Shown here piece after piece: positions 1 through 64,000 of a DNA stretch of 64,000 nucleotides. The notes below the pieces were generated by a model. It had not been told where the DNA came from and searched no databases. It saw only the letters and a program-made list of their open reading frames with translations. The position numbers were made by a program, and so were the translations under genes. Every line of letters starts with the position of its first letter. Positions within the stretch are counted from its first letter, which is position 1. The DNA is from Collimonas fungivorans Ter331. Its GTDB lineage: Bacteria; Pseudomonadota; Gammaproteobacteria; Burkholderiales; Burkholderiaceae_D. The DNA lies in the NCBI RefSeq assembly GCF_000221045.1, contig NC_015856.1, positions 62,001-126,000 of the forward strand, read 5' to 3'.

Positions 1-1
1 T

Positions 2-1546
2 CGTGCGCTGTCGGTGGCGCAGTTGCTGAAGGATGGCGGTTACCACACCTACATGGCGGGCAAGTGGCATATCGGTTCGGGCATTCCGGGCAGCGCCAAC
101 GGCGGCGGCCAGACTCCTGACCAGTGGGGCTTCGAGCACAGCTATGCCTTGCTCGGCGGCGCCGCCAGCAATCACTTTGCGCACGAACCGGCCGGCTCAA
201 AGAACTACACCGAAGACGGCCAGTATGTACAGCCGGGCCAGCCAGGCCAGCCGGGCGGTACAGGCGGCAGCCCGGCGCTATTCTATTCGACCGATTTCTA
301 TACGCAGCGCCTGATTTCCTACATCGATGCCAACAAGGCCGACGGCAAGCCTTTCTTCGCTTACGCAGCTTTCACTTCGCCGCATTGGCCGCTGCAAGTG
401 CCGGAGCCCTACTTGCATAACTATGCCGGCAAGTACGACCAGGGTTATGACGCCATACGCAACGCCCGCATCGCGCGCCAGAAAGCGCTCGGCATCATCC
501 CGGCCGATTTCACGCCGTTTGCCGGGGTGCCGGAGAAACTGGTGTCGTCGCCCGCCACCGTCAACAACGGCAGCGCCAACGCCAAATACATCAACGCCGT
601 GCACAGTGCGGCGCAAGGGTATTCGGACTATGGTCCGGGCGTGGTCGACAAGGCATGGAGCAGCTTGTCGCCGGCCGAAAAGAAAGCCCAGGCGCGCTAC
701 ATGGAAATCTATGCCGGCATGGTCGAAAACCTTGACCACAACATCGGCCTGCTGGTCCAGCACCTGAAGGATATCGGCGAATACGACAATACGTTCATCA
801 TGTTCCAGTCGGACAATGGCGCGGAAGGCTGGCCGATCGACTCCGGCGCCGATCCGACCGCCACCGATACCGCCAATGCAGCCGATCCCGTGTATGCGGC
901 GCTGGGCAGCGACAACGGCAAGCAGAATGCGCAGCGCCTGCAATACGGCTTGCGCTGGGCCGAGGTCAGCGCCACGCCGTTCCGCCTGACCAAGGGCTAC
1001 GCCACCGAGGGCGGCGTGTCGACGCCGCTGATCGTGCACCTGCCGGGCCAGACCACGCAGCTGCCGACCTTGCGTCCGTTCACCCACGTGACTGACAACA
1101 CCGCGACCTTCCTCGCCGTGGCCCAGATCGCCCCGCCCACACAGCCGGCGCCGCCGCTGCTCAACAGTTTGAACGGCGCCGACCAGAACGAGGGCAAGGT
1201 GGTCTACAACAACCGCTACGTTTATCCGATCAGCGGCCAGTCCCTGCTGCCGCTGCTGAACGGCCAGGGCGCGTCTGTGGTGCATAACGCGCCGTTCGGC
1301 GACGAGGCATACGGACGCGGTTACCTGCGCAGCAGCGACGGCCAGTGGAAAGCGCTCTGGACCGAACCGCCGAACGGCCCGCTGGACGGCCATTGGGAAT
1401 TGTTCGACGTGACGGTGGACCGCGGCGAGAACCATGACGTATCGGCGCAGAATCCATCCGTCATCAGTAGCCTGATCCAGCAATGGAACAACTATATGAG
1501 CGCCGTCGGCGGCGTTGAACCGCAGCGTCCGCGCGGCTATTACTGA
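2..1546 (+). CDS. Arylsulfatase, 5' end outside window
   Basis: Type I sulfatase, which hydrolyses sulfate esters using a formylglycine made from a cysteine. The frame is open to the left edge, so the N-terminus, including the CxPSR-type motif that carries the modified residue, is missing. What remains starts just after that point: a 'YMAGKWH' block that is typical of the family, a metal-site 'QSDNGAEG' around base 800, and the usual C-terminal domain ending in 'GYY'. About 514 residues are present, so only a short N-terminal part is lost. The next gene encodes the enzyme that would activate it, with a few bases between them, so the two are probably co-transcribed. Its substrate cannot be told from the sequence. 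Confidence 0.9.
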   Translation, partial: RALSVAQLLKDGGYHTYMAGKWHIGSGIPGSANGGGQTPDQWGFEHSYALLGGAASNHFAHEPAGSKNYTEDGQYVQPGQPGQPGGTGGSPALFYSTDFYTQRLISYIDANKADGKPFFAYAAFTSPHWPLQVPEPYLHNYAGKYDQGYDAIRNARIARQKALGIIPADFTPFAGVPEKLVSSPATVNNGSANAKYINAVHSAAQGYSDYGPGVVDKAWSSLSPAEKKAQARYMEIYAGMVENLDHNIGLLVQHLKDIGEYDNTFIMFQSDNGAEGWPIDSGADPTATDTANAADPVYAALGSDNGKQNAQRLQYGLRWAEVSATPFRLTKGYATEGGVSTPLIVHLPGQTTQLPTLRPFTHVTDNTATFLAVAQIAPPTQPAPPLLNSLNGADQNEGKVVYNNRYVYPISGQSLLPLLNGQGASVVHNAPFGDEAYGRGYLRSSDGQWKALWTEPPNGPLDGHWELFDVTVDRGENHDVSAQNPSVISSLIQQWNNYMSAVGGVEPQRPRGYY

Positions 1547-1553
1547 GCGCTCG

Positions 1554-2588
1554 ATGAGAATGCGGATCTGGTTAAGCGGAGCGGCAGGCGCGGCGGCCTT
1601 GCTGGCGGCGGCAGTTGCCTTGCCGTTGACGGCGAGCGGCGGCGGCCTCGACCAGCAGAACCGGGCGCGCAGCCTGGCGCCGCTGGGTTCGGAGCCGCAG
1701 TGCGAGGCGTATTCGGGGTTGCCGGCGCGCTGGGGCAGCGATCCGCAAGCCGGCATGGTGCACCTGGGCGCCGGCGCATTCGTCTTCGGCAGCAAGTTCG
1801 GTTACGAAGACGAACGCCCGCGCGGCGACGGCAAGACCAGGGTGCGCGGATTCTGGATCGACCAGACCGATGTCACCAACGCCCAGTTTTCCTCCTTCGT
1901 TGCCGCAACCGGCTATGTCAGCGATGCCGAGCGCCAGGGTGGCGGCGCGGTGTTCCACAAGCCGACGCTGGAAGAACTGAACGCGCGCGACCTGGCATGG
2001 TGGAGCTGGGTAGCCGGCGCATCGTGGCGACACCCGGCCGGCCCCGGCAGCAGCCTGGAGGGTATCGGCAACCAGCCGGTGACCATGGTGACCCAGGCCG
2101 ACGCTCTCGCCTACGCGCGCTGGCTGGGCCGCGACCTGCCCAGCGAAGCCGAATGGGAATACGCCGGCAAGGCTGGGCACGATGGCGCCGAACTCGACAC
2201 CGCGCCGCGCGACCACCACGGCAGACCGACCGCCAACTACTGGCAAGGCGTATTTCCGCTGGTTAACAACAACGAAGACGGCCACATCGGCCTGGCCCCG
2301 GTCGGCTGCTACGCGGCCAATGACTTCAAACTCTACGATATGGTTGGCAACGCATGGGAATGGACCAAAGACATCTACAGCGGATCGCACCAGGTCCACA
2401 GCAACGGCGATACCGCAGCGGTGGCGCCGGCGTCGCGCCGCCACGACACGCCGATGGTGATCAAGGGCGGTTCCTTCCTCTGCTCGCGCGATTACTGCGT
2501 GCGCTACCGCGCCTCGTCGCGCGAACAGCAGGAAGCGGATTTGCCGGCATCGCACATCGGCTTCCGCACCATCTTGCGCGACAGCTGA
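1554..2588 (+). CDS. Formylglycine-generating enzyme family protein (sulfatase activator)
   Basis: FGE/SUMF1-type protein of about 344 aa that converts the sulfatase active-site cysteine to formylglycine in an oxygen-dependent reaction. The domain runs from 'GAFVFGS' (about residue 65) to 'GFRTI' at the end. Near the C-terminus 'GGSFLCSRDYCVRYR' keeps both cysteines used by true FGE enzymes, which separates it from the many FGE-fold proteins that lack them. I chose the ATG at 1554 because it gives a clean signal peptide (hydrophobic 'AAGAAALLAAAVALPL'); an in-frame start at 1515 would overlap the sulfatase. Export suggests maturation in the envelope, where the sulfatase also probably acts. 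This pairing with the upstream gene is the strongest functional clue. Confidence 0.88.
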   Translation: MRMRIWLSGAAGAAALLAAAVALPLTASGGGLDQQNRARSLAPLGSEPQCEAYSGLPARWGSDPQAGMVHLGAGAFVFGSKFGYEDERPRGDGKTRVRGFWIDQTDVTNAQFSSFVAATGYVSDAERQGGGAVFHKPTLEELNARDLAWWSWVAGASWRHPAGPGSSLEGIGNQPVTMVTQADALAYARWLGRDLPSEAEWEYAGKAGHDGAELDTAPRDHHGRPTANYWQGVFPLVNNNEDGHIGLAPVGCYAANDFKLYDMVGNAWEWTKDIYSGSHQVHSNGDTAAVAPASRRHDTPMVIKGGSFLCSRDYCVRYRASSREQQEADLPASHIGFRTILRDS

Positions 2589-2593
2589 CGGGC

Positions 2594-3358
2594 ATGCTGG
2601 CCGCCAGCCTGCTCGGGATTGTCGTGCCGCATGCGTATGCCGCGCCGAACGTGATCAGGGTCGGCGTGACGCCTGGCACGCATGCCGAGATCATGGAACA
2701 AGTGCGGCGTCTTGCATTAACCGGCGGCCTGAAGCTGGAGGTGGTTGTGTTCGATGACAAGAACCGTATCGATGCCGCGCTGGCGGCAGGCAAGATCGAC
2801 GCCGCCAGTTTCGAGGACGGCCCGGGTTTCGAAGCGCAGCGCCGGCGTTACGCGCTGGCCGGCATAGGCAGCACCGTCACCTTGCCGATGGCGCTTTACT
2901 CGCGCAAGCTGAAGACGCTCACGCAGCTGCAGCGCGGCGCCACGATCGCGATTCCGGCCGATGCAGCGGGCACCGCAAGGGCGCTGGTGTTGCTGCAGAA
3001 TTTCACGCTGCTGACATTTTCCGATCGCGCCGGCTTGCACGCAACGCTGGCCGATATCACCGGCAACCGCCTGCATCTGAACATCCGGCAAGTGCCGCGT
3101 TCGCAGCTGTTTGCCGCATTGGAGCAGGTGGCGTTCGCAGTGATCGACAGCGCCGACGCCGCCAAGGCCGGCCTGTATCCGGCGCGCGACAGCATCGGTA
3201 TCGAGGATGCGCGCTCGCCCTGGCAGAATGTGCTGGCGGTGCGCGCCGGCGACCGCAACGAGCCCTGGGTGGCGCCGCTGCTTGCCGCCTATCATTCCGA
3301 ACCGGTGGCGAAATTCATCCTGGAACGTTACCAGGACTCGGTGCGCAGGCCGTGGTGA
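2594..3358 (+). CDS. MetQ/NlpA-family ABC substrate-binding protein
   Basis: Periplasmic binding protein of about 254 aa resembling MetQ: 'VGVTPGTHAEIME' near the N-terminus, then 'IPADAAGTARALVLLQ' and a 'SEPVAKFILERYQ' ending, all in the family order. Signal peptide is 'MLAASLLGIVVPHAYA'; there is no lipobox, so it is probably soluble rather than a lipoprotein like E. coli MetQ. It starts 5 bases after the FGE stop, so translation is probably coupled; a clear ribosome site is not visible. No permease or ATPase gene is next to it, so it is an orphan that may serve a transporter elsewhere. Its place after a sulfatase pair suggests binding of a sulfur-containing compound, which is inference. 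Confidence 0.8.
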   Translation: MLAASLLGIVVPHAYAAPNVIRVGVTPGTHAEIMEQVRRLALTGGLKLEVVVFDDKNRIDAALAAGKIDAASFEDGPGFEAQRRRYALAGIGSTVTLPMALYSRKLKTLTQLQRGATIAIPADAAGTARALVLLQNFTLLTFSDRAGLHATLADITGNRLHLNIRQVPRSQLFAALEQVAFAVIDSADAAKAGLYPARDSIGIEDARSPWQNVLAVRAGDRNEPWVAPLLAAYHSEPVAKFILERYQDSVRRPW

Positions 3359-3373
3359 ACCAGCGCACGTGAT

Positions 3374-4099
3374 TCAGGCCTGGGGACCGGCCTTGCTTTC
3401 AGCCGGCAGGGCCGCAGCCATCAGCACCGCATCGCGCTTGTCCAGCAAGTGCTGGCGCAATATCGCCGCCAGCCGTTTGCCGTCGCGCGCTTCCAGCGCT
3501 TTGACCATCTCGTCGTGGTCGTGCGCGGCGCTATCCCATTTGGTCGGCTGGAAATTCGATTTGAAGCGCAGTGCCTTCAGGCGCCGGTTCAGGCCGAGGT
3601 AAGTCTGGCGCAGGACTGAATTGCGGGCAGCATCGTTGATCTTGTCGTGTATCGCCTGGTTACGGCTGTAATAACCTGGCAGATCGTTCTGCGCCTTGCA
3701 AGCCAGCATCGCATAGTGCAAGGCCTTGATCTCGGCCAGTTCGACCGGCGTGATGCGGTCGCAGGCCAGCTCGCCCGACATCGCTTCCAGGCCGCTCATC
3801 AGTTCGAAGGTTTCCCAGATTTCGGTTTCCGACATCTTGGAGACCGACGCCCCCCGGTTCGGCGATATCTCTATCAAGCCTTCGGCCGCCAGCACCTTCA
3901 GCGCTTCACGCAACGGCGTGCGGGAAATCCCCAGCGTTTCGCATAACTCCCGCTCATTGAGCTTGGTGCCCGGCGTCAGCACCGCTTCGACGATCAGGTT
4001 GCGCAAATGGTCAACCACCGTGTCGTGCAAGCGCTGGCGCTCCAGTTTGGGCACCAGGGGAGCAGGTTTTTCTTCTTGCCCGGTTATCGCATTTTGCAT
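3374..4099 (-). CDS. GntR-family (FadR/FCD type) transcriptional regulator
   Basis: Regulator of 241 aa. Residues about 20-90 form a winged helix ('LNERELCETLGISRTPLREALKVL', the classic GntR signature), followed by an all-helical FCD ligand domain ending near residue 225. FCD proteins usually bind a small organic acid. The gene is divergent to the aminotransferase operon starting at 4359. A 16-bp dyad (4091-4106) lies over its own start codon and the same dyad in reverse (4319-4334) lies just before the operon, so it very probably controls both itself and the operon. The effector is unknown; a substrate of the operon is the natural guess. Confidence 0.9.
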   Translation of the reverse strand: MQNAITGQEEKPAPLVPKLERQRLHDTVVDHLRNLIVEAVLTPGTKLNERELCETLGISRTPLREALKVLAAEGLIEISPNRGASVSKMSETEIWETFELMSGLEAMSGELACDRITPVELAEIKALHYAMLACKAQNDLPGYYSRNQAIHDKINDAARNSVLRQTYLGLNRRLKALRFKSNFQPTKWDSAAHDHDEMVKALEARDGKRLAAILRQHLLDKRDAVLMAAALPAESKAGPQA

Positions 4100-4106
4100 T
4101 CAAAAT
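4091..4106. promoter_or_regulatory. Candidate GntR operator 1 (autoregulatory)
   Basis: ATTTTG-4-CAAAAT dyad with perfect 6-bp arms. It covers the start codon of the GntR gene. The reverse complement of the whole 16-mer recurs at 4319-4334. This size and placement fit a GntR/FCD dimer site. Confidence 0.65.
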
Positions 4107-4318
4107 CCTTTTTTACGCGTTTGATCGTATTTTAACATCAAATACAGGGTCAAAGAATCGTTGTCTGGCGCCATTCGAGATGAATGTAAAAAAGAATAAA
4201 ACGGCTATAAAACCTCATATTTCATTGATTATTAAGGTTTTATGCTTGTTTTAAGCAAATGCCGCCATTCAGGTATTGTGAAAAATCTCTTTACGGCTGG
4301 AATTTGGACTGCTAAAGT

Positions 4319-4334
4319 ATTTTGAATGCAAAAT
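4319..4334. promoter_or_regulatory. Candidate GntR operator 2 (operon promoter)
   Basis: ATTTTG-4-CAAAAT, identical to the site at 4091-4106 read on the other strand. It ends 24 bases before the ATG at 4359, in the position for blocking transcription or early elongation of the operon. The stretch between the two sites is AT-rich and must hold both divergent promoters; I could not single out convincing -35/-10 pairs. Confidence 0.65.
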
Positions 4335-4358
4335 ACAATTTGTTCAAAGGAGGCATAC

Positions 4359-5576
4359 ATGTTGACACTAGATTTCCATCCGGCCGGCCGTCATTTCCTG
4401 CAGATCCCGGGCCCTAGTCCGGTGCCTGACCGGATTTTGCGCGCCATGAGTTATCCGACCATCGACCATCGCGGCCCGGAATTCGGCGCGCTGGGTTTGC
4501 AGGTGCTGGCAGGCATCAAGAAGATTTTCAAGACCGTGCAACCGGTGGTGATCTATCCGGCTTCCGGCACCGGCGCCTGGGAAGCAGCGCTGACCAACAC
4601 CCTGAGCGCCGGCGATACGGTGCTGATGTACGAGACCGGGCATTTCGCCACGCTCTGGAAAAAAATGGCCGAAGCGCTGGGTTTGAAGCCGGAGTTCCTC
4701 GGCCTGCCAGGCATCGAAGGCTGGCGCCACGGGGTGCAGGCCGACCGCATCGAACAGCGCCTGCGCCAGGACAGCGAGCATCAGATCAAGGCAGTGTGCG
4801 TGGTCCATAACGAAACCTCGACCGGCGTCACGTCCGACATCGCCGCCGTGCGCAGGGCGATCGACGCCGCCGGCCACCCGGCCCTGCTGATCGTCGATAC
4901 GATTTCCGGCCTGGCTTCGGCCGATTACCGCCATGACGAATGGGGCGTCGACGTCACCGTGTCGGGATCGCAAAAAGGCTTGATGCTGCCGCCGGGCATC
5001 AGCTTCAATGCGGTATCGCAGAAAGCCATCGCCGCCAGCAAGAACGCCAAGCTGCCGAAAGCATTCTGGGACTGGACCGACATCATCGAGATGAACCAGG
5101 CCGGCTACTGGCCCTACACGCCCAACACCAATCTGCTGTACGGACTGTCGGAAGCGCTGGAGATGATCCTCGGCGAAGGCCTGGACAATGTCTTTGCTCG
5201 CCATCAACGTCTGGCCAGCGCTTGCCGCGACGCCGTGCGCGCCTGGGGCCTGGAAATCCAATGCGCCGATCCTGCGCTGTATTCGCCGGTGCTGACCGGC
5301 GTGATGACGCCGCCAGGTTTCGACGCCGATGCGATCCGCAAGATCATCTATGAAAACTTCAACATGTCGCTCGGCACCGGGCTCGGAAAAATGAAGGGTG
5401 GCATGTTCCGTATCGGCCACCTGGGCGAAGCCAACGACCTGACCCTGATGGCGACCCTGGCCGGCTGCGAAATGGGACTGAAGCTGGCCGGCGTGCCGCT
5501 GGCCGGCAGCGGCGTGGTGGCGGCGATGGACAACCTGGCTGCGCAAAAGAGCAAACCGGTATTGAAAGCCGCATAG
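4359..5576 (+). CDS. Serine/alanine-glyoxylate aminotransferase-like PLP enzyme
   Basis: Class V aminotransferase of about 405 aa. The N-terminal 'QIPGPSPVPDRILRAM' and 'SGTGAWEAAL' blocks, and 'SGSQKGLMLPPG' with the PLP-binding lysine, match the serine-glyoxylate / alanine-glyoxylate family. The likely reaction moves an amino group onto glyoxylate, giving glycine. The start is the ATG at 4359, set by a strong AAGGAGG five bases upstream; an in-frame ATG at 4326 lies inside the operator and has no ribosome site. First gene of a four-gene operon with a transporter, a hydratase and a flavin dehydrogenase, so it probably handles a glyoxylate or 2-oxoacid product of that pathway. Confidence 0.85.
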   Translation: MLTLDFHPAGRHFLQIPGPSPVPDRILRAMSYPTIDHRGPEFGALGLQVLAGIKKIFKTVQPVVIYPASGTGAWEAALTNTLSAGDTVLMYETGHFATLWKKMAEALGLKPEFLGLPGIEGWRHGVQADRIEQRLRQDSEHQIKAVCVVHNETSTGVTSDIAAVRRAIDAAGHPALLIVDTISGLASADYRHDEWGVDVTVSGSQKGLMLPPGISFNAVSQKAIAASKNAKLPKAFWDWTDIIEMNQAGYWPYTPNTNLLYGLSEALEMILGEGLDNVFARHQRLASACRDAVRAWGLEIQCADPALYSPVLTGVMTPPGFDADAIRKIIYENFNMSLGTGLGKMKGGMFRIGHLGEANDLTLMATLAGCEMGLKLAGVPLAGSGVVAAMDNLAAQKSKPVLKAA

Positions 5577-5596
5577 GAACAGACACAGCGGAAACC

Positions 5597-5630
5597 GCTC
5601 CGGCACCGTCCCGCAGAGGACGGGCGGAGC
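5597..5630 (+). other. Intercistronic stem-loop between aminotransferase and transporter
   Basis: Strong hairpin made of GCTCCG/CGGAGC outer arms and CCGTCC/GGACGG inner arms with a six-base loop. No T-run follows, so it is not an intrinsic terminator. Such stems often protect the upstream message or dampen downstream expression; here that would favour the aminotransferase over the membrane transporter. Confidence 0.5.
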
Positions 5631-5684
5631 AAGGATAAAGATGTCCTGCGGCGTTTGCCGGCCACCATAATATTGGAGACAACA

Positions 5685-6968
5685 ATGAAACACCTGCGTT
5701 TGCGCGCGACCACCGTCGTGCTGATCATGTTATGCCTGATGTATTTCATTACCTACCTGGACCGCGTCAACGTCAGCACCGCCGCGGCCGGATTCGGCAA
5801 AGAATTCGATCTGTCGAAAACCCAGATCGGCCTGGTGTTTTCCGCATTCGCCTACCCTTACCTGGTGTTCCAGATCATCGGCGGCTGGGTCAGCGACAAG
5901 TTCGGCGCCAAGCGCACCCTGATCTATTGCGGAATCCTGTGGGGCATCGCCACCATCCTGACCGGCTTTGCCGGCGGCCTGTTTTCACTGCTGCTGGCGC
6001 GGCTGCTGCTGGGCCTGGGCGAAGGCGCCACCTTCCCCGCCGCCACCAGCGCCATGTCGCGCTGGGTCGCCAAGGAAAACCGCGGTTTCGCCCAGGGCGT
6101 CACGCATGCGTTCGCCCGCATCGGCAATGCGGTCGCGCCCACCTTGGTGGTGTTCATCATGGCCACCCACGGCTGGCGCGAATCCTTCTATATCTGCGGG
6201 GTGATCAGCCTGGTCTGGGTATTGGTGTGGGCATTTGTATTTGCCGAACATCCGGAAAAACATCCGCGCATCACCAAGGAAGAACTGGCGATACTGCCGG
6301 CAGTCAAGAAAAGCACGCCGAAGATTCCATGGGGGCCGCTGTTCAAGCGCATGCTGCCGGTGACCATCGTCTATTTCTGCTATGGCTGGACCTTGTGGTT
6401 GTTCCTGAGCTGGATTCCGCAATATTTCCTGCACAGCTACGACCTCGATATCAAGAAATCGGCGCTGTTCGCTTCCAGCGTGTTCTTTGCCGGGGTGATC
6501 GGCGATACCTTGGGCGGCATCGTAAGCGACAGGATCCTGAAGCGCACCGGCAACCTGAAGCGGGCGCGCAGCCAGATGGTGTCGGTCTGCATGCTGCTGA
6601 CGCTGTTGTCGCTGCTGCCGTTGCTCGTCACCCACAATGTCTACGTCTCAATACTTTGCCTGAGCGCCGGTTTCTTTTTTGCCGAAATGACGATCGGCCC
6701 GATGTGGGCGATTCCGATGGATATCGCTCCGCAGTATTCAGGCACCGCCAGCGGCATGATGAATACCGGCTCGGCGCTGGCGGCGATCATCTCGCCGGTG
6801 CTGTCCGGCTACCTGATCGACCGCTTCGGCAGCTGGGAACTGCCGTTCGTCGGCAGCATGATCCTGATGGGATTCGGCGTGCTGCTGGCGTTCCGCATGC
6901 AGCCTGACAGCAAGTTCGAGCACAGCGTGGCGGATGGCGCGGCCAATTCGTTGAAAGCCGGGGCCTAG
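5685..6968 (+). CDS. MFS transporter, anion:cation symporter type
   Basis: Major facilitator protein of about 427 aa with twelve expected membrane segments. The start region 'MYFITYLDRVNVSTAA' and 'GGWVSDKFGAKRTL' loop are typical of the anion:cation symporter group that imports organic acids such as hexuronates, glucarate or tartrate. The ATG at 5685 is preceded by TTGGAGA; the in-frame ATG at 5655 would add residues without a ribosome site. It sits between the aminotransferase and the hydratase, so it probably imports the acid broken down by the operon. The substrate cannot be named from sequence alone. Confidence 0.85.
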   Translation: MKHLRLRATTVVLIMLCLMYFITYLDRVNVSTAAAGFGKEFDLSKTQIGLVFSAFAYPYLVFQIIGGWVSDKFGAKRTLIYCGILWGIATILTGFAGGLFSLLLARLLLGLGEGATFPAATSAMSRWVAKENRGFAQGVTHAFARIGNAVAPTLVVFIMATHGWRESFYICGVISLVWVLVWAFVFAEHPEKHPRITKEELAILPAVKKSTPKIPWGPLFKRMLPVTIVYFCYGWTLWLFLSWIPQYFLHSYDLDIKKSALFASSVFFAGVIGDTLGGIVSDRILKRTGNLKRARSQMVSVCMLLTLLSLLPLLVTHNVYVSILCLSAGFFFAEMTIGPMWAIPMDIAPQYSGTASGMMNTGSALAAIISPVLSGYLIDRFGSWELPFVGSMILMGFGVLLAFRMQPDSKFEHSVADGAANSLKAGA

Positions 6969-7017
6969 GGGTGCTGCCCGATCTGGTCATGCAGTCACAA
7001 TTACTACAAGGGTTTTC

Positions 7018-7785
7018 ATGATTTCTTCGCAATCTCCGCAAGAACGGCTGGCGCATCTGCTGAGCGCGGCATATGGCAAACATGCGGCAGTCGAATGCAT
7101 CCCGCAGGAACTGGAACCGGCCAGTGCCGAGGATGCTTACCTGGTGCAGCAGGCATTCCTGCGGCAAAGGCAGGCGCGGATAGGCGGCTGGAAGATAGGC
7201 GCAAAATCGAACAAGGGACCGATACAGGGCGCACCGTTGCCGGCGGAGCGCATTTATCCGGCTACCTCGGTAGTCGAACGCGCGGATTACCCGGTGCTGG
7301 GCATCGAGCTGGAAATCATGTTTTGTTTCGATAGCGATTTCCAGCCCGGAGCGGCGCCGGTCCCGGAGCAGGAAGTCATGAGTCACATAAGCACGATGGC
7401 GGCGTCGATAGAGATCGTCTCCAGCCGCATCGCCGGCTGGCCGGAAGTGCCCAAGCTGAACCAGCTGGCGGACCTGCAAAACCACGGCGCGCTGGTCAGC
7501 GGCGAATTTGTCGCTTACGACGCTGCTTTTCCGTTCTTGCACCCTGCTGCGCACCTGACCTTGAACGGCAAAGACATATTCAAGGGCAGCGCCAGCAATC
7601 CGGCCGGCGACCCGCGGCGCCTGCTGGGCTGGCTGGTGAACCACTGCCGCACGCACGGCATGGCCCTGCCTGCAGGCACGATAGTCACTACCGGATCCTA
7701 TACCGGCATCCACTTTCCGGATGAACCCGGCCTGGTGATCGGCCAGATTGCGGGTTTGCCGCCGATTCATTTCGAGCTGGCCTAA
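7018..7785 (+). CDS. 2-keto-4-pentenoate hydratase family protein (MhpD-like)
   Basis: Protein of 255 aa from the fumarylacetoacetase-like hydratase/decarboxylase group. 'GWKIGAKSNKGPIQG' and 'LGIELEIMFCF' give the family's metal-binding region, and the C-terminal 'PAGTIVTTGSYTGI' is its usual signature. Family members add water to 2-oxo-4-enoic acids made in aromatic ring cleavage or related pathways, using a divalent metal. No ring-cleavage dioxygenase gene is nearby, so here the substrate may be another unsaturated 2-oxoacid. An AAGGG lies a few bases upstream of the ATG. Third gene of the operon. Confidence 0.78.
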   Translation: MISSQSPQERLAHLLSAAYGKHAAVECIPQELEPASAEDAYLVQQAFLRQRQARIGGWKIGAKSNKGPIQGAPLPAERIYPATSVVERADYPVLGIELEIMFCFDSDFQPGAAPVPEQEVMSHISTMAASIEIVSSRIAGWPEVPKLNQLADLQNHGALVSGEFVAYDAAFPFLHPAAHLTLNGKDIFKGSASNPAGDPRRLLGWLVNHCRTHGMALPAGTIVTTGSYTGIHFPDEPGLVIGQIAGLPPIHFELA

Positions 7786-7828
7786 GCCGGGCATCGGCAA
7801 TTTTTCAAGTTTTTGACAGGACTCCATC

Positions 7829-10800
7829 ATGCTGGTCAAGCCCATCCACCTGGTTCCTCGCAGTCCGACGCTCACTACGCCGCTGGCCGCGCAATTGCGG
7901 CGCGAACTGAGGGGCGAAGTCTTGTTCGGCCGGGCCGACCGTGGCCGCTACGCCACCGACGCCTCGATCTACCAGATCATGCCGCTCGGCGTGGTAGTGC
8001 CGCGCGACCAGGACGACCTGCTGCTGGCGCTGGACATCGCCCGCAGCCACCACATCCCGGTGCTGGCGCGCGGCGCTGGCACCAGCCAGTGCGGCCAGAC
8101 TGTGGGCGAGGCGCTGGTGCTCGACAACAGCAAATGGCTGAATCAGGTCATCGATTTCGATCCTGCTGCGCGCACCGTGACGGTGGAGCCCGGCATGGTG
8201 CTCGACCATCTTAACGCCTGGCTTAAGCCCCACGGGCTGTGGTTCCCGGTGGATGTCTCGACCGCGGCCCAGTGCACGATAGGCGGCATGGCAGGCAACA
8301 ATTCCTGCGGCTCCAGGTCGATCGAATACGGCAACATGGTGCACAACGTGGCCGCCATCGACGCCGTCCTGGCGGACGGCACGCAAGGGCGCTTTGAACG
8401 ACTGGACCGCATGGCGCAGAACGGACGGATCGGCGCCATCGTCGCCGGGCTGCAGCACATCGCCCAGCGCGAACGGGCCGAGATCGCGGAACGCGTGCCC
8501 AAGGTGTTGCGGCGGGTCGGCGGCTACAACATCGATCTCTTCGATTGCCAGAACCCGCGCGCCTACACCGACGACGGCGTCGCCAACCTGGCGCATATCC
8601 TGGTCGGTTCCGAAGGAACGCTGGCCTACAGCCGCCAGCTCACCCTGTCGCTGGCGCCGCTGCCGGCGCACAAGGTGCTGGGCGTGGTCAATTTCCCGAC
8701 CTTCTACCAGGCCATGGACATGACGCAGCATATCGTCAAGCTCGGCCCGACCGCGGTCGAACTGGTCGACCGCACCATGATCGACCTCTCCATGAGCAAT
8801 CCGGCATTCAAGCCGGTGATTGAAAAAGCCCTGGCAGGCCAGCCGCAAGCGATCTTGCTGGTGGAGTTTGCCGGGGACGATCACGCCGCGTTGCTGAACA
8901 AACTGGCCAGCCTGGATCAATTGATGGCCGACTTGGGCTTGCCCGGTTCAGTAGTGCAAATGAGCGGCGCGGCCGACCAGAAAGCATTGTGGGATGTGCG
9001 CAAGGCCGGCCTCAACATCATGATGAGCATGAAGGGCGACGGCAAGCCGGTGTCGTTCATCGAAGATTGCGCCGTGCCGCTGGAACACCTGGCCGAATAC
9101 ACCAGCCAGCTGACCGAAGTATTCCATCAATACGGCACCGAAGGCACCTGGTATGCACACGCCAGCGTCGGCACCCTGCACGTGCGGCCGATACTCGACA
9201 TGCGCCGCGGCGGCGCCAAGGACATGCGCGAGATTGCCGAAGCGGCGTCGGTGCTGGTGCGCAAATACAAAGGTGCGTATTCGGGCGAACATGGCGACGG
9301 CCTGTGCCGCGGCGAATGGGTGGCCTGGCAATACGGCCCGAAAATCAATGCGGCCTTCACCGAAATCAAGGAACTGTTCGATCCGGAGAACCGTTTTAAC
9401 CCGGACAAGATCGTGCGGCCGCCGAAAATGGACGATGCCAGCAATTTCCGCTTTGCGCCGGGTTACAGCGAGTTGCCGCATCGTCCTTTGCTGGACTGGT
9501 CGTCCTGGAACGTCAGGCGCAATCCCCTGACCGGCGCAGAAACCGCAGCCGGCAGCGGCGGCGACAAGACCGGCGGCCTGGCCAAACTGGTTGAGATGTG
9601 CAACAACAACGGCCATTGCCGCAAATTCGACGCCGGCACCATGTGCCCCAGCTATCGCATCACCAAAGATGAAAAGCACGTCACGCGCGGCCGCGCCAAT
9701 ACCCTGCGCCTGGCGCTTTCGGGCCAGCTCGGGAGCGAGGGCCTGGCCAGCGCCGAGGTCAAGGAAGTGCTTGACCTGTGCGTGTCGTGCAAAGGCTGCA
9801 AGCGCGATTGCCCGACTGGCGTCGACATGGCCAAAATCAAAATTGAAGCGCGCGCCGCATGGGCCGATAAGCATGGCCTCAGCCTGCGCGACAAGCTGGT
9901 CGGTTTCATGCCGAAATATGCGCCGTACGCCAGCGCCATCGGCGGCCTGATTGCCTGGGCAGACGGCATTCCGGTGCTGTCCGGCTGGTTGAAAAAGCAG
10001 CTAGGCCTGGCGCCGCAGCGATCTTTTCCGCGGTTCAAAAGCGCTTTCCTGAACCATGCAAGATCGGCTGCAGGGGGCGGACGCGAAGTATTGCTGTTCG
10101 TCGACACTTTCAATAATTACATGGAGCCGGAAAACGCCCGCGCCGCGCAAGCGGTGCTGGAAGCCGCCGGTTACCAGATGCACTTCAACACGGTGGCGGG
10201 CCAAAAACCTTTGTGCTGCGGCCGCACCTACCTGTCCGCCGGCCTGGTCGGACAGGCAAAAGCGGAAGCGCGCAGGACGCTGGATGCATTGATGCCTTTT
10301 GTTGAACGCGGAATCGCCATCGTCGGGCTGGAGCCCTCCTGCCTGCTGTCTTTGCGCGATGAGTTCCTCAACTACGGTTATGGCGAGGAAGCGCAGAAAC
10401 TGGCGAAGTCGGCCTATCTTTTTGAAGAGTTCCTGGTCAAAGAAAAAAAGGAAGGCCGTTTCCATCTGGACTTGCAGCCGCTGCCAGGCAACAAAGTTCT
10501 GGTGCATGGACATTGCCATCAAAAAGCCTTCGACGCCTTTCGGCCGGTGCAAACGGTATTGCAGTGGATCCCGCAAATCGAGCTGGCCACGGTGGAATCC
10601 TCCTGCTGCGGCATGGCCGGCAGTTTCGGCTACGAGGCCGAACACTATGATGCTTCGGTCGCCATGGCTGAGCTGGCACTGTTACCGGCGGTGCGCGAGG
10701 CTGGCAAAGACAGTATCGTGGTTGCGGACGGCACCAGCTGCAGGCACCAGATCCGTGATGGGGCGGACATGGCTGCGCTGCATGTGGCGCGCGTGCTTGC

Positions 10801-10846
10801 CATGTCGTTAACCGGAAATGCGGCCGCAGGCGGTCCCGGCAAATAG
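7829..10846 (+). CDS. FAD-linked oxidase/Fe-S fusion, YdiJ-like D-2-hydroxyacid dehydrogenase
   Basis: Large flavoprotein of 1005 aa. Order: FAD-binding type 4 domain (about 45-250, with 'GGMAGNNSCGSRSIEYG'), FAD-oxidase C-terminal domain (to about 540), ferredoxin-like segment with cysteine clusters ('CNNNGHCRKFDAGTMCPS' and 'CVSCKGCKRDCP'), and a CCG domain with 'LCCGRTY' and 'SSCCGMAG'. Size and order match E. coli YdiJ, a D-2-hydroxyglutarate dehydrogenase, and related D-lactate and glycolate enzymes. It would oxidise a D-2-hydroxyacid and pass electrons to the respiratory chain at the membrane. As last gene of the operon it may make the 2-oxoacid used by the aminotransferase. Confidence 0.82.
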   Translation: MLVKPIHLVPRSPTLTTPLAAQLRRELRGEVLFGRADRGRYATDASIYQIMPLGVVVPRDQDDLLLALDIARSHHIPVLARGAGTSQCGQTVGEALVLDNSKWLNQVIDFDPAARTVTVEPGMVLDHLNAWLKPHGLWFPVDVSTAAQCTIGGMAGNNSCGSRSIEYGNMVHNVAAIDAVLADGTQGRFERLDRMAQNGRIGAIVAGLQHIAQRERAEIAERVPKVLRRVGGYNIDLFDCQNPRAYTDDGVANLAHILVGSEGTLAYSRQLTLSLAPLPAHKVLGVVNFPTFYQAMDMTQHIVKLGPTAVELVDRTMIDLSMSNPAFKPVIEKALAGQPQAILLVEFAGDDHAALLNKLASLDQLMADLGLPGSVVQMSGAADQKALWDVRKAGLNIMMSMKGDGKPVSFIEDCAVPLEHLAEYTSQLTEVFHQYGTEGTWYAHASVGTLHVRPILDMRRGGAKDMREIAEAASVLVRKYKGAYSGEHGDGLCRGEWVAWQYGPKINAAFTEIKELFDPENRFNPDKIVRPPKMDDASNFRFAPGYSELPHRPLLDWSSWNVRRNPLTGAETAAGSGGDKTGGLAKLVEMCNNNGHCRKFDAGTMCPSYRITKDEKHVTRGRANTLRLALSGQLGSEGLASAEVKEVLDLCVSCKGCKRDCPTGVDMAKIKIEARAAWADKHGLSLRDKLVGFMPKYAPYASAIGGLIAWADGIPVLSGWLKKQLGLAPQRSFPRFKSAFLNHARSAAGGGREVLLFVDTFNNYMEPENARAAQAVLEAAGYQMHFNTVAGQKPLCCGRTYLSAGLVGQAKAEARRTLDALMPFVERGIAIVGLEPSCLLSLRDEFLNYGYGEEAQKLAKSAYLFEEFLVKEKKEGRFHLDLQPLPGNKVLVHGHCHQKAFDAFRPVQTVLQWIPQIELATVESSCCGMAGSFGYEAEHYDASVAMAELALLPAVREAGKDSIVVADGTSCRHQIRDGADMAALHVARVLAMSLTGNAAAGGPGK

Positions 10847-11706
10847 CCGGAGCAAAAAAAAGACCCTTTCGGGTCTTTTTGAGGAGTATTCAACTGATAT
10901 TTCTGAATTTCCCGTGAACTGAGCTGGCGCTTTCGTACCGCATACAGCGATGCGCAACCGTAATAATCCTGGCTGCTCCCCGTCGGCGCCATGCGGGCTT
11001 TATTTTCACGCATCACCCACGCCTTGCGGATAACATCCCAGCGCTTGTCGCAGACGGACTTTTTCGTGGCCACGCCGTCGATTTCCTGCAGGACAATGCG
11101 CGCCGGAGGCAGCTTATCCAGCGTCACCTCATACCAGACCTGATTGAGAAGATGCAATTGCACGCGATCTGAAACAATGCGGCGAATTTTGCTCTTTTCC
11201 TGTTCCAGCGCCAACTTCTGCCTGTTCCTGGCCGTGTAAAAATTTGTATAAAAGCGATTGCGCAGCAGGATTCCGGTCAGCGGATGGACAAACATTTCAG
11301 CGCGGGATTCCGCCAGTCCGACATAGTGTCCGGACCAGCTGTTTTGCCGAAGCACGACCCGGCCATCGCTGCCGTCCCCTTCCCAGCGTGTCTTGATCGC
11401 CACGAAATTATCCAGATGCTGCAGGATATGCTGTTTGACCGTGCTGCGTGCATCGATAGCAGCGCGGATTTCGCCGTAGACCTTATCCCACGGCCGGTTG
11501 ATCTGTTTTTCCAGGAAGCGCTTCAATGGCGCCAGGTTTTCGTTGAGACCCTTGCGATCGTTGTAACCTTTCTTCATGCCGAGCAGGCCAGGCCTGTCTT
11601 CCCGATTGCGGAAAGAACGGCCATCGCCTTTGTACGCATTGCTGTGGACGCGGCGAGCCCGCTCTACTATCACCTTGAACATATCGTCACGCATCGTCGC
11701 CATCAT
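10645..11706 (-). CDS. Conserved-looking unknown protein, C-terminus read through a terminator
   Basis: Frame of 353 aa, function unknown. The N-terminal part is basic and the 'NENLAPLKRFLEKQINRPWDKVYGEI' region followed by 'STVKQHILQHLDNFV' looks like a real, conserved domain; from memory, proteins with this block occur in diverse bacteria without an assigned role. The natural-looking end is near 'YAVRKRQLSSREIQKY' (about residue 270). After that the frame crosses the terminator hairpin at 10857-10880 and runs about 200 bases antisense to the dehydrogenase gene before its stop, so the last 65-70 residues are probably non-native and the original stop lost. It overlaps the 58-aa gene by 20 bases and is probably co-translated with it. 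Confidence 0.6.
   Translation of the reverse strand: MMATMRDDMFKVIVERARRVHSNAYKGDGRSFRNREDRPGLLGMKKGYNDRKGLNENLAPLKRFLEKQINRPWDKVYGEIRAAIDARSTVKQHILQHLDNFVAIKTRWEGDGSDGRVVLRQNSWSGHYVGLAESRAEMFVHPLTGILLRNRFYTNFYTARNRQKLALEQEKSKIRRIVSDRVQLHLLNQVWYEVTLDKLPPARIVLQEIDGVATKKSVCDKRWDVIRKAWVMRENKARMAPTGSSQDYYGCASLYAVRKRQLSSREIQKYQLNTPQKDPKGSFFCSGYLPGPPAAAFPVNDMASTRATCSAAMSAPSRIWCLQLVPSATTILSLPASRTAGNSASSAMATEAS
10857..10880. terminator. Bidirectional intrinsic terminator
   Basis: Ten-base perfect stem AAAAAGACCC/GGGTCTTTTT with a TTTC loop, A-run on one side and T-run on the other, so it can work on both strands. On the plus strand it ends the operon that finishes at 10846. On the minus strand it lies inside the open frame of the gene at 10645-11706. 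Confidence 0.88.
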
Positions 11707-11863
11707 TCATCTTTCGTCCTGAAAGCAACAGATTCAGGGTTTGTTTTTCGCTGCGCCGTGTCCGGCGCGCCGGATTGTGCGCCGCATGTGCTCCTGCTTT
11801 CCTTGCCCTGGCCGGGGCAACCAGCGGATTGCGCGGTTTCGGCAACTTGATCGTCATTTTCAT
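11687..11863 (-). CDS. Small arginine/lysine-rich protein of unknown function
   Basis: 58 aa, very basic: 'KLPKPRNPLVAPARARKAGAHA' style opening (quoted in parts: KLPKPRNPL, RARKAGAHA), an arginine cluster 'RRTRRS' and a short tail. I chose the ATG at 11863 because GAAAGG lies six bases before it; the ATG at 11869 abuts that site and a start at 11917 has none. The 3' end overlaps the start of the 353-aa unknown gene by 20 bases. Size and charge suggest RNA or ribosome binding, but no motif proves it. Expression may depend on the leader structure at 11961-12098. Confidence 0.55.
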   Translation of the reverse strand: MKMTIKLPKPRNPLVAPARARKAGAHAAHNPARRTRRSEKQTLNLLLSGRKMNDGDDA

Positions 11864-11960
11864 ATTCATCCTTTCACGCAGATGACCTGGCGCAGCGTGT
11901 GCGGCGCCATTTGTCATGCCAGTGCGTCTGCTGCGGGCCGGTCAATGCCTGGCCCGGAAA

Positions 11961-11994
11961 AGCAAAAACCCCGGCGAGTTTCCTCACCGGGGTT
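11961..11994 (-). terminator. Intrinsic terminator in the leader of the small basic gene
   Basis: Read on the minus strand, AACCCCGG and CCGGGGTT arms with an inner GAG/CTC extension are followed by TTTTTGCTTTT. It lies about 100 bases before the 58-aa gene and about 255 bases after the end of the HNH gene, so it either ends HNH transcription or controls entry into the unknown gene pair. Confidence 0.75.
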
Positions 11995-12011
11995 CTTGAT
12001 TGGAACGACCG

Positions 12012-12045
12012 GCTCGGGTCGGCAATATCGCCGAAGACCCCGAGC
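12012..12045 (-). ncRNA. Structured leader hairpin, candidate attenuator
   Basis: On the minus strand a GCTCGGG/CCCGAGC stem continues, after a four-base bulge, into TCGGC/GCCGA closed by a six-base loop. The left arm plus bulge (CGGGGTCTT) can instead pair with AAGAACCCCG, the first arm of the terminator at 11961-11994, with one bulged base. The two folds exclude each other, which is how attenuators and riboswitches work. No known riboswitch class is recognised. Confidence 0.4.
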
Positions 12046-12059
12046 AGTCATGCGCGGGG

Positions 12060-12098
12060 CTATTTATTTTTTGAATTGTTGATAGCCGTCCGTGGCAT
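12060..12098 (-). CDS. Possible 12-residue leader peptide
   Basis: ATG to TAG frame encoding MPRTAINNSKNK, with AGGAAAGGA 6-14 bases upstream. It ends just before the alternative hairpins at 12012-12045. Leader peptides in this position sense translation. The peptide has no obvious run of one amino acid, so the sensed signal would not be a simple tRNA shortage. It could be a chance frame. Confidence 0.25.
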   Translation of the reverse strand: MPRTAINNSKNK

Positions 12099-12249
12099 AG
12101 CCGTTCCTTTCCTGTAAAAAATGCGTTGGTCAAAATCCTGAGTTGCGATTCTGCGCTCGATGAAAACGCAGTGTCAAACGTTTCGTCGCTGCACAGCCGT
12201 GTTTTGTTGTTTTTTGCGCGAATCTTCGCGCCGAAGACGATGGCGCGGC

Positions 12250-12822
12250 TTAGTTCAAGTCGCGCATCCTGCTGTGCTTGGGCAGCCTGGCCGCCAGGTA
12301 ATCATGCTGGTCCGCCAGCACATTCCTGCCGCTCAGGAGGTAGTGTTCGGCGCGGCATGGCACATAGGGCACATACAGCAGCGGGCGGAAGCTTTCCAGA
12401 TGCTTGTTGCCCTTTTCCTGGTTGCAGTCCTTGCATGCGGTGACGCAGTTCATCCAGGTGTCCTTGCCGCCATGGGAACGCGCATGTATGTGATCGCGCG
12501 ACAGTTCGTTGTGCGGGAAGCGGCCGCCGCAGTAGGCGCAAGTGTAGCGGTCGCGCCGGAACAGCAAGTCGTTGTGATGGCCCAGCGGCAGTTCCAGGTG
12601 CAGCATGCGCGCCATGATGGCGCTGCCGGCGATGGCGATGATGGGCTTGACGGAGATGCGCGACTGCACGCCGGCGCGGGAATAACCACCGCGGAAAACG
12701 ATGTCGCCATCTCCCAATTCCCAAGCCACCTTCCCGCTCGCATAATAGAGCACAGCATCTTGCGGCGAGATCCAGTCGAACGGATTGCCTGCGATATCGA
12801 GAGTCAGAATATGGGAGATCAT
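12250..12822 (-). CDS. HNH endonuclease
   Basis: About 190 aa. An N-terminal region of roughly 85 aa of unknown role precedes an HNH module: 'CAYCG' zinc pair, 'LSRDHIHARSHGG' with the catalytic histidine, and a second pair 'CKDCN', then 'EKGNK'. Family members cut DNA in restriction, homing or repair. I start at the ATG 12822 because AAAGG lies eight bases upstream; the GTG at 12831 abuts it. No methyltransferase is adjacent, so a restriction role is not supported. These single HNH proteins are common in betaproteobacterial chromosomes and their target is not known. Confidence 0.82.
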   Translation of the reverse strand: MISHILTLDIAGNPFDWISPQDAVLYYASGKVAWELGDGDIVFRGGYSRAGVQSRISVKPIIAIAGSAIMARMLHLELPLGHHNDLLFRRDRYTCAYCGGRFPHNELSRDHIHARSHGGKDTWMNCVTACKDCNQEKGNKHLESFRPLLYVPYVPCRAEHYLLSGRNVLADQHDYLAARLPKHSRMRDLN

Positions 12823-13056
12823 TTTCTTCACCTTTGCTGCTGATTATAACCAGCATCTTCAGGTTACGGAAACCCCTTCGCGCCGCCAAGCCGAACCAGG
12901 AAATCCTGGCGACTTGCATGCATCATCGGTCACGCTTCTGTCATTTACTTGAGCGTCCGCAAACCCGGTATTACGCGCTGCGCGATGCGAATCGTTGCAT
13001 CGAGCAGGCACATAACAGACAATACCAGAGCTAATCACAACAAGCGAGCTAACACT

Positions 13057-15909
13057 ATGATTATGTGGGGAATTTTGTGCGGAGCCGTGCTGGGTTGGTT
13101 ATGGCCGAGCTCGGGATACGGTGACTTCAGCATCTTTTTGGGCGGCGGACTCGGTTTGCTGGCTGGATTGGGATTGCAGCATGCGATCCGTACCGAGATT
13201 CGCGCGGCCAATGAAAAATTGCGGCTGGAAATGTTGAAGCAGCGAACCGAGCCAAGCAGCCAGGCAACCGTTCCCGCTGCAAAGCCGGTCAGCAAGCCGG
13301 CGCCGACAAGCGATCCCGGCGCTGTTTCGGTTGCCGCAGCGCCGGCCGCAATCGCCGTCCAGCCCGCTGTTTCGAACATTCCCCCCAACCCGCAGCCGGC
13401 AACGCCGCCTGCACCTGCCCGCATCCTTCCACCGGCTGCACCGAACGCCGTGGAGCTGGCTTTCGCCGCGGCCAGGAACTGGCTCCTTGGCGGCAATACG
13501 ATTGTGCGTATCGGCCTGGTGATCCTGTTCATCGGCCTGTCTTTCCTGTCCAGTTATGCGGCGGCTGCCGGCCTGTTTCCGGTGGAGTTGCGGCTGGCGG
13601 CGGTTGCTGTCGCCGGGATCGTGCTGCTGGCTGTCGGTTTCGCCAAGCGCCAGGCCAAGCCGGCTTTTGCGCTGGCCTTGCAGGGCGGCGGCGTGGCGGT
13701 GATCTACCTCACCGTGTTTGCCGCTTTCCGCCGCTTTGACTTGATTTCGCCGCTGCCTGCTTTCGGTCTGATGATCGTGGTGTGCGCCCTTAGCTGTGCG
13801 CTGGCGCTGCTGCAGAACTCGCGGGCGCTGGCGGTGGCGGCTTTTGCGGGCGGTTTTGCGGTGCCGCTGCTGCTCTCTACCGGAGGCGGCAGCAGTGTCG
13901 CCCTGTTCAGTTATTACACGGTGCTGAACCTGGCGATCCTGTTCATCGCCTATAAGCGTTCCTGGCGCGTGCTGAACATGGTGGGTTTTGTCGCCACCTT
14001 TGGCGTGGCTACGCTGTGGGGCGTGCTCAAGTACCAGCCGGCGCAATACATGAGTTCGCAGCTGTTCCTGATTGTATTCGTGCTGATTTATGTGGCGGCG
14101 GCGATCCTGTATGCGCGCAATACGCCGACCCGGCTTGGCAATACTGTCGACAGCACGCTGATGTTCGGCACGGCGTTGGTCGGTTTTGGCTTGCAGGCCG
14201 GCCTGGTCGACCAGTTCAAGTTCGGCAGCGCTTTTTCGGCATTGGGATTTGCCGCGCTGTATCTGGTGCTGGCGGCGCTATTGCTGCGCCGCGGGCGAGA
14301 TAGTTATCGCCTGATGATTGAATCGATGATCGCCATCGGCCTCGGTTTTGTGACGCTGGCCGTGCCGCTTGCCCTCGACATGCGCTGGACCTCGGCGGTA
14401 TGGGCGCTCGAAGGAGCCGGCGCGTTCTGGGTCGGCATGCGGCAGGCGCGCTGGATGCCGCGCGGGTTCGGGCTGCTGCTGCAAGTGGTGGCTGCCGGCG
14501 CTTTCCTGGCGGGGATCGATGACAATGTGTCGGCCTGGCCGCTGGCCAATCCGATGTTCATGGGCGCCATGTTTATCGCCTTGCCGGCATTTGCCATCGC
14601 CTGGTGGCTGCGTGGCGTGCTGCCGCATAGCGATTCGCGCTGGGCCAGGGAATTTGCCAAGGCCGAAGCGGTGCTGTCTCAGCCGGTGTACCTGTTCGGG
14701 TTCCTGTTCTGGTGCCTGGCGTGGATCCTGGAAATCTGCCGCGAACTGCCCGCCAGCGAAACCGGCATGGCAAGCGTGCCCGTATTCGGCGCCGGCACCC
14801 AGCAGTTGCTGGTAGTGCTGGCGCTGGTGGCGAGCGCATGGCTGTCGCTGCTGCTGGCGCGCCGTAGCAATTGGACGGTGGCCACCTGGCCCAGCCGGCT
14901 GACGCTGTTGCCGCTGGCGCTGGGGTTTATCGCGCAAGAGCTGTCGGGGGAGCGCGTCCTGTACACGCCGGCCTGGGCCATCTGGCTGCTGGCCCTTGGC
15001 TTGCATTACTGGATGCTCTACAAGAACGACACGCAAACCCAGAGCCATATCGCTGCCCTCAAACTGAATCGTGCCGTTCACGTCGGCAGCGTGTGGCTGC
15101 TTACGCTGTTGCTGGCCGACTGCCTGTGGTTCGGCATCAAGCGCGGCGATTTGTTGCACAGTTCGTGGGCCAGCGTGGTGCTGCTGGTCAGCGCGATCGC
15201 GGTGCTGCTGGGTTTGTCAGTGTGGGCCGGCCGGGCCAACCGTGTTTCGCTGCTGCCGGCATTCAAGTGGCCGCTTAATGCGCATGCTGTCGCTTACTAC
15301 TGGTATGCGGCGCTGCCGCTGACGGTGCTGGTGTTTTTCGGCGCGCTTCTGATAGCGCTGCTGTCGTCGGGACATACGGCGCCGCTGCCCTATCTTCCCC
15401 TGCTCAATCCTACCGACCTGGCGCTGGCCCTGGCGCTCGGCGCGCTGGTATTCTGGCGCCGCGCAATCGTCGCCGCCCAGCCCTTGCCTGCCGGCGCTGC
15501 CTGGGTGCCACGCAAACAGACGCTGCTGGCGCTGGCCGTGCTGACGTTTGTCTTGCTCAATACCGTCTGGCTGCGTACCGTACATCACTTCTTCGGCGTG
15601 CGATGGGATAGTGCGGCGCTGTTCGACAGTTTTGTGGTGCAGACCGGCTACGCCATCTTGTGGACGCTGCTGGCGCTGGCCCTGATGCTGCTGGCGCACC
15701 GCCGCGTGCAGCGTGGATTGTGGCTGACCGGCGCCGCCTTGCTAGGCCTGGTGGTGGTCAAGCTGCTGCTGGTCGATTTGTCGAACGCGGGCGGCGCGGA
15801 ACGCATCGTCACCTTTATCGCGGTGGGCGCGCTGATGCTGGTGGTCGGTTATTTTGCACCGTTGCCGCCGAAGACTGCGGCGGACGCCGCAACTGTGAAG
15901 GAAGCGTAG
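13057..15909 (+). CDS. DUF2339 multi-pass membrane protein
   Basis: About 950 aa. A short N-terminal membrane segment and a glycine-rich stretch are followed by a charged helix, a proline/alanine-rich linker (about 70-150) and then more than twenty hydrophobic segments to the end, the architecture of DUF2339 proteins. The ATG at 13057 follows a frame start at 12949 that would add an unhydrophobic tail. It is followed two bases later by a DUF3999 gene; the two families are often paired and are thought to act together in the envelope, with no established biochemical role. Confidence 0.82.
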   Translation: MIMWGILCGAVLGWLWPSSGYGDFSIFLGGGLGLLAGLGLQHAIRTEIRAANEKLRLEMLKQRTEPSSQATVPAAKPVSKPAPTSDPGAVSVAAAPAAIAVQPAVSNIPPNPQPATPPAPARILPPAAPNAVELAFAAARNWLLGGNTIVRIGLVILFIGLSFLSSYAAAAGLFPVELRLAAVAVAGIVLLAVGFAKRQAKPAFALALQGGGVAVIYLTVFAAFRRFDLISPLPAFGLMIVVCALSCALALLQNSRALAVAAFAGGFAVPLLLSTGGGSSVALFSYYTVLNLAILFIAYKRSWRVLNMVGFVATFGVATLWGVLKYQPAQYMSSQLFLIVFVLIYVAAAILYARNTPTRLGNTVDSTLMFGTALVGFGLQAGLVDQFKFGSAFSALGFAALYLVLAALLLRRGRDSYRLMIESMIAIGLGFVTLAVPLALDMRWTSAVWALEGAGAFWVGMRQARWMPRGFGLLLQVVAAGAFLAGIDDNVSAWPLANPMFMGAMFIALPAFAIAWWLRGVLPHSDSRWAREFAKAEAVLSQPVYLFGFLFWCLAWILEICRELPASETGMASVPVFGAGTQQLLVVLALVASAWLSLLLARRSNWTVATWPSRLTLLPLALGFIAQELSGERVLYTPAWAIWLLALGLHYWMLYKNDTQTQSHIAALKLNRAVHVGSVWLLTLLLADCLWFGIKRGDLLHSSWASVVLLVSAIAVLLGLSVWAGRANRVSLLPAFKWPLNAHAVAYYWYAALPLTVLVFFGALLIALLSSGHTAPLPYLPLLNPTDLALALALGALVFWRRAIVAAQPLPAGAAWVPRKQTLLALAVLTFVLLNTVWLRTVHHFFGVRWDSAALFDSFVVQTGYAILWTLLALALMLLAHRRVQRGLWLTGAALLGLVVVKLLLVDLSNAGGAERIVTFIAVGALMLVVGYFAPLPPKTAADAATVKEA

Positions 15910-15911
15910 AG

Positions 15912-17303
15912 ATGAGATATTTTCCGATGCGTGCTGTTATCTGCGCAGCCGCCATGGCGGTAACCGGCGCTGCCTGGCCGGCGTCCGACCCGAACAGCGC
16001 GCAGTCGTATGCACTGCACCTGCCGCTTGCCTTTGCCGCGGATGCGCCGCTGCAGCGCCTGATCCTGCCCGCGCAAGTGCTGGTGAACCTGCAAACCGGC
16101 GGCTTGGGCGATGTGCGGATCTTCAACGCCAAGGGCCAGCCCCTGGCCATGGCGTTGTCCGACAGCGCTAGCCTGCGGCAAACCGAAAAACGCAAGATCG
16201 AGCTGAGATCGTCGCCCATCATGGGCAGCGCCGATCTCAGCGACCTATCCGCTTCTTCGCTACGGATCGAAGAACAGCAGGGCAAGCGCATCGTGCAGAT
16301 CGAGAGCAATCCGGCAGGCGCCGGCGCGCCGGCTAAAAAAGTGCTGGGGGCGCTGCTCGACACGCGCGCCGTCGACGATCCGGTGGTCGGCCTGGCGGTG
16401 GACGTCGATTTGCCCGATGCGCAGCCGATCACCTTTGATGTGCAGGCCAGCAAAGACTTGAAATACTGGCGTTCGCTGGCGCAAACCGTCTTCTATCGCG
16501 CCGAAGCCGGGAGCAGCGGCCTGGGCGCCGATCATATCGAGTTGCCCGCCGCCGATCTCAAGGATCAATATCTGCGCATCACCTGGACCGACGCCGCGGG
16601 GCGGACCGCGCCGGTGGTCATGCGCAGCGCCACATTGACCACTGCCCGTGGCGTCAGCAGCAGCGCGCGGGTCACGGCTGCACTGGCGCAGCCGGTGCTG
16701 GACAACCCCTATGCGCTGCGGTTTTCGCTGCCCTTCGCGACACCGGTGGCGGCGCTGAAAATCAAGCCGGCGGGCGACAATGTACTGCTGCCGGTGCGGG
16801 TGCTAGGCCGCCAGGATGCCGGCCAGCCATGGACCATGATGACCACGAGCGTGATCTACAAATTGCAGACAGGGGGCAAGCTGCAAACCAGCGCAGCGAT
16901 CGAGTTGCCGCCGACCGCCTATCGCGAAATCAAGATCGAAGCCGACAAGAAAACCCAGGGTTTCTCCGCGCCGCCGGAAATCAGCCTGGAATTCGAACCG
17001 GTGCAGATCGTGGCGCTGGTCAACGGCCCCGCGCCGTTTACCCTGGCGGCAGGTCTTGCCAACGCTACGAGTCCTTATCTGCCGATGCAAAGCCTGATGC
17101 CGGATTACCGTCCGGCGCAAGAGAACAGCTTGCCGCTGGCGCAGGCAGACGGCGCAACAGCGCTGGTGCCGGCATCCGCCGGCCGCGACGGCATGCCGAC
17201 GCGCAATATCATCCTGTGGGCAGTATTGCTGCTGGCGGCTGTGGCGCTGGGTGTCATGGCCTGGGTGCTGCTCAAGCAAAATGCCAGTCGGCCCCAACAG
17301 TGA
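15912..17303 (+). CDS. DUF3999 domain protein, membrane-anchored
   Basis: 463 aa with an N-terminal signal sequence ('MRAVICAAAMAVTGAAWPA'), a large beta-rich extracytoplasmic part and one C-terminal membrane helix ('IILWAVLLLAAVALGVMAWVLL' region, about 432-453). The length and layout match DUF3999. It starts two bases after the DUF2339 stop and is surely in the same operon. Function unknown; a partner of the DUF2339 protein is the best guess. Confidence 0.8.
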   Translation: MRYFPMRAVICAAAMAVTGAAWPASDPNSAQSYALHLPLAFAADAPLQRLILPAQVLVNLQTGGLGDVRIFNAKGQPLAMALSDSASLRQTEKRKIELRSSPIMGSADLSDLSASSLRIEEQQGKRIVQIESNPAGAGAPAKKVLGALLDTRAVDDPVVGLAVDVDLPDAQPITFDVQASKDLKYWRSLAQTVFYRAEAGSSGLGADHIELPAADLKDQYLRITWTDAAGRTAPVVMRSATLTTARGVSSSARVTAALAQPVLDNPYALRFSLPFATPVAALKIKPAGDNVLLPVRVLGRQDAGQPWTMMTTSVIYKLQTGGKLQTSAAIELPPTAYREIKIEADKKTQGFSAPPEISLEFEPVQIVALVNGPAPFTLAAGLANATSPYLPMQSLMPDYRPAQENSLPLAQADGATALVPASAGRDGMPTRNIILWAVLLLAAVALGVMAWVLLKQNASRPQQ

Positions 17304-17375
17304 ACAAGCAGGTTTGTTGTTTTTGGGAAACGAATCACCAAAATTTATTGGTATTCTAGAAAGTAATTTATTGTA

Positions 17376-17392
17376 TTATTGGACTGTTATTG
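17376..17392 (+). promoter_or_regulatory. Shared 17-bp motif upstream of the M48 gene
   Basis: TTATTGGACTGTTATTG, holding two TTATTG half-sites 11 bases apart. It matches 20130-20146 (TTATTGGACAGTTATTG) at 16 of 17 positions. It lies 85-101 bases before the M48 start in an AT-rich stretch that also holds an ACCAA-6-TTGGT dyad at 17337-17352. Confidence 0.4.
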
Positions 17393-17476
17393 GTGATTTT
17401 AGTAACTTTTTTCATCAATTAACTTTCCATTACTTTCGTTATTGACCAAAACAACAATTTCACAGAGGGGATTCAG

Positions 17477-18256
17477 ATGAACTTGAAATTTAAGCTGTTG
17501 GCGTTAGCTGCGACCACGGCGTTGGCCGGTTGCGGATCGGCAGGCGGTGGCGGCGTCGCCGGCCTGAATATGGACGGCATGATGGCGGCAGGCAGCACTG
17601 CACTCAAGGCAGCCAACCTAAGCGATGCCGATGTCAAGACCATGTCGGATGAAGCGTGCGCCGCCAGCGACAAGCAAAACAAGATTGCCGCGCCGAAAAG
17701 CAAATACGACGTGCGCCTGACCAAGGTAGTACAAGGCTTTAGCCCCAGCCTCAACGGCGCACAGACCAACTACCGTGTTTACATGACCAAGGACGTCAAC
17801 GCCTGGGCCATGTCGAACGGCTGCATCCGGGTGTATAGCGGCTTGATGGACATGATGAACGACAGCGAGTTGCGCGGCGTGATCGGGCACGAAATGGGGC
17901 ACGTCGCATTAGGCCACACCAAAAAAGCCATGCAGACCGCGTATGCGGTGACGGCTGCGCGTACTGCCGCGGGCGCAACGGGCAATGCCGTGGTAACCAA
18001 CCTGTCGTCGTCGCAGCTGGGCGAGCTGACCGAAAAAATCATCAACGCCCAATTCTCCCAGGTGCAGGAAAGCGCTGCCGACGACTATTCGTTTGACCAG
18101 CTGACCAAGATGAACATGGACCGCAAAGGGCTGGTGACAGCATTTCAGAAGCTGGCGAAACTGGACGGCGGCGCCGGCGCCAGCATGCTCAGCTCGCATC
18201 CGTCGTCGACCGATCGTGCCCAGCATATCCAGCAGCGGATCGATCAGAACAAGTGA
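17477..18256 (+). CDS. M48-family metalloprotease lipoprotein
   Basis: 259 aa. Lipobox 'ALAGC' with Cys19, then a glycine-rich tether. The zinc protease motif HEMGH starts at about residue 138 in 'GVIGHEMGHVALGH', and 'ESAADDYS' about 55 residues later supplies the third (glutamate) ligand. These features fit YggG/LoiP-like M48 proteases that act in the periplasm on misfolded or membrane proteins. A GAGGGG lies about eight bases before the ATG. The gene stands alone, with a long AT-rich upstream region that may carry stress regulation. Confidence 0.88.
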   Translation: MNLKFKLLALAATTALAGCGSAGGGGVAGLNMDGMMAAGSTALKAANLSDADVKTMSDEACAASDKQNKIAAPKSKYDVRLTKVVQGFSPSLNGAQTNYRVYMTKDVNAWAMSNGCIRVYSGLMDMMNDSELRGVIGHEMGHVALGHTKKAMQTAYAVTAARTAAGATGNAVVTNLSSSQLGELTEKIINAQFSQVQESAADDYSFDQLTKMNMDRKGLVTAFQKLAKLDGGAGASMLSSHPSSTDRAQHIQQRIDQNK

Positions 18257-18294
18257 TCTGACACACATATCGCGCTCTGCCTGTGCCCGCCTGG

Positions 18295-19155
18295 TCAGTT
18301 GAGGTGGGGATAGGTAAAGCCGATGAAGTGAACCGCATTGACCGCGAAATGGACGATGATCGCGGCCTCGATGCGTTGCGTGACGTAATAAGCATAGGCA
18401 TAAGCCAGGCCGGCGACCGTGGCCAGCAGCACATAAGTGCCGCCGCCGGCGATGTGCGCCGCGCCGAACAAGAGAGCCGAGCAGGCCACCGCCAGCAGCG
18501 GGCCGTAGCGAAAGCGCGCCAACGACAAGGCCAGGCGGTCTTGCAGCAAGCCGCGGAAAAAAGCTTCTTCCGCAACTACCGTAAAGAACAGGTTGGTGGA
18601 CAAGAACAGCGCAGTAGCCTGGCTGATCTTGAAATCCGGCTTGACATAGCCGATGGCGGTCGCCAGGCTGAGTACGGCAACCGCTGCGATCAGCGCAATC
18701 GGCCAGGTCTGCCGCAACAGCTTGCGCCAGTCGGCCGCGGACTCGGCGCGGGCGCACAGGAACGCTAGCAGGACCAGGCCGGCGGCGCCTTTGTCGAAGT
18801 TTGCATATTGCGTGAAGGGTGCGGAGTCGGCGGACAGGCGCAGCTGCAAAAGCAGTATCGGATTGTTGAATCCCGGCAACTTATGCAAGGCCAGCGCCAA
18901 AGCCAGGATGGCGGCGGCGACGCCGAACAGCAAGCGCAGATTGCGCCGGGCCGTGGCGGCCAGGTAAGCGGCCAGGCAGAACAGCGCCAGTTCCAGCACC
19001 GCCAGGAGACTCAGGACAGCGCCCGCCAGGCCGCTGACAAGCGCGCAGGCGGCGATCGCCATCCACGGCAGCAGGACGATGCGATCAGTCAGTCGGAGGG
19101 GTTTCAGCCAGACCGCGGCAATCGCGGCGGCGAGTAAAACAAAGGTAATCAGCAT
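18295..19155 (-). CDS. CPBP-family intramembrane glutamic protease
   Basis: 286 aa, about eight membrane segments. The C-terminal half carries the CPBP/Rce1 motifs: 'EEAFFRGLLQ' (EExxxR), 'LLFGAAHI' with a histidine, and 'HFAVNAVHF' with HxxxN. The N-terminal half is a less conserved set of hydrophobic helices. Bacterial members are linked to peptide maturation or bacteriocin immunity, mostly without proven substrates. It converges on the M48 gene and no peptide gene is next to it. Confidence 0.85.
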   Translation of the reverse strand: MLITFVLLAAAIAAVWLKPLRLTDRIVLLPWMAIAACALVSGLAGAVLSLLAVLELALFCLAAYLAATARRNLRLLFGVAAAILALALALHKLPGFNNPILLLQLRLSADSAPFTQYANFDKGAAGLVLLAFLCARAESAADWRKLLRQTWPIALIAAVAVLSLATAIGYVKPDFKISQATALFLSTNLFFTVVAEEAFFRGLLQDRLALSLARFRYGPLLAVACSALLFGAAHIAGGGTYVLLATVAGLAYAYAYYVTQRIEAAIIVHFAVNAVHFIGFTYPHLN

Positions 19156-19210
19156 CGGTCCTGGCGCTCCACCATGGCGAGTCCAGGAGCGATAACGCGC
19201 AGGACCGCGC

Positions 19211-20107
19211 CTAGCGGTTTACCTTGCATGCAGCGTCGGTATCCCAGCGTCCGGAACAAATGCGCCAACGGCACAATTCGCCTTCGATCATGCCCAGCTG
19301 CTTGCAGCGTTGCAGCAAGCCGCCAGTGCTGTCGCCGGCCTTGCGCTCGACGATGTCGGGTCCGTCAGAGGCATTTTGCGCAAGCGCCGGTTCTGCTGCT
19401 TTTTTCTTCGCCTGTTGTTTCGATTTGGCGGTTTCCTTGGCCTTGGGCGGCTGTTGTTCGGTCACGCTGTCGCCATGGGAAACCAGTGCGCTCAGGATGT
19501 TGACGTCGCTGTCGGCAGGCTGGACGCCGGCTTTCGGCGGCTTCGGAGCAACGGCTTTTTTCTCTTGCACATTGCGGTTCACCAGCGGTGCATTCACGCT
19601 CTTGGGAGCCGGCTTGGGTTTGGATGCCTTCGGTTCTTCCAGCGCTTTCTTCAACGCGGTCGAAGTGACCGGCACCCCAGCTTCCAGGGTTTCCGTCAGC
19701 TTGGCGCGGGGATCGGCCGATGCTTCATCGGCATGAGCGGCTGGATCGTTTTCGATCACTGCTGCTTGCGATTCTGTTTTTTCGGCAGGCGCGGGATCGT
19801 TTGCGGCAAGCGCCGGAGTGCTTGGCGGCAATTCCTTGGGTGCCGGCGCGCTGGCTGCGATGGCCGTTTCGGGCTGGACGCTGCGCTGGTTCCAGGCAAA
19901 ATAGCCACCCGCGCCGATCGCCGCCAGCAAGACGACGACGAGCGCCGCGCGCAAGGCGCCGGATTTTTTTTGCACGCCGGCCTTAAAAGGCGATTCCTTG
20001 CCTTCCAGAGCGTTCAGGATGCTGCCGCTGCTATTTTCTGTCGCCGTCGAGCCCGATAACAAATTCGGTTTTACGGAGCCGCGCGCAGTTTCTTCAGATG
20101 GTTGCAA
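19211..20107 (-). CDS. Unknown single-pass protein divergent to the T6SS
   Basis: About 298 aa. Residues about 1-50 are cytoplasmic and polar, one membrane helix follows ('ALVVVLLAAIGAGGYFAW'), then a long alanine/proline/lysine-rich linker and a compact C-terminus with four cysteines ('CKQLGMIEGELC' and 'ICSGRWDTDAAC'), probably disulfide-bonded in the periplasm. The start is a TTG at 20107, set by GGAG nine bases upstream; a TTG at 20122 is the alternative. It is divergent to the tagX-tssM unit and shares its promoter region, so it may belong to the T6SS. No known family recognised. Confidence 0.7.
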   Translation of the reverse strand: MQPSEETARGSVKPNLLSGSTATENSSGSILNALEGKESPFKAGVQKKSGALRAALVVVLLAAIGAGGYFAWNQRSVQPETAIAASAPAPKELPPSTPALAANDPAPAEKTESQAAVIENDPAAHADEASADPRAKLTETLEAGVPVTSTALKKALEEPKASKPKPAPKSVNAPLVNRNVQEKKAVAPKPPKAGVQPADSDVNILSALVSHGDSVTEQQPPKAKETAKSKQQAKKKAAEPALAQNASDGPDIVERKAGDSTGGLLQRCKQLGMIEGELCRWRICSGRWDTDAACKVNR

Positions 20108-20129
20108 GACACAAATCTCCAAATGTCAG

Positions 20130-20146
20130 TTATTGGACAGTTATTG
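20130..20146 (+). promoter_or_regulatory. Shared 17-bp motif upstream of the unknown divergent gene
   Basis: TTATTGGACAGTTATTG, a 16/17 match to the site at 17376-17392. It lies about 22 bases before the TTG start of the minus-strand gene ending at 19211. It could be an operator or part of the 5' leader. Confidence 0.4.
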
Positions 20147-20178
20147 AGCACGGACCGACGTGACGCCAAGTTTGATAA

Positions 20179-20208
20179 GGTATACTCTCTGACAACTAAA
20201 TATGTCAA
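20179..20208 (-). promoter_or_regulatory. Promoter for the unknown divergent gene
   Basis: On the minus strand TTGACA (20203-20208), 18-base spacer, TATACC (20179-20184). The -35 is a perfect sigma70 box. It would start transcription about 65 bases before the TTG at 20107. Confidence 0.5.
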
Positions 20209-20237
20209 CTGGCAATATATTACCAAAAAATTATAAT
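20209..20237 (+). promoter_or_regulatory. Promoter for the tagX-tssM unit
   Basis: CTGGCA (20209-20214), 17-base spacer, TATAAT (20232-20237), about 33 bases before the GTG at 20270. The spacer and the region just after the -10 carry the two arms of the inverted repeat at 20217-20253. Confidence 0.5.
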
Positions 20238-20253
20238 TTTTCTTTGGTAATAT
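20217..20253. promoter_or_regulatory. Inverted repeat over the tagX promoter, candidate operator
   Basis: ATATTACCAAA and TTTGGTAATAT, perfect 11-bp arms 15 bases apart. The TATAAT box lies in the loop between the arms. Each arm contains TTGGTAATAT, a variant of which recurs upstream of other T6SS units in this window. Confidence 0.5.
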
Positions 20254-20269
20254 TCACGAGAAGGTTTTT

Positions 20270-21109
20270 GTGTTCGTCTTAGCCATCGCCCTTTACTTTC
20301 TGCTTGCATGTGGTGTCGCCGGACTGCTGCTGTTTCCGGCTGCCCGCGAGATTGTTTATTCGGCATTGATCAAGCGGCGGCAGCAGATGGGGGCGCAGGT
20401 CCAGAACTGGCGAGACCGCCGGTCCCAGACCACCAGATCCCTGTCGCAAAACCTGCAGGCATCGAGGCTCTCAAGCTGGCAGTTCATCAAGCAGCATCAG
20501 TGGATTCTACTCGCCGGAATGGCGGTTGTGCTGATACCGCCCTTGATTGCTTGGCTGTTGAGCGGTAAAACCATGCTTGGGAGTTACGATGATTCCGGGC
20601 AAGTAGTGAACCAGCAGATTGCCGCGTTGCTGGAAGGAGAGCAGCTGGTACCGCCGCCGCCGTTGCCGCCTGAGGTGTTTACTACGCAGGAAGTGGCGCA
20701 AGTGCGGCCGATGCTGGATACCGCCAGCCGTAACTGGCAAGCGCTGGATGCCGATTTCACCCAGCGCTTGCTGATGACTTTCAAGATCATGAAGGAGAAG
20801 TACGGTTACGACATGGTCATTATTGAAGGTTATCGTAGTCCGGAACGGCAGAATGCGCTGGCGCAAATGGGCGGCAGCGTGACCAACGCCAAGGCGTTCC
20901 AGAGCTACCACCAGTACGGCCTGGCAGCCGACTCTGCGTTCATGCGCAGCGGCAAGCTGGTGATTACGGAGAAAGATCCGTGGGCCATGCGCGGTTATCA
21001 GTTATACGGCGAAGTGGCGGAATCGGTGGGACTGACCTGGGGCGGCCGCTGGAAAATGATGGACCTCGGCCACGTGGAATTCCGCAAGCCGGGCGTAATG
21101 AAAAGATAA
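20270..21109 (+). CDS. tagX: TagX-like membrane-anchored M15 peptidoglycan peptidase
   Basis: 279 aa. Two membrane helices (about 2-23 and 79-98), then a periplasmic M15/VanY-like domain: 'EGYRSPERQ' at 186-194, 'SYHQYGLAAD' giving zinc ligands His214 and Asp221, and 'LGHVEF' with His268 and the nearby glutamate. In Acinetobacter, TagX is an M15 endopeptidase needed to open the cell wall for T6SS assembly; the placement before tssM here argues for the same role. It begins with GTG, five bases after GAGAAGG. First gene of a unit with tssM, tagF and the OmpA-like gene. The tagX name rests on domain and context. Confidence 0.75.
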   Translation: MFVLAIALYFLLACGVAGLLLFPAAREIVYSALIKRRQQMGAQVQNWRDRRSQTTRSLSQNLQASRLSSWQFIKQHQWILLAGMAVVLIPPLIAWLLSGKTMLGSYDDSGQVVNQQIAALLEGEQLVPPPPLPPEVFTTQEVAQVRPMLDTASRNWQALDADFTQRLLMTFKIMKEKYGYDMVIIEGYRSPERQNALAQMGGSVTNAKAFQSYHQYGLAADSAFMRSGKLVITEKDPWAMRGYQLYGEVAESVGLTWGGRWKMMDLGHVEFRKPGVMKR

Positions 21110-21423
21110 GTGAAAAGATAAGAAAAAACGTAAAACCGTTGTATCTGCGCAAAAGAATCGACAAAAAGAGGGATGGCATGGCGAGGCGATTGATAGTATC
21201 GGGCAATAAAATTTCACGTGACGGCATAGCCGTCCAGCGGGCGACACCCGTTTCTTGCAATGCAATCCAGGTCCTTTGCCCAGGTTGATACCGTCATGCA
21301 GCACAGTTTGCCCAGCGGCCAACACAGCCATTACATTGTTGTGAATAAGCAACAATCTCTGGCCGTCGGCGCGCGCCGTTCGCATCCCTTCCAAAAGAAT
21401 CAATCATTTAATTACTGATACCT
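21110..21423 (+). other. Non-coding gap between tagX and tssM
   Basis: 314 bases. Starts with a direct repeat GAAAAGATAA twice around the tagX stop. I see no convincing gene, terminator or promoter; small frames here have no ribosome sites. A second promoter for tssM may lie here but no clear boxes stand out. Confidence 0.4.
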
Positions 21424-24400
21424 ATGCAAAGAATTTGGCAATTCCTGACGAATACACGAACCCTGGCGGTGGTCGGTTTTGTGGCGCTGGCCTGCTTTCT
21501 CTTTCTCGCCGCGGACGCTTTGCAGATCGACGGCATCTGGGTGGTGGTTTTCCTGGTGGCGATCCTGCTGGTATGGGGCCTGGTGGTGCTGTACCGCAAA
21601 CAGCGCACCAAGACGGCGTCGAAAGATTTCAGCTCGATGCTGGAAGGCCAGGCCGAAAAGGGCAGCGATAAACCTAGTGTTGTCGGCCGCGACGAAACCG
21701 AAACCATCCGCAAGCGGATGCTGGAAGCGATTTCCACCATCAAGAATTCCAAGCTCGGCGAAAAATCCGGTGCTACAGCTTTATATGAGCTGCCGTGGTA
21801 CATGATCATCGGCAATCCGGCCGCCGGCAAAAGTACAGCAGTCGCCAATTCCGGCCTGCAGTTCCCGCTGGCCGACAAGAACAGTAATATCGTGCAGGGC
21901 GTAGGCGGCACCCGCAACTGCGACTGGTTCTTCACGACCGACGGCATCCTGCTCGATACCGCGGGACGCTATTCGGTGCATGAAGAGGACCGCGCAGAGT
22001 GGTTCAGTTTCCTCGGCCTGCTGAAAAAGCATCGCAGCCGGGCGCCGATCAACGGCATCATCATCGCCGTCAGCGTGGCGGAACTGGCCGGCAACCGGCC
22101 CGAGTTCGGCATCAACCTGGCCAAGAACCTGCGCCAGCGGGTGCAGGAACTGACTGAAAAGCTGGAAGTGTTTGCACCGGTCTACGTCATGTTTACCAAG
22201 GCCGACCTGATCACCGGCTTCACCGAATTCTTTGTCGACATGGACCGCGGCGAAAAAGACCGGGTCTGGGGCGCCACCTTGCCCTACAGCCGCAAGACCA
22301 GCAGCCAGGATGTGCTGGCGTATTTCGACGAACGCTTCGACGAGTTGTTCGAAGGCCTGAAAGAAATCAGCCTGGCCAACATGGCGCTGAGCCGGGGCGA
22401 CCGTCTGCCGCCCGGCGTGCTGACTTTCCCGCTCGAATTCGCCGCGGTAAAGAGCTCCTTGCGTGCCTTCATCGCCACCCTGTTCGAAGAAAACCCGTTC
22501 CAGTTCAAGCCGGTATTCCGCGGTTTCTATTTCACCAGCGCCTTGCAGGAAGGCAGCGGCCTCAGCACGTCGTCGGAACGGATCGCCGAGCGCTTCGATC
22601 TCAAGCTGCAACCGCTGGAGCGTCCGGAAATCCATTCCAAGCACGGCTTCTTCCTGCTCAACCTGTTCCGCAAGGTCATCTTTGCCGACAAGGACCTGGT
22701 CTCGCAATACGCCAGCCGCCACAAGACCCGCTTGCGCTACACCATGTTTTTCGCCGCCACTGCCTTCGTCGGGCTGGCCCTGGCGGGCTGGAGCTGGTCC
22801 TATATCGGCAACCGCCAGCTGACCGCCAACGTCCAGGCAGACCTGGACAAGGCCATCAAGCTGCAGGAAAAACGGCTGGACCTGCAATCGCGTTTCGAAG
22901 CAATGGAGATCCTGCAAGACCGTATCGAGCAATTGCAAAAATACGACAACCACCGGCCCCTGTCGGTCGGTTTCGGCCTGTACCAGGGCGAACTGCTGGA
23001 GCAGAAGCTGCGGGAAGAATATTTCGCCGGCGTCAAGGACATCATGCTCAAGCCGGTGACCGCGAATATCGAATCCTTCCTGTCTGAAATGAATGCCCAT
23101 GCCGGTTCGCTGGAGCCGATGTCGCGTCCGGTGCAGCTGGTGGCCGGCGCGGCGCAGCCGGCGGCTGGCGCTGCGGCTGCAGCAAGCACGGCGGCAGCGC
23201 AGGCAGCCAATGCCGGCAGCACCCAGCAATACAAGGATTCTTCGCCGACCAATGTGGAAGACGGCTACAACGCCCTGAAGACCTACCTGATGCTGAGCGA
23301 CCGCTCGCGCGCCGAGTCTAGCCATCTGAACGACCAGCTGACCCGCTTCTGGCGCGGCTGGCTGGAAAGCAACCGCGGCAACATGACGCGCGAACAGATG
23401 ATTCGCAGCGCCGAACGCCTGATGAGTTTTTACCTGTCGCAAGTCAGCGATCCGTCCTGGCCTACGATTGAAAGCAAGCTGACCCTGGTCGACCAGTCGC
23501 GCGACAACCTGCGCCGCGTGGTGCGCGGCATGGCAGCGCGCGACCGGGTGTATGCGGATATCAAGGCGCGCGCCTCGACCCGCTTCCCGTCGATCACGGT
23601 GGCCAGCATCGTCGGCGACCAGGACAAGGAACTGATTGTCGGCAGCTACGCGATTCCGGGCACCTTCACCCGCGACGCCTGGGAGAAATTCGTCCAGGGC
23701 GCGTTCAAGGAAGCCGCCAACAAGGAACTGCAAAGCGCCGACTGGGTGCTCAAGACCGCCTCCAGCGACGACCTGACACTGGAGGGCAGCCCGGAGCAGA
23801 TCCAGAAAGCCCTGGTTACCCAATACAAGACTGAGTACGCCAAGGAATGGCAGAAGTTCATGCAGGGCGCCAATATCGCCGACCTCGGCGGCTTCGACAA
23901 CGCGGTCAAGGCGATGAACCGTTTCGGCGATCCTTCCACTTCGCCGATCAACAAGTTCGTCACCGCGGTTTACCAGCAGACCTCATGGGACAATCCGTCG
24001 CTGCTGAACACCGGCCTGGGGCGCGCGCAAAGCGGCTTCATCGCCTGGTTCAAGCAAACCATCCTGCGCCAGGCGCCGTCCGGGGTGAACGTCAACGTCA
24101 ACCTGAATACCAGTACCGACCCTACAGCCGCGCCGATGGGCCCGGTCGGCAAGGAGTTCGCGGGCGTCGCACGCATGGTGACGGCCAAGGACAAGGACGC
24201 CACGCTGATGCGCGGCTACATGGAAAGCTTGTCGAAACTGCGCACCCGCTTCAACCAGATCAAGAACCAGGGCGATACCGGCCCCGGCGCCAACCAGCTG
24301 ATGCAGCAGACCTTGAACGGCAGCGGTTCGGAACTGGCCGACGCTCTCAAGTATGTGGATGAGCAGATGCTGGTCGGCATGAGCGATTCGCAGAAACAGG

Positions 24401-25356
24401 CGATCCGTCCGATCCTGGTGCGGCCGCTGATCCAGGCTTTCGCCGTCACCATCAAGCCGACCGAGGCGGAGATGAACCGCACCTGGCTGGCGCAGGTGTA
24501 TTCGCCGTTCGAGAAAACCCTGGCGGAAAAATATCCGTTTGCCGCCAATTCGAAAATCGAAGCGACCAGCGCCGAAATCGGCCAGACTTTCGGTCCGGAC
24601 GGTAGCATTGCCAAGTTCGTCAATTCTTCCATGGGTCCGCTGGTGGTGCGCCGCGGCGACACTCTGGCCGCCAAGACCTGGGCTGACATGGGCATCACGC
24701 TGTCGCCAACCATGGTGTCGAGTTTCGCACGCTGGGTAGCGCCGCTGGGCGCCAGCAGCGCGGCAGCCGGCGGCAGCGCCGGCGGAGCGGATGCGCAAAC
24801 CGTATTCCAGATACAGGCGCTGCCGGCCGGCGGCACCACTGAATACACGATCGAGATCGATGGCCAGCAACTGCGTTACCGCAACACCCAGGCGCAATGG
24901 ACCAACTTCGTGTGGCCTAACCCGCAAGGCGTGGCCGGCGCCCGCATCACGGCCGTCACCTTCGACGGCCGGACGGTTGAAATCGCCAACCAGCCTGGCC
25001 GTTTCGGCCTGGAGCGCCTGATCAACACGGCGGTGCGCAAGCGCAAGGACGGTAATTTCGAACTGAGCTGGACCAACGAAAACATCACGGTGCCGATCAA
25101 CCTGAAGATCATCAGCAGCCCGCAGGTCAGCGCCAAGTCGCCTGACGGCGGCGCCCAGCAAGGCCAGGGTTTCCGCGGCATGAGACTGCCGGAAACCATC
25201 GTCGGCACAGCGGCCAGCCCGGTCAGCAACCCTGCTGCGCCAGCGGCCGGAGCAGCACCGGCCCCGGCTGTCAGCGCGGCGGGTACAGCGCCGGCCGGAG
25301 CAACGGCTGCCGCAGCACCGGCTGCCGCAGCAACTGCAGGAGGGGCCGTACAATGA
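21424..25356 (+). CDS. tssM: T6SS membrane complex protein TssM (IcmF)
   Basis: 1310 aa, slightly longer than usual. Two N-terminal membrane helices (about 13-29 and 38-57), a cytoplasmic GTPase-like domain with Walker A 'GNPAAGKST' at about 130-138, a third helix near 435-460 and a large periplasmic domain including the IcmF-related and TssM C-terminal beta regions. TssM spans the inner membrane and with TssL and TssJ forms the channel through the envelope. The last 60 residues are an alanine/proline-rich tail, which is unusual and probably accounts for the extra length. The stop overlaps the tagF start by four bases. Confidence 0.97.
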   Translation: MQRIWQFLTNTRTLAVVGFVALACFLFLAADALQIDGIWVVVFLVAILLVWGLVVLYRKQRTKTASKDFSSMLEGQAEKGSDKPSVVGRDETETIRKRMLEAISTIKNSKLGEKSGATALYELPWYMIIGNPAAGKSTAVANSGLQFPLADKNSNIVQGVGGTRNCDWFFTTDGILLDTAGRYSVHEEDRAEWFSFLGLLKKHRSRAPINGIIIAVSVAELAGNRPEFGINLAKNLRQRVQELTEKLEVFAPVYVMFTKADLITGFTEFFVDMDRGEKDRVWGATLPYSRKTSSQDVLAYFDERFDELFEGLKEISLANMALSRGDRLPPGVLTFPLEFAAVKSSLRAFIATLFEENPFQFKPVFRGFYFTSALQEGSGLSTSSERIAERFDLKLQPLERPEIHSKHGFFLLNLFRKVIFADKDLVSQYASRHKTRLRYTMFFAATAFVGLALAGWSWSYIGNRQLTANVQADLDKAIKLQEKRLDLQSRFEAMEILQDRIEQLQKYDNHRPLSVGFGLYQGELLEQKLREEYFAGVKDIMLKPVTANIESFLSEMNAHAGSLEPMSRPVQLVAGAAQPAAGAAAAASTAAAQAANAGSTQQYKDSSPTNVEDGYNALKTYLMLSDRSRAESSHLNDQLTRFWRGWLESNRGNMTREQMIRSAERLMSFYLSQVSDPSWPTIESKLTLVDQSRDNLRRVVRGMAARDRVYADIKARASTRFPSITVASIVGDQDKELIVGSYAIPGTFTRDAWEKFVQGAFKEAANKELQSADWVLKTASSDDLTLEGSPEQIQKALVTQYKTEYAKEWQKFMQGANIADLGGFDNAVKAMNRFGDPSTSPINKFVTAVYQQTSWDNPSLLNTGLGRAQSGFIAWFKQTILRQAPSGVNVNVNLNTSTDPTAAPMGPVGKEFAGVARMVTAKDKDATLMRGYMESLSKLRTRFNQIKNQGDTGPGANQLMQQTLNGSGSELADALKYVDEQMLVGMSDSQKQAIRPILVRPLIQAFAVTIKPTEAEMNRTWLAQVYSPFEKTLAEKYPFAANSKIEATSAEIGQTFGPDGSIAKFVNSSMGPLVVRRGDTLAAKTWADMGITLSPTMVSSFARWVAPLGASSAAAGGSAGGADAQTVFQIQALPAGGTTEYTIEIDGQQLRYRNTQAQWTNFVWPNPQGVAGARITAVTFDGRTVEIANQPGRFGLERLINTAVRKRKDGNFELSWTNENITVPINLKIISSPQVSAKSPDGGAQQGQGFRGMRLPETIVGTAASPVSNPAAPAAGAAPAPAVSAAGTAPAGATAAAAPAAAATAGGAVQ

Positions 25357-26339
25357 GCGTAGGAGAAAAATTGGCTAATATCGGTTATTTCGGCAAGATC
25401 CCCAGCCGCGGCGATTTCATCAAGGCCACCGACAACATGCCGTTGGTGTCCATCCTCGACGAATGGCTGGCGCAAGCGATGGACTTGCTGTCGGCCGAAC
25501 CGCGCTGGAAAATCGCTTACGATGCCGTCAGTCCGCTGCATTTCGCCTTCATCGGCCCGCGCAGCAAACGCGCCATCGCCGGCCACCTGATCGCCAGCAA
25601 CGACCAGGCTAACCGCCGTTTTCCTTTCCTCGCGGTCAGCACCATGGAAATCGACGAGCCGCAGGAATTCACCGCAAAGAGCCCGATGGCGTTCTCGCGC
25701 CTGTGGAACCGGCTGGAAAGCCAGGCTTCCGAAGTGGTGGCCGCCACCGATCCGGCGATCTCGCTGCAGAACCTGACCGCCACCGGCATTCCTTTGCAGC
25801 TGGGCAGCGGCGCTTATCACGCGGCTTTCACCGATTTCATGGAAATTCAGACCGTAGGCGGCCTGGAGAACATGCTGCACAGCGCCGGCTTCAAGGGGTC
25901 CTTGCGGCACCTGGTCCTGGCGCTGGGCATTTTGCTGCAGCCGGTGATGGCGAGTTCGTCGTCGCGTCTGGAAAAGAGTCTGGTGATGCCTTTGCCGGAC
26001 GACCCCATGTACCGCAACCTGGTGGCTTCCTACTGGCTGCACCTGATCACGCCTTTCCTGTTGCGCGGCAATTTCGAACTGGCCACCTTCGTGACCAAGA
26101 TCAACGACCGGCCATCCATGGTGATCGGCTTCAGCGGCGCTTCGCCGCGCACCCTGCAAGCCATCATGGATCCGCAGGTCGCGCTGGAGCACCATATTTC
26201 TTTCGAGGACGCCAGCTGGGTCGAAGAACAGGTCAAGTCGGATTACAGCATCACGAAGATCGCCAGCTACCTGGCGCAACCCACCCTATCTTTAAAATCG
26301 GCTCATGATTCGTTTCGTGACGCATTTATTGGAGCCTGA
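25353..26339 (+). CDS. tagF: T6SS accessory protein TagF
   Basis: 328 aa. The N-terminal half is the TagF (DUF2094) domain: 'GYFGKIPSRGDFI', 'WLAQAM' and 'FAFIGPRSKRAIAG' occur in the usual order. The C-terminal half is less conserved. In Pseudomonas TagF is a post-translational repressor that acts through Fha-type proteins. No Fha, PpkA or PppA gene is in this window, so it may act alone or with partners elsewhere. Starts inside the tssM stop (ATGA overlap), so translation is coupled. Confidence 0.93.
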   Translation: MSVGEKLANIGYFGKIPSRGDFIKATDNMPLVSILDEWLAQAMDLLSAEPRWKIAYDAVSPLHFAFIGPRSKRAIAGHLIASNDQANRRFPFLAVSTMEIDEPQEFTAKSPMAFSRLWNRLESQASEVVAATDPAISLQNLTATGIPLQLGSGAYHAAFTDFMEIQTVGGLENMLHSAGFKGSLRHLVLALGILLQPVMASSSSRLEKSLVMPLPDDPMYRNLVASYWLHLITPFLLRGNFELATFVTKINDRPSMVIGFSGASPRTLQAIMDPQVALEHHISFEDASWVEEQVKSDYSITKIASYLAQPTLSLKSAHDSFRDAFIGA

Positions 26340-26342
26340 CGC

Positions 26343-27125
26343 ATGCGTTATCTGAGCATTGCCCTGACATCGTTATTGGTGTCGAACCTGGCGCTGGCAC
26401 AAAATGTCGCGCCGCCCGTGGCTACCCCGAAACCGGGCCAGATCCTGGTCAGCGGCACGGTGCCGGACGAGGCCAGCAAGCAGAGCGCGCTGAGCAAGCT
26501 GCAGGAACTGTATGGCGCCGACCGCGTAGTCGACCAGATCTCGGTCGGTTCGGTGGTGTCGCCGGCCAACTGGAACGGTTATGTGCAGAAGCTGATCAGT
26601 CCGAGCCTGAAGCAGGTCAGCCGCGGCCAGCTGAAGATCGACGGCAATACCGTCACCATCAACGGCGAGGTCAGCAATGAAGCGCAGCGCCAGCAGATCG
26701 CCAGCGAAATCGCCGGCAACCTGAATCCGACTTACACCGTCAAGAACGGCTTGCGGGTTTCTGCCTCGGAGCAGAACGTCCTGGACCAGACCTTGGCCAA
26801 CCGCACCATCGAATTCGAAAGCGGGCAAGCCACGCTGACGCCGTCGGGCATGCGCATCCTTGACGAAATGTCGGCTGCGCTGCTGAAGGTGAAAGACAAG
26901 AAAGTGGAAATCATCGGCCATACCGACAACCAGGGCTTGCGGGCGCGTAACGTCTCGCTGAGCAAGGCGCGCGCTGATGCGGTGAAGGATTACCTGGCGC
27001 AGAAGGGCATCAATCCGGACAGCGTCGTGACTTCAGGCCAGGGCCCGGACCGGCCGATCATGACCAACGATACCGCCGACGGCCGCTCGCGCAACCGTCG
27101 TATCGAGTTCCGGGTCTCGCAGTAA
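26343..27125 (+). CDS. OmpA-family cell-wall-binding protein of the T6SS
   Basis: 260 aa with a signal peptide ('MRYLSIALTSLLVSNLALAQ'), a middle part of about 120 aa that looks like one or two BON-type folds, and a C-terminal OmpA domain from about residue 155 ('IEFESGQATLTPSG', 'EIIGHTDNQG', 'NRRIEF'). OmpA domains bind peptidoglycan. TssL in this cluster lacks such a domain, so this protein probably anchors the membrane complex to the wall in trans. Fourth gene of the tagX unit, three bases after tagF. Confidence 0.9.
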   Translation: MRYLSIALTSLLVSNLALAQNVAPPVATPKPGQILVSGTVPDEASKQSALSKLQELYGADRVVDQISVGSVVSPANWNGYVQKLISPSLKQVSRGQLKIDGNTVTINGEVSNEAQRQQIASEIAGNLNPTYTVKNGLRVSASEQNVLDQTLANRTIEFESGQATLTPSGMRILDEMSAALLKVKDKKVEIIGHTDNQGLRARNVSLSKARADAVKDYLAQKGINPDSVVTSGQGPDRPIMTNDTADGRSRNRRIEFRVSQ

Positions 27126-27132
27126 ACAGCTT

Positions 27133-28218
27133 CTAGTTTTCGTCGTTCTGCTGGTTGCCGTGCAGTCCGAGCAGTTCTTCCACGTGCGCCAGCGAGCCGG
27201 GATCCTTGATGACCGTGCGCAGCCAGTGATGCAGCGGCAGGTCGCCCCAGCTGGCGGCCTTGTCCGCCAGGTAGGCGACCGGGCTGTGGGGCTCGGTGCG
27301 GCGGAAAAAATCGGCCACATGGCGCAGTTGCGCCAGGGCCTGGGCGCGGTTCTGTATCGGACCGTTCAGCGTGGCCTGTGCTTGCTCCACCTTGCTTACC
27401 TCCTGCTGCACCGTGGGTGCGGTTTGTGTTTCGTTGCTGGCTTTCGGCGCGCTGCCTGTATTGACCCCGGCTTCCTGGGCGAAGCGGGTAATGACCGCAA
27501 TCACATTTTCCAGGGTGTCCTTGGCTGCTGAAAAAGCCGGGCCATCGTCACCCACGCGGAAATCGATCGACTTTTCCAGCTGCAGCAGCGCTTGCTGGCA
27601 CAAGCTGGCATCGGCCAATAATTTTTCATAAAACTTCGGCGACGATTTGCGTTTTGCCGCTTCGATGTCGGCCAGCTTGACGCCTTCGCTGTTGACGCTC
27701 TCGCCGTTGGCCCTGTCGCGTTCTTCACTGGCTGCTCGGATGCGCGCCGATTCGAAATCGACGGTGGAAAAAGCGGTGCCGCGGCCTTCCGTGATCGGGA
27801 TTTCGCGGATCAGGTGCACCGAGCGCGACAACAGCCAGCTCAGATTGCCGACCCGCAATTCCTGGTCGTCGTCATCCGGCACCGGATGCAAGCTTTCCCA
27901 ATACCTGTCGCTCAAGCCGGCCAGCAGCAGGTAACCGTCGGCCAGGCCGCCGAAATGGCGCACCTTGGCGTTGGCTTCCGCCAGCCAGACCGCCAGCCGC
28001 AGATCCTTGCTCTGGGTTTCGATCAGCCGCGCGCAATTGTCGACGACGAAACCCCAGTCCGCCTCCTTGAGCTCGGTGACCCATTCGCCTTGATCGAGCG
28101 ACGGATCGTCAAAGCGCCGGGCGTTGGCAATCGCATCCAGGTCGCTTGAGAAAGACAGGTCGGCGCCGCACGGTGCGGCGTCGCTGACAGGATTGAGTAA
28201 TTGATCGACAGAAAACAT
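27133..28218 (-). CDS. tssA: T6SS cap/assembly protein TssA
   Basis: About 361 aa. N-terminal ImpA-related domain ('PCGADLSFSSDLDAI', 'DLRLAVWLAEANAK', 'WESLHPVPDDDD') and a C-terminal part with 'EPHSPVAYLADKAASWGDLPLHHWL'. TssA binds the baseplate and tail tip and helps prime and polymerise sheath and Hcp tube. The ATG at 28218 is the family start; a longer frame to 28302 adds unrelated residues. No strong ribosome site is visible. It converges on the OmpA gene with only 7 bases between, and is divergent to the TPR gene at 28572. Confidence 0.92.
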   Translation of the reverse strand: MFSVDQLLNPVSDAAPCGADLSFSSDLDAIANARRFDDPSLDQGEWVTELKEADWGFVVDNCARLIETQSKDLRLAVWLAEANAKVRHFGGLADGYLLLAGLSDRYWESLHPVPDDDDQELRVGNLSWLLSRSVHLIREIPITEGRGTAFSTVDFESARIRAASEERDRANGESVNSEGVKLADIEAAKRKSSPKFYEKLLADASLCQQALLQLEKSIDFRVGDDGPAFSAAKDTLENVIAVITRFAQEAGVNTGSAPKASNETQTAPTVQQEVSKVEQAQATLNGPIQNRAQALAQLRHVADFFRRTEPHSPVAYLADKAASWGDLPLHHWLRTVIKDPGSLAHVEELLGLHGNQQNDEN

Positions 28219-28571
28219 AAATGACAAATCCAAATAAAAGTGATTCAAGCCGGCAAGCGGCGACGCTCTTGCGAGATATTCATCAGAATTTCCTTGGCAC
28301 AATCATACCCTAGCGTTTCAAAAAAGGAATCTAAGTTGCGCCCGTAATGTGGCGCAAACCCGGCATCGGCGATGCTGGACGGATATGTCGAAATGTCAAA
28401 GGAGATGTTTCCGTAGTAACATGTGTCCTGAGTGCATCCCCAAAAAAGCGTCGATATCCGGTATTTTCGCCAGTTGATGTCTGGCGCGGCGATTGTTATA
28501 TTTGCAATGACTGCGTTGTGCCTGTCTGTGTCTGCCCAGGTCTTAATATTTTCAGGAAAGTGAGTAAAGCT
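28219..28571. other. Divergent region between tssA and a TPR gene
   Basis: 353 bases that must hold promoters for both sides. TTGGCAC at 28294-28300 resembles the T6SS-associated motif but no matching -10 or sigma54 -12 element follows. I could not place promoters with confidence. Confidence 0.4.
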
Positions 28572-29135
28572 ATGAAGCTTTGGAAAACCAAGTTGGTTTG
28601 CAGTGTCGCTTTAACATGTTTGATGGTTCCATTCGCTGCGTCGGCTGCTCCCGCCGCCGCGCCAGTTGCTGCAGATGCGGCACAGAAAAGCGCGGCCGAC
28701 CAGGAAATCCAGGTGCTCAAGGACGTGGCGCAAGCCCGTCCGACCGAAAAAACGCCATGGGTGCGCATGACGCAGATCAAATACGACGCCGGCAGCTACG
28801 GCGATGCGGTGGCCTATGCATTGCAGGTATTGCAACGCGATCCGGCCGACAAGTACGCCAAAGGCGTGGTGGCGTTGGGCAGCCTCAAGCTGTCGATCAA
28901 GGCCCTGAACGACTTGAGCGCGCAAAGCGACTTGAACGGCGGCGTGCTCAGCGATGCCCAGAACCAGACAAAGCTGCTGCGCGAGAGCCTGGGCGAAACC
29001 GTGGTCGATCCGGCCGCGGTGGCCGACACCAAGCCTAAGGTGAGCCGTCCGCTGAAGAAAAAGGCGACGCGCGCTGCCAAGACCGCTACGCCGGATGCCA
29101 GCAGCGAGGGCAAGCCTTTCGGAGCGTTGCAATAA
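28572..29135 (+). CDS. Exported small TPR-like T6SS accessory protein (paralogue 1)
   Basis: 187 aa with a Sec signal peptide cleaved near 'AASA-AP'. The core (about 50-140) carries one or two TPR-like helix pairs: 'KTPWVRMTQIKYDAGSYGDAVAYALQVLQRDP', shown here by its ends KTPWVR and LQRDP. A lysine-rich tail ends in 'PFGALQ'. It is clearly paralogous to the lipoprotein at 47857-48453, which ends 'PFGSLQ'. Both stand at the edge of T6SS units, so a periplasmic scaffold or sensing role is likely, though unproven. The ATG at 28572 is chosen because only it begins the signal peptide. Confidence 0.75.
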   Translation: MKLWKTKLVCSVALTCLMVPFAASAAPAAAPVAADAAQKSAADQEIQVLKDVAQARPTEKTPWVRMTQIKYDAGSYGDAVAYALQVLQRDPADKYAKGVVALGSLKLSIKALNDLSAQSDLNGGVLSDAQNQTKLLRESLGETVVDPAAVADTKPKVSRPLKKKATRAAKTATPDASSEGKPFGALQ

Positions 29136-29268
29136 ACCGGCAAGTGTTAAATATTGCTTTTAAAGTAATTTAAGTACTACCGCGGTCCGGCTCAGCACGC
29201 CGGCCGCCACCTCGCCGCCGCTGTCACTCGCTGGTAACGCCAGCGCTGTAAATTATTGAGACATGGCG

Positions 29269-29296
29269 TTGCGACGGCCTCAAATACCGATATAAT
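29269..29296 (+). promoter_or_regulatory. Promoter for the vgrG1-RHS unit
   Basis: TTGCGA (29269-29274), 16-base spacer, TATAAT (29291-29296), about 135 bases before vgrG1. TCGGCAATAC at 29303-29312, near the expected transcription start, resembles the motif seen at other T6SS promoters. Confidence 0.5.
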
Positions 29297-29430
29297 TTCA
29301 GATCGGCAATACTTCTGCCGCATATTCGTTCCATCTGTTGTCACGGGCAAAGTCGACGTCCTCACCCAGGACCGTGGCTTAAATAGCTGCTCTATGCAAA
29401 GCCATTCCTTTTGCAAAACGGAGAATGCCA

Positions 29431-31674
29431 ATGTATCCAAACCCTTCTGCAATGCTGGCCCGGGTAGGCCGCTTCAACCAGGACCGGCGCCTGGTCCGGA
29501 TCAAGACCCCGTTGGATGCCGACCTGCTGCTGGTGCATCGGATGTACGGCAGCGAAGCATTGTCCAAGCCGTTCCAGCTGACGCTGGAATTGCTGTCGCC
29601 GTACGACCAGCTTGAACTCAAGCAGCTGGTCGGACAGCCGGTGCTGCTGACCATGCAGACCGCCGGCGACGAGCGCCATTTCCATGGTTTCGTGCAGGAA
29701 TTCAGCCGCACCGGCAGCGACGGCGGCCTGGCCACTTACCAGGCGCAGCTGGCGCCATGGTTTTCCTTCCTCGACTACGCCAGCAACTGCCGCGTGTTCC
29801 AGGACCAGTCGGTGCTCGATATCGCGCAGGAAGTGTTCAGCAAGTACGGCCAGCTGGCCGACTATCGCTTCGACCTGGTTGCCGGCCGCTATCCAAAACT
29901 GCCGTACTGCGTGCAGTACAACGAATCCGATTTCACTTTCGTTTCGCGCCTGCTGGAAGATGCCGGGATCTACTACAGCTTCGAGCACAGCGAGAGCGGC
30001 CACAAGCTGGTGCTGGCCGACGACTCCACCCAATGCAAGCCGCTGGAAGGCGACGCCACCGTGCGTTTCCAGCCCAACCAGGAATTGCAGGCCAGCGACG
30101 TGCTGGACGACTGGCGGCCGCGGCGCCGGGTCGGGCCCTCGGTGCACAGCATCAAGAGTTTCGATTTCAAGCAGCCGCGCAATCCCCTCGCGGTCGAACT
30201 GAAGAATGATGCGCCGCGCGGCACCCTGCCGCAGTTCGAACACTATGCTTACGATGGTGCGGCCAGTTACGGCAACAGCTCGGTCGGCGAACAGCTGACC
30301 GCGGTGCGGGCCGAGGAAGCCGGCTGGCAGACCAAGGTGTTTGAGGGAGCCGGCACTACCCGGGTGCTGGCGATCGGCCGTTATTTCGACCTCAGCGGCC
30401 ATTTCGAGCACGAGGACGACGACCAGACCGAACATCGCTTCACGGCGCTGCAGGTCAAGCACGATGCCCGCAACAATTTCTCCAGCGATTTCAGCGAAGC
30501 CCAGGATTGCATGTACCGGGTCGAGGTCAGCGCCTTGCGCCGCAAGATTCCCTACCGGCCCTTGCGCGAGACCGCCAAGCCGCGTATGCCGGGGCCGCAG
30601 ACGGCGACCGTGGTGGGACCGAAAGGCGAGGAGATCTGGCACGACAAATACGGCCGCGTGAAATTGCAGTTCCACTGGGACCGTCTGGGCCAGTTCAATG
30701 ACCAGAGCTCTTGCTGGGTGCGGGTCGCCAGCCCTTGGGCCGGCAGCGGCATGGGCGGGGTTTCGGCGCCGCGCGTCGGGCAGGAAGTGGTGGTTGATTT
30801 CCTCGACGGCAATCCGGACCGGCCTATCATCACCGGCCGCGTCTACAACGCCGACAACATGCCGCCGTTCGGCCAGGAAGTCAGCGGCATGCGCTCCAAG
30901 ACGGTGCGCGGCGGCGGCTTCAACGAAGTCACCATGCACGACACCGGCGGCAGCGAGCTGCTCAACATGCATGCCCAGCGCGACATGGCGGTGACGGTGC
31001 TGAACGACCATAACAGCACCGTCAAGAACAACAAGGCGACCAAGGTGGCCGTCAACCACAGCCTGAATGTCGGCGCCAACCAGGATATTTCGGTGGGTGG
31101 CAACCGCGGCGCAACGGTCACCGGCAACGATACCCGCACCGTCACCGGCACCTCCACCGCCACCGTTACCGGCGCGGTGACGCAAACCTACCAGGCAGGC
31201 CAGAAACGCACCATCACTGCCGCCGGTTATAACGAAAACATCACCGGCGACTACGGCAGCACCCTGGTCGGCAACTATAGCGGCAGCACCAGCGGCAACT
31301 GGAAGCGCGCCATCACCGGCACCGCCACCCGCACCATCACCGGTGCGGTCAGCGACACCATGCATGCCGGCCGCGAAGTGACGGTGACCGGCACCGACAA
31401 GCGTACCGTGACCGGCGCGGTGGAAGACGGCAATACCGGCGCGCGCCTGTTGTCCGTGACCGGCAACATGCAGCACGAAGTGTCCGGCACTCATAGCGTG
31501 TATTCCGGCTCCGACCAGACAATTACCTCGGGCAGCAAGGTTGATCTTATTGTCGGCGGCGCCGGCATCAGTATCGTAGGCAGCGAAATCGTCATCACCG
31601 CAGGCGGCTCGACCATCAAGATCAACGGCAGCGGCGTGTCGATCAACGGCAGCAAGATCAACCTGAACAGCTGA
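29431..31674 (+). CDS. vgrG: VgrG spike protein 1
   Basis: About 747 aa. Gp27-like and gp5 OB-fold parts fill residues 1-470 ('YNESDFTFVSRLLEDAGIYY', 'FHWDRLGQ', 'GMGGVSAPRVGQEVVV'), followed by a triple-stranded beta needle. The C-terminal 230 residues are full of short 'TVTG' and 'TITG' repeats, a regular beta-helix that should extend the spike. There is no DUF2345 domain and no separate toxin domain, so the cargo is the RHS protein two genes downstream. ATG 29431 is preferred over 29425 because ACGGAGA is six bases upstream of it. Confidence 0.95.
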   Translation: MYPNPSAMLARVGRFNQDRRLVRIKTPLDADLLLVHRMYGSEALSKPFQLTLELLSPYDQLELKQLVGQPVLLTMQTAGDERHFHGFVQEFSRTGSDGGLATYQAQLAPWFSFLDYASNCRVFQDQSVLDIAQEVFSKYGQLADYRFDLVAGRYPKLPYCVQYNESDFTFVSRLLEDAGIYYSFEHSESGHKLVLADDSTQCKPLEGDATVRFQPNQELQASDVLDDWRPRRRVGPSVHSIKSFDFKQPRNPLAVELKNDAPRGTLPQFEHYAYDGAASYGNSSVGEQLTAVRAEEAGWQTKVFEGAGTTRVLAIGRYFDLSGHFEHEDDDQTEHRFTALQVKHDARNNFSSDFSEAQDCMYRVEVSALRRKIPYRPLRETAKPRMPGPQTATVVGPKGEEIWHDKYGRVKLQFHWDRLGQFNDQSSCWVRVASPWAGSGMGGVSAPRVGQEVVVDFLDGNPDRPIITGRVYNADNMPPFGQEVSGMRSKTVRGGGFNEVTMHDTGGSELLNMHAQRDMAVTVLNDHNSTVKNNKATKVAVNHSLNVGANQDISVGGNRGATVTGNDTRTVTGTSTATVTGAVTQTYQAGQKRTITAAGYNENITGDYGSTLVGNYSGSTSGNWKRAITGTATRTITGAVSDTMHAGREVTVTGTDKRTVTGAVEDGNTGARLLSVTGNMQHEVSGTHSVYSGSDQTITSGSKVDLIVGGAGISIVGSEIVITAGGSTIKINGSGVSINGSKINLNS

Positions 31675-31697
31675 GACCTTATTGAAAGGACGCGAAC

Positions 31698-33344
31698 ATG
31701 GCGAAGAATCCTGTCGAAAAGCGCGTCGAGACCCTGCGCGACCTGTGGCTGGAGCACACCGAGGAGCCTCAGGTGCGGCTGCTGGTATGGCGCATTCCCG
31801 ATAATGCCGACCGCATGCTGCAAGCTTTTTTCGAGATGCAGCAGCATCCCGGCGACTGGACCACGCCGGACCTGTTCTTGCGCTTCGATGCGCCGTTCGA
31901 TACCGGCTTCGGCTACAGCCGAGCATTGCGCCAGGCCCTGGCCGACAGCTATGTCGACAGCAAGGACAGCCTGCGCGAGCAAGGGGTAACGGCAGACTGG
32001 CCGTTTTCCCGGCTGCCGCTTCACGATTCGGCTTCCGGCGTCATGGCCATGCTGTCTTCGTTTGCGCAGCATCACAAGGCGCAGCTGCCGCACTTGCGTT
32101 ATGTGAATGCGGTGCTGGCGCCGAACGGCGTGACCAGCCAGGATGGCTGGGAAGCGTGGCTGGATGCGGCGCTGCGCAGCCCGGGCCTGGCGCCGGACGG
32201 CGCAGGGGTGCGCTTGACATTGGTCGATACCTTGTCCGACAAGCGCTGGCAGACGCTGGCGCAGCGCCATGGCGCCAGCGTGCGCATAGTCGAAGCGCCG
32301 ATCGACATGTTCGATATCGCTCGCGAAACGGTGGCGCAGTCGGGGGGCTCCGGTCCGACGGTAGCCTATCGCCAGCTGCTCACCGATGTCATCACCCTGG
32401 TCGAAAAAGGCAGCGCTGCGCAAACCGCGGCGCGCGCCGAAAAAGCCATGCAGATCGCGCAGCGCGAGCGGTGGCCGGACCAGCAGGTAGTGCTGCAGAT
32501 GGCGGTCGCGGGCGCTTACGTAAAAGAAAAGAACTACGTCGACGCCATCAAGCGCTATCGCGACGCCCGTGAATGCGCCACCACGGCGGAACAGGACAAG
32601 CATCCGATGGCCGCCGACCTGATCATGCAAACCTGGTTTGGCGAAGCCGGCGTATGGCTGGTGGCGAAGCAGCCGGAAAAAGCGGCGCAAGCCTATCGCA
32701 GCGCCGCCGAGCAGGCACAGCGCGTGCCCAATCCCATGTTCGAAATCGAAGGTTTCCGCATGGCCGCCTGCAGTTATGCGCAAGCGCGGCAGGAAAAACT
32801 CGCGCGCGAACACGGCGCCCTGGCTCTGCGTGCTGCAAAAGCAATCGCTCCGGCCGAGCGCCCGCTCACCACCATGTCGCTGGCTTTGCAGGATTTGCTG
32901 CGGCTGCAGGATCCGGGCCGCACCGAAAAACTGGAGCGCAGCGCGGCCGATTACCAGGCTGCCATCGCCGCCGCCCACCTGCATGCCGAGCAACAGGCCG
33001 GCAAGCTGGGCGAGAAGCCGGCGCCGGCCGACCTGGAAAAGATAGAAACCGCCATGCACGCGCGTTTCGAAAGCAGCTTCCAGCGCCAGCGCCAGGAACG
33101 CGAACACCTGATCGCCGGCGGCGACGAATTCTTCCGTAAAGTGGTGGCGCTGGCGCGCGAACTGCTCAATCCGCTCTGGAACGGCCTGCCGGAGGTCAAG
33201 CATCCGCTCGACAAGGATGTCCCGGAATGGAGCGAGCCGCCGCAGTTCACCAATTTGCCCGACCCGGCCGGCGTGATCGACGCTGCCTCGGCCAATTCAA
33301 ACGCAGCCGCCAAAGCGCCGATAGGCGCCGCCGCGACCGCCTGA
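31698..33344 (+). CDS. TPR-like candidate adaptor between VgrG and RHS
   Basis: 548 aa, no signal or membrane helix. Residues about 1-200 form a distinct alpha/beta-like part ('VRLLVWRIPDNADRM', 'DLFLRFDAPFDTGFGY', 'ASVRIVEAPIDMFD'). Residues about 225-440 look like helical TPR-type repeats. The tail is alanine/proline-rich. It is none of the known cargo adaptors (DUF4123/Tap, DUF1795/EagR, DUF2169), yet sits exactly where such an adaptor is expected, 23 bases after vgrG1 and 13 before the RHS gene. From memory, related proteins recur beside VgrG/RHS genes without a tested function. A chaperone that loads the RHS toxin on the spike is the best inference. Confidence 0.65.
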   Translation: MAKNPVEKRVETLRDLWLEHTEEPQVRLLVWRIPDNADRMLQAFFEMQQHPGDWTTPDLFLRFDAPFDTGFGYSRALRQALADSYVDSKDSLREQGVTADWPFSRLPLHDSASGVMAMLSSFAQHHKAQLPHLRYVNAVLAPNGVTSQDGWEAWLDAALRSPGLAPDGAGVRLTLVDTLSDKRWQTLAQRHGASVRIVEAPIDMFDIARETVAQSGGSGPTVAYRQLLTDVITLVEKGSAAQTAARAEKAMQIAQRERWPDQQVVLQMAVAGAYVKEKNYVDAIKRYRDARECATTAEQDKHPMAADLIMQTWFGEAGVWLVAKQPEKAAQAYRSAAEQAQRVPNPMFEIEGFRMAACSYAQARQEKLAREHGALALRAAKAIAPAERPLTTMSLALQDLLRLQDPGRTEKLERSAADYQAAIAAAHLHAEQQAGKLGEKPAPADLEKIETAMHARFESSFQRQRQEREHLIAGGDEFFRKVVALARELLNPLWNGLPEVKHPLDKDVPEWSEPPQFTNLPDPAGVIDAASANSNAAAKAPIGAAATA

Positions 33345-33357
33345 AAAGGAAGCGTCC

Positions 33358-36300
33358 ATGACCAACGCTGCCAAGCATTTCGACCCGCAGATCGGCATCG
33401 ATATCCACATGTACGTACTGGTGCCCGGCACGCCGCCGGTGCCGCTGCCGACCGCGCATATCTCGATGGTGCTCGATCCTTTCGATTATCTGCCGTTTAT
33501 CGGCGCGACAGTACAGGTAGCCGGCGTCAAGCGCGCCACGGCGGGAACCGGCGGCCTGTCGGTGCATATCCCGCTGGCGATATGGGTGCCGCCCCTGCGC
33601 GCCCCCGGCGGTCCGCAGTTCGACGACGAGCTGTTCATGGGCAGCAAGACCGTGCTGGCCGACGACTCGCCGTTCTCGCGCCTGGGCATGCCGGTGCTCG
33701 ATTGCAGCGTGGTCGGCATGGTGCCGCCGTTCCGCCTGAAGAAACCGTCCAAACCGCATCTGTCGATGACCTTGCCGACTTCGGTCAACCTGGCGATACC
33801 CGACAGCGTGTTTGTCGGCGGGCCGCCGACGATTTCCTTGATGGCGATTGCGTCCAGGCTGGGACTGGCGGCTCTTGGCAAAGGATTCAAGGCGTTGCGC
33901 GGGACAAAGGGGTATAAGCGTGCGGCAGCAATGTTCAAGGAGGCACGGCAGAAGTTGTTCAAGAATATGGATTCCGGTTTCTTTAAATGCAAGATATTGC
34001 ATGCCGAGCCGGTCGATATCCGCGATGGCAGCGTAGCGGTTTCGCAAGAAGATTTCGCCATCTCAGGACGCTTGCCATTGATCTGGACTCGCGATTATTC
34101 ATCGGGCAATAGCTACGACGGCATGTGCGGTTACGGCTGGCAGACGCCCGCGGATTTCCGATTGGAAATCGAAGCGGATGGCATGGTACTGTTTTTCGAA
34201 GCCAACGGGGCTGCAGTATTTCCGCAACTGCCAGAAGCCGCTGGCGCTGAGCACGCTGTGACCGAATTTGTCGATGGCGCTCGATTAGCCTGGATTCAAA
34301 ATGACGAAATTGCCGAGCTGCAGGTTCTGACCAAGGGCGATTTGCGTTATATCTTCCGCATGCCGACGCCCAATATCGCGCCACAGCATCAAGTCCTGCA
34401 TCTGCAGATCGAGAGAATTGAAGACTTGTGCGGCAATCACTGGCGATTCGAGCGCGTTGAAGGACATCTGACCCGAATCATAGAGAATGGCATCGGCATC
34501 ATGCCAGGCCGTTTTATCGAAGTGCATGAATCCGCCGGCAAAATTCATCAGCTAAGCCTACATGACCCGGCTACCGGCCTGAACTACCCGCTGAGTACTT
34601 ACAAATACCAGAATCAGGACCTGATCGCTGAATTCGACGCACTCGATGTTCCCCGCACCTTCGACTACGACCGCCATCACATGGTGCGCCACGCCGACCG
34701 GCTGGGATTGTCCTTCTATTATGCTTATGACAGTGAATGGCGTGTAGTGCACGCCTGGGGCGACCATGGATTGCATGACTACCGGTTTGGGTACAACGCA
34801 GTATTGCGGGAAACCGAAGTCACCGATTCACTGGGCCATACTTCGCTGATCAAGTTCGATGAGGACAACCTGCCTCTTTGCGAAATCGATCCTTTAGGTG
34901 GGGTTACGAGCTTTGAATATGACGAGGTAGGGCGCACCACCGCGGTATCGGATCCGGTCGGATCGCGCACGGAATTTGAATATGACGAACGCGGAAACCT
35001 GTTGAAATTGCTGCAGGCAGACGGTAGCGTGATCAGCATGGAGTTCGACGGCGCCAATCGTATGACTTTGGTGGTCGACTCGCTTGGGCATCCTTGGCGG
35101 CGTGTCTGGGACGAAAGGGGTCGGATGCTGGAGCAAAGCACGCCTATGGGAGCGCGCTCGCGCTTTACCTACGATGCTCACGGCCAATTGCAAACCCACA
35201 TCAACCCGCGCGGAGCTGTCACTAGGCTGGTTTTCGATCGCTACGGCAATATATCGCAGCTGACGGACCCGCTTGGTCATCGCAGCCATTTCGAATATGA
35301 CGCGCTGGGCGACCTGACACGCCATACCGATGCTAGCGGAGCTGTCACTGAATATCGCTATGACGCCAAAGGACGTCTGCTGCAGACTCGCCAGGCCGAC
35401 GGAGCCAGCACCCGCTGCGACTATGATGCGGAAGATCGGCTGACCGCCTATGCGGATCAGAACGGCGCCCTGACCAGGGTCGAGTATGTCGGCACCGGCC
35501 AGGTCGCCAAGCGCGCACTGGCTGACGGGCACATTGTGGAATATCTATACAATACCGAGGAACAACTGATCGGCCTGGTAAACCAGCGCAAGGAGCACTA
35601 CCAGCTCAAGCGCGATGCCTTGGGCCGCGTCATTGAAGAATGTGATTATTGGCAGCAATCGCGCCGTTATTGTTACGATCCTGGTGGCAGCCTGGCAAGC
35701 GCCACCGATCCTCTGGGCCGCGTCGTCACCTATGTTACTGATCGACTGGGCCGCATCACAAAGAAAATCTTGCCCGATTCCGATAGTCCCGGACAGCATG
35801 TGCAGGAAATTTTCAGTTACGACAAGAACGGCAATCTGATCGAAATCCGTAATTCGCATCGGCATGTGCTGCGCAAATTCGACGCCGACGGTCGTCTTGG
35901 CGGAGAAATGCAAGACGGGTTTCAGGTTGAATACGGCTACGATGAGGCGGGTAACCGGGTGTCGCGACAAACCGGCGCAGGCAATAAGGTTGTTGCCCGC
36001 TTCGATTTACGCGACCAGGCAACCGCTATTGTCATTAACGACGCGACGCCGATCTTGATCGAGCGCGATGCGCTTGGACGCTCCATCAAGGAGCAATTGA
36101 GCGGCAGTCTTCAGCGTCAGCTGCGTTACGACACGGAAGGTCACCTCACAGCCCAAACCGTGCTGTGGGACCAGGCGCCTCTATTTGCCACTAGCTACGA
36201 TTACGACAGCGCGGGAAATCAAACGCGGCGCAACGATAGCGAGCATGGCAGTGATCTGTATCATTACGACCCGTTGGGCAATATTCTGCGCCATATCGAC

Positions 36301-37752
36301 CCTGCCGGTCGCATTACGGATTTTCTCAGCGATCCGACTGGCGATCGCTTGCGCACCCGGATCCAGCTAGCCGAAGTGATGCAGGCAGCGGGCGCTGAAG
36401 GCCTGGCCGATGCTCTATGGAGCCGCGAAGGCAGCTATGAGGGCAACCACTACATATTCGATCGTGCGGGCAACCTGGTCCGGCGCAACAGCGGCCAATC
36501 GTCGCCGGCAGAGCAATCCAACACCGAACCGGCCACGCAGCTCAGATGGGACGCCAATCAACGCCTGATCGAAAGCAGCAAAGGCGGCCAGGTGACTCGC
36601 TACGGCTACGACCCGCTTGGCCGGCGGGTATTCAAACGTAGCCTGGCTCACACCACCTGGTTTTTCTGGGACGGCGACGTCTTACTGGGAGAAGTGCATC
36701 AGGCCAGCAATGCCAAGAACCATGCCGACATTTGGTCAGCCGGCAATGTGGCTGATTTCATGGCGGCGCGTAAGCGGCTAGCGGCGCTGAAAACAATGCA
36801 TGCCGGGGTGCGGGAATATGTCTATTATCCGGCTACATTTGCGCCGCTGGCGCTGATCGATGGACAAACTGAGGCAACAGCAAGAATGGTTCGGCCTGTC
36901 AATCCGATGGGATTGGGGATGGGAATACTGATTGGCGGTGTTGCCAATGCATCTCTATCCGGTGCGGCGCCGAGCGGCCTCCCGGAGATCGGCAGGCCCG
37001 AGACGGTGGCGACAGCTGACGAAACTCTTGGCACCGTCTTTTATTATCACAACGATCCCAATGGCTGTCCGACAAGGTTAACCGATAAGTACGGGAAAAT
37101 TGTGTGGTCGGCCAGTTACGCAGCCTGGGGCGAGGTACGGCAGCTGCACGCAGCGGGGATCGACAACCCGATCAGGTTCCAGGGCCAATACCATGATGTA
37201 GAAACAGGATTGCATTACAACCGGTATCGATATTACGACCCGTATATCGGACAATTTGTCGGAAAGGATCCGATTGGACTGGATGGCGGCAACAACCTGT
37301 ACCAGTATGCACCTAACCCGAATCGCTGGATTGACCCGTTGGGGTGGGATTGGAACTATCATCTTACAAATTCCGATGGCGATGTCTATTACCATGGACG
37401 CGCCAGCGATAAGCAGTCAATGGCTGACGTCGCGCGCAGACATGGGAAAAACGTGGGCACTGACGGTGCGCGGTTTGGTTCAGGCGACACCATGACGCAA
37501 ATTACCAAGCCAGGCACGCCAAAATTGACCGCTCAAGGTGTGGAAGGCGTAGCGGTTCAGGAAACCGGGGTCATCGGTCGGAAAAAGACGAATGGCGGCA
37601 AAGTACGTGGCAACGCAATCGAAGGCGTTAACCCTAAATCAAAAAGAGCGACCATAAAAATGGAAGCCGGGGAAGATTTCTTGAAAGGCAAGAGCCCGAG
37701 CGAAATGACTGGAACCACATTAAAAGGAAAGGATTACAAAATAAAATGCTGA
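33358..37752 (+). CDS. PAAR-like RHS-repeat T6SS effector with C-terminal toxin
   Basis: 1464 aa. Residues about 1-130 form a PAAR-like tip ('GSKTVLADDSPFSRLGMPVLDC'), with a weakly hydrophobic helix near 155-180. A DUF6531-type region follows, then many YD repeats building the RHS shell, and the conserved 'RYYDPYIGQFVGKDPIGL' plus 'WIDPLGW' that ends the shell near residue 1330 and marks self-cleavage. The last 130 residues are the toxin: 'DVYYHGRAS', an arginine in 'GARFG', a glutamate in 'VEGVAVQETG' and 'RGNAIEGVNP', an order like GIY-YIG nucleases, though this is weak. The base composition turns AT-rich over the toxin, as is usual for swapped RHS tips. Confidence 0.9.
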   Translation: MTNAAKHFDPQIGIDIHMYVLVPGTPPVPLPTAHISMVLDPFDYLPFIGATVQVAGVKRATAGTGGLSVHIPLAIWVPPLRAPGGPQFDDELFMGSKTVLADDSPFSRLGMPVLDCSVVGMVPPFRLKKPSKPHLSMTLPTSVNLAIPDSVFVGGPPTISLMAIASRLGLAALGKGFKALRGTKGYKRAAAMFKEARQKLFKNMDSGFFKCKILHAEPVDIRDGSVAVSQEDFAISGRLPLIWTRDYSSGNSYDGMCGYGWQTPADFRLEIEADGMVLFFEANGAAVFPQLPEAAGAEHAVTEFVDGARLAWIQNDEIAELQVLTKGDLRYIFRMPTPNIAPQHQVLHLQIERIEDLCGNHWRFERVEGHLTRIIENGIGIMPGRFIEVHESAGKIHQLSLHDPATGLNYPLSTYKYQNQDLIAEFDALDVPRTFDYDRHHMVRHADRLGLSFYYAYDSEWRVVHAWGDHGLHDYRFGYNAVLRETEVTDSLGHTSLIKFDEDNLPLCEIDPLGGVTSFEYDEVGRTTAVSDPVGSRTEFEYDERGNLLKLLQADGSVISMEFDGANRMTLVVDSLGHPWRRVWDERGRMLEQSTPMGARSRFTYDAHGQLQTHINPRGAVTRLVFDRYGNISQLTDPLGHRSHFEYDALGDLTRHTDASGAVTEYRYDAKGRLLQTRQADGASTRCDYDAEDRLTAYADQNGALTRVEYVGTGQVAKRALADGHIVEYLYNTEEQLIGLVNQRKEHYQLKRDALGRVIEECDYWQQSRRYCYDPGGSLASATDPLGRVVTYVTDRLGRITKKILPDSDSPGQHVQEIFSYDKNGNLIEIRNSHRHVLRKFDADGRLGGEMQDGFQVEYGYDEAGNRVSRQTGAGNKVVARFDLRDQATAIVINDATPILIERDALGRSIKEQLSGSLQRQLRYDTEGHLTAQTVLWDQAPLFATSYDYDSAGNQTRRNDSEHGSDLYHYDPLGNILRHIDPAGRITDFLSDPTGDRLRTRIQLAEVMQAAGAEGLADALWSREGSYEGNHYIFDRAGNLVRRNSGQSSPAEQSNTEPATQLRWDANQRLIESSKGGQVTRYGYDPLGRRVFKRSLAHTTWFFWDGDVLLGEVHQASNAKNHADIWSAGNVADFMAARKRLAALKTMHAGVREYVYYPATFAPLALIDGQTEATARMVRPVNPMGLGMGILIGGVANASLSGAAPSGLPEIGRPETVATADETLGTVFYYHNDPNGCPTRLTDKYGKIVWSASYAAWGEVRQLHAAGIDNPIRFQGQYHDVETGLHYNRYRYYDPYIGQFVGKDPIGLDGGNNLYQYAPNPNRWIDPLGWDWNYHLTNSDGDVYYHGRASDKQSMADVARRHGKNVGTDGARFGSGDTMTQITKPGTPKLTAQGVEGVAVQETGVIGRKKTNGGKVRGNAIEGVNPKSKRATIKMEAGEDFLKGKSPSEMTGTTLKGKDYKIKC

Positions 37753-38624
37753 ATAAAAATCTTATTGACGCACGTGCATTAAAAATTCTCCTGAAGTACG
37801 ATGTGCTGGCCGCTGGCTATGAAGCACGAGGATATCCGCTCAATGCCCGTCAACAAGAATATGTAGAGAAAAACGGTACTTCGCCTGAAGATATGTCTTA
37901 CATGAAACAGCACGGCCTGGCATTTGATTCGCTCAAGATCGGCCATGACGAAGCGGTGCGGAAAAGTTTTGAACACTATGCGCTATGCAAGAAGAAGCAC
38001 GTTACTAATTTGTTTTTAGCCAGTTTCAGCAGTGGGCGCCAGGATTATAGAAGCGGACTGTCCGCTTATGCATTCATGCAAACGATGCCCGATCATGTGT
38101 GCGAGCTGAGTTCTGCGGATGTCTGCAAGATATGCTCTGCCGTAGAGGTAAAGGATCGCCTGGATTTGACCGGCTTGAATCAACAAAGATTTAAATGCGG
38201 TTCGATGATCGGATATAAAACGCCCTACGAGATCCATTTTTTTCTGGAACAGCACCACCAGCTCCAGGACGTCCCACCAGCTGCTGCGGATTTTGCTATT
38301 TTTAATGCAATCATCGACATACTGAAACATGCGGATGATGGCCTGAAACCGAAAGACGCGCATAAAGAACTGAAAAAAATTCCTGGCTTCAAACCTACTA
38401 CCGACGAATGTCAATATGTGCTCGAGATTTTGGGATTTTGCAGCATCCTAGAGACAGAACAACATAGAGGATATTTGACGCATTACACCAATCCTGGTCT
38501 TGCTCCGAGTAAATCGCATAGCTCAGATTGGGCGTATCCAGTTGATTTCTGGACTGGGAAAAACGGCATAAACCGTGACGCATTAAAATTTTGGTTTGGC
38601 GCCTACAAAGAGATCAAGATTTAA
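37746..38624 (+). CDS. Candidate immunity protein to the RHS toxin
   Basis: 292 aa, no signal or membrane helix, so cytoplasmic. The start overlaps the RHS stop by seven bases, the usual coupling of an RHS tip to its immunity gene, and both are AT-rich relative to their neighbours. There is a cysteine cluster ('HVCELSSADVCKIC') that could bind zinc. I do not recognise the family. A cytoplasmic location agrees with a toxin acting on nucleic acid. Confidence 0.7.
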   Translation: MLNKNLIDARALKILLKYDVLAAGYEARGYPLNARQQEYVEKNGTSPEDMSYMKQHGLAFDSLKIGHDEAVRKSFEHYALCKKKHVTNLFLASFSSGRQDYRSGLSAYAFMQTMPDHVCELSSADVCKICSAVEVKDRLDLTGLNQQRFKCGSMIGYKTPYEIHFFLEQHHQLQDVPPAAADFAIFNAIIDILKHADDGLKPKDAHKELKKIPGFKPTTDECQYVLEILGFCSILETEQHRGYLTHYTNPGLAPSKSHSSDWAYPVDFWTGKNGINRDALKFWFGAYKEIKI

Positions 38625-38729
38625 CCGGTGGTGCCGGACGAAAAATAAGCGATTGCGTCGGGAAACTATCAGTAATAATCCCGCCGCCTCGCATACTTTT
38701 ATCCAGCGCTTACCAGTGCAATACGAGGA

Positions 38730-39095
38730 TCAGGTAATCTGGATAATGTGCAACCCGGGCTGCTCCTTGCAACGCAAGTGATAGCTCTTGTCCCCCACCT
38801 TCAGCGTGATGTGCAGGTTGTTGTCCACTCCACGCTGATCTCCGGTCCCGCCCTCATGCGCCGTCGCCGACGGCAGCCAAGGCCGCCCCTGCATCAGCTG
38901 CAGCAGCTGGCGCGCCTGTGAACGCGCCGAAGCGGAAGCCATATCCAGCAGGTCGATGATATCGCCCGGCGTCAGCTTGACGAAATTGCGGACGTCGGTC
39001 GCCTTGTCCTGGTACTGGAATTTGCGGCTGTATTTCTCGTCGAATCGTTTTGAATAGCACTGTTTCAGGATTTTCTGCTTGATTGCTGCATCCAT
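38730..39095 (-). CDS. Unknown 121-aa protein at the end of the clpV operon
   Basis: 121 aa, basic N-terminal half ('KQKILKQCYSKRFDEKYSRKF' in pieces: KQCYSKRF, KYSRKF), a helical middle ('PGDIIDLLDMASASARSQARQLLQLM') given only in part here as DIIDLLDM, and a beta-like tail 'HITLKVGDKSYHLRC'. It starts 12 bases after the clpV stop and is the last gene of the sheath operon. No signal or membrane helix. Function unknown; context makes a cytoplasmic T6SS accessory or small effector possible. Confidence 0.65.
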   Translation of the reverse strand: MDAAIKQKILKQCYSKRFDEKYSRKFQYQDKATDVRNFVKLTPGDIIDLLDMASASARSQARQLLQLMQGRPWLPSATAHEGGTGDQRGVDNNLHITLKVGDKSYHLRCKEQPGLHIIQIT

Positions 39096-39107
39096 GTTTT
39101 CTCCGTT

Positions 39108-41807
39108 CTATTTGATCGCGTATTTGAATTGGCCTTGCTTGTTGGCAGTGACCTTGATCTTGGCGATGCTGCCGCCTTCGGCCATCTTGGCCAGCACCGT
39201 TTCGGCAATTTCCGGCAACAGCGTGCCGTTGAGGATATTGTCGACATTGCGGGCGCCGGAATCGACTTCCGTACAGCGCGCCAGCACCGCTTCCACCAGC
39301 GGTTCGTCGTAGCTGAACTCGGCCTTGTGGTTGATGGCGATGCGTTTCTGGATGCGTCCCAGCTTGAGATTGATGATCTCGACCAGCACGTCGTCCGAAA
39401 TCGGGTAGTAAGGAATCACTTTCAGGCGACCGAGGAAGGCCGGCTTGAACGCCTTAACCAGCTGCGGCCGGATCGCCTGTTCCAGGTCGTCGGTGCTCGG
39501 CAGTTCCGCCGCCGCCTTGTTCAGGCAGCTCTGCATGATCAGGCTGGAGGCAACATTGCTGGTGAGGATGATGATGGTGTTCTTGAAGTCGATCTCGCGG
39601 CCCTCGGCGTCGTCCAGCACGCCCTTGTCGAACACCTGGAAAAACAGCTCGAGCACATCCGGATGGGCTTTTTCCACCTCGTCCAGCAGCACTACGCTGT
39701 ACGGATTGCGCCGCACCGCTTCGGTCAGGACGCCGCCTTCGCCATAGCCGACATATCCCGGCGGCGAGCCTTTCAGGCCGGAGACGCTGTGCGCTTCCTG
39801 GTATTCGCTCATGTTGATGGTGACCAGCTTGCGTTCGCCGCCGTACAGCACGTCGGCCAGCGCCAGCGCGGTTTCGGTCTTGCCGACGCCGGACGGGCCG
39901 ACGAACAGGAACACGCCCTTGGGTTTGTTCGGATCGTCCAGGTTGGCGCGCGAAGTGCGTACTCGCTGCGCCACGGCTTCGATGGCATGCGGCTGACCGA
40001 GCACGCGTTCGTGCAGCAGGGCGCCGAGATTGATCACGGTCTTGATTTCATCCTTGACCATCTTGCCGAGCGGGATGCCGGTCCAGCTGGCGACGATTTC
40101 CGCCACCACCAGGCCGTCGACCTGCACCGGCACCATCGGCGTTTCGCCTTGCAGCGTTTTCAATTCCTCGATCAGCTTCGCCAGTTCCTGGTTTTCCTTG
40201 CTGTCCTTGGCGGCTTTCTTGGAAGGCTTGGCGCCTTCTTCCGCCGCGGTTTGTTCGGCAGCGGGGATCGCTTCCAGTTCGGTACGGGCGGCCTTGATGC
40301 GGTCGGTCAGGGTTTTTTCCTTTTCCCAGCGTTCGCGGTGGATCGCCAGTTCCGCATTCAATGTGCTTTGCAGTTCGCGCAATTCCTTCAGGCGTTCGGC
40401 ATGCTTGCCGCCGGCGTTCGATTCGCGCTCCAGCGAGTTCAGTTCTGCCACCAGGCGATCCAGCTTCTTGACGATATTTTCGATCAGGGCCGGCGTTGCA
40501 TTCTGGCCCAGCGCAACCTTGGCGCAGGCGGTGTCGAGCACGCTGATCGCCTTGTCCGGCAGCTGGCGGCCGCTGATATAGCGGTGCGATAAACGCACGG
40601 CCTCGGTGATCGCTTCGTCGAAGACACGCACGCCGAAGTGTTTTTCCATCAGCGGCGCCATGCCGCGCAGCATCGCACAAGCCAGTTCTTCGCTCGGTTC
40701 CTCGACTTTCACGACTTGGAAGCGACGCGCCAGGGCAGCGTCTTTTTCGAAATATTTCTTGTACTCGCTCCAGGTGGTGGCGGCGATGGTGCGCAGCTCG
40801 CCGCGCGCCAGCGCCGGTTTCAGCAGGTTGGCGGCATCGTTCTGGCCAGCCTGGCCGCCGGCGCCGATCATGGTGTGGGCTTCGTCGATGAACAGGATGA
40901 TGGCGTGCGAGCTTTTCTTGACCTCGTCGATCACGCTTTTCAGGCGGTTTTCAAACTCGCCCTTGACGCTGGCTCCGGCTTGCAGCAGGCCCATGTCGAG
41001 CGTATGCACTTCCACGCCTTGCAGCACGTCTGGCACGTCTTTTTGCGCAATGCGCAGCGCCAGGCCTTCCACCACGGCGGTTTTGCCGACGCCGGCCTCG
41101 CCGGTCAGGATCGGATTGTTTTGGCGGCGCCGCATCAGGATGTCGATGGTCTGGCGGATTTCGGTATCGCGGCCGATCACCGGGTCGACCTTGCCTTCGC
41201 GCGCGCGCTGCGTCAGGTTGGTAGTGAATTTGTCGAGCGAGGGGGTTTTCGAGGCTTCGCCGGTCAGGTCCTGTACCGGATCGCCGCCTTCGTCTTCAGT
41301 TGCGGCAGTGCCGTCGCCATTGACGGCTGCGCTTTCCTGCGAACCTTCAGTCAACTTTTCGAGGTCGTGCTTGAGATCGTCCAGCTTGAACTTGATGAAC
41401 AGCTTGGAGCCGCGATAGGCCAGCTGCACCAGGTCCGGCTCGGTCAGCAGCGCCAGCAGCAGATGGCCGCTGCGGATCCGTCCCGACTGGTTGTCGAGCG
41501 AGGCGATCAGCCAGGCGTGTTCGAACAGCTTGGGCAGGTGCGGCGAAAAGACCGGGGTGCGCGCGTTGCCGTTCTTGAAACGGTCGATTTCACCCTGCAG
41601 GTCGCTTTCCAGCGCGGCCAGGCTGATGCCGGATTTGCGCGCAATCACTGCAAAATCGCTCTTGGGCTGTTCCAGCAGGGCCAGGAACAGGTGTTCGATA
41701 TCCACTTCATACTGCCCACGGCCGACGCAGATGTTTGCCGCACGTTCTGCCGCCAGGCGCGAGGTATCGTTCAGTTTGCTGATTAAGGTTTTGAGATTAA
41801 TGCTCAT
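39108..41807 (-). CDS. clpV: T6SS sheath-recycling AAA+ ATPase ClpV (TssH)
   Basis: About 899 aa. N-terminal Clp-N repeat domain that grips the contracted sheath, then two AAA+ modules with Walker A sites 'GEAGVGKTAVVEG' and 'GPSGVGKTETAL', a coiled-coil middle domain (about 410-560, with 'ERLKELRELQSTL') and 'SVSGLKGSPPGYVGYGEGG' pore loop. ClpV pulls apart contracted TssB/TssC sheath after firing. Start at 41807 is fixed by GGAAGG; a longer frame to 41825 has no site. It follows tssG by 24 bases. Confidence 0.97.
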   Translation of the reverse strand: MSINLKTLISKLNDTSRLAAERAANICVGRGQYEVDIEHLFLALLEQPKSDFAVIARKSGISLAALESDLQGEIDRFKNGNARTPVFSPHLPKLFEHAWLIASLDNQSGRIRSGHLLLALLTEPDLVQLAYRGSKLFIKFKLDDLKHDLEKLTEGSQESAAVNGDGTAATEDEGGDPVQDLTGEASKTPSLDKFTTNLTQRAREGKVDPVIGRDTEIRQTIDILMRRRQNNPILTGEAGVGKTAVVEGLALRIAQKDVPDVLQGVEVHTLDMGLLQAGASVKGEFENRLKSVIDEVKKSSHAIILFIDEAHTMIGAGGQAGQNDAANLLKPALARGELRTIAATTWSEYKKYFEKDAALARRFQVVKVEEPSEELACAMLRGMAPLMEKHFGVRVFDEAITEAVRLSHRYISGRQLPDKAISVLDTACAKVALGQNATPALIENIVKKLDRLVAELNSLERESNAGGKHAERLKELRELQSTLNAELAIHRERWEKEKTLTDRIKAARTELEAIPAAEQTAAEEGAKPSKKAAKDSKENQELAKLIEELKTLQGETPMVPVQVDGLVVAEIVASWTGIPLGKMVKDEIKTVINLGALLHERVLGQPHAIEAVAQRVRTSRANLDDPNKPKGVFLFVGPSGVGKTETALALADVLYGGERKLVTINMSEYQEAHSVSGLKGSPPGYVGYGEGGVLTEAVRRNPYSVVLLDEVEKAHPDVLELFFQVFDKGVLDDAEGREIDFKNTIIILTSNVASSLIMQSCLNKAAAELPSTDDLEQAIRPQLVKAFKPAFLGRLKVIPYYPISDDVLVEIINLKLGRIQKRIAINHKAEFSYDEPLVEAVLARCTEVDSGARNVDNILNGTLLPEIAETVLAKMAEGGSIAKIKVTANKQGQFKYAIK

Positions 41808-41831
41808 TGAAGCCTTCCCATCCATGCATGG

Positions 41832-42914
41832 TCAAAGTGAGTGAATTTCGTAACAGACATCGGTGCGGTCGCTTTCTTCCGGCTTGCTGGTGACAAAAGT
41901 ATCCCAACCCAGCCGTCCGCTTTCACGGTCGGAGTTGAGGATGACGCTTTGTACCTGGTCTGCGCGCAAGATCAGCTGTATTTCATACTCCAGGAAGACA
42001 CTGGTAAACATCGCCAGTATTTTTTGCAAGCCGATGGCGGCGGCGCCGCCCGGCAAAAAGCTCTCGAACTTCTTCTTCGCCAGCGGGCCGATTTTCAGGC
42101 GCATGCGCAGGTCGCGCTGCCATACCCGCTCGCCCACCATCGCCACGCTGCCTAGCAGGGCGTTGGTGGAACCCAGCACGGTTTGCTGGTCGACCGGCAC
42201 GTTATACCAATGGCCGACAAACTGCTCGATGGTGATCGGCACCGAAAAATATTCGCGCAACACCCGCTGCATGTACGCTGCCGACGGTGGCCGATGGCGG
42301 ATGGCGGCGGCGAAATGTCCGATCGACTCGTCCAGCACGCCGGCGCCGTCTTCCGACATGCGATCGCGCAAAGTGCGGTGGCCGAGGCCGGCGAGCGACA
42401 TCAGCAGCGGCAGGAAACTGTCGGTGCCGTCGATCTGGTACTTGAATTCCAGCCGGTACTTGCGCCAGGCCTTGAAAAAAAGCGCTACGCTGCGGTTCGA
42501 GAAGACATCCAGGAAAGCGCGCGGCCCGTGATCTTTTTCATACAGCTGGTGCGCAGCGATACGTTCCGAGTAGTGGCTGGGCAAGGTGCCGTTGCTGCCT
42601 AAAAAACCGATGAACGCCGGCGTCAGCGCAATGCTGTCGAGCTGGTTGGTCTGCAATGCGTCCAGCAGCGCTTCCACCGTTTGTTCGGTCAGCTTGGGCG
42701 TTACCTCCAGCGCTTCGATTTCGCTCGGAGGAAAATTCAGCGACACGGTGTTCTGGAAACGCAGGAAATCGCTGACGGCTTCCTCATGGGGGATGCCGTT
42801 GCGTTTCAACCACAGCTCCAACATCATCACAGCCTGGAAAAACTGGAACCGATGCGGCTTGTCCAGCAAGCGCTGGATTACACTAGGTTCGAATCTCCGC
42901 TGCGCGGTAAGCAT
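41832..42914 (-). CDS. tssG: T6SS baseplate protein TssG
   Basis: 360 aa, normal size. 'HRFQFFQAVMMLELWL' at the N-terminus and 'FLGSNGTLPSHYSE' with 'DVFSNRSVALFFKAWRKYR' in the middle are the TssG family signature. It forms the baseplate wedge with TssF and TssE around the VgrG hub. Its start lies 37 bases inside the end of tssF, so translation is coupled, which fits the fixed ratio of the two proteins in a wedge. Confidence 0.96.
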   Translation of the reverse strand: MLTAQRRFEPSVIQRLLDKPHRFQFFQAVMMLELWLKRNGIPHEEAVSDFLRFQNTVSLNFPPSEIEALEVTPKLTEQTVEALLDALQTNQLDSIALTPAFIGFLGSNGTLPSHYSERIAAHQLYEKDHGPRAFLDVFSNRSVALFFKAWRKYRLEFKYQIDGTDSFLPLLMSLAGLGHRTLRDRMSEDGAGVLDESIGHFAAAIRHRPPSAAYMQRVLREYFSVPITIEQFVGHWYNVPVDQQTVLGSTNALLGSVAMVGERVWQRDLRMRLKIGPLAKKKFESFLPGGAAAIGLQKILAMFTSVFLEYEIQLILRADQVQSVILNSDRESGRLGWDTFVTSKPEESDRTDVCYEIHSL

Positions 42915-44722
42915 CGCAGTATCTCCTCACCTGTTCGTTTGGAAGCTATCACCAATTGCGTAAAGCTGTTGGCATGCACATACAGGCCGAGGAAGCGGTC
43001 CAGGACATTGGCAAACACATGGATGCCGCTACCCACAAAACCTTCCTCGTCCAGCGTTACCCTGATCTCGATGCCGCGCACCAGCGACGCAAACGGATTG
43101 CCGGGCAGCCAGGCGGTGGCGGCCTTGTGGTCGATGCCGACCACGCTGCCGATCTGGCGCTGGGAAATCGCCGAACGCGGTAAATCGTACAAGCTCAGGG
43201 TTTCTTGCAAAGCCTCCAGGCCGCCCTTGGCCAGCGACAGGTGGTTCAATGCAAGATGGGAAATCAGGCGCCAGTGCGCGCCGCGGCCGCGCTCGAAGCG
43301 GCACGGTTCGGACGGTTTGCGCAAGAAGCCGATGGAGTTCACCAGCGAACCGCCTTCCAAGAACAGGTCGCCGCCGGCCAGGCCGTAAGCCAGGGAAGCC
43401 GGCAGGTTGCGATTGCAGCAGGTCAGCTCGATGCTCAGCGTATCGGTTTCTATGGTGGCCGGATCGAAGTCGATGTCGACGATGGAAATTTCGGTTTCAT
43501 AGCCCGGACTGCGCGACGCAACCATTTCGTCGCGCCGCATGGCCCAGTAATGGCCTGCCTTGTCCACGCTTTCGCCGTGACGCAAGGAATAGAAAGGCCG
43601 GAATTCGGTAATCGATTCACCTTCCGGGGTTTGCCGCACCAGCTGCACCGAATCGATGGAATGCACTTCATACGCATAGGCGCGCCGCGAGTCGCCTACT
43701 ACCGGATAGTAGGCGCTGGTGTGGGTCAGCCGGATCGGGTCGCCGCGCTGCTTGAACAGGTTGATGACCGGGGTGCAGCCTAGCAGCAGGTTGTTGGTCG
43801 ACAAGGTGCCCAGCATGCGCGCGGTGTTGGAGTCGGCGCGCAGCCCGGACAGCACCAGGTGCAAGGTGAATTTCTTGCAGCCGGGCGGCAGCAGCTTTGT
43901 GATTTCGGCAACATCGACGTCAAAGAAATTGAATTTCTCTGGATAGGAAAAGTACTCGGTCAGCAGCCGGTAGGCAGGATGCGAGCGGGCCGGGAAGTCG
44001 ATCAACGATTCGTCTTCTTCAAAGCCGACAGGGGTGACCGGGATCTTGTTCACGGCATGCCATTTGCCGCTCTTGCCGACTTCGACATAGGCGCGCACGG
44101 TGCGCATGAACAGGGTGTCGCGCAGTGCCGCGCAGAACGACGGTTCGCCGTCGATGAATACGCGCAGGCTCTTGATGCCCAGTTCGGCAAAACCGGCTTG
44201 CTCCGCCGTGCTCTCGAAAGTGATGCCGATGCGTGAGCTGGCGGTAGGCGGCAGCAGCACCGCGTCCGGCGGTTCGATGATGGGGTCGAATACCGCATGC
44301 GACAGCTGCACCGGCGCCACCGTCACTTCATAGGTCGTCTTGAACTTGCAAGCCACGCCCTTGACCTGGCGCGTGGTCAGTTCGGTGCCGCGCGGCACCG
44401 GCATGGCGGTAGTCAGCTGCGCCGCCGCGACGCTGTAGTCCATGCGTGCGATCGAGCAGGAGGGAAACGGCCGCAGGTAATGCGGATACAGCACTTCGAA
44501 CAGGGCTTCGGTAAATTCCGGGTAATCGTCGTCCAGCCGCTTCGAGGTGCGGGCATTGATCAGCGCAAACGACTGGATCATGCGCTCGATGTGCGGATCT
44601 TCGGATACTTCGCCGGACATCAGCAGGCGGCTGGCAATCTTCGGATAGCGTTCGGAAAATTCGCGCGAATAGCGTCTCAGGAAACCGAGCTCGCGCTCGT
44701 AATAGGGAAGTAATTCGTCCAC
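42878..44722 (-). CDS. tssF: T6SS baseplate protein TssF
   Basis: 614 aa, full length. The N-terminal 'LLPYYERELGFLRRYSREFSERYPKIA' (here LLPYYERELGFLR) and 'DPHIERMIQSFALINAR' with 'LYPHYLRPFPS' are diagnostic. Largest baseplate wedge component. Starts one base after the tssE stop and overlaps tssG by 37 bases at its end. Confidence 0.97.
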   Translation of the reverse strand: MDELLPYYERELGFLRRYSREFSERYPKIASRLLMSGEVSEDPHIERMIQSFALINARTSKRLDDDYPEFTEALFEVLYPHYLRPFPSCSIARMDYSVAAAQLTTAMPVPRGTELTTRQVKGVACKFKTTYEVTVAPVQLSHAVFDPIIEPPDAVLLPPTASSRIGITFESTAEQAGFAELGIKSLRVFIDGEPSFCAALRDTLFMRTVRAYVEVGKSGKWHAVNKIPVTPVGFEEDESLIDFPARSHPAYRLLTEYFSYPEKFNFFDVDVAEITKLLPPGCKKFTLHLVLSGLRADSNTARMLGTLSTNNLLLGCTPVINLFKQRGDPIRLTHTSAYYPVVGDSRRAYAYEVHSIDSVQLVRQTPEGESITEFRPFYSLRHGESVDKAGHYWAMRRDEMVASRSPGYETEISIVDIDFDPATIETDTLSIELTCCNRNLPASLAYGLAGGDLFLEGGSLVNSIGFLRKPSEPCRFERGRGAHWRLISHLALNHLSLAKGGLEALQETLSLYDLPRSAISQRQIGSVVGIDHKAATAWLPGNPFASLVRGIEIRVTLDEEGFVGSGIHVFANVLDRFLGLYVHANSFTQLVIASKRTGEEILRCLPRSGDSNLV

Positions 44723-44723
44723 G

Positions 44724-45215
44724 TTAACCGTCCATCCGCATCGCGCGGCGTGCTCTGCTGATTGAATATTGCAAGGTCGACGGCTGCAGCACGGCGTCGA
44801 AGCTCACGGCTTCCTTGGCCGGCCCCACCACCAGCATGGCTGCAATCGCAAAATTCAAGCGGTTGATCGATCCTTCGCGCAGCTCGAGCGAGGCGCGCAC
44901 GTTCCTCAGGCGCGGCTCGTGGCGCGCAATGCCCTGTTCCAGGCACTGGCAGATATGCGCCCGGTCATCCAGGCTGGCCAGGCTCATGCCGGAAAAATCG
45001 TTCAAGCCGTAGGTCAGTATCGACTTGCTGCATTCGGGGAAATTCTTCAGCAATTCTTCGGGAATCACGGTGCGCGTATTGAGCATGGCCTCAAGGTCGC
45101 GGGCGACCGTGTCTTTCAAGGCATCCATCGACAATCGCACTACCAGATCGGATTGCGCAGGCGTGTTGTCGCCGCCCATCAACCGGTCAAACAATCCTGG
45201 AGTGAAACCTTTCAT
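44724..45215 (-). CDS. tssE: T6SS baseplate protein TssE (gp25-like)
   Basis: 163 aa. gp25-like fold with 'LFDRLMGG' at the N-terminus, 'TYGLNDFSGM' in the middle and 'LEQGIARHEPRLRNVRA' whose 'EPR' motif is the one that links sheath and baseplate. It nucleates sheath growth. It follows the terminator after hcp, so its expression depends on read-through or a separate start. Confidence 0.95.
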   Translation of the reverse strand: MKGFTPGLFDRLMGGDNTPAQSDLVVRLSMDALKDTVARDLEAMLNTRTVIPEELLKNFPECSKSILTYGLNDFSGMSLASLDDRAHICQCLEQGIARHEPRLRNVRASLELREGSINRLNFAIAAMLVVGPAKEAVSFDAVLQPSTLQYSISRARRAMRMDG

Positions 45216-45230
45216 CGCTTACCATTCAGG

Positions 45231-45261
45231 AGAAAAAAAGAGCCGCAGCATGCGGCTCTTT
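45231..45261 (-). terminator. Intrinsic terminator between hcp and tssE
   Basis: On the minus strand an 11-bp perfect stem (AAAGAGCCGCA/TGCGGCTCTTT, three-base loop) followed by seven Ts. It starts 17 bases after the hcp stop and lies inside the operon. Partial termination here would give much more hcp than baseplate message. Confidence 0.88.
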
Positions 45262-45277
45262 GTTCAACACAAGAAAA

Positions 45278-45769
45278 TTACACGACCTTGTTGGTCGACA
45301 GATCCCAGCCGCCGGAAGTATTGCCGCCCGAACCGCCGCCGATTTTTTGCTGTGTGTACTTCCATTTGACCTGGGAGTACTTCAGGCTGATGCTTTCGCT
45401 CAGCACGTCGCCTTCCTGGACCGATGGCGTGACGTCGGAAATCAGCAGGTTGACCAGCTCGATTTCGAAATACTTGATGCGGTCGCCCTTGCCGTCGGCG
45501 CGCAGGAATTCGAACTTGGCTTTCGGGATGGTCTTACCCGATGAGCAGTTCTGCAGCAGCAGCGGCGTAGCCAGATCGGCGATCTTGGTCACGACGATGT
45601 CCTTGTGTTCGCAACGCTCGGCTGTGTGGCCGCCGCCGGTGGATGCAGTCGCCGACTTTGGCTGCAGCACTTCCCATTGCACCGATTTGCACTCGATCCA
45701 GTCCTTGTGCGCACTGTCGGTCGACTCGCCCTTGATGCCGTCGATTTGCAGATAAACGTCAATTGCCAT
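45278..45769 (-). CDS. hcp: T6SS tube protein Hcp (TssD)
   Basis: 163 aa. 'MAIDVYLQIDGIKGES' start, 'HKDIVVTKIADLATP' and 'CSSGKTIPKAKFEF' in the middle and 'SLKYSQVKWKYTQQK' near the end identify Hcp. Hexamer rings stack into the inner tube that is fired and can also carry small effectors. The tail is glycine/serine-rich ('GGGSGGNTSGGW'). AAGGGG precedes the ATG. It lies 23 bases after tssC and is followed by a strong terminator. Confidence 0.97.
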   Translation of the reverse strand: MAIDVYLQIDGIKGESTDSAHKDWIECKSVQWEVLQPKSATASTGGGHTAERCEHKDIVVTKIADLATPLLLQNCSSGKTIPKAKFEFLRADGKGDRIKYFEIELVNLLISDVTPSVQEGDVLSESISLKYSQVKWKYTQQKIGGGSGGNTSGGWDLSTNKVV

Positions 45770-45792
45770 AGTGATACCCCTTGTGAATTAAG

Positions 45793-47280
45793 TTAAGACT
45801 TGGTTGACGCTGGTAATTCTGCAACCAAGCGCAGTGAAACTGAAAGTTCGTCAAGCTGGAAGTGCGGGCGCAGGAAGGACACTGCACGGTAGACGCCCGG
45901 ACGTCCCGGTACTTCGGATACCTGCACCGAGGCTTCGCGCAAGGGAAATTGCGCTTTGGCTTCTTGGCTGGCATTGTCATCAAGCAGCACATACTGGGTC
46001 AGCCAACGGTTGAGAAAATCCTCCACGTTGCCTGCCGAAGCAAAGCTGCCGATCTTGTCGCGCATCATCGATTTCATGTAATGCGCAATACGCGATACGG
46101 CAAAAATGTACTGCAGCTGGGCTGACAGCACAGAATTGGCGTTGGCCGAATCGGTATTGTATTTCTTGGCTTTTTGCGTCGACTGCGCGCCGAAGAAGGC
46201 GGCGTAATCGGTGTTCTTGCAATGCACCAGCGAGATGAAGCCGAGGTCGCTCAGTTCTTTTTCGCGGCGGTCGGTAATCGCGATTTCGGTCGGGCACTTG
46301 AGCGCGACTTCGCCTTCGTCGGTCTTGAAGGTGTGGGTCGGCAAGTCTTCCACCAGGCCGCCGCCTTCGACGCCGCGGATCGCCGCGCACCAGCCGAAAT
46401 CTTCAAATGCCTTGGTCAGCTTGGTGCCGAAGGCATACGCTGCGTTACACCAGAGGTACTTGGAGTGATCGGTGCCGTCGACATCTTCGACAAAGTTGAA
46501 GCCTTCGACTGTCTGGCCATCCTTCGGATTGAACGGCAGGCGGCCCAGGAAGCGCGGCAGGGTCAGGCCGACATAACGTGAATCTTCGGATTCGCGGAAA
46601 GACTTCCATTTGGCGTATTCGACGGTCTCGAACACCTTGGCCAAGTCGCGCGGCTTGCCGAGTTCGCTGTAGGTTTCCAGGCCGAACAGCTCAGGCGAGG
46701 CCGAGCTGATGAACGGTGCATGGGCAGCCGCTGCGATATGCGACATCTGTTCGACGAAATACATGTCTTCCGGCTGCCGGGTGATTTCGAAATCGCCCAG
46801 CAGGGAGCCGAACGGCGCACCGCCGAAAGTGCCGAACTCTTCTTCATAGACTTTCTTGAAGATTGCGCTCTGGTCGAACTCGAGGGCGCTCTGGAAGTCC
46901 TTGACCAATTCCCGCTTGGTGGCGTTCAAGACCTTGATCTTGAGGTTCTGGCTGGTGGTCGAGTTGAACACCAGGTAGTGCAGGCCGGTCCAGCTGCTTT
47001 CCAGTTTCTGGAATTCAGGCGCATGGATCACGGCGCTGACCTGGGCGGAAATCAGGCGGTCCAGCTCGGCCACGCGGGCGTCGATGGTGGCCGACAGGTT
47101 GGCCGACACCACCACGGTGCCTTGCATGACCTGGTTCACCAGTTCCGAAATGATGTCTTTGGCGCGGTCGTGCTCGGCGCCGGACTTGGCGACTTTGCTC
47201 TGTTCTACGATCTGGTCGAGCAAACCGGATTCTTCTGCGGCCGCCCCTGCGGCTGGCGCAGAATTATGCTGAAAGGACAT
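45793..47280 (-). CDS. tssC: T6SS sheath protein TssC
   Basis: 495 aa, normal length. 'LDRLISAQVSAVIHAPEFQKLE' start region (LISAQVSAVIHAPEFQ), 'SWTGLHYLV', 'GDFEITRQPEDM' and 'FLGRLPFNP' are typical of the large sheath subunit. With TssB it makes the contractile sheath. It starts one base after the tssB stop. Confidence 0.97.
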   Translation of the reverse strand: MSFQHNSAPAAGAAAEESGLLDQIVEQSKVAKSGAEHDRAKDIISELVNQVMQGTVVVSANLSATIDARVAELDRLISAQVSAVIHAPEFQKLESSWTGLHYLVFNSTTSQNLKIKVLNATKRELVKDFQSALEFDQSAIFKKVYEEEFGTFGGAPFGSLLGDFEITRQPEDMYFVEQMSHIAAAAHAPFISSASPELFGLETYSELGKPRDLAKVFETVEYAKWKSFRESEDSRYVGLTLPRFLGRLPFNPKDGQTVEGFNFVEDVDGTDHSKYLWCNAAYAFGTKLTKAFEDFGWCAAIRGVEGGGLVEDLPTHTFKTDEGEVALKCPTEIAITDRREKELSDLGFISLVHCKNTDYAAFFGAQSTQKAKKYNTDSANANSVLSAQLQYIFAVSRIAHYMKSMMRDKIGSFASAGNVEDFLNRWLTQYVLLDDNASQEAKAQFPLREASVQVSEVPGRPGVYRAVSFLRPHFQLDELSVSLRLVAELPASTKS

Positions 47281-47281
47281 C

Positions 47282-47791
47282 TCAGTCTCCTTGCTTCTTG
47301 GTTTGCTTGCTTAACGCCGCCAGCTTTTCGGTGCTGTTGAGCACATCGTTGAGGATATCTTCCAGCTTGTCGTTGCCGGCCAGCTTGTTGCGCAGGTCGG
47401 CCAGTTTGGTGCGGGCTTCGAGCAGCTGCTTGAGCGGCTCGATCTGCTGGACTACCGCTTCCGGGCGGAAATCGTCGATCGACTTGAACTTCAAGTCGAC
47501 CCCGAACTCGCCGCCGGCGTCGCTCAAATGATTCGGCACGCGGAACGCAGCTCTCGGCTCGACGCCCTTCATCACTTCATCGAAGTTGTCGTTGTCGATA
47601 TTGACGAACTTGCGGTCCTTCAGCTTGGTCTGGGCCACTTCGGACTTGCCGCTGAAATCGCCGATCACGCCCATCACGAACGGCAATTCCTTTTGCTCGA
47701 TGGCGTCGCCGATTTCAACGTCGTATGTCATTTGCACCCGTGGTGGACGGACTTTCTGCAAACGTTTTTGAGTACTCTCTTTTTTAGCCAT
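47282..47791 (-). CDS. tssB: T6SS sheath protein TssB
   Basis: 169 aa. 'RPPRVQMTYDVEIGDAIE' at the N-terminus and 'LPFVMGVIGDFSG' then 'GEFGVDLKFKSIDDFRPEAV' are the family signature. The C-terminal helix is charged and carries the ClpV recognition region. GGGGG lies before the ATG. The TPR-like lipoprotein gene precedes it by about 65 bases. Confidence 0.97.
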   Translation of the reverse strand: MAKKESTQKRLQKVRPPRVQMTYDVEIGDAIEQKELPFVMGVIGDFSGKSEVAQTKLKDRKFVNIDNDNFDEVMKGVEPRAAFRVPNHLSDAGGEFGVDLKFKSIDDFRPEAVVQQIEPLKQLLEARTKLADLRNKLAGNDKLEDILNDVLNSTEKLAALSKQTKKQGD

Positions 47792-47856
47792 AAAACCCCC
47801 GCTGATACCGAATAATCAAGCCCCGACCCGCCTAGCGGGATCAGGATTCATATGAG

Positions 47857-48453
47857 TTACTGCAACGATCCGAATGGATTGGCGCCATCGCCGCTAGGTT
47901 CAGGCGTGCCCGGTTTGGCTGGGACAGCACCCTTTTTGGCGGCGGCTGCGGCTGCTGCCGGCGCCGGACGTGCTACTGCTTTTGGACGGGGCGGCACCAA
48001 CACCGTCTCGCCCAGGCTTTCACGCAGGATTTTGGCCAGTCCCTGTGCTTCGGTGCGGACATTGCCGTTCAAATCGTTTTGTGTGCGTAAATCGTTCAGA
48101 GCCTTGGTCGACAAGCGCAGGCCGCCGACCGCGACTATGCTGTTGGCGACCTTGTCTTTCGGATCGCGTTGCAAGCCTTCCAGCGCATAAGAAATGGCGT
48201 CGCCATAGTTTTCCCCATCGAAACGGATCTGCGCCAAGCGCACCCATGGAGTCTTGTCTGCAGGAAACGCGCTGGTCGCGTCTTTCAGTAATTTGACGGC
48301 TTTGTCGGTCTGCCCGGCTTTTTGTGCGGCGTCGGCTTCAGCCACTATAGAATCCAGTTTGGCTGCGGGATCAACCGCAGGTGGGGTTGCGCAGGCGCTC
48401 ACCAGACACGCCAATGCCACGCCGTAGATAAATTTGCTTTTCCATTGACTCAT
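47857..48453 (-). CDS. TPR-like T6SS accessory lipoprotein (paralogue 2)
   Basis: 198 aa. Signal peptide with lipobox 'LVSAC' (Cys21), then a TPR-like core with 'KTPWVRLAQIRFD', 'YGDAISYALEGLQRDP' and 'STKALNDL', and an alanine/proline-rich tail ending 'PFGSLQ'. The core matches paralogue 1 (28572-29135) closely, but this copy is lipid-anchored where the other is soluble. It opens the sheath operon just upstream of tssB. The anchoring suggests a link between the membrane and the T6SS; role not known. Confidence 0.8.
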   Translation of the reverse strand: MSQWKSKFIYGVALACLVSACATPPAVDPAAKLDSIVAEADAAQKAGQTDKAVKLLKDATSAFPADKTPWVRLAQIRFDGENYGDAISYALEGLQRDPKDKVANSIVAVGGLRLSTKALNDLRTQNDLNGNVRTEAQGLAKILRESLGETVLVPPRPKAVARPAPAAAAAAAKKGAVPAKPGTPEPSGDGANPFGSLQ

Positions 48454-48524
48454 CGTAAACTCGCTTTCTATGTAGCAACTTTTAAATAGCCGAATCTTAA
48501 CAAAACCCGGCAGATGCAGATATC

Positions 48525-48534
48525 ATATTGCCAA
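48525..48534 (-). promoter_or_regulatory. T6SS-associated motif, sheath-operon side
   Basis: TTGGCAATAT on the minus strand, about 72 bases before the TPR-lipoprotein start. Same sequence family as the arms over the tagX promoter. It lies just before a TATGAT-like box, so it may overlap a promoter. Confidence 0.4.
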
Positions 48535-48641
48535 TCTACATCAAAATTTGTGAACTTTGGTTACACCATTGCAACAAGTTTAGTCCAGACCCATACTATG
48601 TGTCTAGGCGACAACTGAGAATGTTGTTGTTTTATACAATA

Positions 48642-48651
48642 TTGGCAATAA
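48642..48651 (+). promoter_or_regulatory. T6SS-associated motif, tssJ side
   Basis: TTGGCAATAA on the plus strand, 64 bases before tssJ. A weak promoter TTGTTT (48627-48632), 16 bases, TAAAAT (48649-48654) overlaps it. The 261-base region between the two divergent units has no gene. Confidence 0.4.
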
Positions 48652-48714
48652 AATATTATTCCAGACGTTATTATCTATCCGGTATTTTTGCAACCCAAAT
48701 AAAGACTAACTTTA

Positions 48715-49314
48715 ATGCGCCCCTTATCTCTCCTGGTTTCGCTGGCCGCAATACTGAGTTTGGCTGGTTGCGCCGCAGGCGCCGTTTCCGCGATCGGCTC
48801 TGTCGCCAGTTCTGTATTGCAGATGTCAGGCATCACCAAGCCAGAGGTTCCCGATGCTCAAAAACCGCCGCGCACCATAGCGATCAAGCTGCATGCAGGC
48901 AGCAATTTGAACGCCGACAGCTCCGGTACGCCGCTTGCCCTGGTCGCCAGAGTATATAAGTTACGACAAAATGGTGCTTTCCAACAGGCTACATACGATA
49001 CATTTACCAATCCGCAGAAAGAAAAAGACGTATTGGGCGCCGATTTGATCGAAGTCAAGGAAATTACACTGGTTCCTGGACAACGTTATGAAGTCAGCGA
49101 AAAAGTCACCAGGGAAGCGGGTTTTGTCGGGATTGTGGCCTTGTTCCGCAAGCCCGCGGCACAACGCTGGAAGGTGACTTTCCCGACCGAGGCTGCGGAA
49201 AAATCAGGCATTACCGTTGGCGCCAACGCCTGTGCGCTGACAGTCGGCACCGGCGTCACGGTTGCGGAAACCGGCGCTGCGACTAAACTTTTAACCCCGG
49301 CCCCATGCGGCTAG
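48715..49314 (+). CDS. tssJ: T6SS outer-membrane lipoprotein TssJ
   Basis: 199 aa. Lipobox 'LAGC' with Cys19. The mature part has the transthyretin-like TssJ fold: 'IAIKLHAGSNLNADSSGTP' region (SNLNADSSG), 'VYKLRQNGAFQQATYD' and 'EVKEITLVPGQRYEV'. It holds the TssM periplasmic tip at the outer membrane. The last 40 residues are a rather longer tail than usual ('GVTVAETGAATKLL'). First gene of the tssJ-tssK-tssL unit. Confidence 0.93.
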   Translation: MRPLSLLVSLAAILSLAGCAAGAVSAIGSVASSVLQMSGITKPEVPDAQKPPRTIAIKLHAGSNLNADSSGTPLALVARVYKLRQNGAFQQATYDTFTNPQKEKDVLGADLIEVKEITLVPGQRYEVSEKVTREAGFVGIVALFRKPAAQRWKVTFPTEAAEKSGITVGANACALTVGTGVTVAETGAATKLLTPAPCG

Positions 49315-49369
49315 CGCGGTCCAGCTAGCGCCACGCGGATTTTGCGTGATGGTTTGAATAAAATGACAT

Positions 49370-50728
49370 GTGAGTAAATACGTGAATCGAACATCGAAAA
49401 TTTTATGGGGCGAGGGCCTGTTTCTACGGCCCCAGCATTTCCAGCAGCAGGACCGGTATCACGAAAACCGCCTGCACGAAACCACCAACGCCTTGCATCC
49501 ATATGCCTGGGGCGTGATGACGGTGCAGCTGGACCGCGATGCGCTGGCCAACAACACGCTGCGTTTATCCGAGCTGTCGGTGATTTTCCAGGACGGCGAG
49601 ATTTACAACGCGCCTGGCGACGACGACCTGCCGGAAGTGGTCGACCTGAGCGATATCCCGCATGCGCAGCAAACCATTACTTATTACGCGGCGCTGCCGT
49701 ACATGAAAGGCTTCGGCGGCAATTTCTCGCCGCTAGGCCAGACCAGCAACTCGACCCGTTACGCCCAGAACAATTCGGCCACGCCGGACCTGTTCACGCA
49801 AGCGGCGGAAGCCGAGCTGACCTATCTGAAAAAATCGGTGCGCATGGTGTCCGAAGTCGAGCCGCGCGATTCGCTGATCAGCTTCCCGCTGATCAAGCTG
49901 CGCCGCATTTCCACCGGCGGCTTCGAGCCGGATCCGACCTTCGTCGCGCCCAGCCTGACGATCCGCAGCGCACCGGCGCTGTATATCCAGCTGCGGCGCC
50001 TGATGGATGCGCTGCAGGCCAAGGTCAACGCCTTGTACGGCCATCATCGCGAGCCGAGCAAGAACGTCATCGAATTCCGTTCCGGCGATATTTCATCGTT
50101 CTGGCTGCTGCACACTGCTAGCTCGGCGTTCGCCGGACTGACGCATTATTTCCACAACCCGGCCTTCCATCCGGAGCGTTTGTACGAGCAGCTGCTGAGC
50201 CTGGCCGGCGCGCTGATGACGTTTTCCAAGAGTTATGCGCTGTCGGACCTGCCGGTGTACCAGCACCAGGATCCGGGGCCGTGTTTCGCCAAGCTCGACA
50301 GCATCATCCGCGAGCTGCTGGACACCGTGATTTCCTCGCGCTACTTCTCGATCGCGCTGTCGGAGAACAAGCCTTCGCACCACCACGGCATGCTCGACTC
50401 CGGCAAGATCGACGACAAGACCGCCTTCTACCTGGCGGTCAACGCCAGCATGCCGGCCATCGAACTGGTCGATATCGTGCCGCTGCGCTTCAAGATCGGC
50501 GCGCCGGACGACGTCGACAAGTTCGTGCTGTCGGCGATGCCGGGGGTCAAGCTGTCGCATTCGCCGCAAGTGCCGGCAGCCTTGCCGGTGCGGCCGGACA
50601 CTTATTATTTTGCCTTGGAAAACAAGGGCGCCCTGTATGATCGTATGCTGCAGGCGCAGTCGATCTCGATTTATGTACCATCCGGCATCAACGACCTTAA
50701 ACTTGAGCTCTTAGCGGTTACATCATGA
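49370..50728 (+). CDS. tssK: T6SS baseplate-membrane connector TssK
   Basis: 452 aa. 'ILWGEGLFLRPQHFQQQDRYHE' opening (FLRPQHFQQQDRY) is diagnostic, then 'YYAALPYMKGF' and the C-terminal 'YYFALENKGALYDRM'. TssK trimers link the baseplate wedges to TssL/TssM. It begins with GTG at 49370, since the ATG one base earlier runs into a stop. The stop overlaps the tssL start by four bases. Confidence 0.96.
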   Translation: MSKYVNRTSKILWGEGLFLRPQHFQQQDRYHENRLHETTNALHPYAWGVMTVQLDRDALANNTLRLSELSVIFQDGEIYNAPGDDDLPEVVDLSDIPHAQQTITYYAALPYMKGFGGNFSPLGQTSNSTRYAQNNSATPDLFTQAAEAELTYLKKSVRMVSEVEPRDSLISFPLIKLRRISTGGFEPDPTFVAPSLTIRSAPALYIQLRRLMDALQAKVNALYGHHREPSKNVIEFRSGDISSFWLLHTASSAFAGLTHYFHNPAFHPERLYEQLLSLAGALMTFSKSYALSDLPVYQHQDPGPCFAKLDSIIRELLDTVISSRYFSIALSENKPSHHHGMLDSGKIDDKTAFYLAVNASMPAIELVDIVPLRFKIGAPDDVDKFVLSAMPGVKLSHSPQVPAALPVRPDTYYFALENKGALYDRMLQAQSISIYVPSGINDLKLELLAVTS

Positions 50729-51501
50729 ACAGACCATCAGCCCCATCCCTGCTCGGCGACAGCGCCGGCGGCCAATACGTAGCGGCGGACACCAGCTCGG
50801 CCAATTCATTGCTGGACCTGATGTACGACGGGTTCTACGCCTTGTTCCTGCTGAAAAACCGCTGTGCGCCTACCGACGAAGCCGGTTTCACGTCGAAGAT
50901 GCAGCGCTTCCTCAGCGATTTCGAACGCGGCGCAAAAAAGCTGGATGTGTCGGCCGAAGACGTCCACGCTGCGAAGTACGCATTTTGCGCGGCGGTCGAC
51001 GAGAACATCCTGCATTCGCAATTCAATATCCGCGATACCTGGGCGCGCCGGCCGCTGCAATTGATCCTGTTCGGCGACCAGCTCGCCGGTGAACATTTCT
51101 TCACCCGCCTGGAAGACCTGCGCGCCAAGGGCGCCCAGCACCTGCAGGCGCTGGAAGTGTTCCACATGTGCCTGCTGCTGGGCTTCCAGGGCAAGTACAT
51201 TATCGAAGGCCCGGAAAAACTGAACTACCTGACGGCCCGCCTGGGCGATGAAATCGCACGCATGAAAGGCAAGAGCGCCGGCTTCGCGCCGCACTGGGAG
51301 CGGCCGGATCAGATCAGCCACAAGCTGCGCAACGAAGTGCCGCTGTGGGCGCTGTGTTCGGTATTCGCCCTGATCGGACTGGGCGGCTATTTTGCACTGA
51401 ACACCATGCTATCGCGCGCCACCGCATCGAGCATCAGCGGTTACAGCGACATCGTCAAACTGGCGCCGCGTGCGTCCTATCTGACCATTACCCTGCCTTG
51501 A
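50725..51501 (+). CDS. tssL: T6SS inner-membrane protein TssL (DotU-like)
   Basis: 258 aa. DotU domain with 'AAKYAFCAAVDENIL' type block ('YAFCAAVDENILHS') and 'GEHFFTRLEDLRA', and one C-terminal membrane helix 'LCSVFALIGLGGYFALNTM'. It ends soon after, so it lacks the peptidoglycan-binding OmpA part some TssL carry; a separate OmpA gene lies at 26343. The ATG overlaps the tssK stop. Confidence 0.95.
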   Translation: MNRPSAPSLLGDSAGGQYVAADTSSANSLLDLMYDGFYALFLLKNRCAPTDEAGFTSKMQRFLSDFERGAKKLDVSAEDVHAAKYAFCAAVDENILHSQFNIRDTWARRPLQLILFGDQLAGEHFFTRLEDLRAKGAQHLQALEVFHMCLLLGFQGKYIIEGPEKLNYLTARLGDEIARMKGKSAGFAPHWERPDQISHKLRNEVPLWALCSVFALIGLGGYFALNTMLSRATASSISGYSDIVKLAPRASYLTITLP

Positions 51502-51515
51502 TCGGATTCGCCTGA

Positions 51516-51548
51516 GGCATTAACTATTTAATGCCCGGCATTCCGGGC
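51516..51548 (+). other. Two mutually exclusive hairpins before vgrG2
   Basis: GGCATTA-6-TAATGCC (51516-51535) and GCCCGG-4-CCGGGC (51533-51548) share three bases, so only one can form at a time. They lie just before the vgrG2 start and could tune its translation or be a weak terminator for the tssL unit. No T-run follows. Confidence 0.35.
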
Positions 51549-51564
51549 ACGTATGGGACACGGC

Positions 51565-54204
51565 ATGAGCAACATACTTCAGAGCCTGCAAAGCCTCATT
51601 AGCGGGCGCCAGACCAACCGTATCCTGCGCCTGTCCTTTCCCCACGATGATGGCCCATCTGCGCAGCTGCTGGTCAACAAGCTCGATGCGGTGGAAAGCC
51701 TGTCGCGTGATTTTGAATTTACCGTAGAGCTGCTGTCCGATGATGCCAGCCTGGCGCTCAAGGATTTGCAAGGCAAGCTGTTTAACGTAGAACTGGTGCG
51801 CGCCGACGGCAGCCTGCGCTACTTCAGCGGCTACTGCTTTGAATTCCGCCTGGTGAAGACCGACGGCAGCATCAGTTTTTATCAGGCCAAACTCGGCCCC
51901 TGGTTGCACTACCTGCGCCTGCGCCAGGACAACTACATCTTCCACGGCAAGACCCTGCGCGAGCAGACCGAGAGCATCTTCAGCGATTACGGCACCCATC
52001 CCGACTGGGATGTGCGGGTGCGCGGCGAAGATGTGGCAATGACCGACGCCTGCCAGTTCAACGAGAGCGATTTCAATTACCTGCACCGGCGCTGGGAAGC
52101 GGCCGGCTGGTCGTACTGGTATGAACATACTGACAAGGGTCACAAGCTGATCCTGACCGACGACACCACCCAGGCAGCAGCGATCGACAACGGCCCCGAG
52201 ATCCGCTTCCAGCGCCATGGCGGTGCGATTGAGGAAGACGGCATCGGCGACTGGTCGCCGGTGCGCCAGATCGTGCCCGGCAGCGTCAGCCTGGCAGGGT
52301 TTAATTTTAAAAGTCCGGTGCCCAGTAACGTCGGTGTGCCGACCCTGAACAAGCAGGGCGATGTCCTCAATATCGAATCCTACGAATACACCGGCACCTA
52401 TGGCTATAAAGGTAGCCAGGATGGCGACAAGCAGGCGCAGCTGCGCATGGAAGAGATCGAGGCAGCCGGTAAACACTTTGAAGCCAAAGGCAATAACCGC
52501 TCGGTACTGCCGGGACGGTATTTCCGTTTAAGCAATCATTTTGCCTTCAATCCCTTCGGCAGCCATGAAGAAGCCGGTAAAAGCGAATTCCTGATCCTCA
52601 CCGTCCACCACAAGGCGACCAACAATTATCTGCAGCAGGCCAGCGACAAGGCCGATTACAGCAACGCATTAACCTGCATCCGTAAAACCATCCCCTGGCG
52701 TCCAGGCCGCGGTTTTAACAGCACTGCCACCAGGATCCAGGCGCCACAGACCGCGACCGTGGTCGGACCTTCCGGCCAGGACAGCATCTATACCGATGAA
52801 TACGGCCGTATCCGTGTCCAGTTCCACTGGGACCGGATCGGCAACAACGATGAAAAGAGCTCGGCCTGGATCCGTGTTGCCTCCGGCTGGGCCGGCAGCG
52901 AACTGGGAGCGGCGGCGATTCCCCGGGTCGGCAGCGAAGTGATCGTGCAATGGCTCGATGGCAACCCTGACCGGCCCCTGATTACCGGCAGCGTCTATAA
53001 CCAGCGCAACATGCCGCCCTGGAAGCTGGCGACCCAGCAATCGTTGATGGGCCTCAGAAGCCGTGAGCTGACCCCGAATGGCGGCAACCAGGCAGGGGGT
53101 CGCAGCAACCACCTGATCCTGGACGACACCAACGCCAAGATCCAGGCCCAATTAAAGAGCGATCACCAGCACAGCCAGCTCAGCCTGGGCAACATCACCC
53201 GCATTGAAGACAATGCCGGCCGCAAGGATGCACGCGGCGAAGGCTGGGAACTGAGAACCGATGGTCATGGCGTGGCCCGTTCAGCGAAAGGCATGCTGAT
53301 CACCACTGAAGGGCGCAGCAATGCGGCTTCGCACATGAAGGATATGGGCGAGACGGTGCAAAGGCTTACCTCTGCGCGCGACCAGCACGAGACGCTGGCG
53401 GAGATGGCGCAGCAGGCGGGGGCGCAGGAGAAGCAGGGTCAGCAGGCCGATGTTGCGCAGATTCTCAAGACGCAGAATGAGGCAATCAAGGGTGGCACAG
53501 CAAAAGAGGGCAGTTTCCCGGAACTGGCCCAACCGCATCTGGTGCTGGCCAGTCCCGCCGGCATAGAAACCACCACCGCGCAATCGACGCACATTGCCAG
53601 CGATGAGCACACCGCCATCACTACCGGCAAGAGTCTGTCCATTGCCAGTGGCGATAGCCTGTTTGCCAGTATTACGAATACTTTCCGCTTGTTTGTACAA
53701 AAAACGGGAATGAAAATGGTCGCAGCTGCCGGCGATGTGGATATGCAGACTCTCTCAGACAGCATCAACCTGCTGGCCAAGTTGAACATCACGCAAACTG
53801 CAAACACCATTACCATTACCGCCAAAGAAGAGGTAGTGATCAATGGCGGAGGCAGTTACGGGAAATTCAATGCCGGCGGCATCGAGCACGGTACTAACGG
53901 CAATTATGTCGCCCATGCAGCTACGCACAGCTTGCCAGGAGCGAAAAATCTGGCCATCAAAATGCCTGAGTTCCCTCACGTAGCTATGCCTGGCGTGTTC
54001 AATGAATATTTTCATATCGCTGAAGAAGGCACGGGAAAAAAATTGGCCAACATACCGTACACTCTCGCACGTCATTCAACAGGTGAGACGATAGAAGGAG
54101 TAACCGCCACAAATGGCAAGACACAATTAGCTGGCACTGAAAAAAAATCCGACGATCTGCATTTCTTCTATACAGGTGATAAAAAGGAAAATCATGGCTG
54201 GTGA
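51565..54204 (+). CDS. vgrG: VgrG spike protein 2 with C-terminal extension
   Basis: About 879 aa. VgrG core to about residue 490 ('CQFNESDFNYLHRRWEAAGWSYW' part: FNESDFNYLHRRW; 'FHWDRIG'; 'AAIPRVGSEVIVQW'), then 'SNHLILDDTNAKIQAQL' opening the needle, a DUF2345 domain (about 580-780) and a C-terminal transthyretin-like domain 'IPYTLARHSTGETIEGVTATNGKT' of which IPYTLARHSTGETIEG is shown. Such extensions bind cargo effectors, here probably the protein encoded next. ATG 51565 is preferred by GGGA five bases upstream; 51553 is an alternative. Only about 2% of the window earlier, vgrG1 has a different, TVTG-rich tail. Confidence 0.95.
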   Translation: MSNILQSLQSLISGRQTNRILRLSFPHDDGPSAQLLVNKLDAVESLSRDFEFTVELLSDDASLALKDLQGKLFNVELVRADGSLRYFSGYCFEFRLVKTDGSISFYQAKLGPWLHYLRLRQDNYIFHGKTLREQTESIFSDYGTHPDWDVRVRGEDVAMTDACQFNESDFNYLHRRWEAAGWSYWYEHTDKGHKLILTDDTTQAAAIDNGPEIRFQRHGGAIEEDGIGDWSPVRQIVPGSVSLAGFNFKSPVPSNVGVPTLNKQGDVLNIESYEYTGTYGYKGSQDGDKQAQLRMEEIEAAGKHFEAKGNNRSVLPGRYFRLSNHFAFNPFGSHEEAGKSEFLILTVHHKATNNYLQQASDKADYSNALTCIRKTIPWRPGRGFNSTATRIQAPQTATVVGPSGQDSIYTDEYGRIRVQFHWDRIGNNDEKSSAWIRVASGWAGSELGAAAIPRVGSEVIVQWLDGNPDRPLITGSVYNQRNMPPWKLATQQSLMGLRSRELTPNGGNQAGGRSNHLILDDTNAKIQAQLKSDHQHSQLSLGNITRIEDNAGRKDARGEGWELRTDGHGVARSAKGMLITTEGRSNAASHMKDMGETVQRLTSARDQHETLAEMAQQAGAQEKQGQQADVAQILKTQNEAIKGGTAKEGSFPELAQPHLVLASPAGIETTTAQSTHIASDEHTAITTGKSLSIASGDSLFASITNTFRLFVQKTGMKMVAAAGDVDMQTLSDSINLLAKLNITQTANTITITAKEEVVINGGGSYGKFNAGGIEHGTNGNYVAHAATHSLPGAKNLAIKMPEFPHVAMPGVFNEYFHIAEEGTGKKLANIPYTLARHSTGETIEGVTATNGKTQLAGTEKKSDDLHFFYTGDKKENHGW

Positions 54205-55408
54205 AGAAACAAAGACCATTGGCAGACTGCTTAAAGTAGCCAAATCCACGCCATCTGAAAATCAGGAAGGTGTTGCCGCGCAAATTAAATTCGCGGCATT
54301 GGCGAAATACGAGGTCAATGTACGTTCGTTTCACCCTAACCGGCAATTTGAACGCAAGGGCTTTAGATTCCATGGGGACAATCGAGGCTTTTCTTTGGGG
54401 GAGAGCTGGGTTGGCGGGGATGATTCAAAAGGTCGGCCCACATCGCGAATTTGGCAGCGGTATATTCTAGATACGAATTTAATGGTGACCGGAGCATTAA
54501 CAAAATCCACCGATTCAAATTTGGAACAAGCGTCAAATCCTTCTGACTCCGGCCCTGGTCTATGGAGCATATTTGGAAGCCGAGAAGACTATAAGAAAAA
54601 GGAATTTCAACCGCACGGCACGCTTGTAGTTACGCAGGTCAACACTCCGCATGGCGGGCAAAAGGAACTTCGAACGAAAAGCTGGTACGGTGGTATAAAT
54701 TTTGCGTTTTTGATGTCGAAGCCTATAGAAAAAGTAATTGGTACAACCCCCGTACCTTCATTGGACGTATTTAATGAAATATGGATCAAGGTAGAGAGGG
54801 TTAATCTCTATATGGACATATTGTCTCTAACCTATGGAGATGGTTTTCCAAATTGCGAAAGCTTCGTAAAAGATCCCGCAGGGAATACGCTCTTCTTGGG
54901 AAGTCACGTGCGCATCGGAGACCCGTCTACTCATTTGTGGAACGTGAATAAGCGTTTGATGTGGGCCAACACGATACGTATAGAAATAGACGAAAAGGGT
55001 AATTTCGGCCAAAAGCTTTGGGTATTCGGGCAGGTCTTGGGTGGGTCTCCTAGCTTACGCGAGTTATATCCGACCTCAGGAGAAGACGAGACATGCATGA
55101 TCGCGTCCGGTGACATGAAGTCCGACGTATCAAAAAAAACATGGGGAAAATTTGAGTGGAATTGTGGTGATCCTACTCAAATTACTCAACCAGAAAAAGG
55201 GAGCACGCTGCCTCTGTATTTATCAGCCTATCAAACGCCCCTCGATGTGTTGTCCGGCCTATTAGATGCAACATGGAAAATCGGGCCACGGAATAAAACT
55301 ACACGTGACGATTGGAACAACTATCATTTGCATCGCAATCCAAACGAAGGACGGACAAAAGATGATTACGATCTGGCTGACGAAAAATGGAAGCTAAAAA
55401 AGCAATGA
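54194..55408 (+). CDS. Unknown protein after vgrG2, candidate T6SS effector
   Basis: About 404 aa. The start overlaps the vgrG2 stop by 11 bases and has AAGGA ahead of it, so it is translated together with its likely carrier. No signal peptide, no membrane helix, no PAAR or RHS part. Noticeable blocks are 'GFRFHGDNRGFSLG' with 'TSRIWQRYILDT' and 'YGDGFPNCESFVKD' with 'LGSHVRIGDP'. I cannot assign a catalytic family. The gene is clearly AT-richer than the T6SS core genes, a sign of recent gain. A cargo effector is the best reading of the context. Confidence 0.6.
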   Translation: MAGEETKTIGRLLKVAKSTPSENQEGVAAQIKFAALAKYEVNVRSFHPNRQFERKGFRFHGDNRGFSLGESWVGGDDSKGRPTSRIWQRYILDTNLMVTGALTKSTDSNLEQASNPSDSGPGLWSIFGSREDYKKKEFQPHGTLVVTQVNTPHGGQKELRTKSWYGGINFAFLMSKPIEKVIGTTPVPSLDVFNEIWIKVERVNLYMDILSLTYGDGFPNCESFVKDPAGNTLFLGSHVRIGDPSTHLWNVNKRLMWANTIRIEIDEKGNFGQKLWVFGQVLGGSPSLRELYPTSGEDETCMIASGDMKSDVSKKTWGKFEWNCGDPTQITQPEKGSTLPLYLSAYQTPLDVLSGLLDATWKIGPRNKTTRDDWNNYHLHRNPNEGRTKDDYDLADEKWKLKKQ

Positions 55409-56307
55409 GAATATGGTTAACACGAAAGCGGAATCTATGGCTGGCATTTTTTCTGCTCGCCGCATTGAGTTATGGAACAGTGAGATTTTATAAGGAAATA
55501 ACGATGCCCGCCCCACTGGTATTTCTGATCCCCGATAGCTATATTGGGCCTGTGTTTTTTTTCTTTGGTCAAGCCGACGGTGTAGATGTGAAATCCGACC
55601 CTCTCGGCAAAGCCGTGTGGGTTCCAGAAAATGGCGTAGTCAAATTGAAAGCTCCTGTAGATGAAGTGATGGGAGACTCTACCCCTGGTCACAGAGCAAC
55701 CTATATGGTCTCCGTTTCGAAAACAGGAGAACGGAAAATTCTAAAAATGCATGGTGATGCAGCTCAAGATGACGACGACAAATGGTTTACCTTCTACTTT
55801 GACGAAAACACTCAAATTCATAAATTTCCGACTGCATCGGAAAGTGGCAAATCCAGATTTTATTATTTTACCGACGTCCAAAAAAACGAGCCTATGGTGT
55901 TTAACCATGGTAGCTGTTCCCATCAGGATTTCATTCCCGATAACGATGCAACTGCAGAGGCTCCGGCGTGTGGAAAATTTCTAGTTGTATCGCCAAATCA
56001 ATATTTAACGTTACCCGACTGGATGTGGAAAAACCTTCAGCATGCTTACAGCTCTATCCAGTCGTTCGAAACCGAAGCGAATCAGCGTGTACAACTAAAA
56101 AAGGAGTACTACACTCCAGAGCAATCGGCACTCAAACAACCTGACGCGCCGCTACGCGAAAAAGCCGGCCAACCGAGTCCAAAGACAGGAGTGTGGGAGT
56201 CTATGGACGCTGTTCCAGTCCAACGCATCTTCAAAGCAGGAGAGATTATGCCCAATCTGAAATCGGCGTATGGGCTAACCGTGTGGCAATGGCTAAGAGA
56301 TTCTTAG
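55405..56307 (+). CDS. Membrane-anchored DUF6843-like protein, candidate immunity protein
   Basis: About 300 aa. One N-terminal membrane helix ('LWLAFFLLAALSYGTVRF') puts the rest in the periplasm. The block 'LVFLIPDSYIGPVFFFFGQADG' (seen as FLIPDSYIGPVF) resembles the opening of DUF6843 proteins, and 'VPENGVVKLKAP' supports it. The ATG at 55405 overlaps the previous stop (ATGA), so coupling decides the start; 55387 is also in frame. A periplasmic partner of a periplasm-targeted effector is the likely role. AT-rich like its neighbours. Confidence 0.55.
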   Translation: MRIWLTRKRNLWLAFFLLAALSYGTVRFYKEITMPAPLVFLIPDSYIGPVFFFFGQADGVDVKSDPLGKAVWVPENGVVKLKAPVDEVMGDSTPGHRATYMVSVSKTGERKILKMHGDAAQDDDDKWFTFYFDENTQIHKFPTASESGKSRFYYFTDVQKNEPMVFNHGSCSHQDFIPDNDATAEAPACGKFLVVSPNQYLTLPDWMWKNLQHAYSSIQSFETEANQRVQLKKEYYTPEQSALKQPDAPLREKAGQPSPKTGVWESMDAVPVQRIFKAGEIMPNLKSAYGLTVWQWLRDS

Positions 56308-56441
56308 GGTACTCAATCTGCTCAATGGTACCCGCTGTGCTGACAAAATTCTCGGCCACGCGTGAGCAAAAAGAAACTGAACTCAAGGCCAAAGGCATGG
56401 CAATTGACGAAACGTATCGAGACCCTCCGATTCCGAGTTGA
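56289..56441 (+). CDS. Short unknown frame after the DUF6843-like gene
   Basis: 50 residues if started at the ATG 56289, which overlaps the previous gene in another frame. Contains 'TKFSATREQKETELKAKG' (ATREQKETEL). No ribosome site is clear. The charged helix-like tail could be the end of a degraded gene, so it may be a remnant rather than a working gene. Confidence 0.25.
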   Translation: MAKRFLGYSICSMVPAVLTKFSATREQKETELKAKGMAIDETYRDPPIPS

Positions 56442-56494
56442 AGCGGGAAAACGCCCGGGAAGGCGTAATCATCCTTTGATGAACAGTTCTATCA

Positions 56495-56638
56495 ATGACG
56501 TTTAGGAAATTTCTTTCTAAAAACTGGGTTCTTGGCGTATTGGCGCTATGGCTAATTGCCTCTATGGGGAACGCATTCTGGTTTGTGTTTAATCTCTTGG
56601 CGAAAAAATTCTTCGTAATATGCGTGCAGCCCTCTTAA
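56495..56638 (+). CDS. 47-aa hydrophobic peptide
   Basis: One membrane helix ('VLGVLALWLIASMGNAFWFVF'; VLGVLALWLIAS is enough) with a basic N-terminus ('MTFRKFLSKN') and a short tail. The stop lies 19 bases inside the next membrane-protein gene, a coupling-like overlap. Weak ribosome site. It may be a small membrane protein or the remains of a larger one. Confidence 0.3.
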   Translation: MTFRKFLSKNWVLGVLALWLIASMGNAFWFVFNLLAKKFFVICVQPS

Positions 56639-57054
56639 AATTTCTACGTACGGCAGCTTTGATGCTGATCGCGTTTGGGATTTTTGCCGTAACGTATAAA
56701 GATCACGGTGAGAACTGGTTTTCACTATGGGTGGGGATACTTCTCATATTGAGTGTTTTTCTGCTTTTCGATTTTCGAAATATCGTAAAACTTCTTTTTT
56801 CGATTAATACTCCAGAGGGAGAATTCAAGATACTGGCACACACTGGCGCAATTTTCTTGGGGACATTTTTTTATTTTGCAACCGCTTCATCAAAGGACGC
56901 AGCGTCCAAAATATCTCCTTGGGCAGCCGCGATTCTCGGGCTGTTAACTGTGTATTTATTTTATTTTCTTTGGTGGCTGGTATTCGAACGTCCTTTTTCT
57001 GGCTCCAGCAAGAAGCATAAGCCTCCAAAGAAGCGCAAGCACCCAATCCCTTAG
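56620..57054 (+). CDS. Small membrane protein with four predicted helices
   Basis: 144 aa: hydrophobic segments near 8-26, 33-51, 72-88 and 98-118, then a lysine-rich tail 'KKHKPPKKRKH'. AT-rich like the genes before it. Multi-helix proteins after T6SS effectors are often immunity proteins against membrane or cell-wall toxins, but no family is recognised. Last gene of the AT-rich island; the next genes are ordinary. Confidence 0.5.
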   Translation: MRAALLKFLRTAALMLIAFGIFAVTYKDHGENWFSLWVGILLILSVFLLFDFRNIVKLLFSINTPEGEFKILAHTGAIFLGTFFYFATASSKDAASKISPWAAAILGLLTVYLFYFLWWLVFERPFSGSSKKHKPPKKRKHPIP

Positions 57055-57166
57055 GCTAGAGCGGATCGTTCATAAGCTGCCGGATGCCATCTGCGGCCTG
57101 TCTATTCCAACAGTAAGCGCGTGCAAGAAAATATTCCATCCAAATGAATAATCGTCGTTTGATCCA

Positions 57167-57574
57167 TCAATCATACGGCGGCCCCTTGAGCTCAACCACA
57201 TTCCCCTCCGGATCCGTGACATAAATCGACGGCCCTTCCCCTTCCGCCCCGTTTCTTGACTCAAGCTCGCCAGCCGCTACGCCATGCGCAACAAGATGCG
57301 CGCGAATCGTCGCTTCGTCGAAGGGTTCAACCCGAAAGCAGAAATGATCGAGGTTGCGCCCTTCCTTCCCCGGCGCCGCGCCGCCCACACTGCCAAGCTT
57401 GCCATCGACCGGCACCAGGTCGAGCATGGCGCTGCCGGCGCGCAGCTGGACCAGGCCGATATTGTCCAGGCGACGGTCAACAGTGCAGCCGAGCGCGTCG
57501 CAGTAAAAGCGCAGCATCTGTTCAAGATCGGTCACGCGCAATACGATGTGGTCGATTTCACGGATATGTATCAT
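57167..57574 (-). CDS. VOC-family (glyoxalase/fosfomycin-like) protein
   Basis: 135 aa. 'REIDHIVLRVTDLEQMLRFY' (HIVLRVTDLEQM) opens the first half and 'LDHFCFRV' the second, with 'YVTDPEGNVVEL' at the end; these supply the usual His and Glu metal ligands. The family includes glyoxalase I, extradiol enzymes and resistance proteins. Nothing nearby fixes the substrate. It is followed downstream by nothing in the same direction within 100 bases. Confidence 0.85.
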   Translation of the reverse strand: MIHIREIDHIVLRVTDLEQMLRFYCDALGCTVDRRLDNIGLVQLRAGSAMLDLVPVDGKLGSVGGAAPGKEGRNLDHFCFRVEPFDEATIRAHLVAHGVAAGELESRNGAEGEGPSIYVTDPEGNVVELKGPPYD

Positions 57575-57622
57575 CTCGGCGCTCGTTCAAAAATTTTATT
57601 GTAGATCCGCAGGCCATTCATT

Positions 57623-58099
57623 TCACGCAGCCGCCGGTTTGCGGAACACCACCAGCTTCGACACGAACAGCTGCAGCACTTCGCCGCGCTGGTTGCGGGT
57701 TTCGCTGCGCAGTTTGACCATGCCGCGGTCCGGCCGTGAACGCGATGGCGTGATTTCCATGATTTCGCTTTCCACGCGCAGGATGTCGCCGGCGCGGGTT
57801 GCTTGCGGCCAACTGATTTCGCCGCCGGCGCCGATGATGCCGTCCTGCAGCGGCATGCCGCTGGTGACCAGCAGGCGCATGGTGATGGCCGCGGTATGCC
57901 AGCCGCTGGCCGCCAGGCCGCCGAACAGGGTGCCTTTGGCGGCGGCGTCGCTCAAGTGGAAAGGCTGGGGATCGAACTGGCGGGCGAACTCCAGGATCTG
58001 CTGTTCGTCCAGCGTGTGTTCGGCGCTGCTGAAGCGGTCGCCGGTTTTCAGGTCGTCCAGGTAGAGCCCGGGCTGCGGCTTGGCGCTGTGTTCGTTCAT
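57623..58099 (-). CDS. MaoC-like (hot dog fold) dehydratase
   Basis: About 158 aa. 'LKTGDRFSSAEHTL', 'FARQFDPQPFHL' with Asp and His of the hydratase motif, then 'FGGLAASGWHTAA' match MaoC/R-specific enoyl-CoA hydratase-like proteins. The ATG 58099 has AGGA eleven bases upstream; a longer frame to 58189 has no site. The same-strand VOC gene follows 48 bases downstream, so they may be co-transcribed. Probably hydrates or dehydrates an acyl-CoA. Confidence 0.85.
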   Translation of the reverse strand: MNEHSAKPQPGLYLDDLKTGDRFSSAEHTLDEQQILEFARQFDPQPFHLSDAAAKGTLFGGLAASGWHTAAITMRLLVTSGMPLQDGIIGAGGEISWPQATRAGDILRVESEIMEITPSRSRPDRGMVKLRSETRNQRGEVLQLFVSKLVVFRKPAAA

Positions 58100-58416
58100 T
58101 GCAGATTCCTCGCTATGGTCAGAGCTTCCTGCTCTCGGCAACCCGGGCAGGCAATAGCTGTTTGAATGTGTGCTACCGTACAGATGCAATCTTACATCCC
58201 GCCTAGAGTGAAACCATGATTGCGGATAATGATGCGCCGCAGCTTGGATGCCGCGATGTCGCCTTCGTTGCGGCCGATTCAGTCAGGGATACCGTCAGGA
58301 GCTGGGAGGTCATGGAAGCTCAGTCAAAAAATGCCGCTTTATACACGTCCTTTGCAATGCGATATATAATTTACAACGTTGTCTAATTGTTATCCTTATT
58401 CTTGATGGAGAAAAAA
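58100..58416. other. Divergent intergenic region
   Basis: 317 bases between the MaoC-like gene and the YSC84-type gene. A TATAAT at 58365-58370 lies 46 bases before the YSC84 start but has no good -35. Two short frames in opposite directions (58216-58386 plus, and near 58200-58290 minus) lack ribosome sites and are not called. Confidence 0.4.
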
Positions 58417-59007
58417 ATGCAAAATAAATTCTCATTCCCTTCCAAGGGCCTGGCAGCTGTCGCCGTCGCCATGGCCAGCCTGACGTTTGCCGGCTGCACC
58501 ACCACCATGCCGGGCAAGGACGCCAGTTCTTCAACCAGCCGCAACGACGTCAATGCCGGAGTGGACGCCACTTTGTCCAAACTGTATCAGACCGCGCCTG
58601 CTTCGCGTGACCTGGTAGCGCGCGCCAAGGGCGTATTGGTGTTCCCGGAAGTGCTGCAAGCCAGCTTTGTGATCGGCGGCGAATACGGTAAGGGCGCATT
58701 GCGCGTCGGCGGCCGCAACGTGGGCTATTACAGCACCACAGCCGGTTCCATCGGCTTCCAGGCCGGTGCGCAATCGAAAGCCATCGTACTGTTGTTCATG
58801 ACACAGGATTCGCTTGATAAATTCCGCAACAGCAACGGCTGGACTGTCGGCGCTGATGCCACCGTCGCGCTGGCCAACATTGGCGCCAACGGCAACATCG
58901 ACACCAACACCGCGCAACAGCCGATCATCGGTTTCGTGACCACCAACGGCGGCCTGATCGCCGGCGTGTCGCTGCAAGGCGCCAAGATCTCCAAGATCTC
59001 GCTTTAA
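58417..59007 (+). CDS. YSC84-related (Ysc84 actin-binding-like) lipoprotein
   Basis: 196 aa. Lipobox 'LTFAGC' then the YSC84-like domain with 'ARAKGVLVFPEV', 'SFVIGGEYGKGAL' and 'GNVGYYST'-like 'NVGYYSTTAGSIGFQ' through to the end. The family is widespread in proteobacteria as small lipoproteins, with lipid-binding suggested and no settled role. The ATG 58417 has GGAG six bases upstream; 58405 would place the site inside the gene. Confidence 0.85.
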   Translation: MQNKFSFPSKGLAAVAVAMASLTFAGCTTTMPGKDASSSTSRNDVNAGVDATLSKLYQTAPASRDLVARAKGVLVFPEVLQASFVIGGEYGKGALRVGGRNVGYYSTTAGSIGFQAGAQSKAIVLLFMTQDSLDKFRNSNGWTVGADATVALANIGANGNIDTNTAQQPIIGFVTTNGGLIAGVSLQGAKISKISL

Positions 59008-59029
59008 TTCCCGCCTGAAACCTGGCTTG

Positions 59030-59060
59030 ATGCGGCGTCCTCGGATGCCGCATTTTTTTG
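59030..59060 (+). terminator. Intrinsic terminator after the YSC84 gene
   Basis: ATGCGGC/GCCGCAT stem with an inner TCC/GGA pair, followed by seven Ts. It lies between the YSC84 gene and the convergent transporter gene. Confidence 0.8.
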
Positions 59061-59076
59061 CCTGCAGAAAAGAAGG

Positions 59077-60282
59077 CTAGTCGCCCAGCAGCTCGGCGAC
59101 CGCATGCATGCGGTCCACGTGCTTGGCGATGACCTTGACGATGACGATGATCGGAATGCCCAGCAGCATTCCCCATACTCCCCACAGCCAGCCCCAGAAC
59201 AGCAGCCCGATGAAGACCGCGGCCGCATTCATCTTCGCGATCCGGCCTATCATCCAGGTCGTCACGAATGTGCCGACCAGGGTTGCGATGACCAGCGTCG
59301 AGGCCGACACCAGCAGCATCATCGAGAACGATTCGAACTGCATGAAGGCGGTCAGGCCAGTAGCGACGGCGATCAGGATCGGACCGAAGTACGGAATGAT
59401 GTGCAGAAAACCGCTGGCGACGGCCCAGGCGCCGGCGTTCTCAAGTCCGATCAGGCGAAACACCGCCCACATCAGGACCGCCAGCAAGGCGTTCGTCACC
59501 AGCAGCATGAACATGTAGCTCTGGATCGAGGTATTGATGTCGAACAGAATGCTGACGGCTATTTTCTTGTTGGTGAGCGACGGCCCGGTCAGTTTTACCA
59601 GCTTGCGTTTGAAGGTGTCGCCTGACAGCAGCAGGAAAAACACCAGGAAGATCACCATCACCGCCTGGCCAAGGAACAGCATCGCGCCCATCGAGCCGGT
59701 CCACAGCCATTCGCTCAGTTGAAATGACGGCGGCGCCGGACTGGCTTGCCGTTTCGGATCCGGCCGCACGCCGGCAGCCTGGCCGGCGGCGGTCTGGATT
59801 TCGTTGGCCGCCGCCTGCATTTTCTGGATCGTGCTGGCCTGGCCTTGCGTCCTGGCTTGTATGCTGGCCATGGAGCGCGCCAGTTGATGGGACGCGGCCG
59901 GCAGGCGCTCGATGATGGACTGGAACTCGCCGCGCAAGGAATAGGCAACCTGGCCCAGGCCAAATAGCAAGGCCGCCATCACGATGCAGGTGCCGACCAG
60001 GCGCGGGATGCGGAGGCGTTCCAGCCACGCCACCAGGGGGTTCAAAGTGTAGGCGATGAAAATGCCGAAAACCAGCGGGATCAGGAAGCTCTGTGCCCAC
60101 TGCAGCGCAAACACCAGGGCCAGGACAGTCAGTATGCGCAAGCACAGGTTGCGAACATTGGTGGGTCCGGCGACGGTAAACGGCGCCAGCGGTCCGGTCA
60201 TCGGCGCAGCCTCGGCCTTGCTTGTTTCAGGTACTTCGCTTGCGCTTGTGTCCGCCGCTGCGATTGGTGGTTCCATGGTCAT
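59077..60282 (-). CDS. AI-2E family (PerM-like) membrane transporter
   Basis: 401 aa, seven or eight membrane helices. 'FGIFIAYTLNPLVAWLERLRIPR' (YTLNPLVAWLERL) near the N-terminus, a soluble periplasmic segment (about 110-190) and 'SGFLHIIPYFGPILIA' with 'GLLFWGWLWGVWGMLLGIP' near the end are the family marks. Members export small molecules or act as Na+/H+ antiporters; AI-2 itself is rarely the substrate. The N-terminal 45 residues are polar and alanine-rich, an addition not found in all relatives. Confidence 0.88.
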   Translation of the reverse strand: MTMEPPIAAADTSASEVPETSKAEAAPMTGPLAPFTVAGPTNVRNLCLRILTVLALVFALQWAQSFLIPLVFGIFIAYTLNPLVAWLERLRIPRLVGTCIVMAALLFGLGQVAYSLRGEFQSIIERLPAASHQLARSMASIQARTQGQASTIQKMQAAANEIQTAAGQAAGVRPDPKRQASPAPPSFQLSEWLWTGSMGAMLFLGQAVMVIFLVFFLLLSGDTFKRKLVKLTGPSLTNKKIAVSILFDINTSIQSYMFMLLVTNALLAVLMWAVFRLIGLENAGAWAVASGFLHIIPYFGPILIAVATGLTAFMQFESFSMMLLVSASTLVIATLVGTFVTTWMIGRIAKMNAAAVFIGLLFWGWLWGVWGMLLGIPIIVIVKVIAKHVDRMHAVAELLGD

Positions 60283-60596
60283 TTTCTGGTGCGCTCTTCA
60301 AGGCAAGCCGATACGAGCAGGTTACCTGCCCGGATTCATGTTTTAGGTACGTCACCGTACAAAGCCGGCATTATTTTCTTCCGGGATGATTGTGCGCCAA
60401 ATCCGGCTCCATGAACGTTTTCGCAGGTATTCATTGCAGGAGTGGTGGACAAAAAGACAAGCACGGTTTTGCGCTTTGCGGGGGATTTCCCTGGCTGCAG
60501 AAAAAGAGGTATTCTTGATTTTTGGCAAGATAAGAACACAGGAATACAGACAGAAATCCGTTCTGCCATCCCCACTACATCTCTGGAGTTTCCCGC
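60283..60596. other. Divergent intergenic region with two dyads
   Basis: 314 bases. GCAGGT-T-ACCTGC at 60317-60329 and GTACG-TCAC-CGTAC at 60347-60360 lie upstream of the transporter gene and could be regulator sites or leader structure. No gene seen. Promoters were not clear. Confidence 0.4.
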
Positions 60597-60959
60597 ATGA
60601 CCGAACCGTCCGCGCCGAGCATCACCGGCTACCATGCCCACGTCTACTTCGATGCCAGCACCCTGGCGCAGGCGCAAGCCTTGTGCGAAGAGGCGGCGCA
60701 GCGGTTTGCGCTAAGCATGGGCCGGGTCCACCAGCGCCCGGTCGGTCCGCATCCGGACTGGAGCTGCCAGCTGGCTTTCGACGCGCCGCTGTTTGACCAA
60801 GTGATTCCCTGGCTGGCCCTGCATCGCGCCGGCCTGGTGGTGTTCATCCATCCGCTGACCGGCGATGACCTGCGCGACCATGCGATCTGGATGGGAGCGG
60901 TGCGGCCGTTGAAACTGTCGATATTTTCCGGGGAGCCGGAGGCGGCGGTTGAGCAATGA
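60597..60959 (+). CDS. DOPA 4,5-dioxygenase-like protein
   Basis: 120 aa. 'GYHAHVYFD' at the start, 'GRVHQRPVGPHPDW' and 'VFIHPLTGDDLRDH' supply the histidines expected in this small family, whose plant and fungal members open the DOPA ring. Bacterial relatives are often near aromatic degradation genes, which is not the case here. Its stop overlaps the next gene by four bases. Confidence 0.8.
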   Translation: MTEPSAPSITGYHAHVYFDASTLAQAQALCEEAAQRFALSMGRVHQRPVGPHPDWSCQLAFDAPLFDQVIPWLALHRAGLVVFIHPLTGDDLRDHAIWMGAVRPLKLSIFSGEPEAAVEQ

Positions 60960-61666
60960 GGCCGGCTCTTACCAAAACTAGCCTGCAGCAATGCGCGGCG
61001 GCGGCGCTGCTTGCCATTCTGCTGGTCCCAGGCATGAGTGCGGCGGCCGGCCGGGCCACCATGATCGCTGCCGACCGCGCCGACAAGCCGGGTTTCCTGG
61101 TCGTCATCGAAGAAGCCGGATATTACCGGCTGTCAGGCAACCTGAAAGTACCCGACGCCAATACCACGGCGATCGAGATCAACGCCGACAACGTCACGCT
61201 CGACCTCAACGGCCATGCCATCCAGGGGCCGGTGCGCTGCCAGCAGCTGCCCGCGCCATGCTGGCCGGGCGGCAGCGGCAATGGCGTCCATGCGGTCAAC
61301 CGCAGCGGCATTGTGGTGAAGAACGGCATCGTCCAGGGCATGGGGAATTACGGCGTTTACCTGGAAACCAATGCGGCCAGCCTGGAGCGGGTAGTGATGG
61401 CCAGGAACGGCCGCGGCGGCGCGGTAATGTTTGGCGGCGCCATCAGCAACAGCGTGGCTGAAGCCAATGGCGGCGACGGCATCTTCGGCGTCGATCTCAA
61501 GGTGCGCAACAGCATGATGCGCGGCAACCAGATGCTGGGACTGGCGGCCTACGGCCATTCCACCTTCAGCAACAACCAGTTCAAGGGCAATAACAACAAC
61601 GCCGCGCAAACCAACCTGAAGCCGGCCGCTGCCGATCGCAATGTCTGCAATGGCGCACCCTGTTAG
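60956..61666 (+). CDS. Exported beta-helix-repeat protein
   Basis: 236 aa with a signal peptide ('QQCAAAALLAILLVPGMSAAAG'; AALLAILLVPGMSAA is the core). The mature part carries pectate-lyase-like beta-helix coils ('VTLDLNGHAIQGP', 'GIVVKNGIVQGMGNYGVYL', 'NSMMRGNQMLGL'), with a few cysteines that may be paired. Too short for a full polysaccharide lyase; no catalytic set is visible. Starts within the stop of the DOPA-dioxygenase-like gene, an odd pairing of a cytoplasmic enzyme and an exported protein. Confidence 0.8.
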   Translation: MRPALTKTSLQQCAAAALLAILLVPGMSAAAGRATMIAADRADKPGFLVVIEEAGYYRLSGNLKVPDANTTAIEINADNVTLDLNGHAIQGPVRCQQLPAPCWPGGSGNGVHAVNRSGIVVKNGIVQGMGNYGVYLETNAASLERVVMARNGRGGAVMFGGAISNSVAEANGGDGIFGVDLKVRNSMMRGNQMLGLAAYGHSTFSNNQFKGNNNNAAQTNLKPAAADRNVCNGAPC

Positions 61667-61672
61667 CGGAAA

Positions 61673-62653
<981 letters not shown>

Positions 62654-62707
62654 GGTTTGCTCCGGATAGTGATAAATGATGCTTCCGGCCAGGGTCAGTG
62701 CCCAGGC

Positions 62708-62737
62708 TTGACCGGGAAAAGCGCTACAAGTTAGTAT
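62708..62737 (+). promoter_or_regulatory. Promoter for the CysS-like gene
   Basis: TTGACC (62708-62713), 18-base spacer, TAGTAT (62732-62737), about 165 bases before the ATG at 62904. The long leader between has a pyrimidine-rich stretch. No T-box or riboswitch was recognised. Confidence 0.35.
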
Positions 62738-62903
62738 AAGCGATGCTCACGTTTTTCCTCTTCTTCTCCCGCCCCCGCGTCTGCGCACGTTGTTGTCGCT
62801 GCACGACGCTAATGCAGCGCGCCTGATTTTTCCAGCCCGCTGGCCTGTGCACGGCCAGGTTGTTTTTCTCTGGCATCCCTAATTGGTTTTTAAAAAGAAT
62901 TGC

Positions 62904-64000
62904 ATGGAACTCCATCTATACGATAGTTGGGAGCGCCGCGTCAGGCGTTTTGAAAGCATTGTCCCGGGACGCGCAGGCCTGTATTGCTGCGGACCGACGG
63001 TCTACGATTACGCCCACATCGGCAACCTGCGTACCTATGTTTTCGAGGATTTGCTGCGCCGTACGCTCAGCTTTAATCATTACCAGGTGCAGCACGTGGT
63101 CAATATCACCGACGTCGGCCACCTGGTTTCGGATGCAGACGACGGCGAAGACAAGATGGAAAAAGGCAGCCGGCGCAGCGGCAAGAGCGCCTGGGAAATA
63201 GCAGCGTTTTATAGTGCCGCCTTCATGGCCGATTTCCGAGCCCTCAACCTGCTGGAGCCGGAGACCTGGTGCCGCGCCACCGAATACCTTCCCCAGCAGA
63301 TTGCCTTTATCCGGACGCTGGAAGAAAAAGGATATGTCTATCGCACCGAGGATGGCATCTACTTCGACACCAGCCGCCAAAGCGACTACGGCTACCTGGC
63401 TCGGCTGGACCGCGACGCACTGCAGGCAGGCGTGCGCGTGGCCGTCGGAGAAAAACGTAGCCCGACCGACTTCGCTCTGTGGAAATTCAGCCCTGCCGAT
63501 TCCAGGCGCCAGATGGAGTGGGACAGTCCCTGGGGGCGAGGTTTTCCGGGCTGGCATATCGAATGCTCGGCGATGTCGGCGGCGCATCTCGGCAGTTGGT
63601 TCGATATCCATTGCGGCGGCGAAGATCATATCGCGGTCCATCACAGCAATGAGATAGCGCAGACCCAGGCGTGCCACGGCACGCGTCTGGCGAACTTCTG
63701 GATGCATGGCTATTTCCTGCAGACCGGCAGCGAAAAAATGTCCAAGTCGGGCGGCGACTTTCTGCGCCTCCAGTCGCTGGTCGAGCGCGACATCGATCCG
63801 CTGGCGTATCGCTACCTATGCCTGACGGCGCATTACCGCAGTCAGCTGGAATTCAGCTGGGACGGGCTGCAGGCGGCGGCGACTGCCTTGCAGCGCTTGC
63901 GAGAAGCGTACCATCGTTGGCCCGACGGGACGCAGCCTGACCAGGTTTTCCTGGATCGCTTTCGCGATGCTATCAACAGCGACCTTAACTCTTCGCGTGC
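62904..64000 (+). CDS. cysS: Cysteinyl-tRNA synthetase-like protein, 3' end outside window
   Basis: At least 365 aa, open at the right edge. Class I catalytic core with the HIGH-type 'HIGN' at residues 38-41, '[13 protein letters not shown]', the zinc-site 'WHIECSAM' and '[13 protein letters not shown]', and 'KMSKS' at 63735-63749, so the synthetase is intact as far as seen. Divergence from the usual cysS sequence (for example 'AQTQACHG' in place of the common AQSEA block, and a compact N-terminus) suggests a second, paralogous copy or a specialised relative such as those found with natural product clusters. The rest of the C-terminal domain is beyond the window. Confidence 0.85.

What the first reader, a model, noticed from the sequence alone, without database searches (positions are those of the whole stretch)
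31698..33344. Possible new class of RHS/VgrG adaptor
The 548-aa protein is placed exactly between vgrG1 and a PAAR-like RHS effector. It is none of the known adaptors (DUF4123, DUF1795/EagR, DUF2169), and none of those is present in the window. It joins an alpha/beta-like N-terminal half to TPR-like repeats. A loading factor for the RHS cage is the simplest reading.
Basis: partly seen in the sequence, partly recalled or inferred. Interest (0 to 1): 0.7.

Follow-up and report, generated by a model that had tools for sequence, protein, structure and literature searches.

The report
Unnamed adaptor-like partner of Rhs toxins
A soil bacterium's molecular spear gun carries an uncharacterised protein, encoded between the spear tip and its caged toxin and kept there in distant bacteria too, that probably helps mount interchangeable toxins on the tip and is unlike the known mounting proteins.

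Summary
The 548-aa gene (31698-33344, +) lies 23 bp after a vgrG and 13 bp before an Rhs gene in a T6SS cluster of a Collimonas-like genome. Relatives occur in Beta- and Gammaproteobacteria and in Bacteroidota. In 25 loci read (23 found by this protein's own sequence), vgrG is directly upstream in 23; an Rhs with one shared PAAR-like N-domain follows in 23 (in three after one small gene); both in 22. Among same-genus loci the protein is 81-96% identical while the Rhs tips are 16-32% identical in 27 of 28 pairs, so it is hardly an immunity protein. No DUF4123, DUF1795 or DUF2169 model matches 14 members, and none of these lies in the window. AlphaFold gives an N-domain whose nearest solved folds are AAA+/STAND ATPases (Z 12, modest confidence), without Walker A in 22 of 22, then TPRs. 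Best reading: a dead-ATPase/TPR adaptor that docks the PAAR-like head of Rhs on its VgrG. Binding and secretion are untested. Ten full-text searches showed no description; Coyne 2016 may hold the Bacteroidales members under an unresolved 'Tag' name.

The parts
31698..33344 (+). The 548-aa protein of the finding ('X'): adaptor-like protein, dead AAA+/STAND-like domain plus TPR
31698..32339 (+). X residues 1-214: alpha/beta domain, nearest solved folds AAA+/STAND ATPases, no Walker A
32340..32909 (+). X residues 215-404: TPR superhelix
32910..33341 (+). X residues 405-548: long helices and a low-confidence tail; largely absent in the Burkholderia-type and Bacteroidota members
29425..31674 (+). 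VgrG (TssI) paired with X
33358..37752 (+). Rhs effector (RHS repeats, DUF6531, Rhs core)
33358..33990 (+). Rhs residues 1-211: PAAR-like N-domain, shared by the Rhs behind X in 23 of 25 loci (in the other two no Rhs was seen)
37345..37749 (+). Rhs C-terminal variable tip (residues 1330-1464), putative toxin domain, no Pfam family at its cut-off
37746..38624 (+). 292-aa protein, putative cognate immunity protein; of the loci searched only near-identical L004 has it

Best explanation
X is a T6SS spike adaptor (chaperone) dedicated to one class of Rhs effector. Shown: it is kept together with a VgrG and with an Rhs that bears a particular PAAR-like N-domain, while the toxin tip is swapped freely. 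Shown by prediction only: a P-loop-less AAA+/STAND-like domain followed by a TPR superhelix. Inferred: X binds the constant parts, that is the PAAR-like head of the Rhs cage and probably the VgrG tip, keeps the head soluble and correctly folded, and docks the loaded cage on the spike before firing. The TPR groove would hold one partner, and the ATPase-like domain would act as a nucleotide-independent scaffold for the other.
For: vgrG upstream and Rhs downstream in 22 of 25 X loci read, or 20 of the 23 that were found by X sequence; the two Bernardetia loci were reached from the Rhs side (neighbours). The N-domain homology across phyla is real: a profile of 19 proteobacterial rows finds the three Bacteroidota members at E 7.8e-19, 2e-9 and 1e-7, against 0.024 for the best of 3000 shuffles. 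Seen from the Rhs N-domain, X lies next to, or one small gene away from, 10 of 11 plasmid records; eight of these ten were already known from the X side. Among same-genus loci X is 81-96% identical where the tips are 16-32% identical, in 27 of 28 pairs (8 loci, two of them near-duplicates). Pairwise identities of X track those of VgrG (rho 0.91) and of the first 330 residues of Rhs (rho 0.87) over 171 pairs. Caballeronia keeps X beside Rhs without vgrG. Architecture. No Walker A in 22 of 22.
Against: No interaction, secretion or co-structure evidence. Adjacency and co-inheritance also fit a structural, regulatory or co-secreted partner. The correlation is not corrected for descent. G052 carries X away from any vgrG or Rhs, and Eleftheria carries the same Rhs N-domain with no X or VgrG beside it, so the link is not absolute. 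In Tenacibaculum and the Bacteroidales an Imm17-type gene lies between X and Rhs. Three of 22 rows have a lone Glu at the Walker B place. The N-domain model is of modest confidence (pLDDT 69.4, pTM 0.70) and no Foldseek match reaches E 0.001 (best 0.02).
Confidence: 0.75

Rival explanations
1. X is a co-secreted or structural part of the loaded spike, such as a filler of the baseplate cavity or a spike collar, rather than a cytosolic chaperone that is left behind.
For: The constant association with both VgrG and Rhs does not separate a retained adaptor from a secreted part. A passage of PMC13373197 discusses accessory proteins filling the baseplate cavity.
Against: T6SS chaperones are described as not secreted with the effector (PMC11925235 passage), but this was not tested for X.
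Confidence: 0.13
2. X is a sensor or regulator: a STAND-like protein that detects loaded Rhs or VgrG through its TPR and controls assembly or expression.
For: The domain order resembles STAND proteins with a TPR sensor: 6mfv is matched by the full model and by the N-domain; 8bob, a maltose-system regulator structure that I take to be MalT, by the N-domain.
Against: No Walker A in 22 of 22 rows; no DNA-binding domain is evident in the predicted secondary structure; in L011 and L013 the cassette lies with no other tss gene annotated within 10 kb (the plasmid gene tables are incomplete).
Confidence: 0.07
3. X is an immunity protein or a second effector of the polymorphic toxin module.
For: It is close to a toxin gene, and TPR repeats occur in some immunity proteins (PMC3482391 passage).
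Against: X stays 81-96% identical while the tips are 16-32% identical (27 of 28 pairs), it lies upstream of Rhs, and a separate downstream gene holds the usual immunity position.
Confidence: 0.05

Closest known systems
DUF4123 (Tap/TEC) T6SS adaptors
   Same: Encoded next to vgrG and its effector gene; presumed loading role
   Different: No sequence or profile similarity (hhalign probability 0.2%; 0 of 14 members). In this genome the one DUF4123 gene lies beside a different vgrG
EagR / DUF1795 chaperones of PAAR-Rhs effectors
   Same: Serve Rhs effectors with an N-terminal PAAR region (recalled and search listings)
   Different: No profile match (0 of 14); 0 of 14 of these Rhs N-domains carry the prePAAR motif as I recall it
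DUF2169 / TvpA chaperones of PIPY (DUF4150) spikes (PMC11883445, PMC13373197)
   Same: Stabilise a PAAR-like domain on its VgrG; linked to vgrG and a PAAR-like gene (abstracts)
   Different: No profile match (0 of 14); no PIPY motif in 14 Rhs N-domains; the DUF2169 fold is reported as novel, whereas X is predicted as AAA+/STAND-like plus TPR
STAND ATPases with a TPR sensor (PDB 6mfv)
   Same: Predicted order: P-loop-NTPase-like domain, then helical repeats
   Different: X lacks Walker A in 22 of 22 rows and the full Walker B pattern and is tied to T6SS Rhs modules
Bacteroidales T6SS 'Tag' proteins (Coyne et al. 2016, PMC4714493)
   Same: An X homologue lies directly after the VgrG gene in a Bacteroidales T6SS locus, and the paper names TagA and TagB as conserved proteins of unknown function in such loci (passages)
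   Different: The passages do not let me tell which Tag, if any, is the X homologue; no function is proposed in them

Membership tests
T6SS effector adaptor/chaperone (functional class) | gene beside vgrG and the cognate effector, conserved as a unit | tested here: met
   both in 22 of 25 loci, in three of them with one small gene before Rhs
T6SS effector adaptor/chaperone (functional class) | binds effector and/or VgrG | not testable with these tools
   no complex prediction or binding assay at hand
T6SS effector adaptor/chaperone (functional class) | needed for effector stability or secretion, itself not secreted | not testable with these tools
   needs deletion strains and secretomes
DUF4123 adaptor | match to PF13503 | tested here: not met
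   0 of 14 members at E 0.1; hhalign probability 0.2% against 15 ORFs taken at DUF4123 matches
DUF1795/EagR | match to PF08786 | tested here: not met
   0 of 14 members at E 0.1
DUF1795/EagR | partner effector carries the prePAAR motif | tested here: not met
   0 of 14 Rhs N-domains carry AARxxDxxxH, the motif as recalled
DUF1795/EagR | partner effector carries N-terminal transmembrane segments | tested here: inconclusive
   highest 19-residue hydropathy 1.13-1.73; 6 of 14 reach 1.6, the window's Rhs 1.31; no membrane predictor was run
DUF2169/TvpA | match to PF09937, partner PIPY/DUF4150 domain | tested here: not met
   0 of 14 members; no Tox-PAAR-like/DUF4150 match at E 1 and no PIPY motif in 14 Rhs N-domains
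AAA+/STAND ATPase | fold of the nucleotide-binding domain | tested here: inconclusive
   best match 2qen Z 12.0, rmsd 4.2, 203 aligned; by title the 50 listed rows are AAA+/STAND ATPases or complexes of them; model pLDDT 69.4, best Foldseek E 0.02
AAA+/STAND ATPase | Walker A (GxxxxGK[ST]) and Walker B (hhhhD[DE]) | tested here: not met
   0 of 22 with Walker A; no hhhhD[DE] at strand 3, though L013, L016 and L030 have a lone Glu there
TPR repeat proteins | TPR profile or fold | tested here: met
   Pfam TPR_12 in 5 of 14 members, best E 5.8e-8; family profile against PDB consensus TPR E 2.4e-13; VIA Z up to 20.6. The window protein itself reaches no TPR cut-off
PAAR domain (Rhs N-domain) | match to PF05488 or PF13665 | tested here: inconclusive
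   no direct Pfam hit in 14; linked through a 130-aa stand-alone protein after a VgrG-like ORF in G262 that matches both the Rhs N-domain profile (2.9e-11) and PAAR_motif (4.3e-10)
Rhs polymorphic toxin | RHS/YD repeats, Rhs core, variable tip | tested here: met

The most novel reading that the evidence does not exclude
X is a nucleotide-independent 'pseudo-AAA+ loader'. A catalytically dead ATPase module of the AAA+/STAND kind (its nearest solved folds include replication-origin and clamp-loader ATPases), fused to a TPR superhelix, assembles around the trimeric VgrG tip and seats the PAAR-headed Rhs cage on it. It would be a further structural solution to spike loading beside the Tap, Eag and DUF2169 folds, one shared by proteobacterial T6SS and the divergent Bacteroidota T6SS and passed between bacteria as a vgrG-X-rhs cassette.
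Probability: 0.15. Interest if true: 0.8.

Novelty: new variant of a known kind. Interest (0 to 1): 0.6.

Why it matters
How Rhs cages without the known chaperones are mounted on the T6SS spike is open. A passage of PMC10470768 says that the Agrobacterium adaptors are absent from Bacteroidales T6SS, and X homologues sit right after the VgrG gene in Parabacteroides and Bernardetia T6SS loci and in Tenacibaculum. If X is the adaptor, it may be the missing loading factor for Rhs effectors of Bacteroidota, gut Bacteroidales included, a marker for finding unknown Rhs toxins, and a handle for attaching cargo to the spike.

Tried and rejected
DUF4123 membership: rejected. Immunity protein or toxin: disfavoured by the tip comparison (forced pairwise alignments, no shuffled control was run). 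Active ATPase: rejected on the missing Walker motifs. Viral origin: a viral-contig scan with A1, which used one peptide pattern, gave no relative; phage records none; PHROGs hits only in single members, best 0.0014; PADLOC one marginal hit. The full-length fold searches are filled by generic TPR matches and say little about the N-domain, so that domain was predicted and searched alone. A PDB search with the Rhs N-domain profile gave nothing below E 0.2.

Rows dropped before counting: nine genomes with weak matches (19-24 bits, only the TPR or C-terminal part of the profile) were not counted as family members: G026, G386 and G625, G139, G962, G677, G802, G705, G796. H7 (second Tenacibaculum record) and H10 (Bacteroides finegoldii) were not fetched. 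L085-L092 are short versions of loci read as L093-L100. Three of the 25 loci are near-duplicates (L004, L033, L069); without them vgrG and Rhs are both present in 19 of 22. In one search the script alone missed the vgrG of L011, which the record's annotation shows, and gave a false overlap for L009 because the ORF was extended upstream; a short X fragment of L016 was left out. In one search one same-genus tip (L007) escaped the pattern; one search has it (16-23% against four others). Genome counts are lower bounds, because searches scored at most 3 candidates per genome and at most 5.

Literature: ten full-text searches showed no paper describing this family in what I saw (listings, two abstracts, passages). 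Most subscription papers and preprints, and supplementary tables, were not searched.

After the one-time check I corrected the wording on gene adjacency (one small gene before Rhs in three loci), on how the Bernardetia loci were found, on the lone Glu at the Walker B place and on what was seen of each paper; none of these required a change of odds.

Full report
The window lies at 62001-126000 of a single-contig genome of 5.19 Mb. Its nearest named relatives are Collimonas records. The region is a T6SS gene cluster: TssM, TagF and an OmpA-like protein upstream; a ClpV-like ATPase, TssG, TssF, TssJ, TssK, TssL and a second vgrG downstream. The 548-aa ORF (X) lies at 31698-33344, 23 bp after vgrG and 13 bp before the Rhs gene.

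Family and linkage. Two Bernardetia records were reached from the Rhs side and carry X as well. Of 14 other genomes of the window's genus, 8 carry it. I read 25 X loci. vgrG is directly upstream in 23 (22 by the script plus L011 by its annotation); an Rhs with the shared N-domain follows in 23; both in 22. Among the 23 loci found by X sequence both are present in 20. In Tenacibaculum, Parabacteroides and, by the same spacing, Phocaeicola one small Imm17-type gene lies between X and Rhs. The exceptions are L010 (the contig ends inside X), L016 (Caballeronia: X and Rhs with no vgrG, beside Csy2-Csy4 CRISPR genes; its Rhs frame holds a stop near the start) and L017 (G052: X alone; the genome has VgrGs on other contigs). 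Removing three near-duplicates leaves 19 of 22 with both.

From the Rhs side, the Rhs N-domain finds 11 plasmid records. X is next to it, or one small gene away, in 10; eight of these were already known from the X side. Of the three new ones two (Bernardetia) have X and one (Eleftheria) has the Rhs alone. In 274 genomes of the class the N-domain profile rings only in the window genome and, weakly, in G262, where it is a stand-alone 130-aa protein after a VgrG-like ORF and no X is seen in the 3 kb read. That protein matches Pfam PAAR_motif at 4.3e-10, which supports calling the Rhs N-domain PAAR-like, although no Pfam PAAR model hits it directly.

Constant part and variable part. Among same-genus loci X is 81-96% identical while the Rhs tips are 16-32% identical in 27 of 28 pairs; the exception is the window and near-identical L004, which share tip and downstream gene. 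X, VgrG and the first 330 residues of Rhs diverge together (Spearman 0.91 and 0.87 over 171 pairs of 19 loci; not corrected for descent). The two Lysobacter modules are closer to the window's than the Burkholderia-type ones (L012, L013, L015, L030) in X, VgrG and Rhs head (56-59, 58-59 and 63-66% against 27-29, 32-33 and 40-45%), although Burkholderia is, from general knowledge, the nearer relative of Collimonas. That is what a cassette moving as a unit would give. X is thus tied to the constant part of the weapon.

Is it a known adaptor? None of 14 family members matches DUF4123, DUF1795 (DcrB) or DUF2169; apart from TPR models only weak hits in one or two members appear. A profile comparison with 15 ORFs taken at DUF4123 matches of the genus gives 0.2% probability. 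The genome has no DUF2169 or DcrB match and one DUF4123 gene, beside another vgrG. The genome has seven VgrGs above the TIGR03361 cut-off but a single DUF6531 match, in the Rhs beside X. The Rhs N-domains carry neither the prePAAR motif (recalled) nor PIPY. DUF2875 and PRK06147 are further reported chaperone domains (PMC11925235 passage); the Pfam scan of 14 members and the NCBIfam scan of the window protein gave no such match, though I did not check that those libraries hold a model for PRK06147.

Structure. AlphaFold2 on 8 sequences gives mean pLDDT 75.4 for the full protein: alpha/beta residues 5-214, TPR helices 220-404, long helices to 489, a low-confidence tail. The N-domain alone has pLDDT 69.4 and pTM 0.70. 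Foldseek's best match is the Walker-type ATPase 2qen (E 0.02, probability 0.97); none reaches E 0.001; in the 50 listed rows every match with probability of at least 0.5 is, by its title, an AAA+ protein or a complex that contains one. The second look gives 2qen Z 12.0 (rmsd 4.2, 203 aligned), and the 50 listed rows are by title AAA+ or STAND ATPases or complexes of them: ORC, TnsC, Rubisco activase, BrxC, STAND-TPR 6mfv and others. 6mfv was also matched by the full model. With this model confidence it is a coherent lead, not proof. The place of the P-loop reads RIPDNADRML in the window and carries no Walker A in 22 of 22 rows; strand 3 carries no hhhhD[DE], though L013, L016 and L030 have a lone Glu there. 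The N-domain is a true family domain across phyla: a profile of 19 proteobacterial rows finds the three Bacteroidota members at 7.8e-19, 2e-9 and 1e-7, the best of 3000 shuffles 0.024.

Mechanism. Shown: position, co-inheritance, indifference to the toxin tip, absence of ATPase motifs. Inferred: X holds the PAAR-like head of the Rhs cage and probably the VgrG tip, and docks one on the other. Caballeronia's X-Rhs pair without vgrG hints that the Rhs head is the primary partner, though that locus may be a relic. Rivals (secreted part, sensor, immunity) are weighed in their own section.

Literature. I saw the abstract and passages of PMC13373197, the abstract and the start of the introduction of PMC11883445, and passages only of PMC4714493, PMC11854122, PMC10470768, PMC12718326, PMC11925235, PMC3482391, PMC8651086 and PMC8125069; other papers in search listings only. 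Coyne 2016 names TagA (GA1 and GA2) and TagB (GA1) as proteins of unknown function; one of them may be the X homologue, which I could not settle. A statement that the family is undescribed would rest only on the ten searches listed in Tried and rejected.

Verdict: a real, conserved T6SS accessory family, unnamed as far as I could see, with a fold combination that I did not find among the known adaptors; the adaptor function is likely and readily testable.

Noticed in passing
window 37345-37749 and 37746-38624: The variable tip of the window's Rhs protein (nuclease-like to my eye) and the 292-aa downstream gene match no Pfam family at its cut-off; of the same-genus loci compared only near-identical L004 has the tip. 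It may be a new toxin-immunity pair.
   Followed up: partly
window 54176-55408 and 55387-56307: Two overlapping genes after the second vgrG (51553-54204) with no Pfam family at its cut-off; candidate effector and immunity or accessory genes.
   Followed up: no
L016 (Caballeronia sp. M1242 plasmid) 4379-16173: X and Rhs sit beside Csy2-Csy4 CRISPR genes without a vgrG; a fragment of about 92 aa of a second X lies behind the Rhs, and the Rhs frame holds a stop near its start: a decaying or rearranged module.
   Followed up: partly
L014 18386-24059 and L069 16391-23506: Two Bacteroidota X-Rhs loci trail series of partial Rhs ends with AHH, SUKH or Imm neighbours by annotation, which look like spare toxin-immunity cassettes behind the constant Rhs.
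   Followed up: no
L017 (G052:C36) 46-4117: Orphan X homologue with no vgrG or Rhs nearby, between a clostripain-like gene, a small membrane-like protein, a GreA/B-like gene (by eye) and a GNAT acetyltransferase; G052 has VgrGs on other contigs, one near a contig end.
   Followed up: partly
L032 11998-23935 (Parabacteroides): One X is followed by two Rhs genes with nearly identical N-domains, which suggests that one X could serve two interchangeable Rhs effectors.
   Followed up: no
window 29392-31926 (-) and 31491-33203 (-): Long antisense ORFs (844 and 570 aa) opposite vgrG and X; probably artefacts of the coding sequence on the other strand.
   Followed up: no
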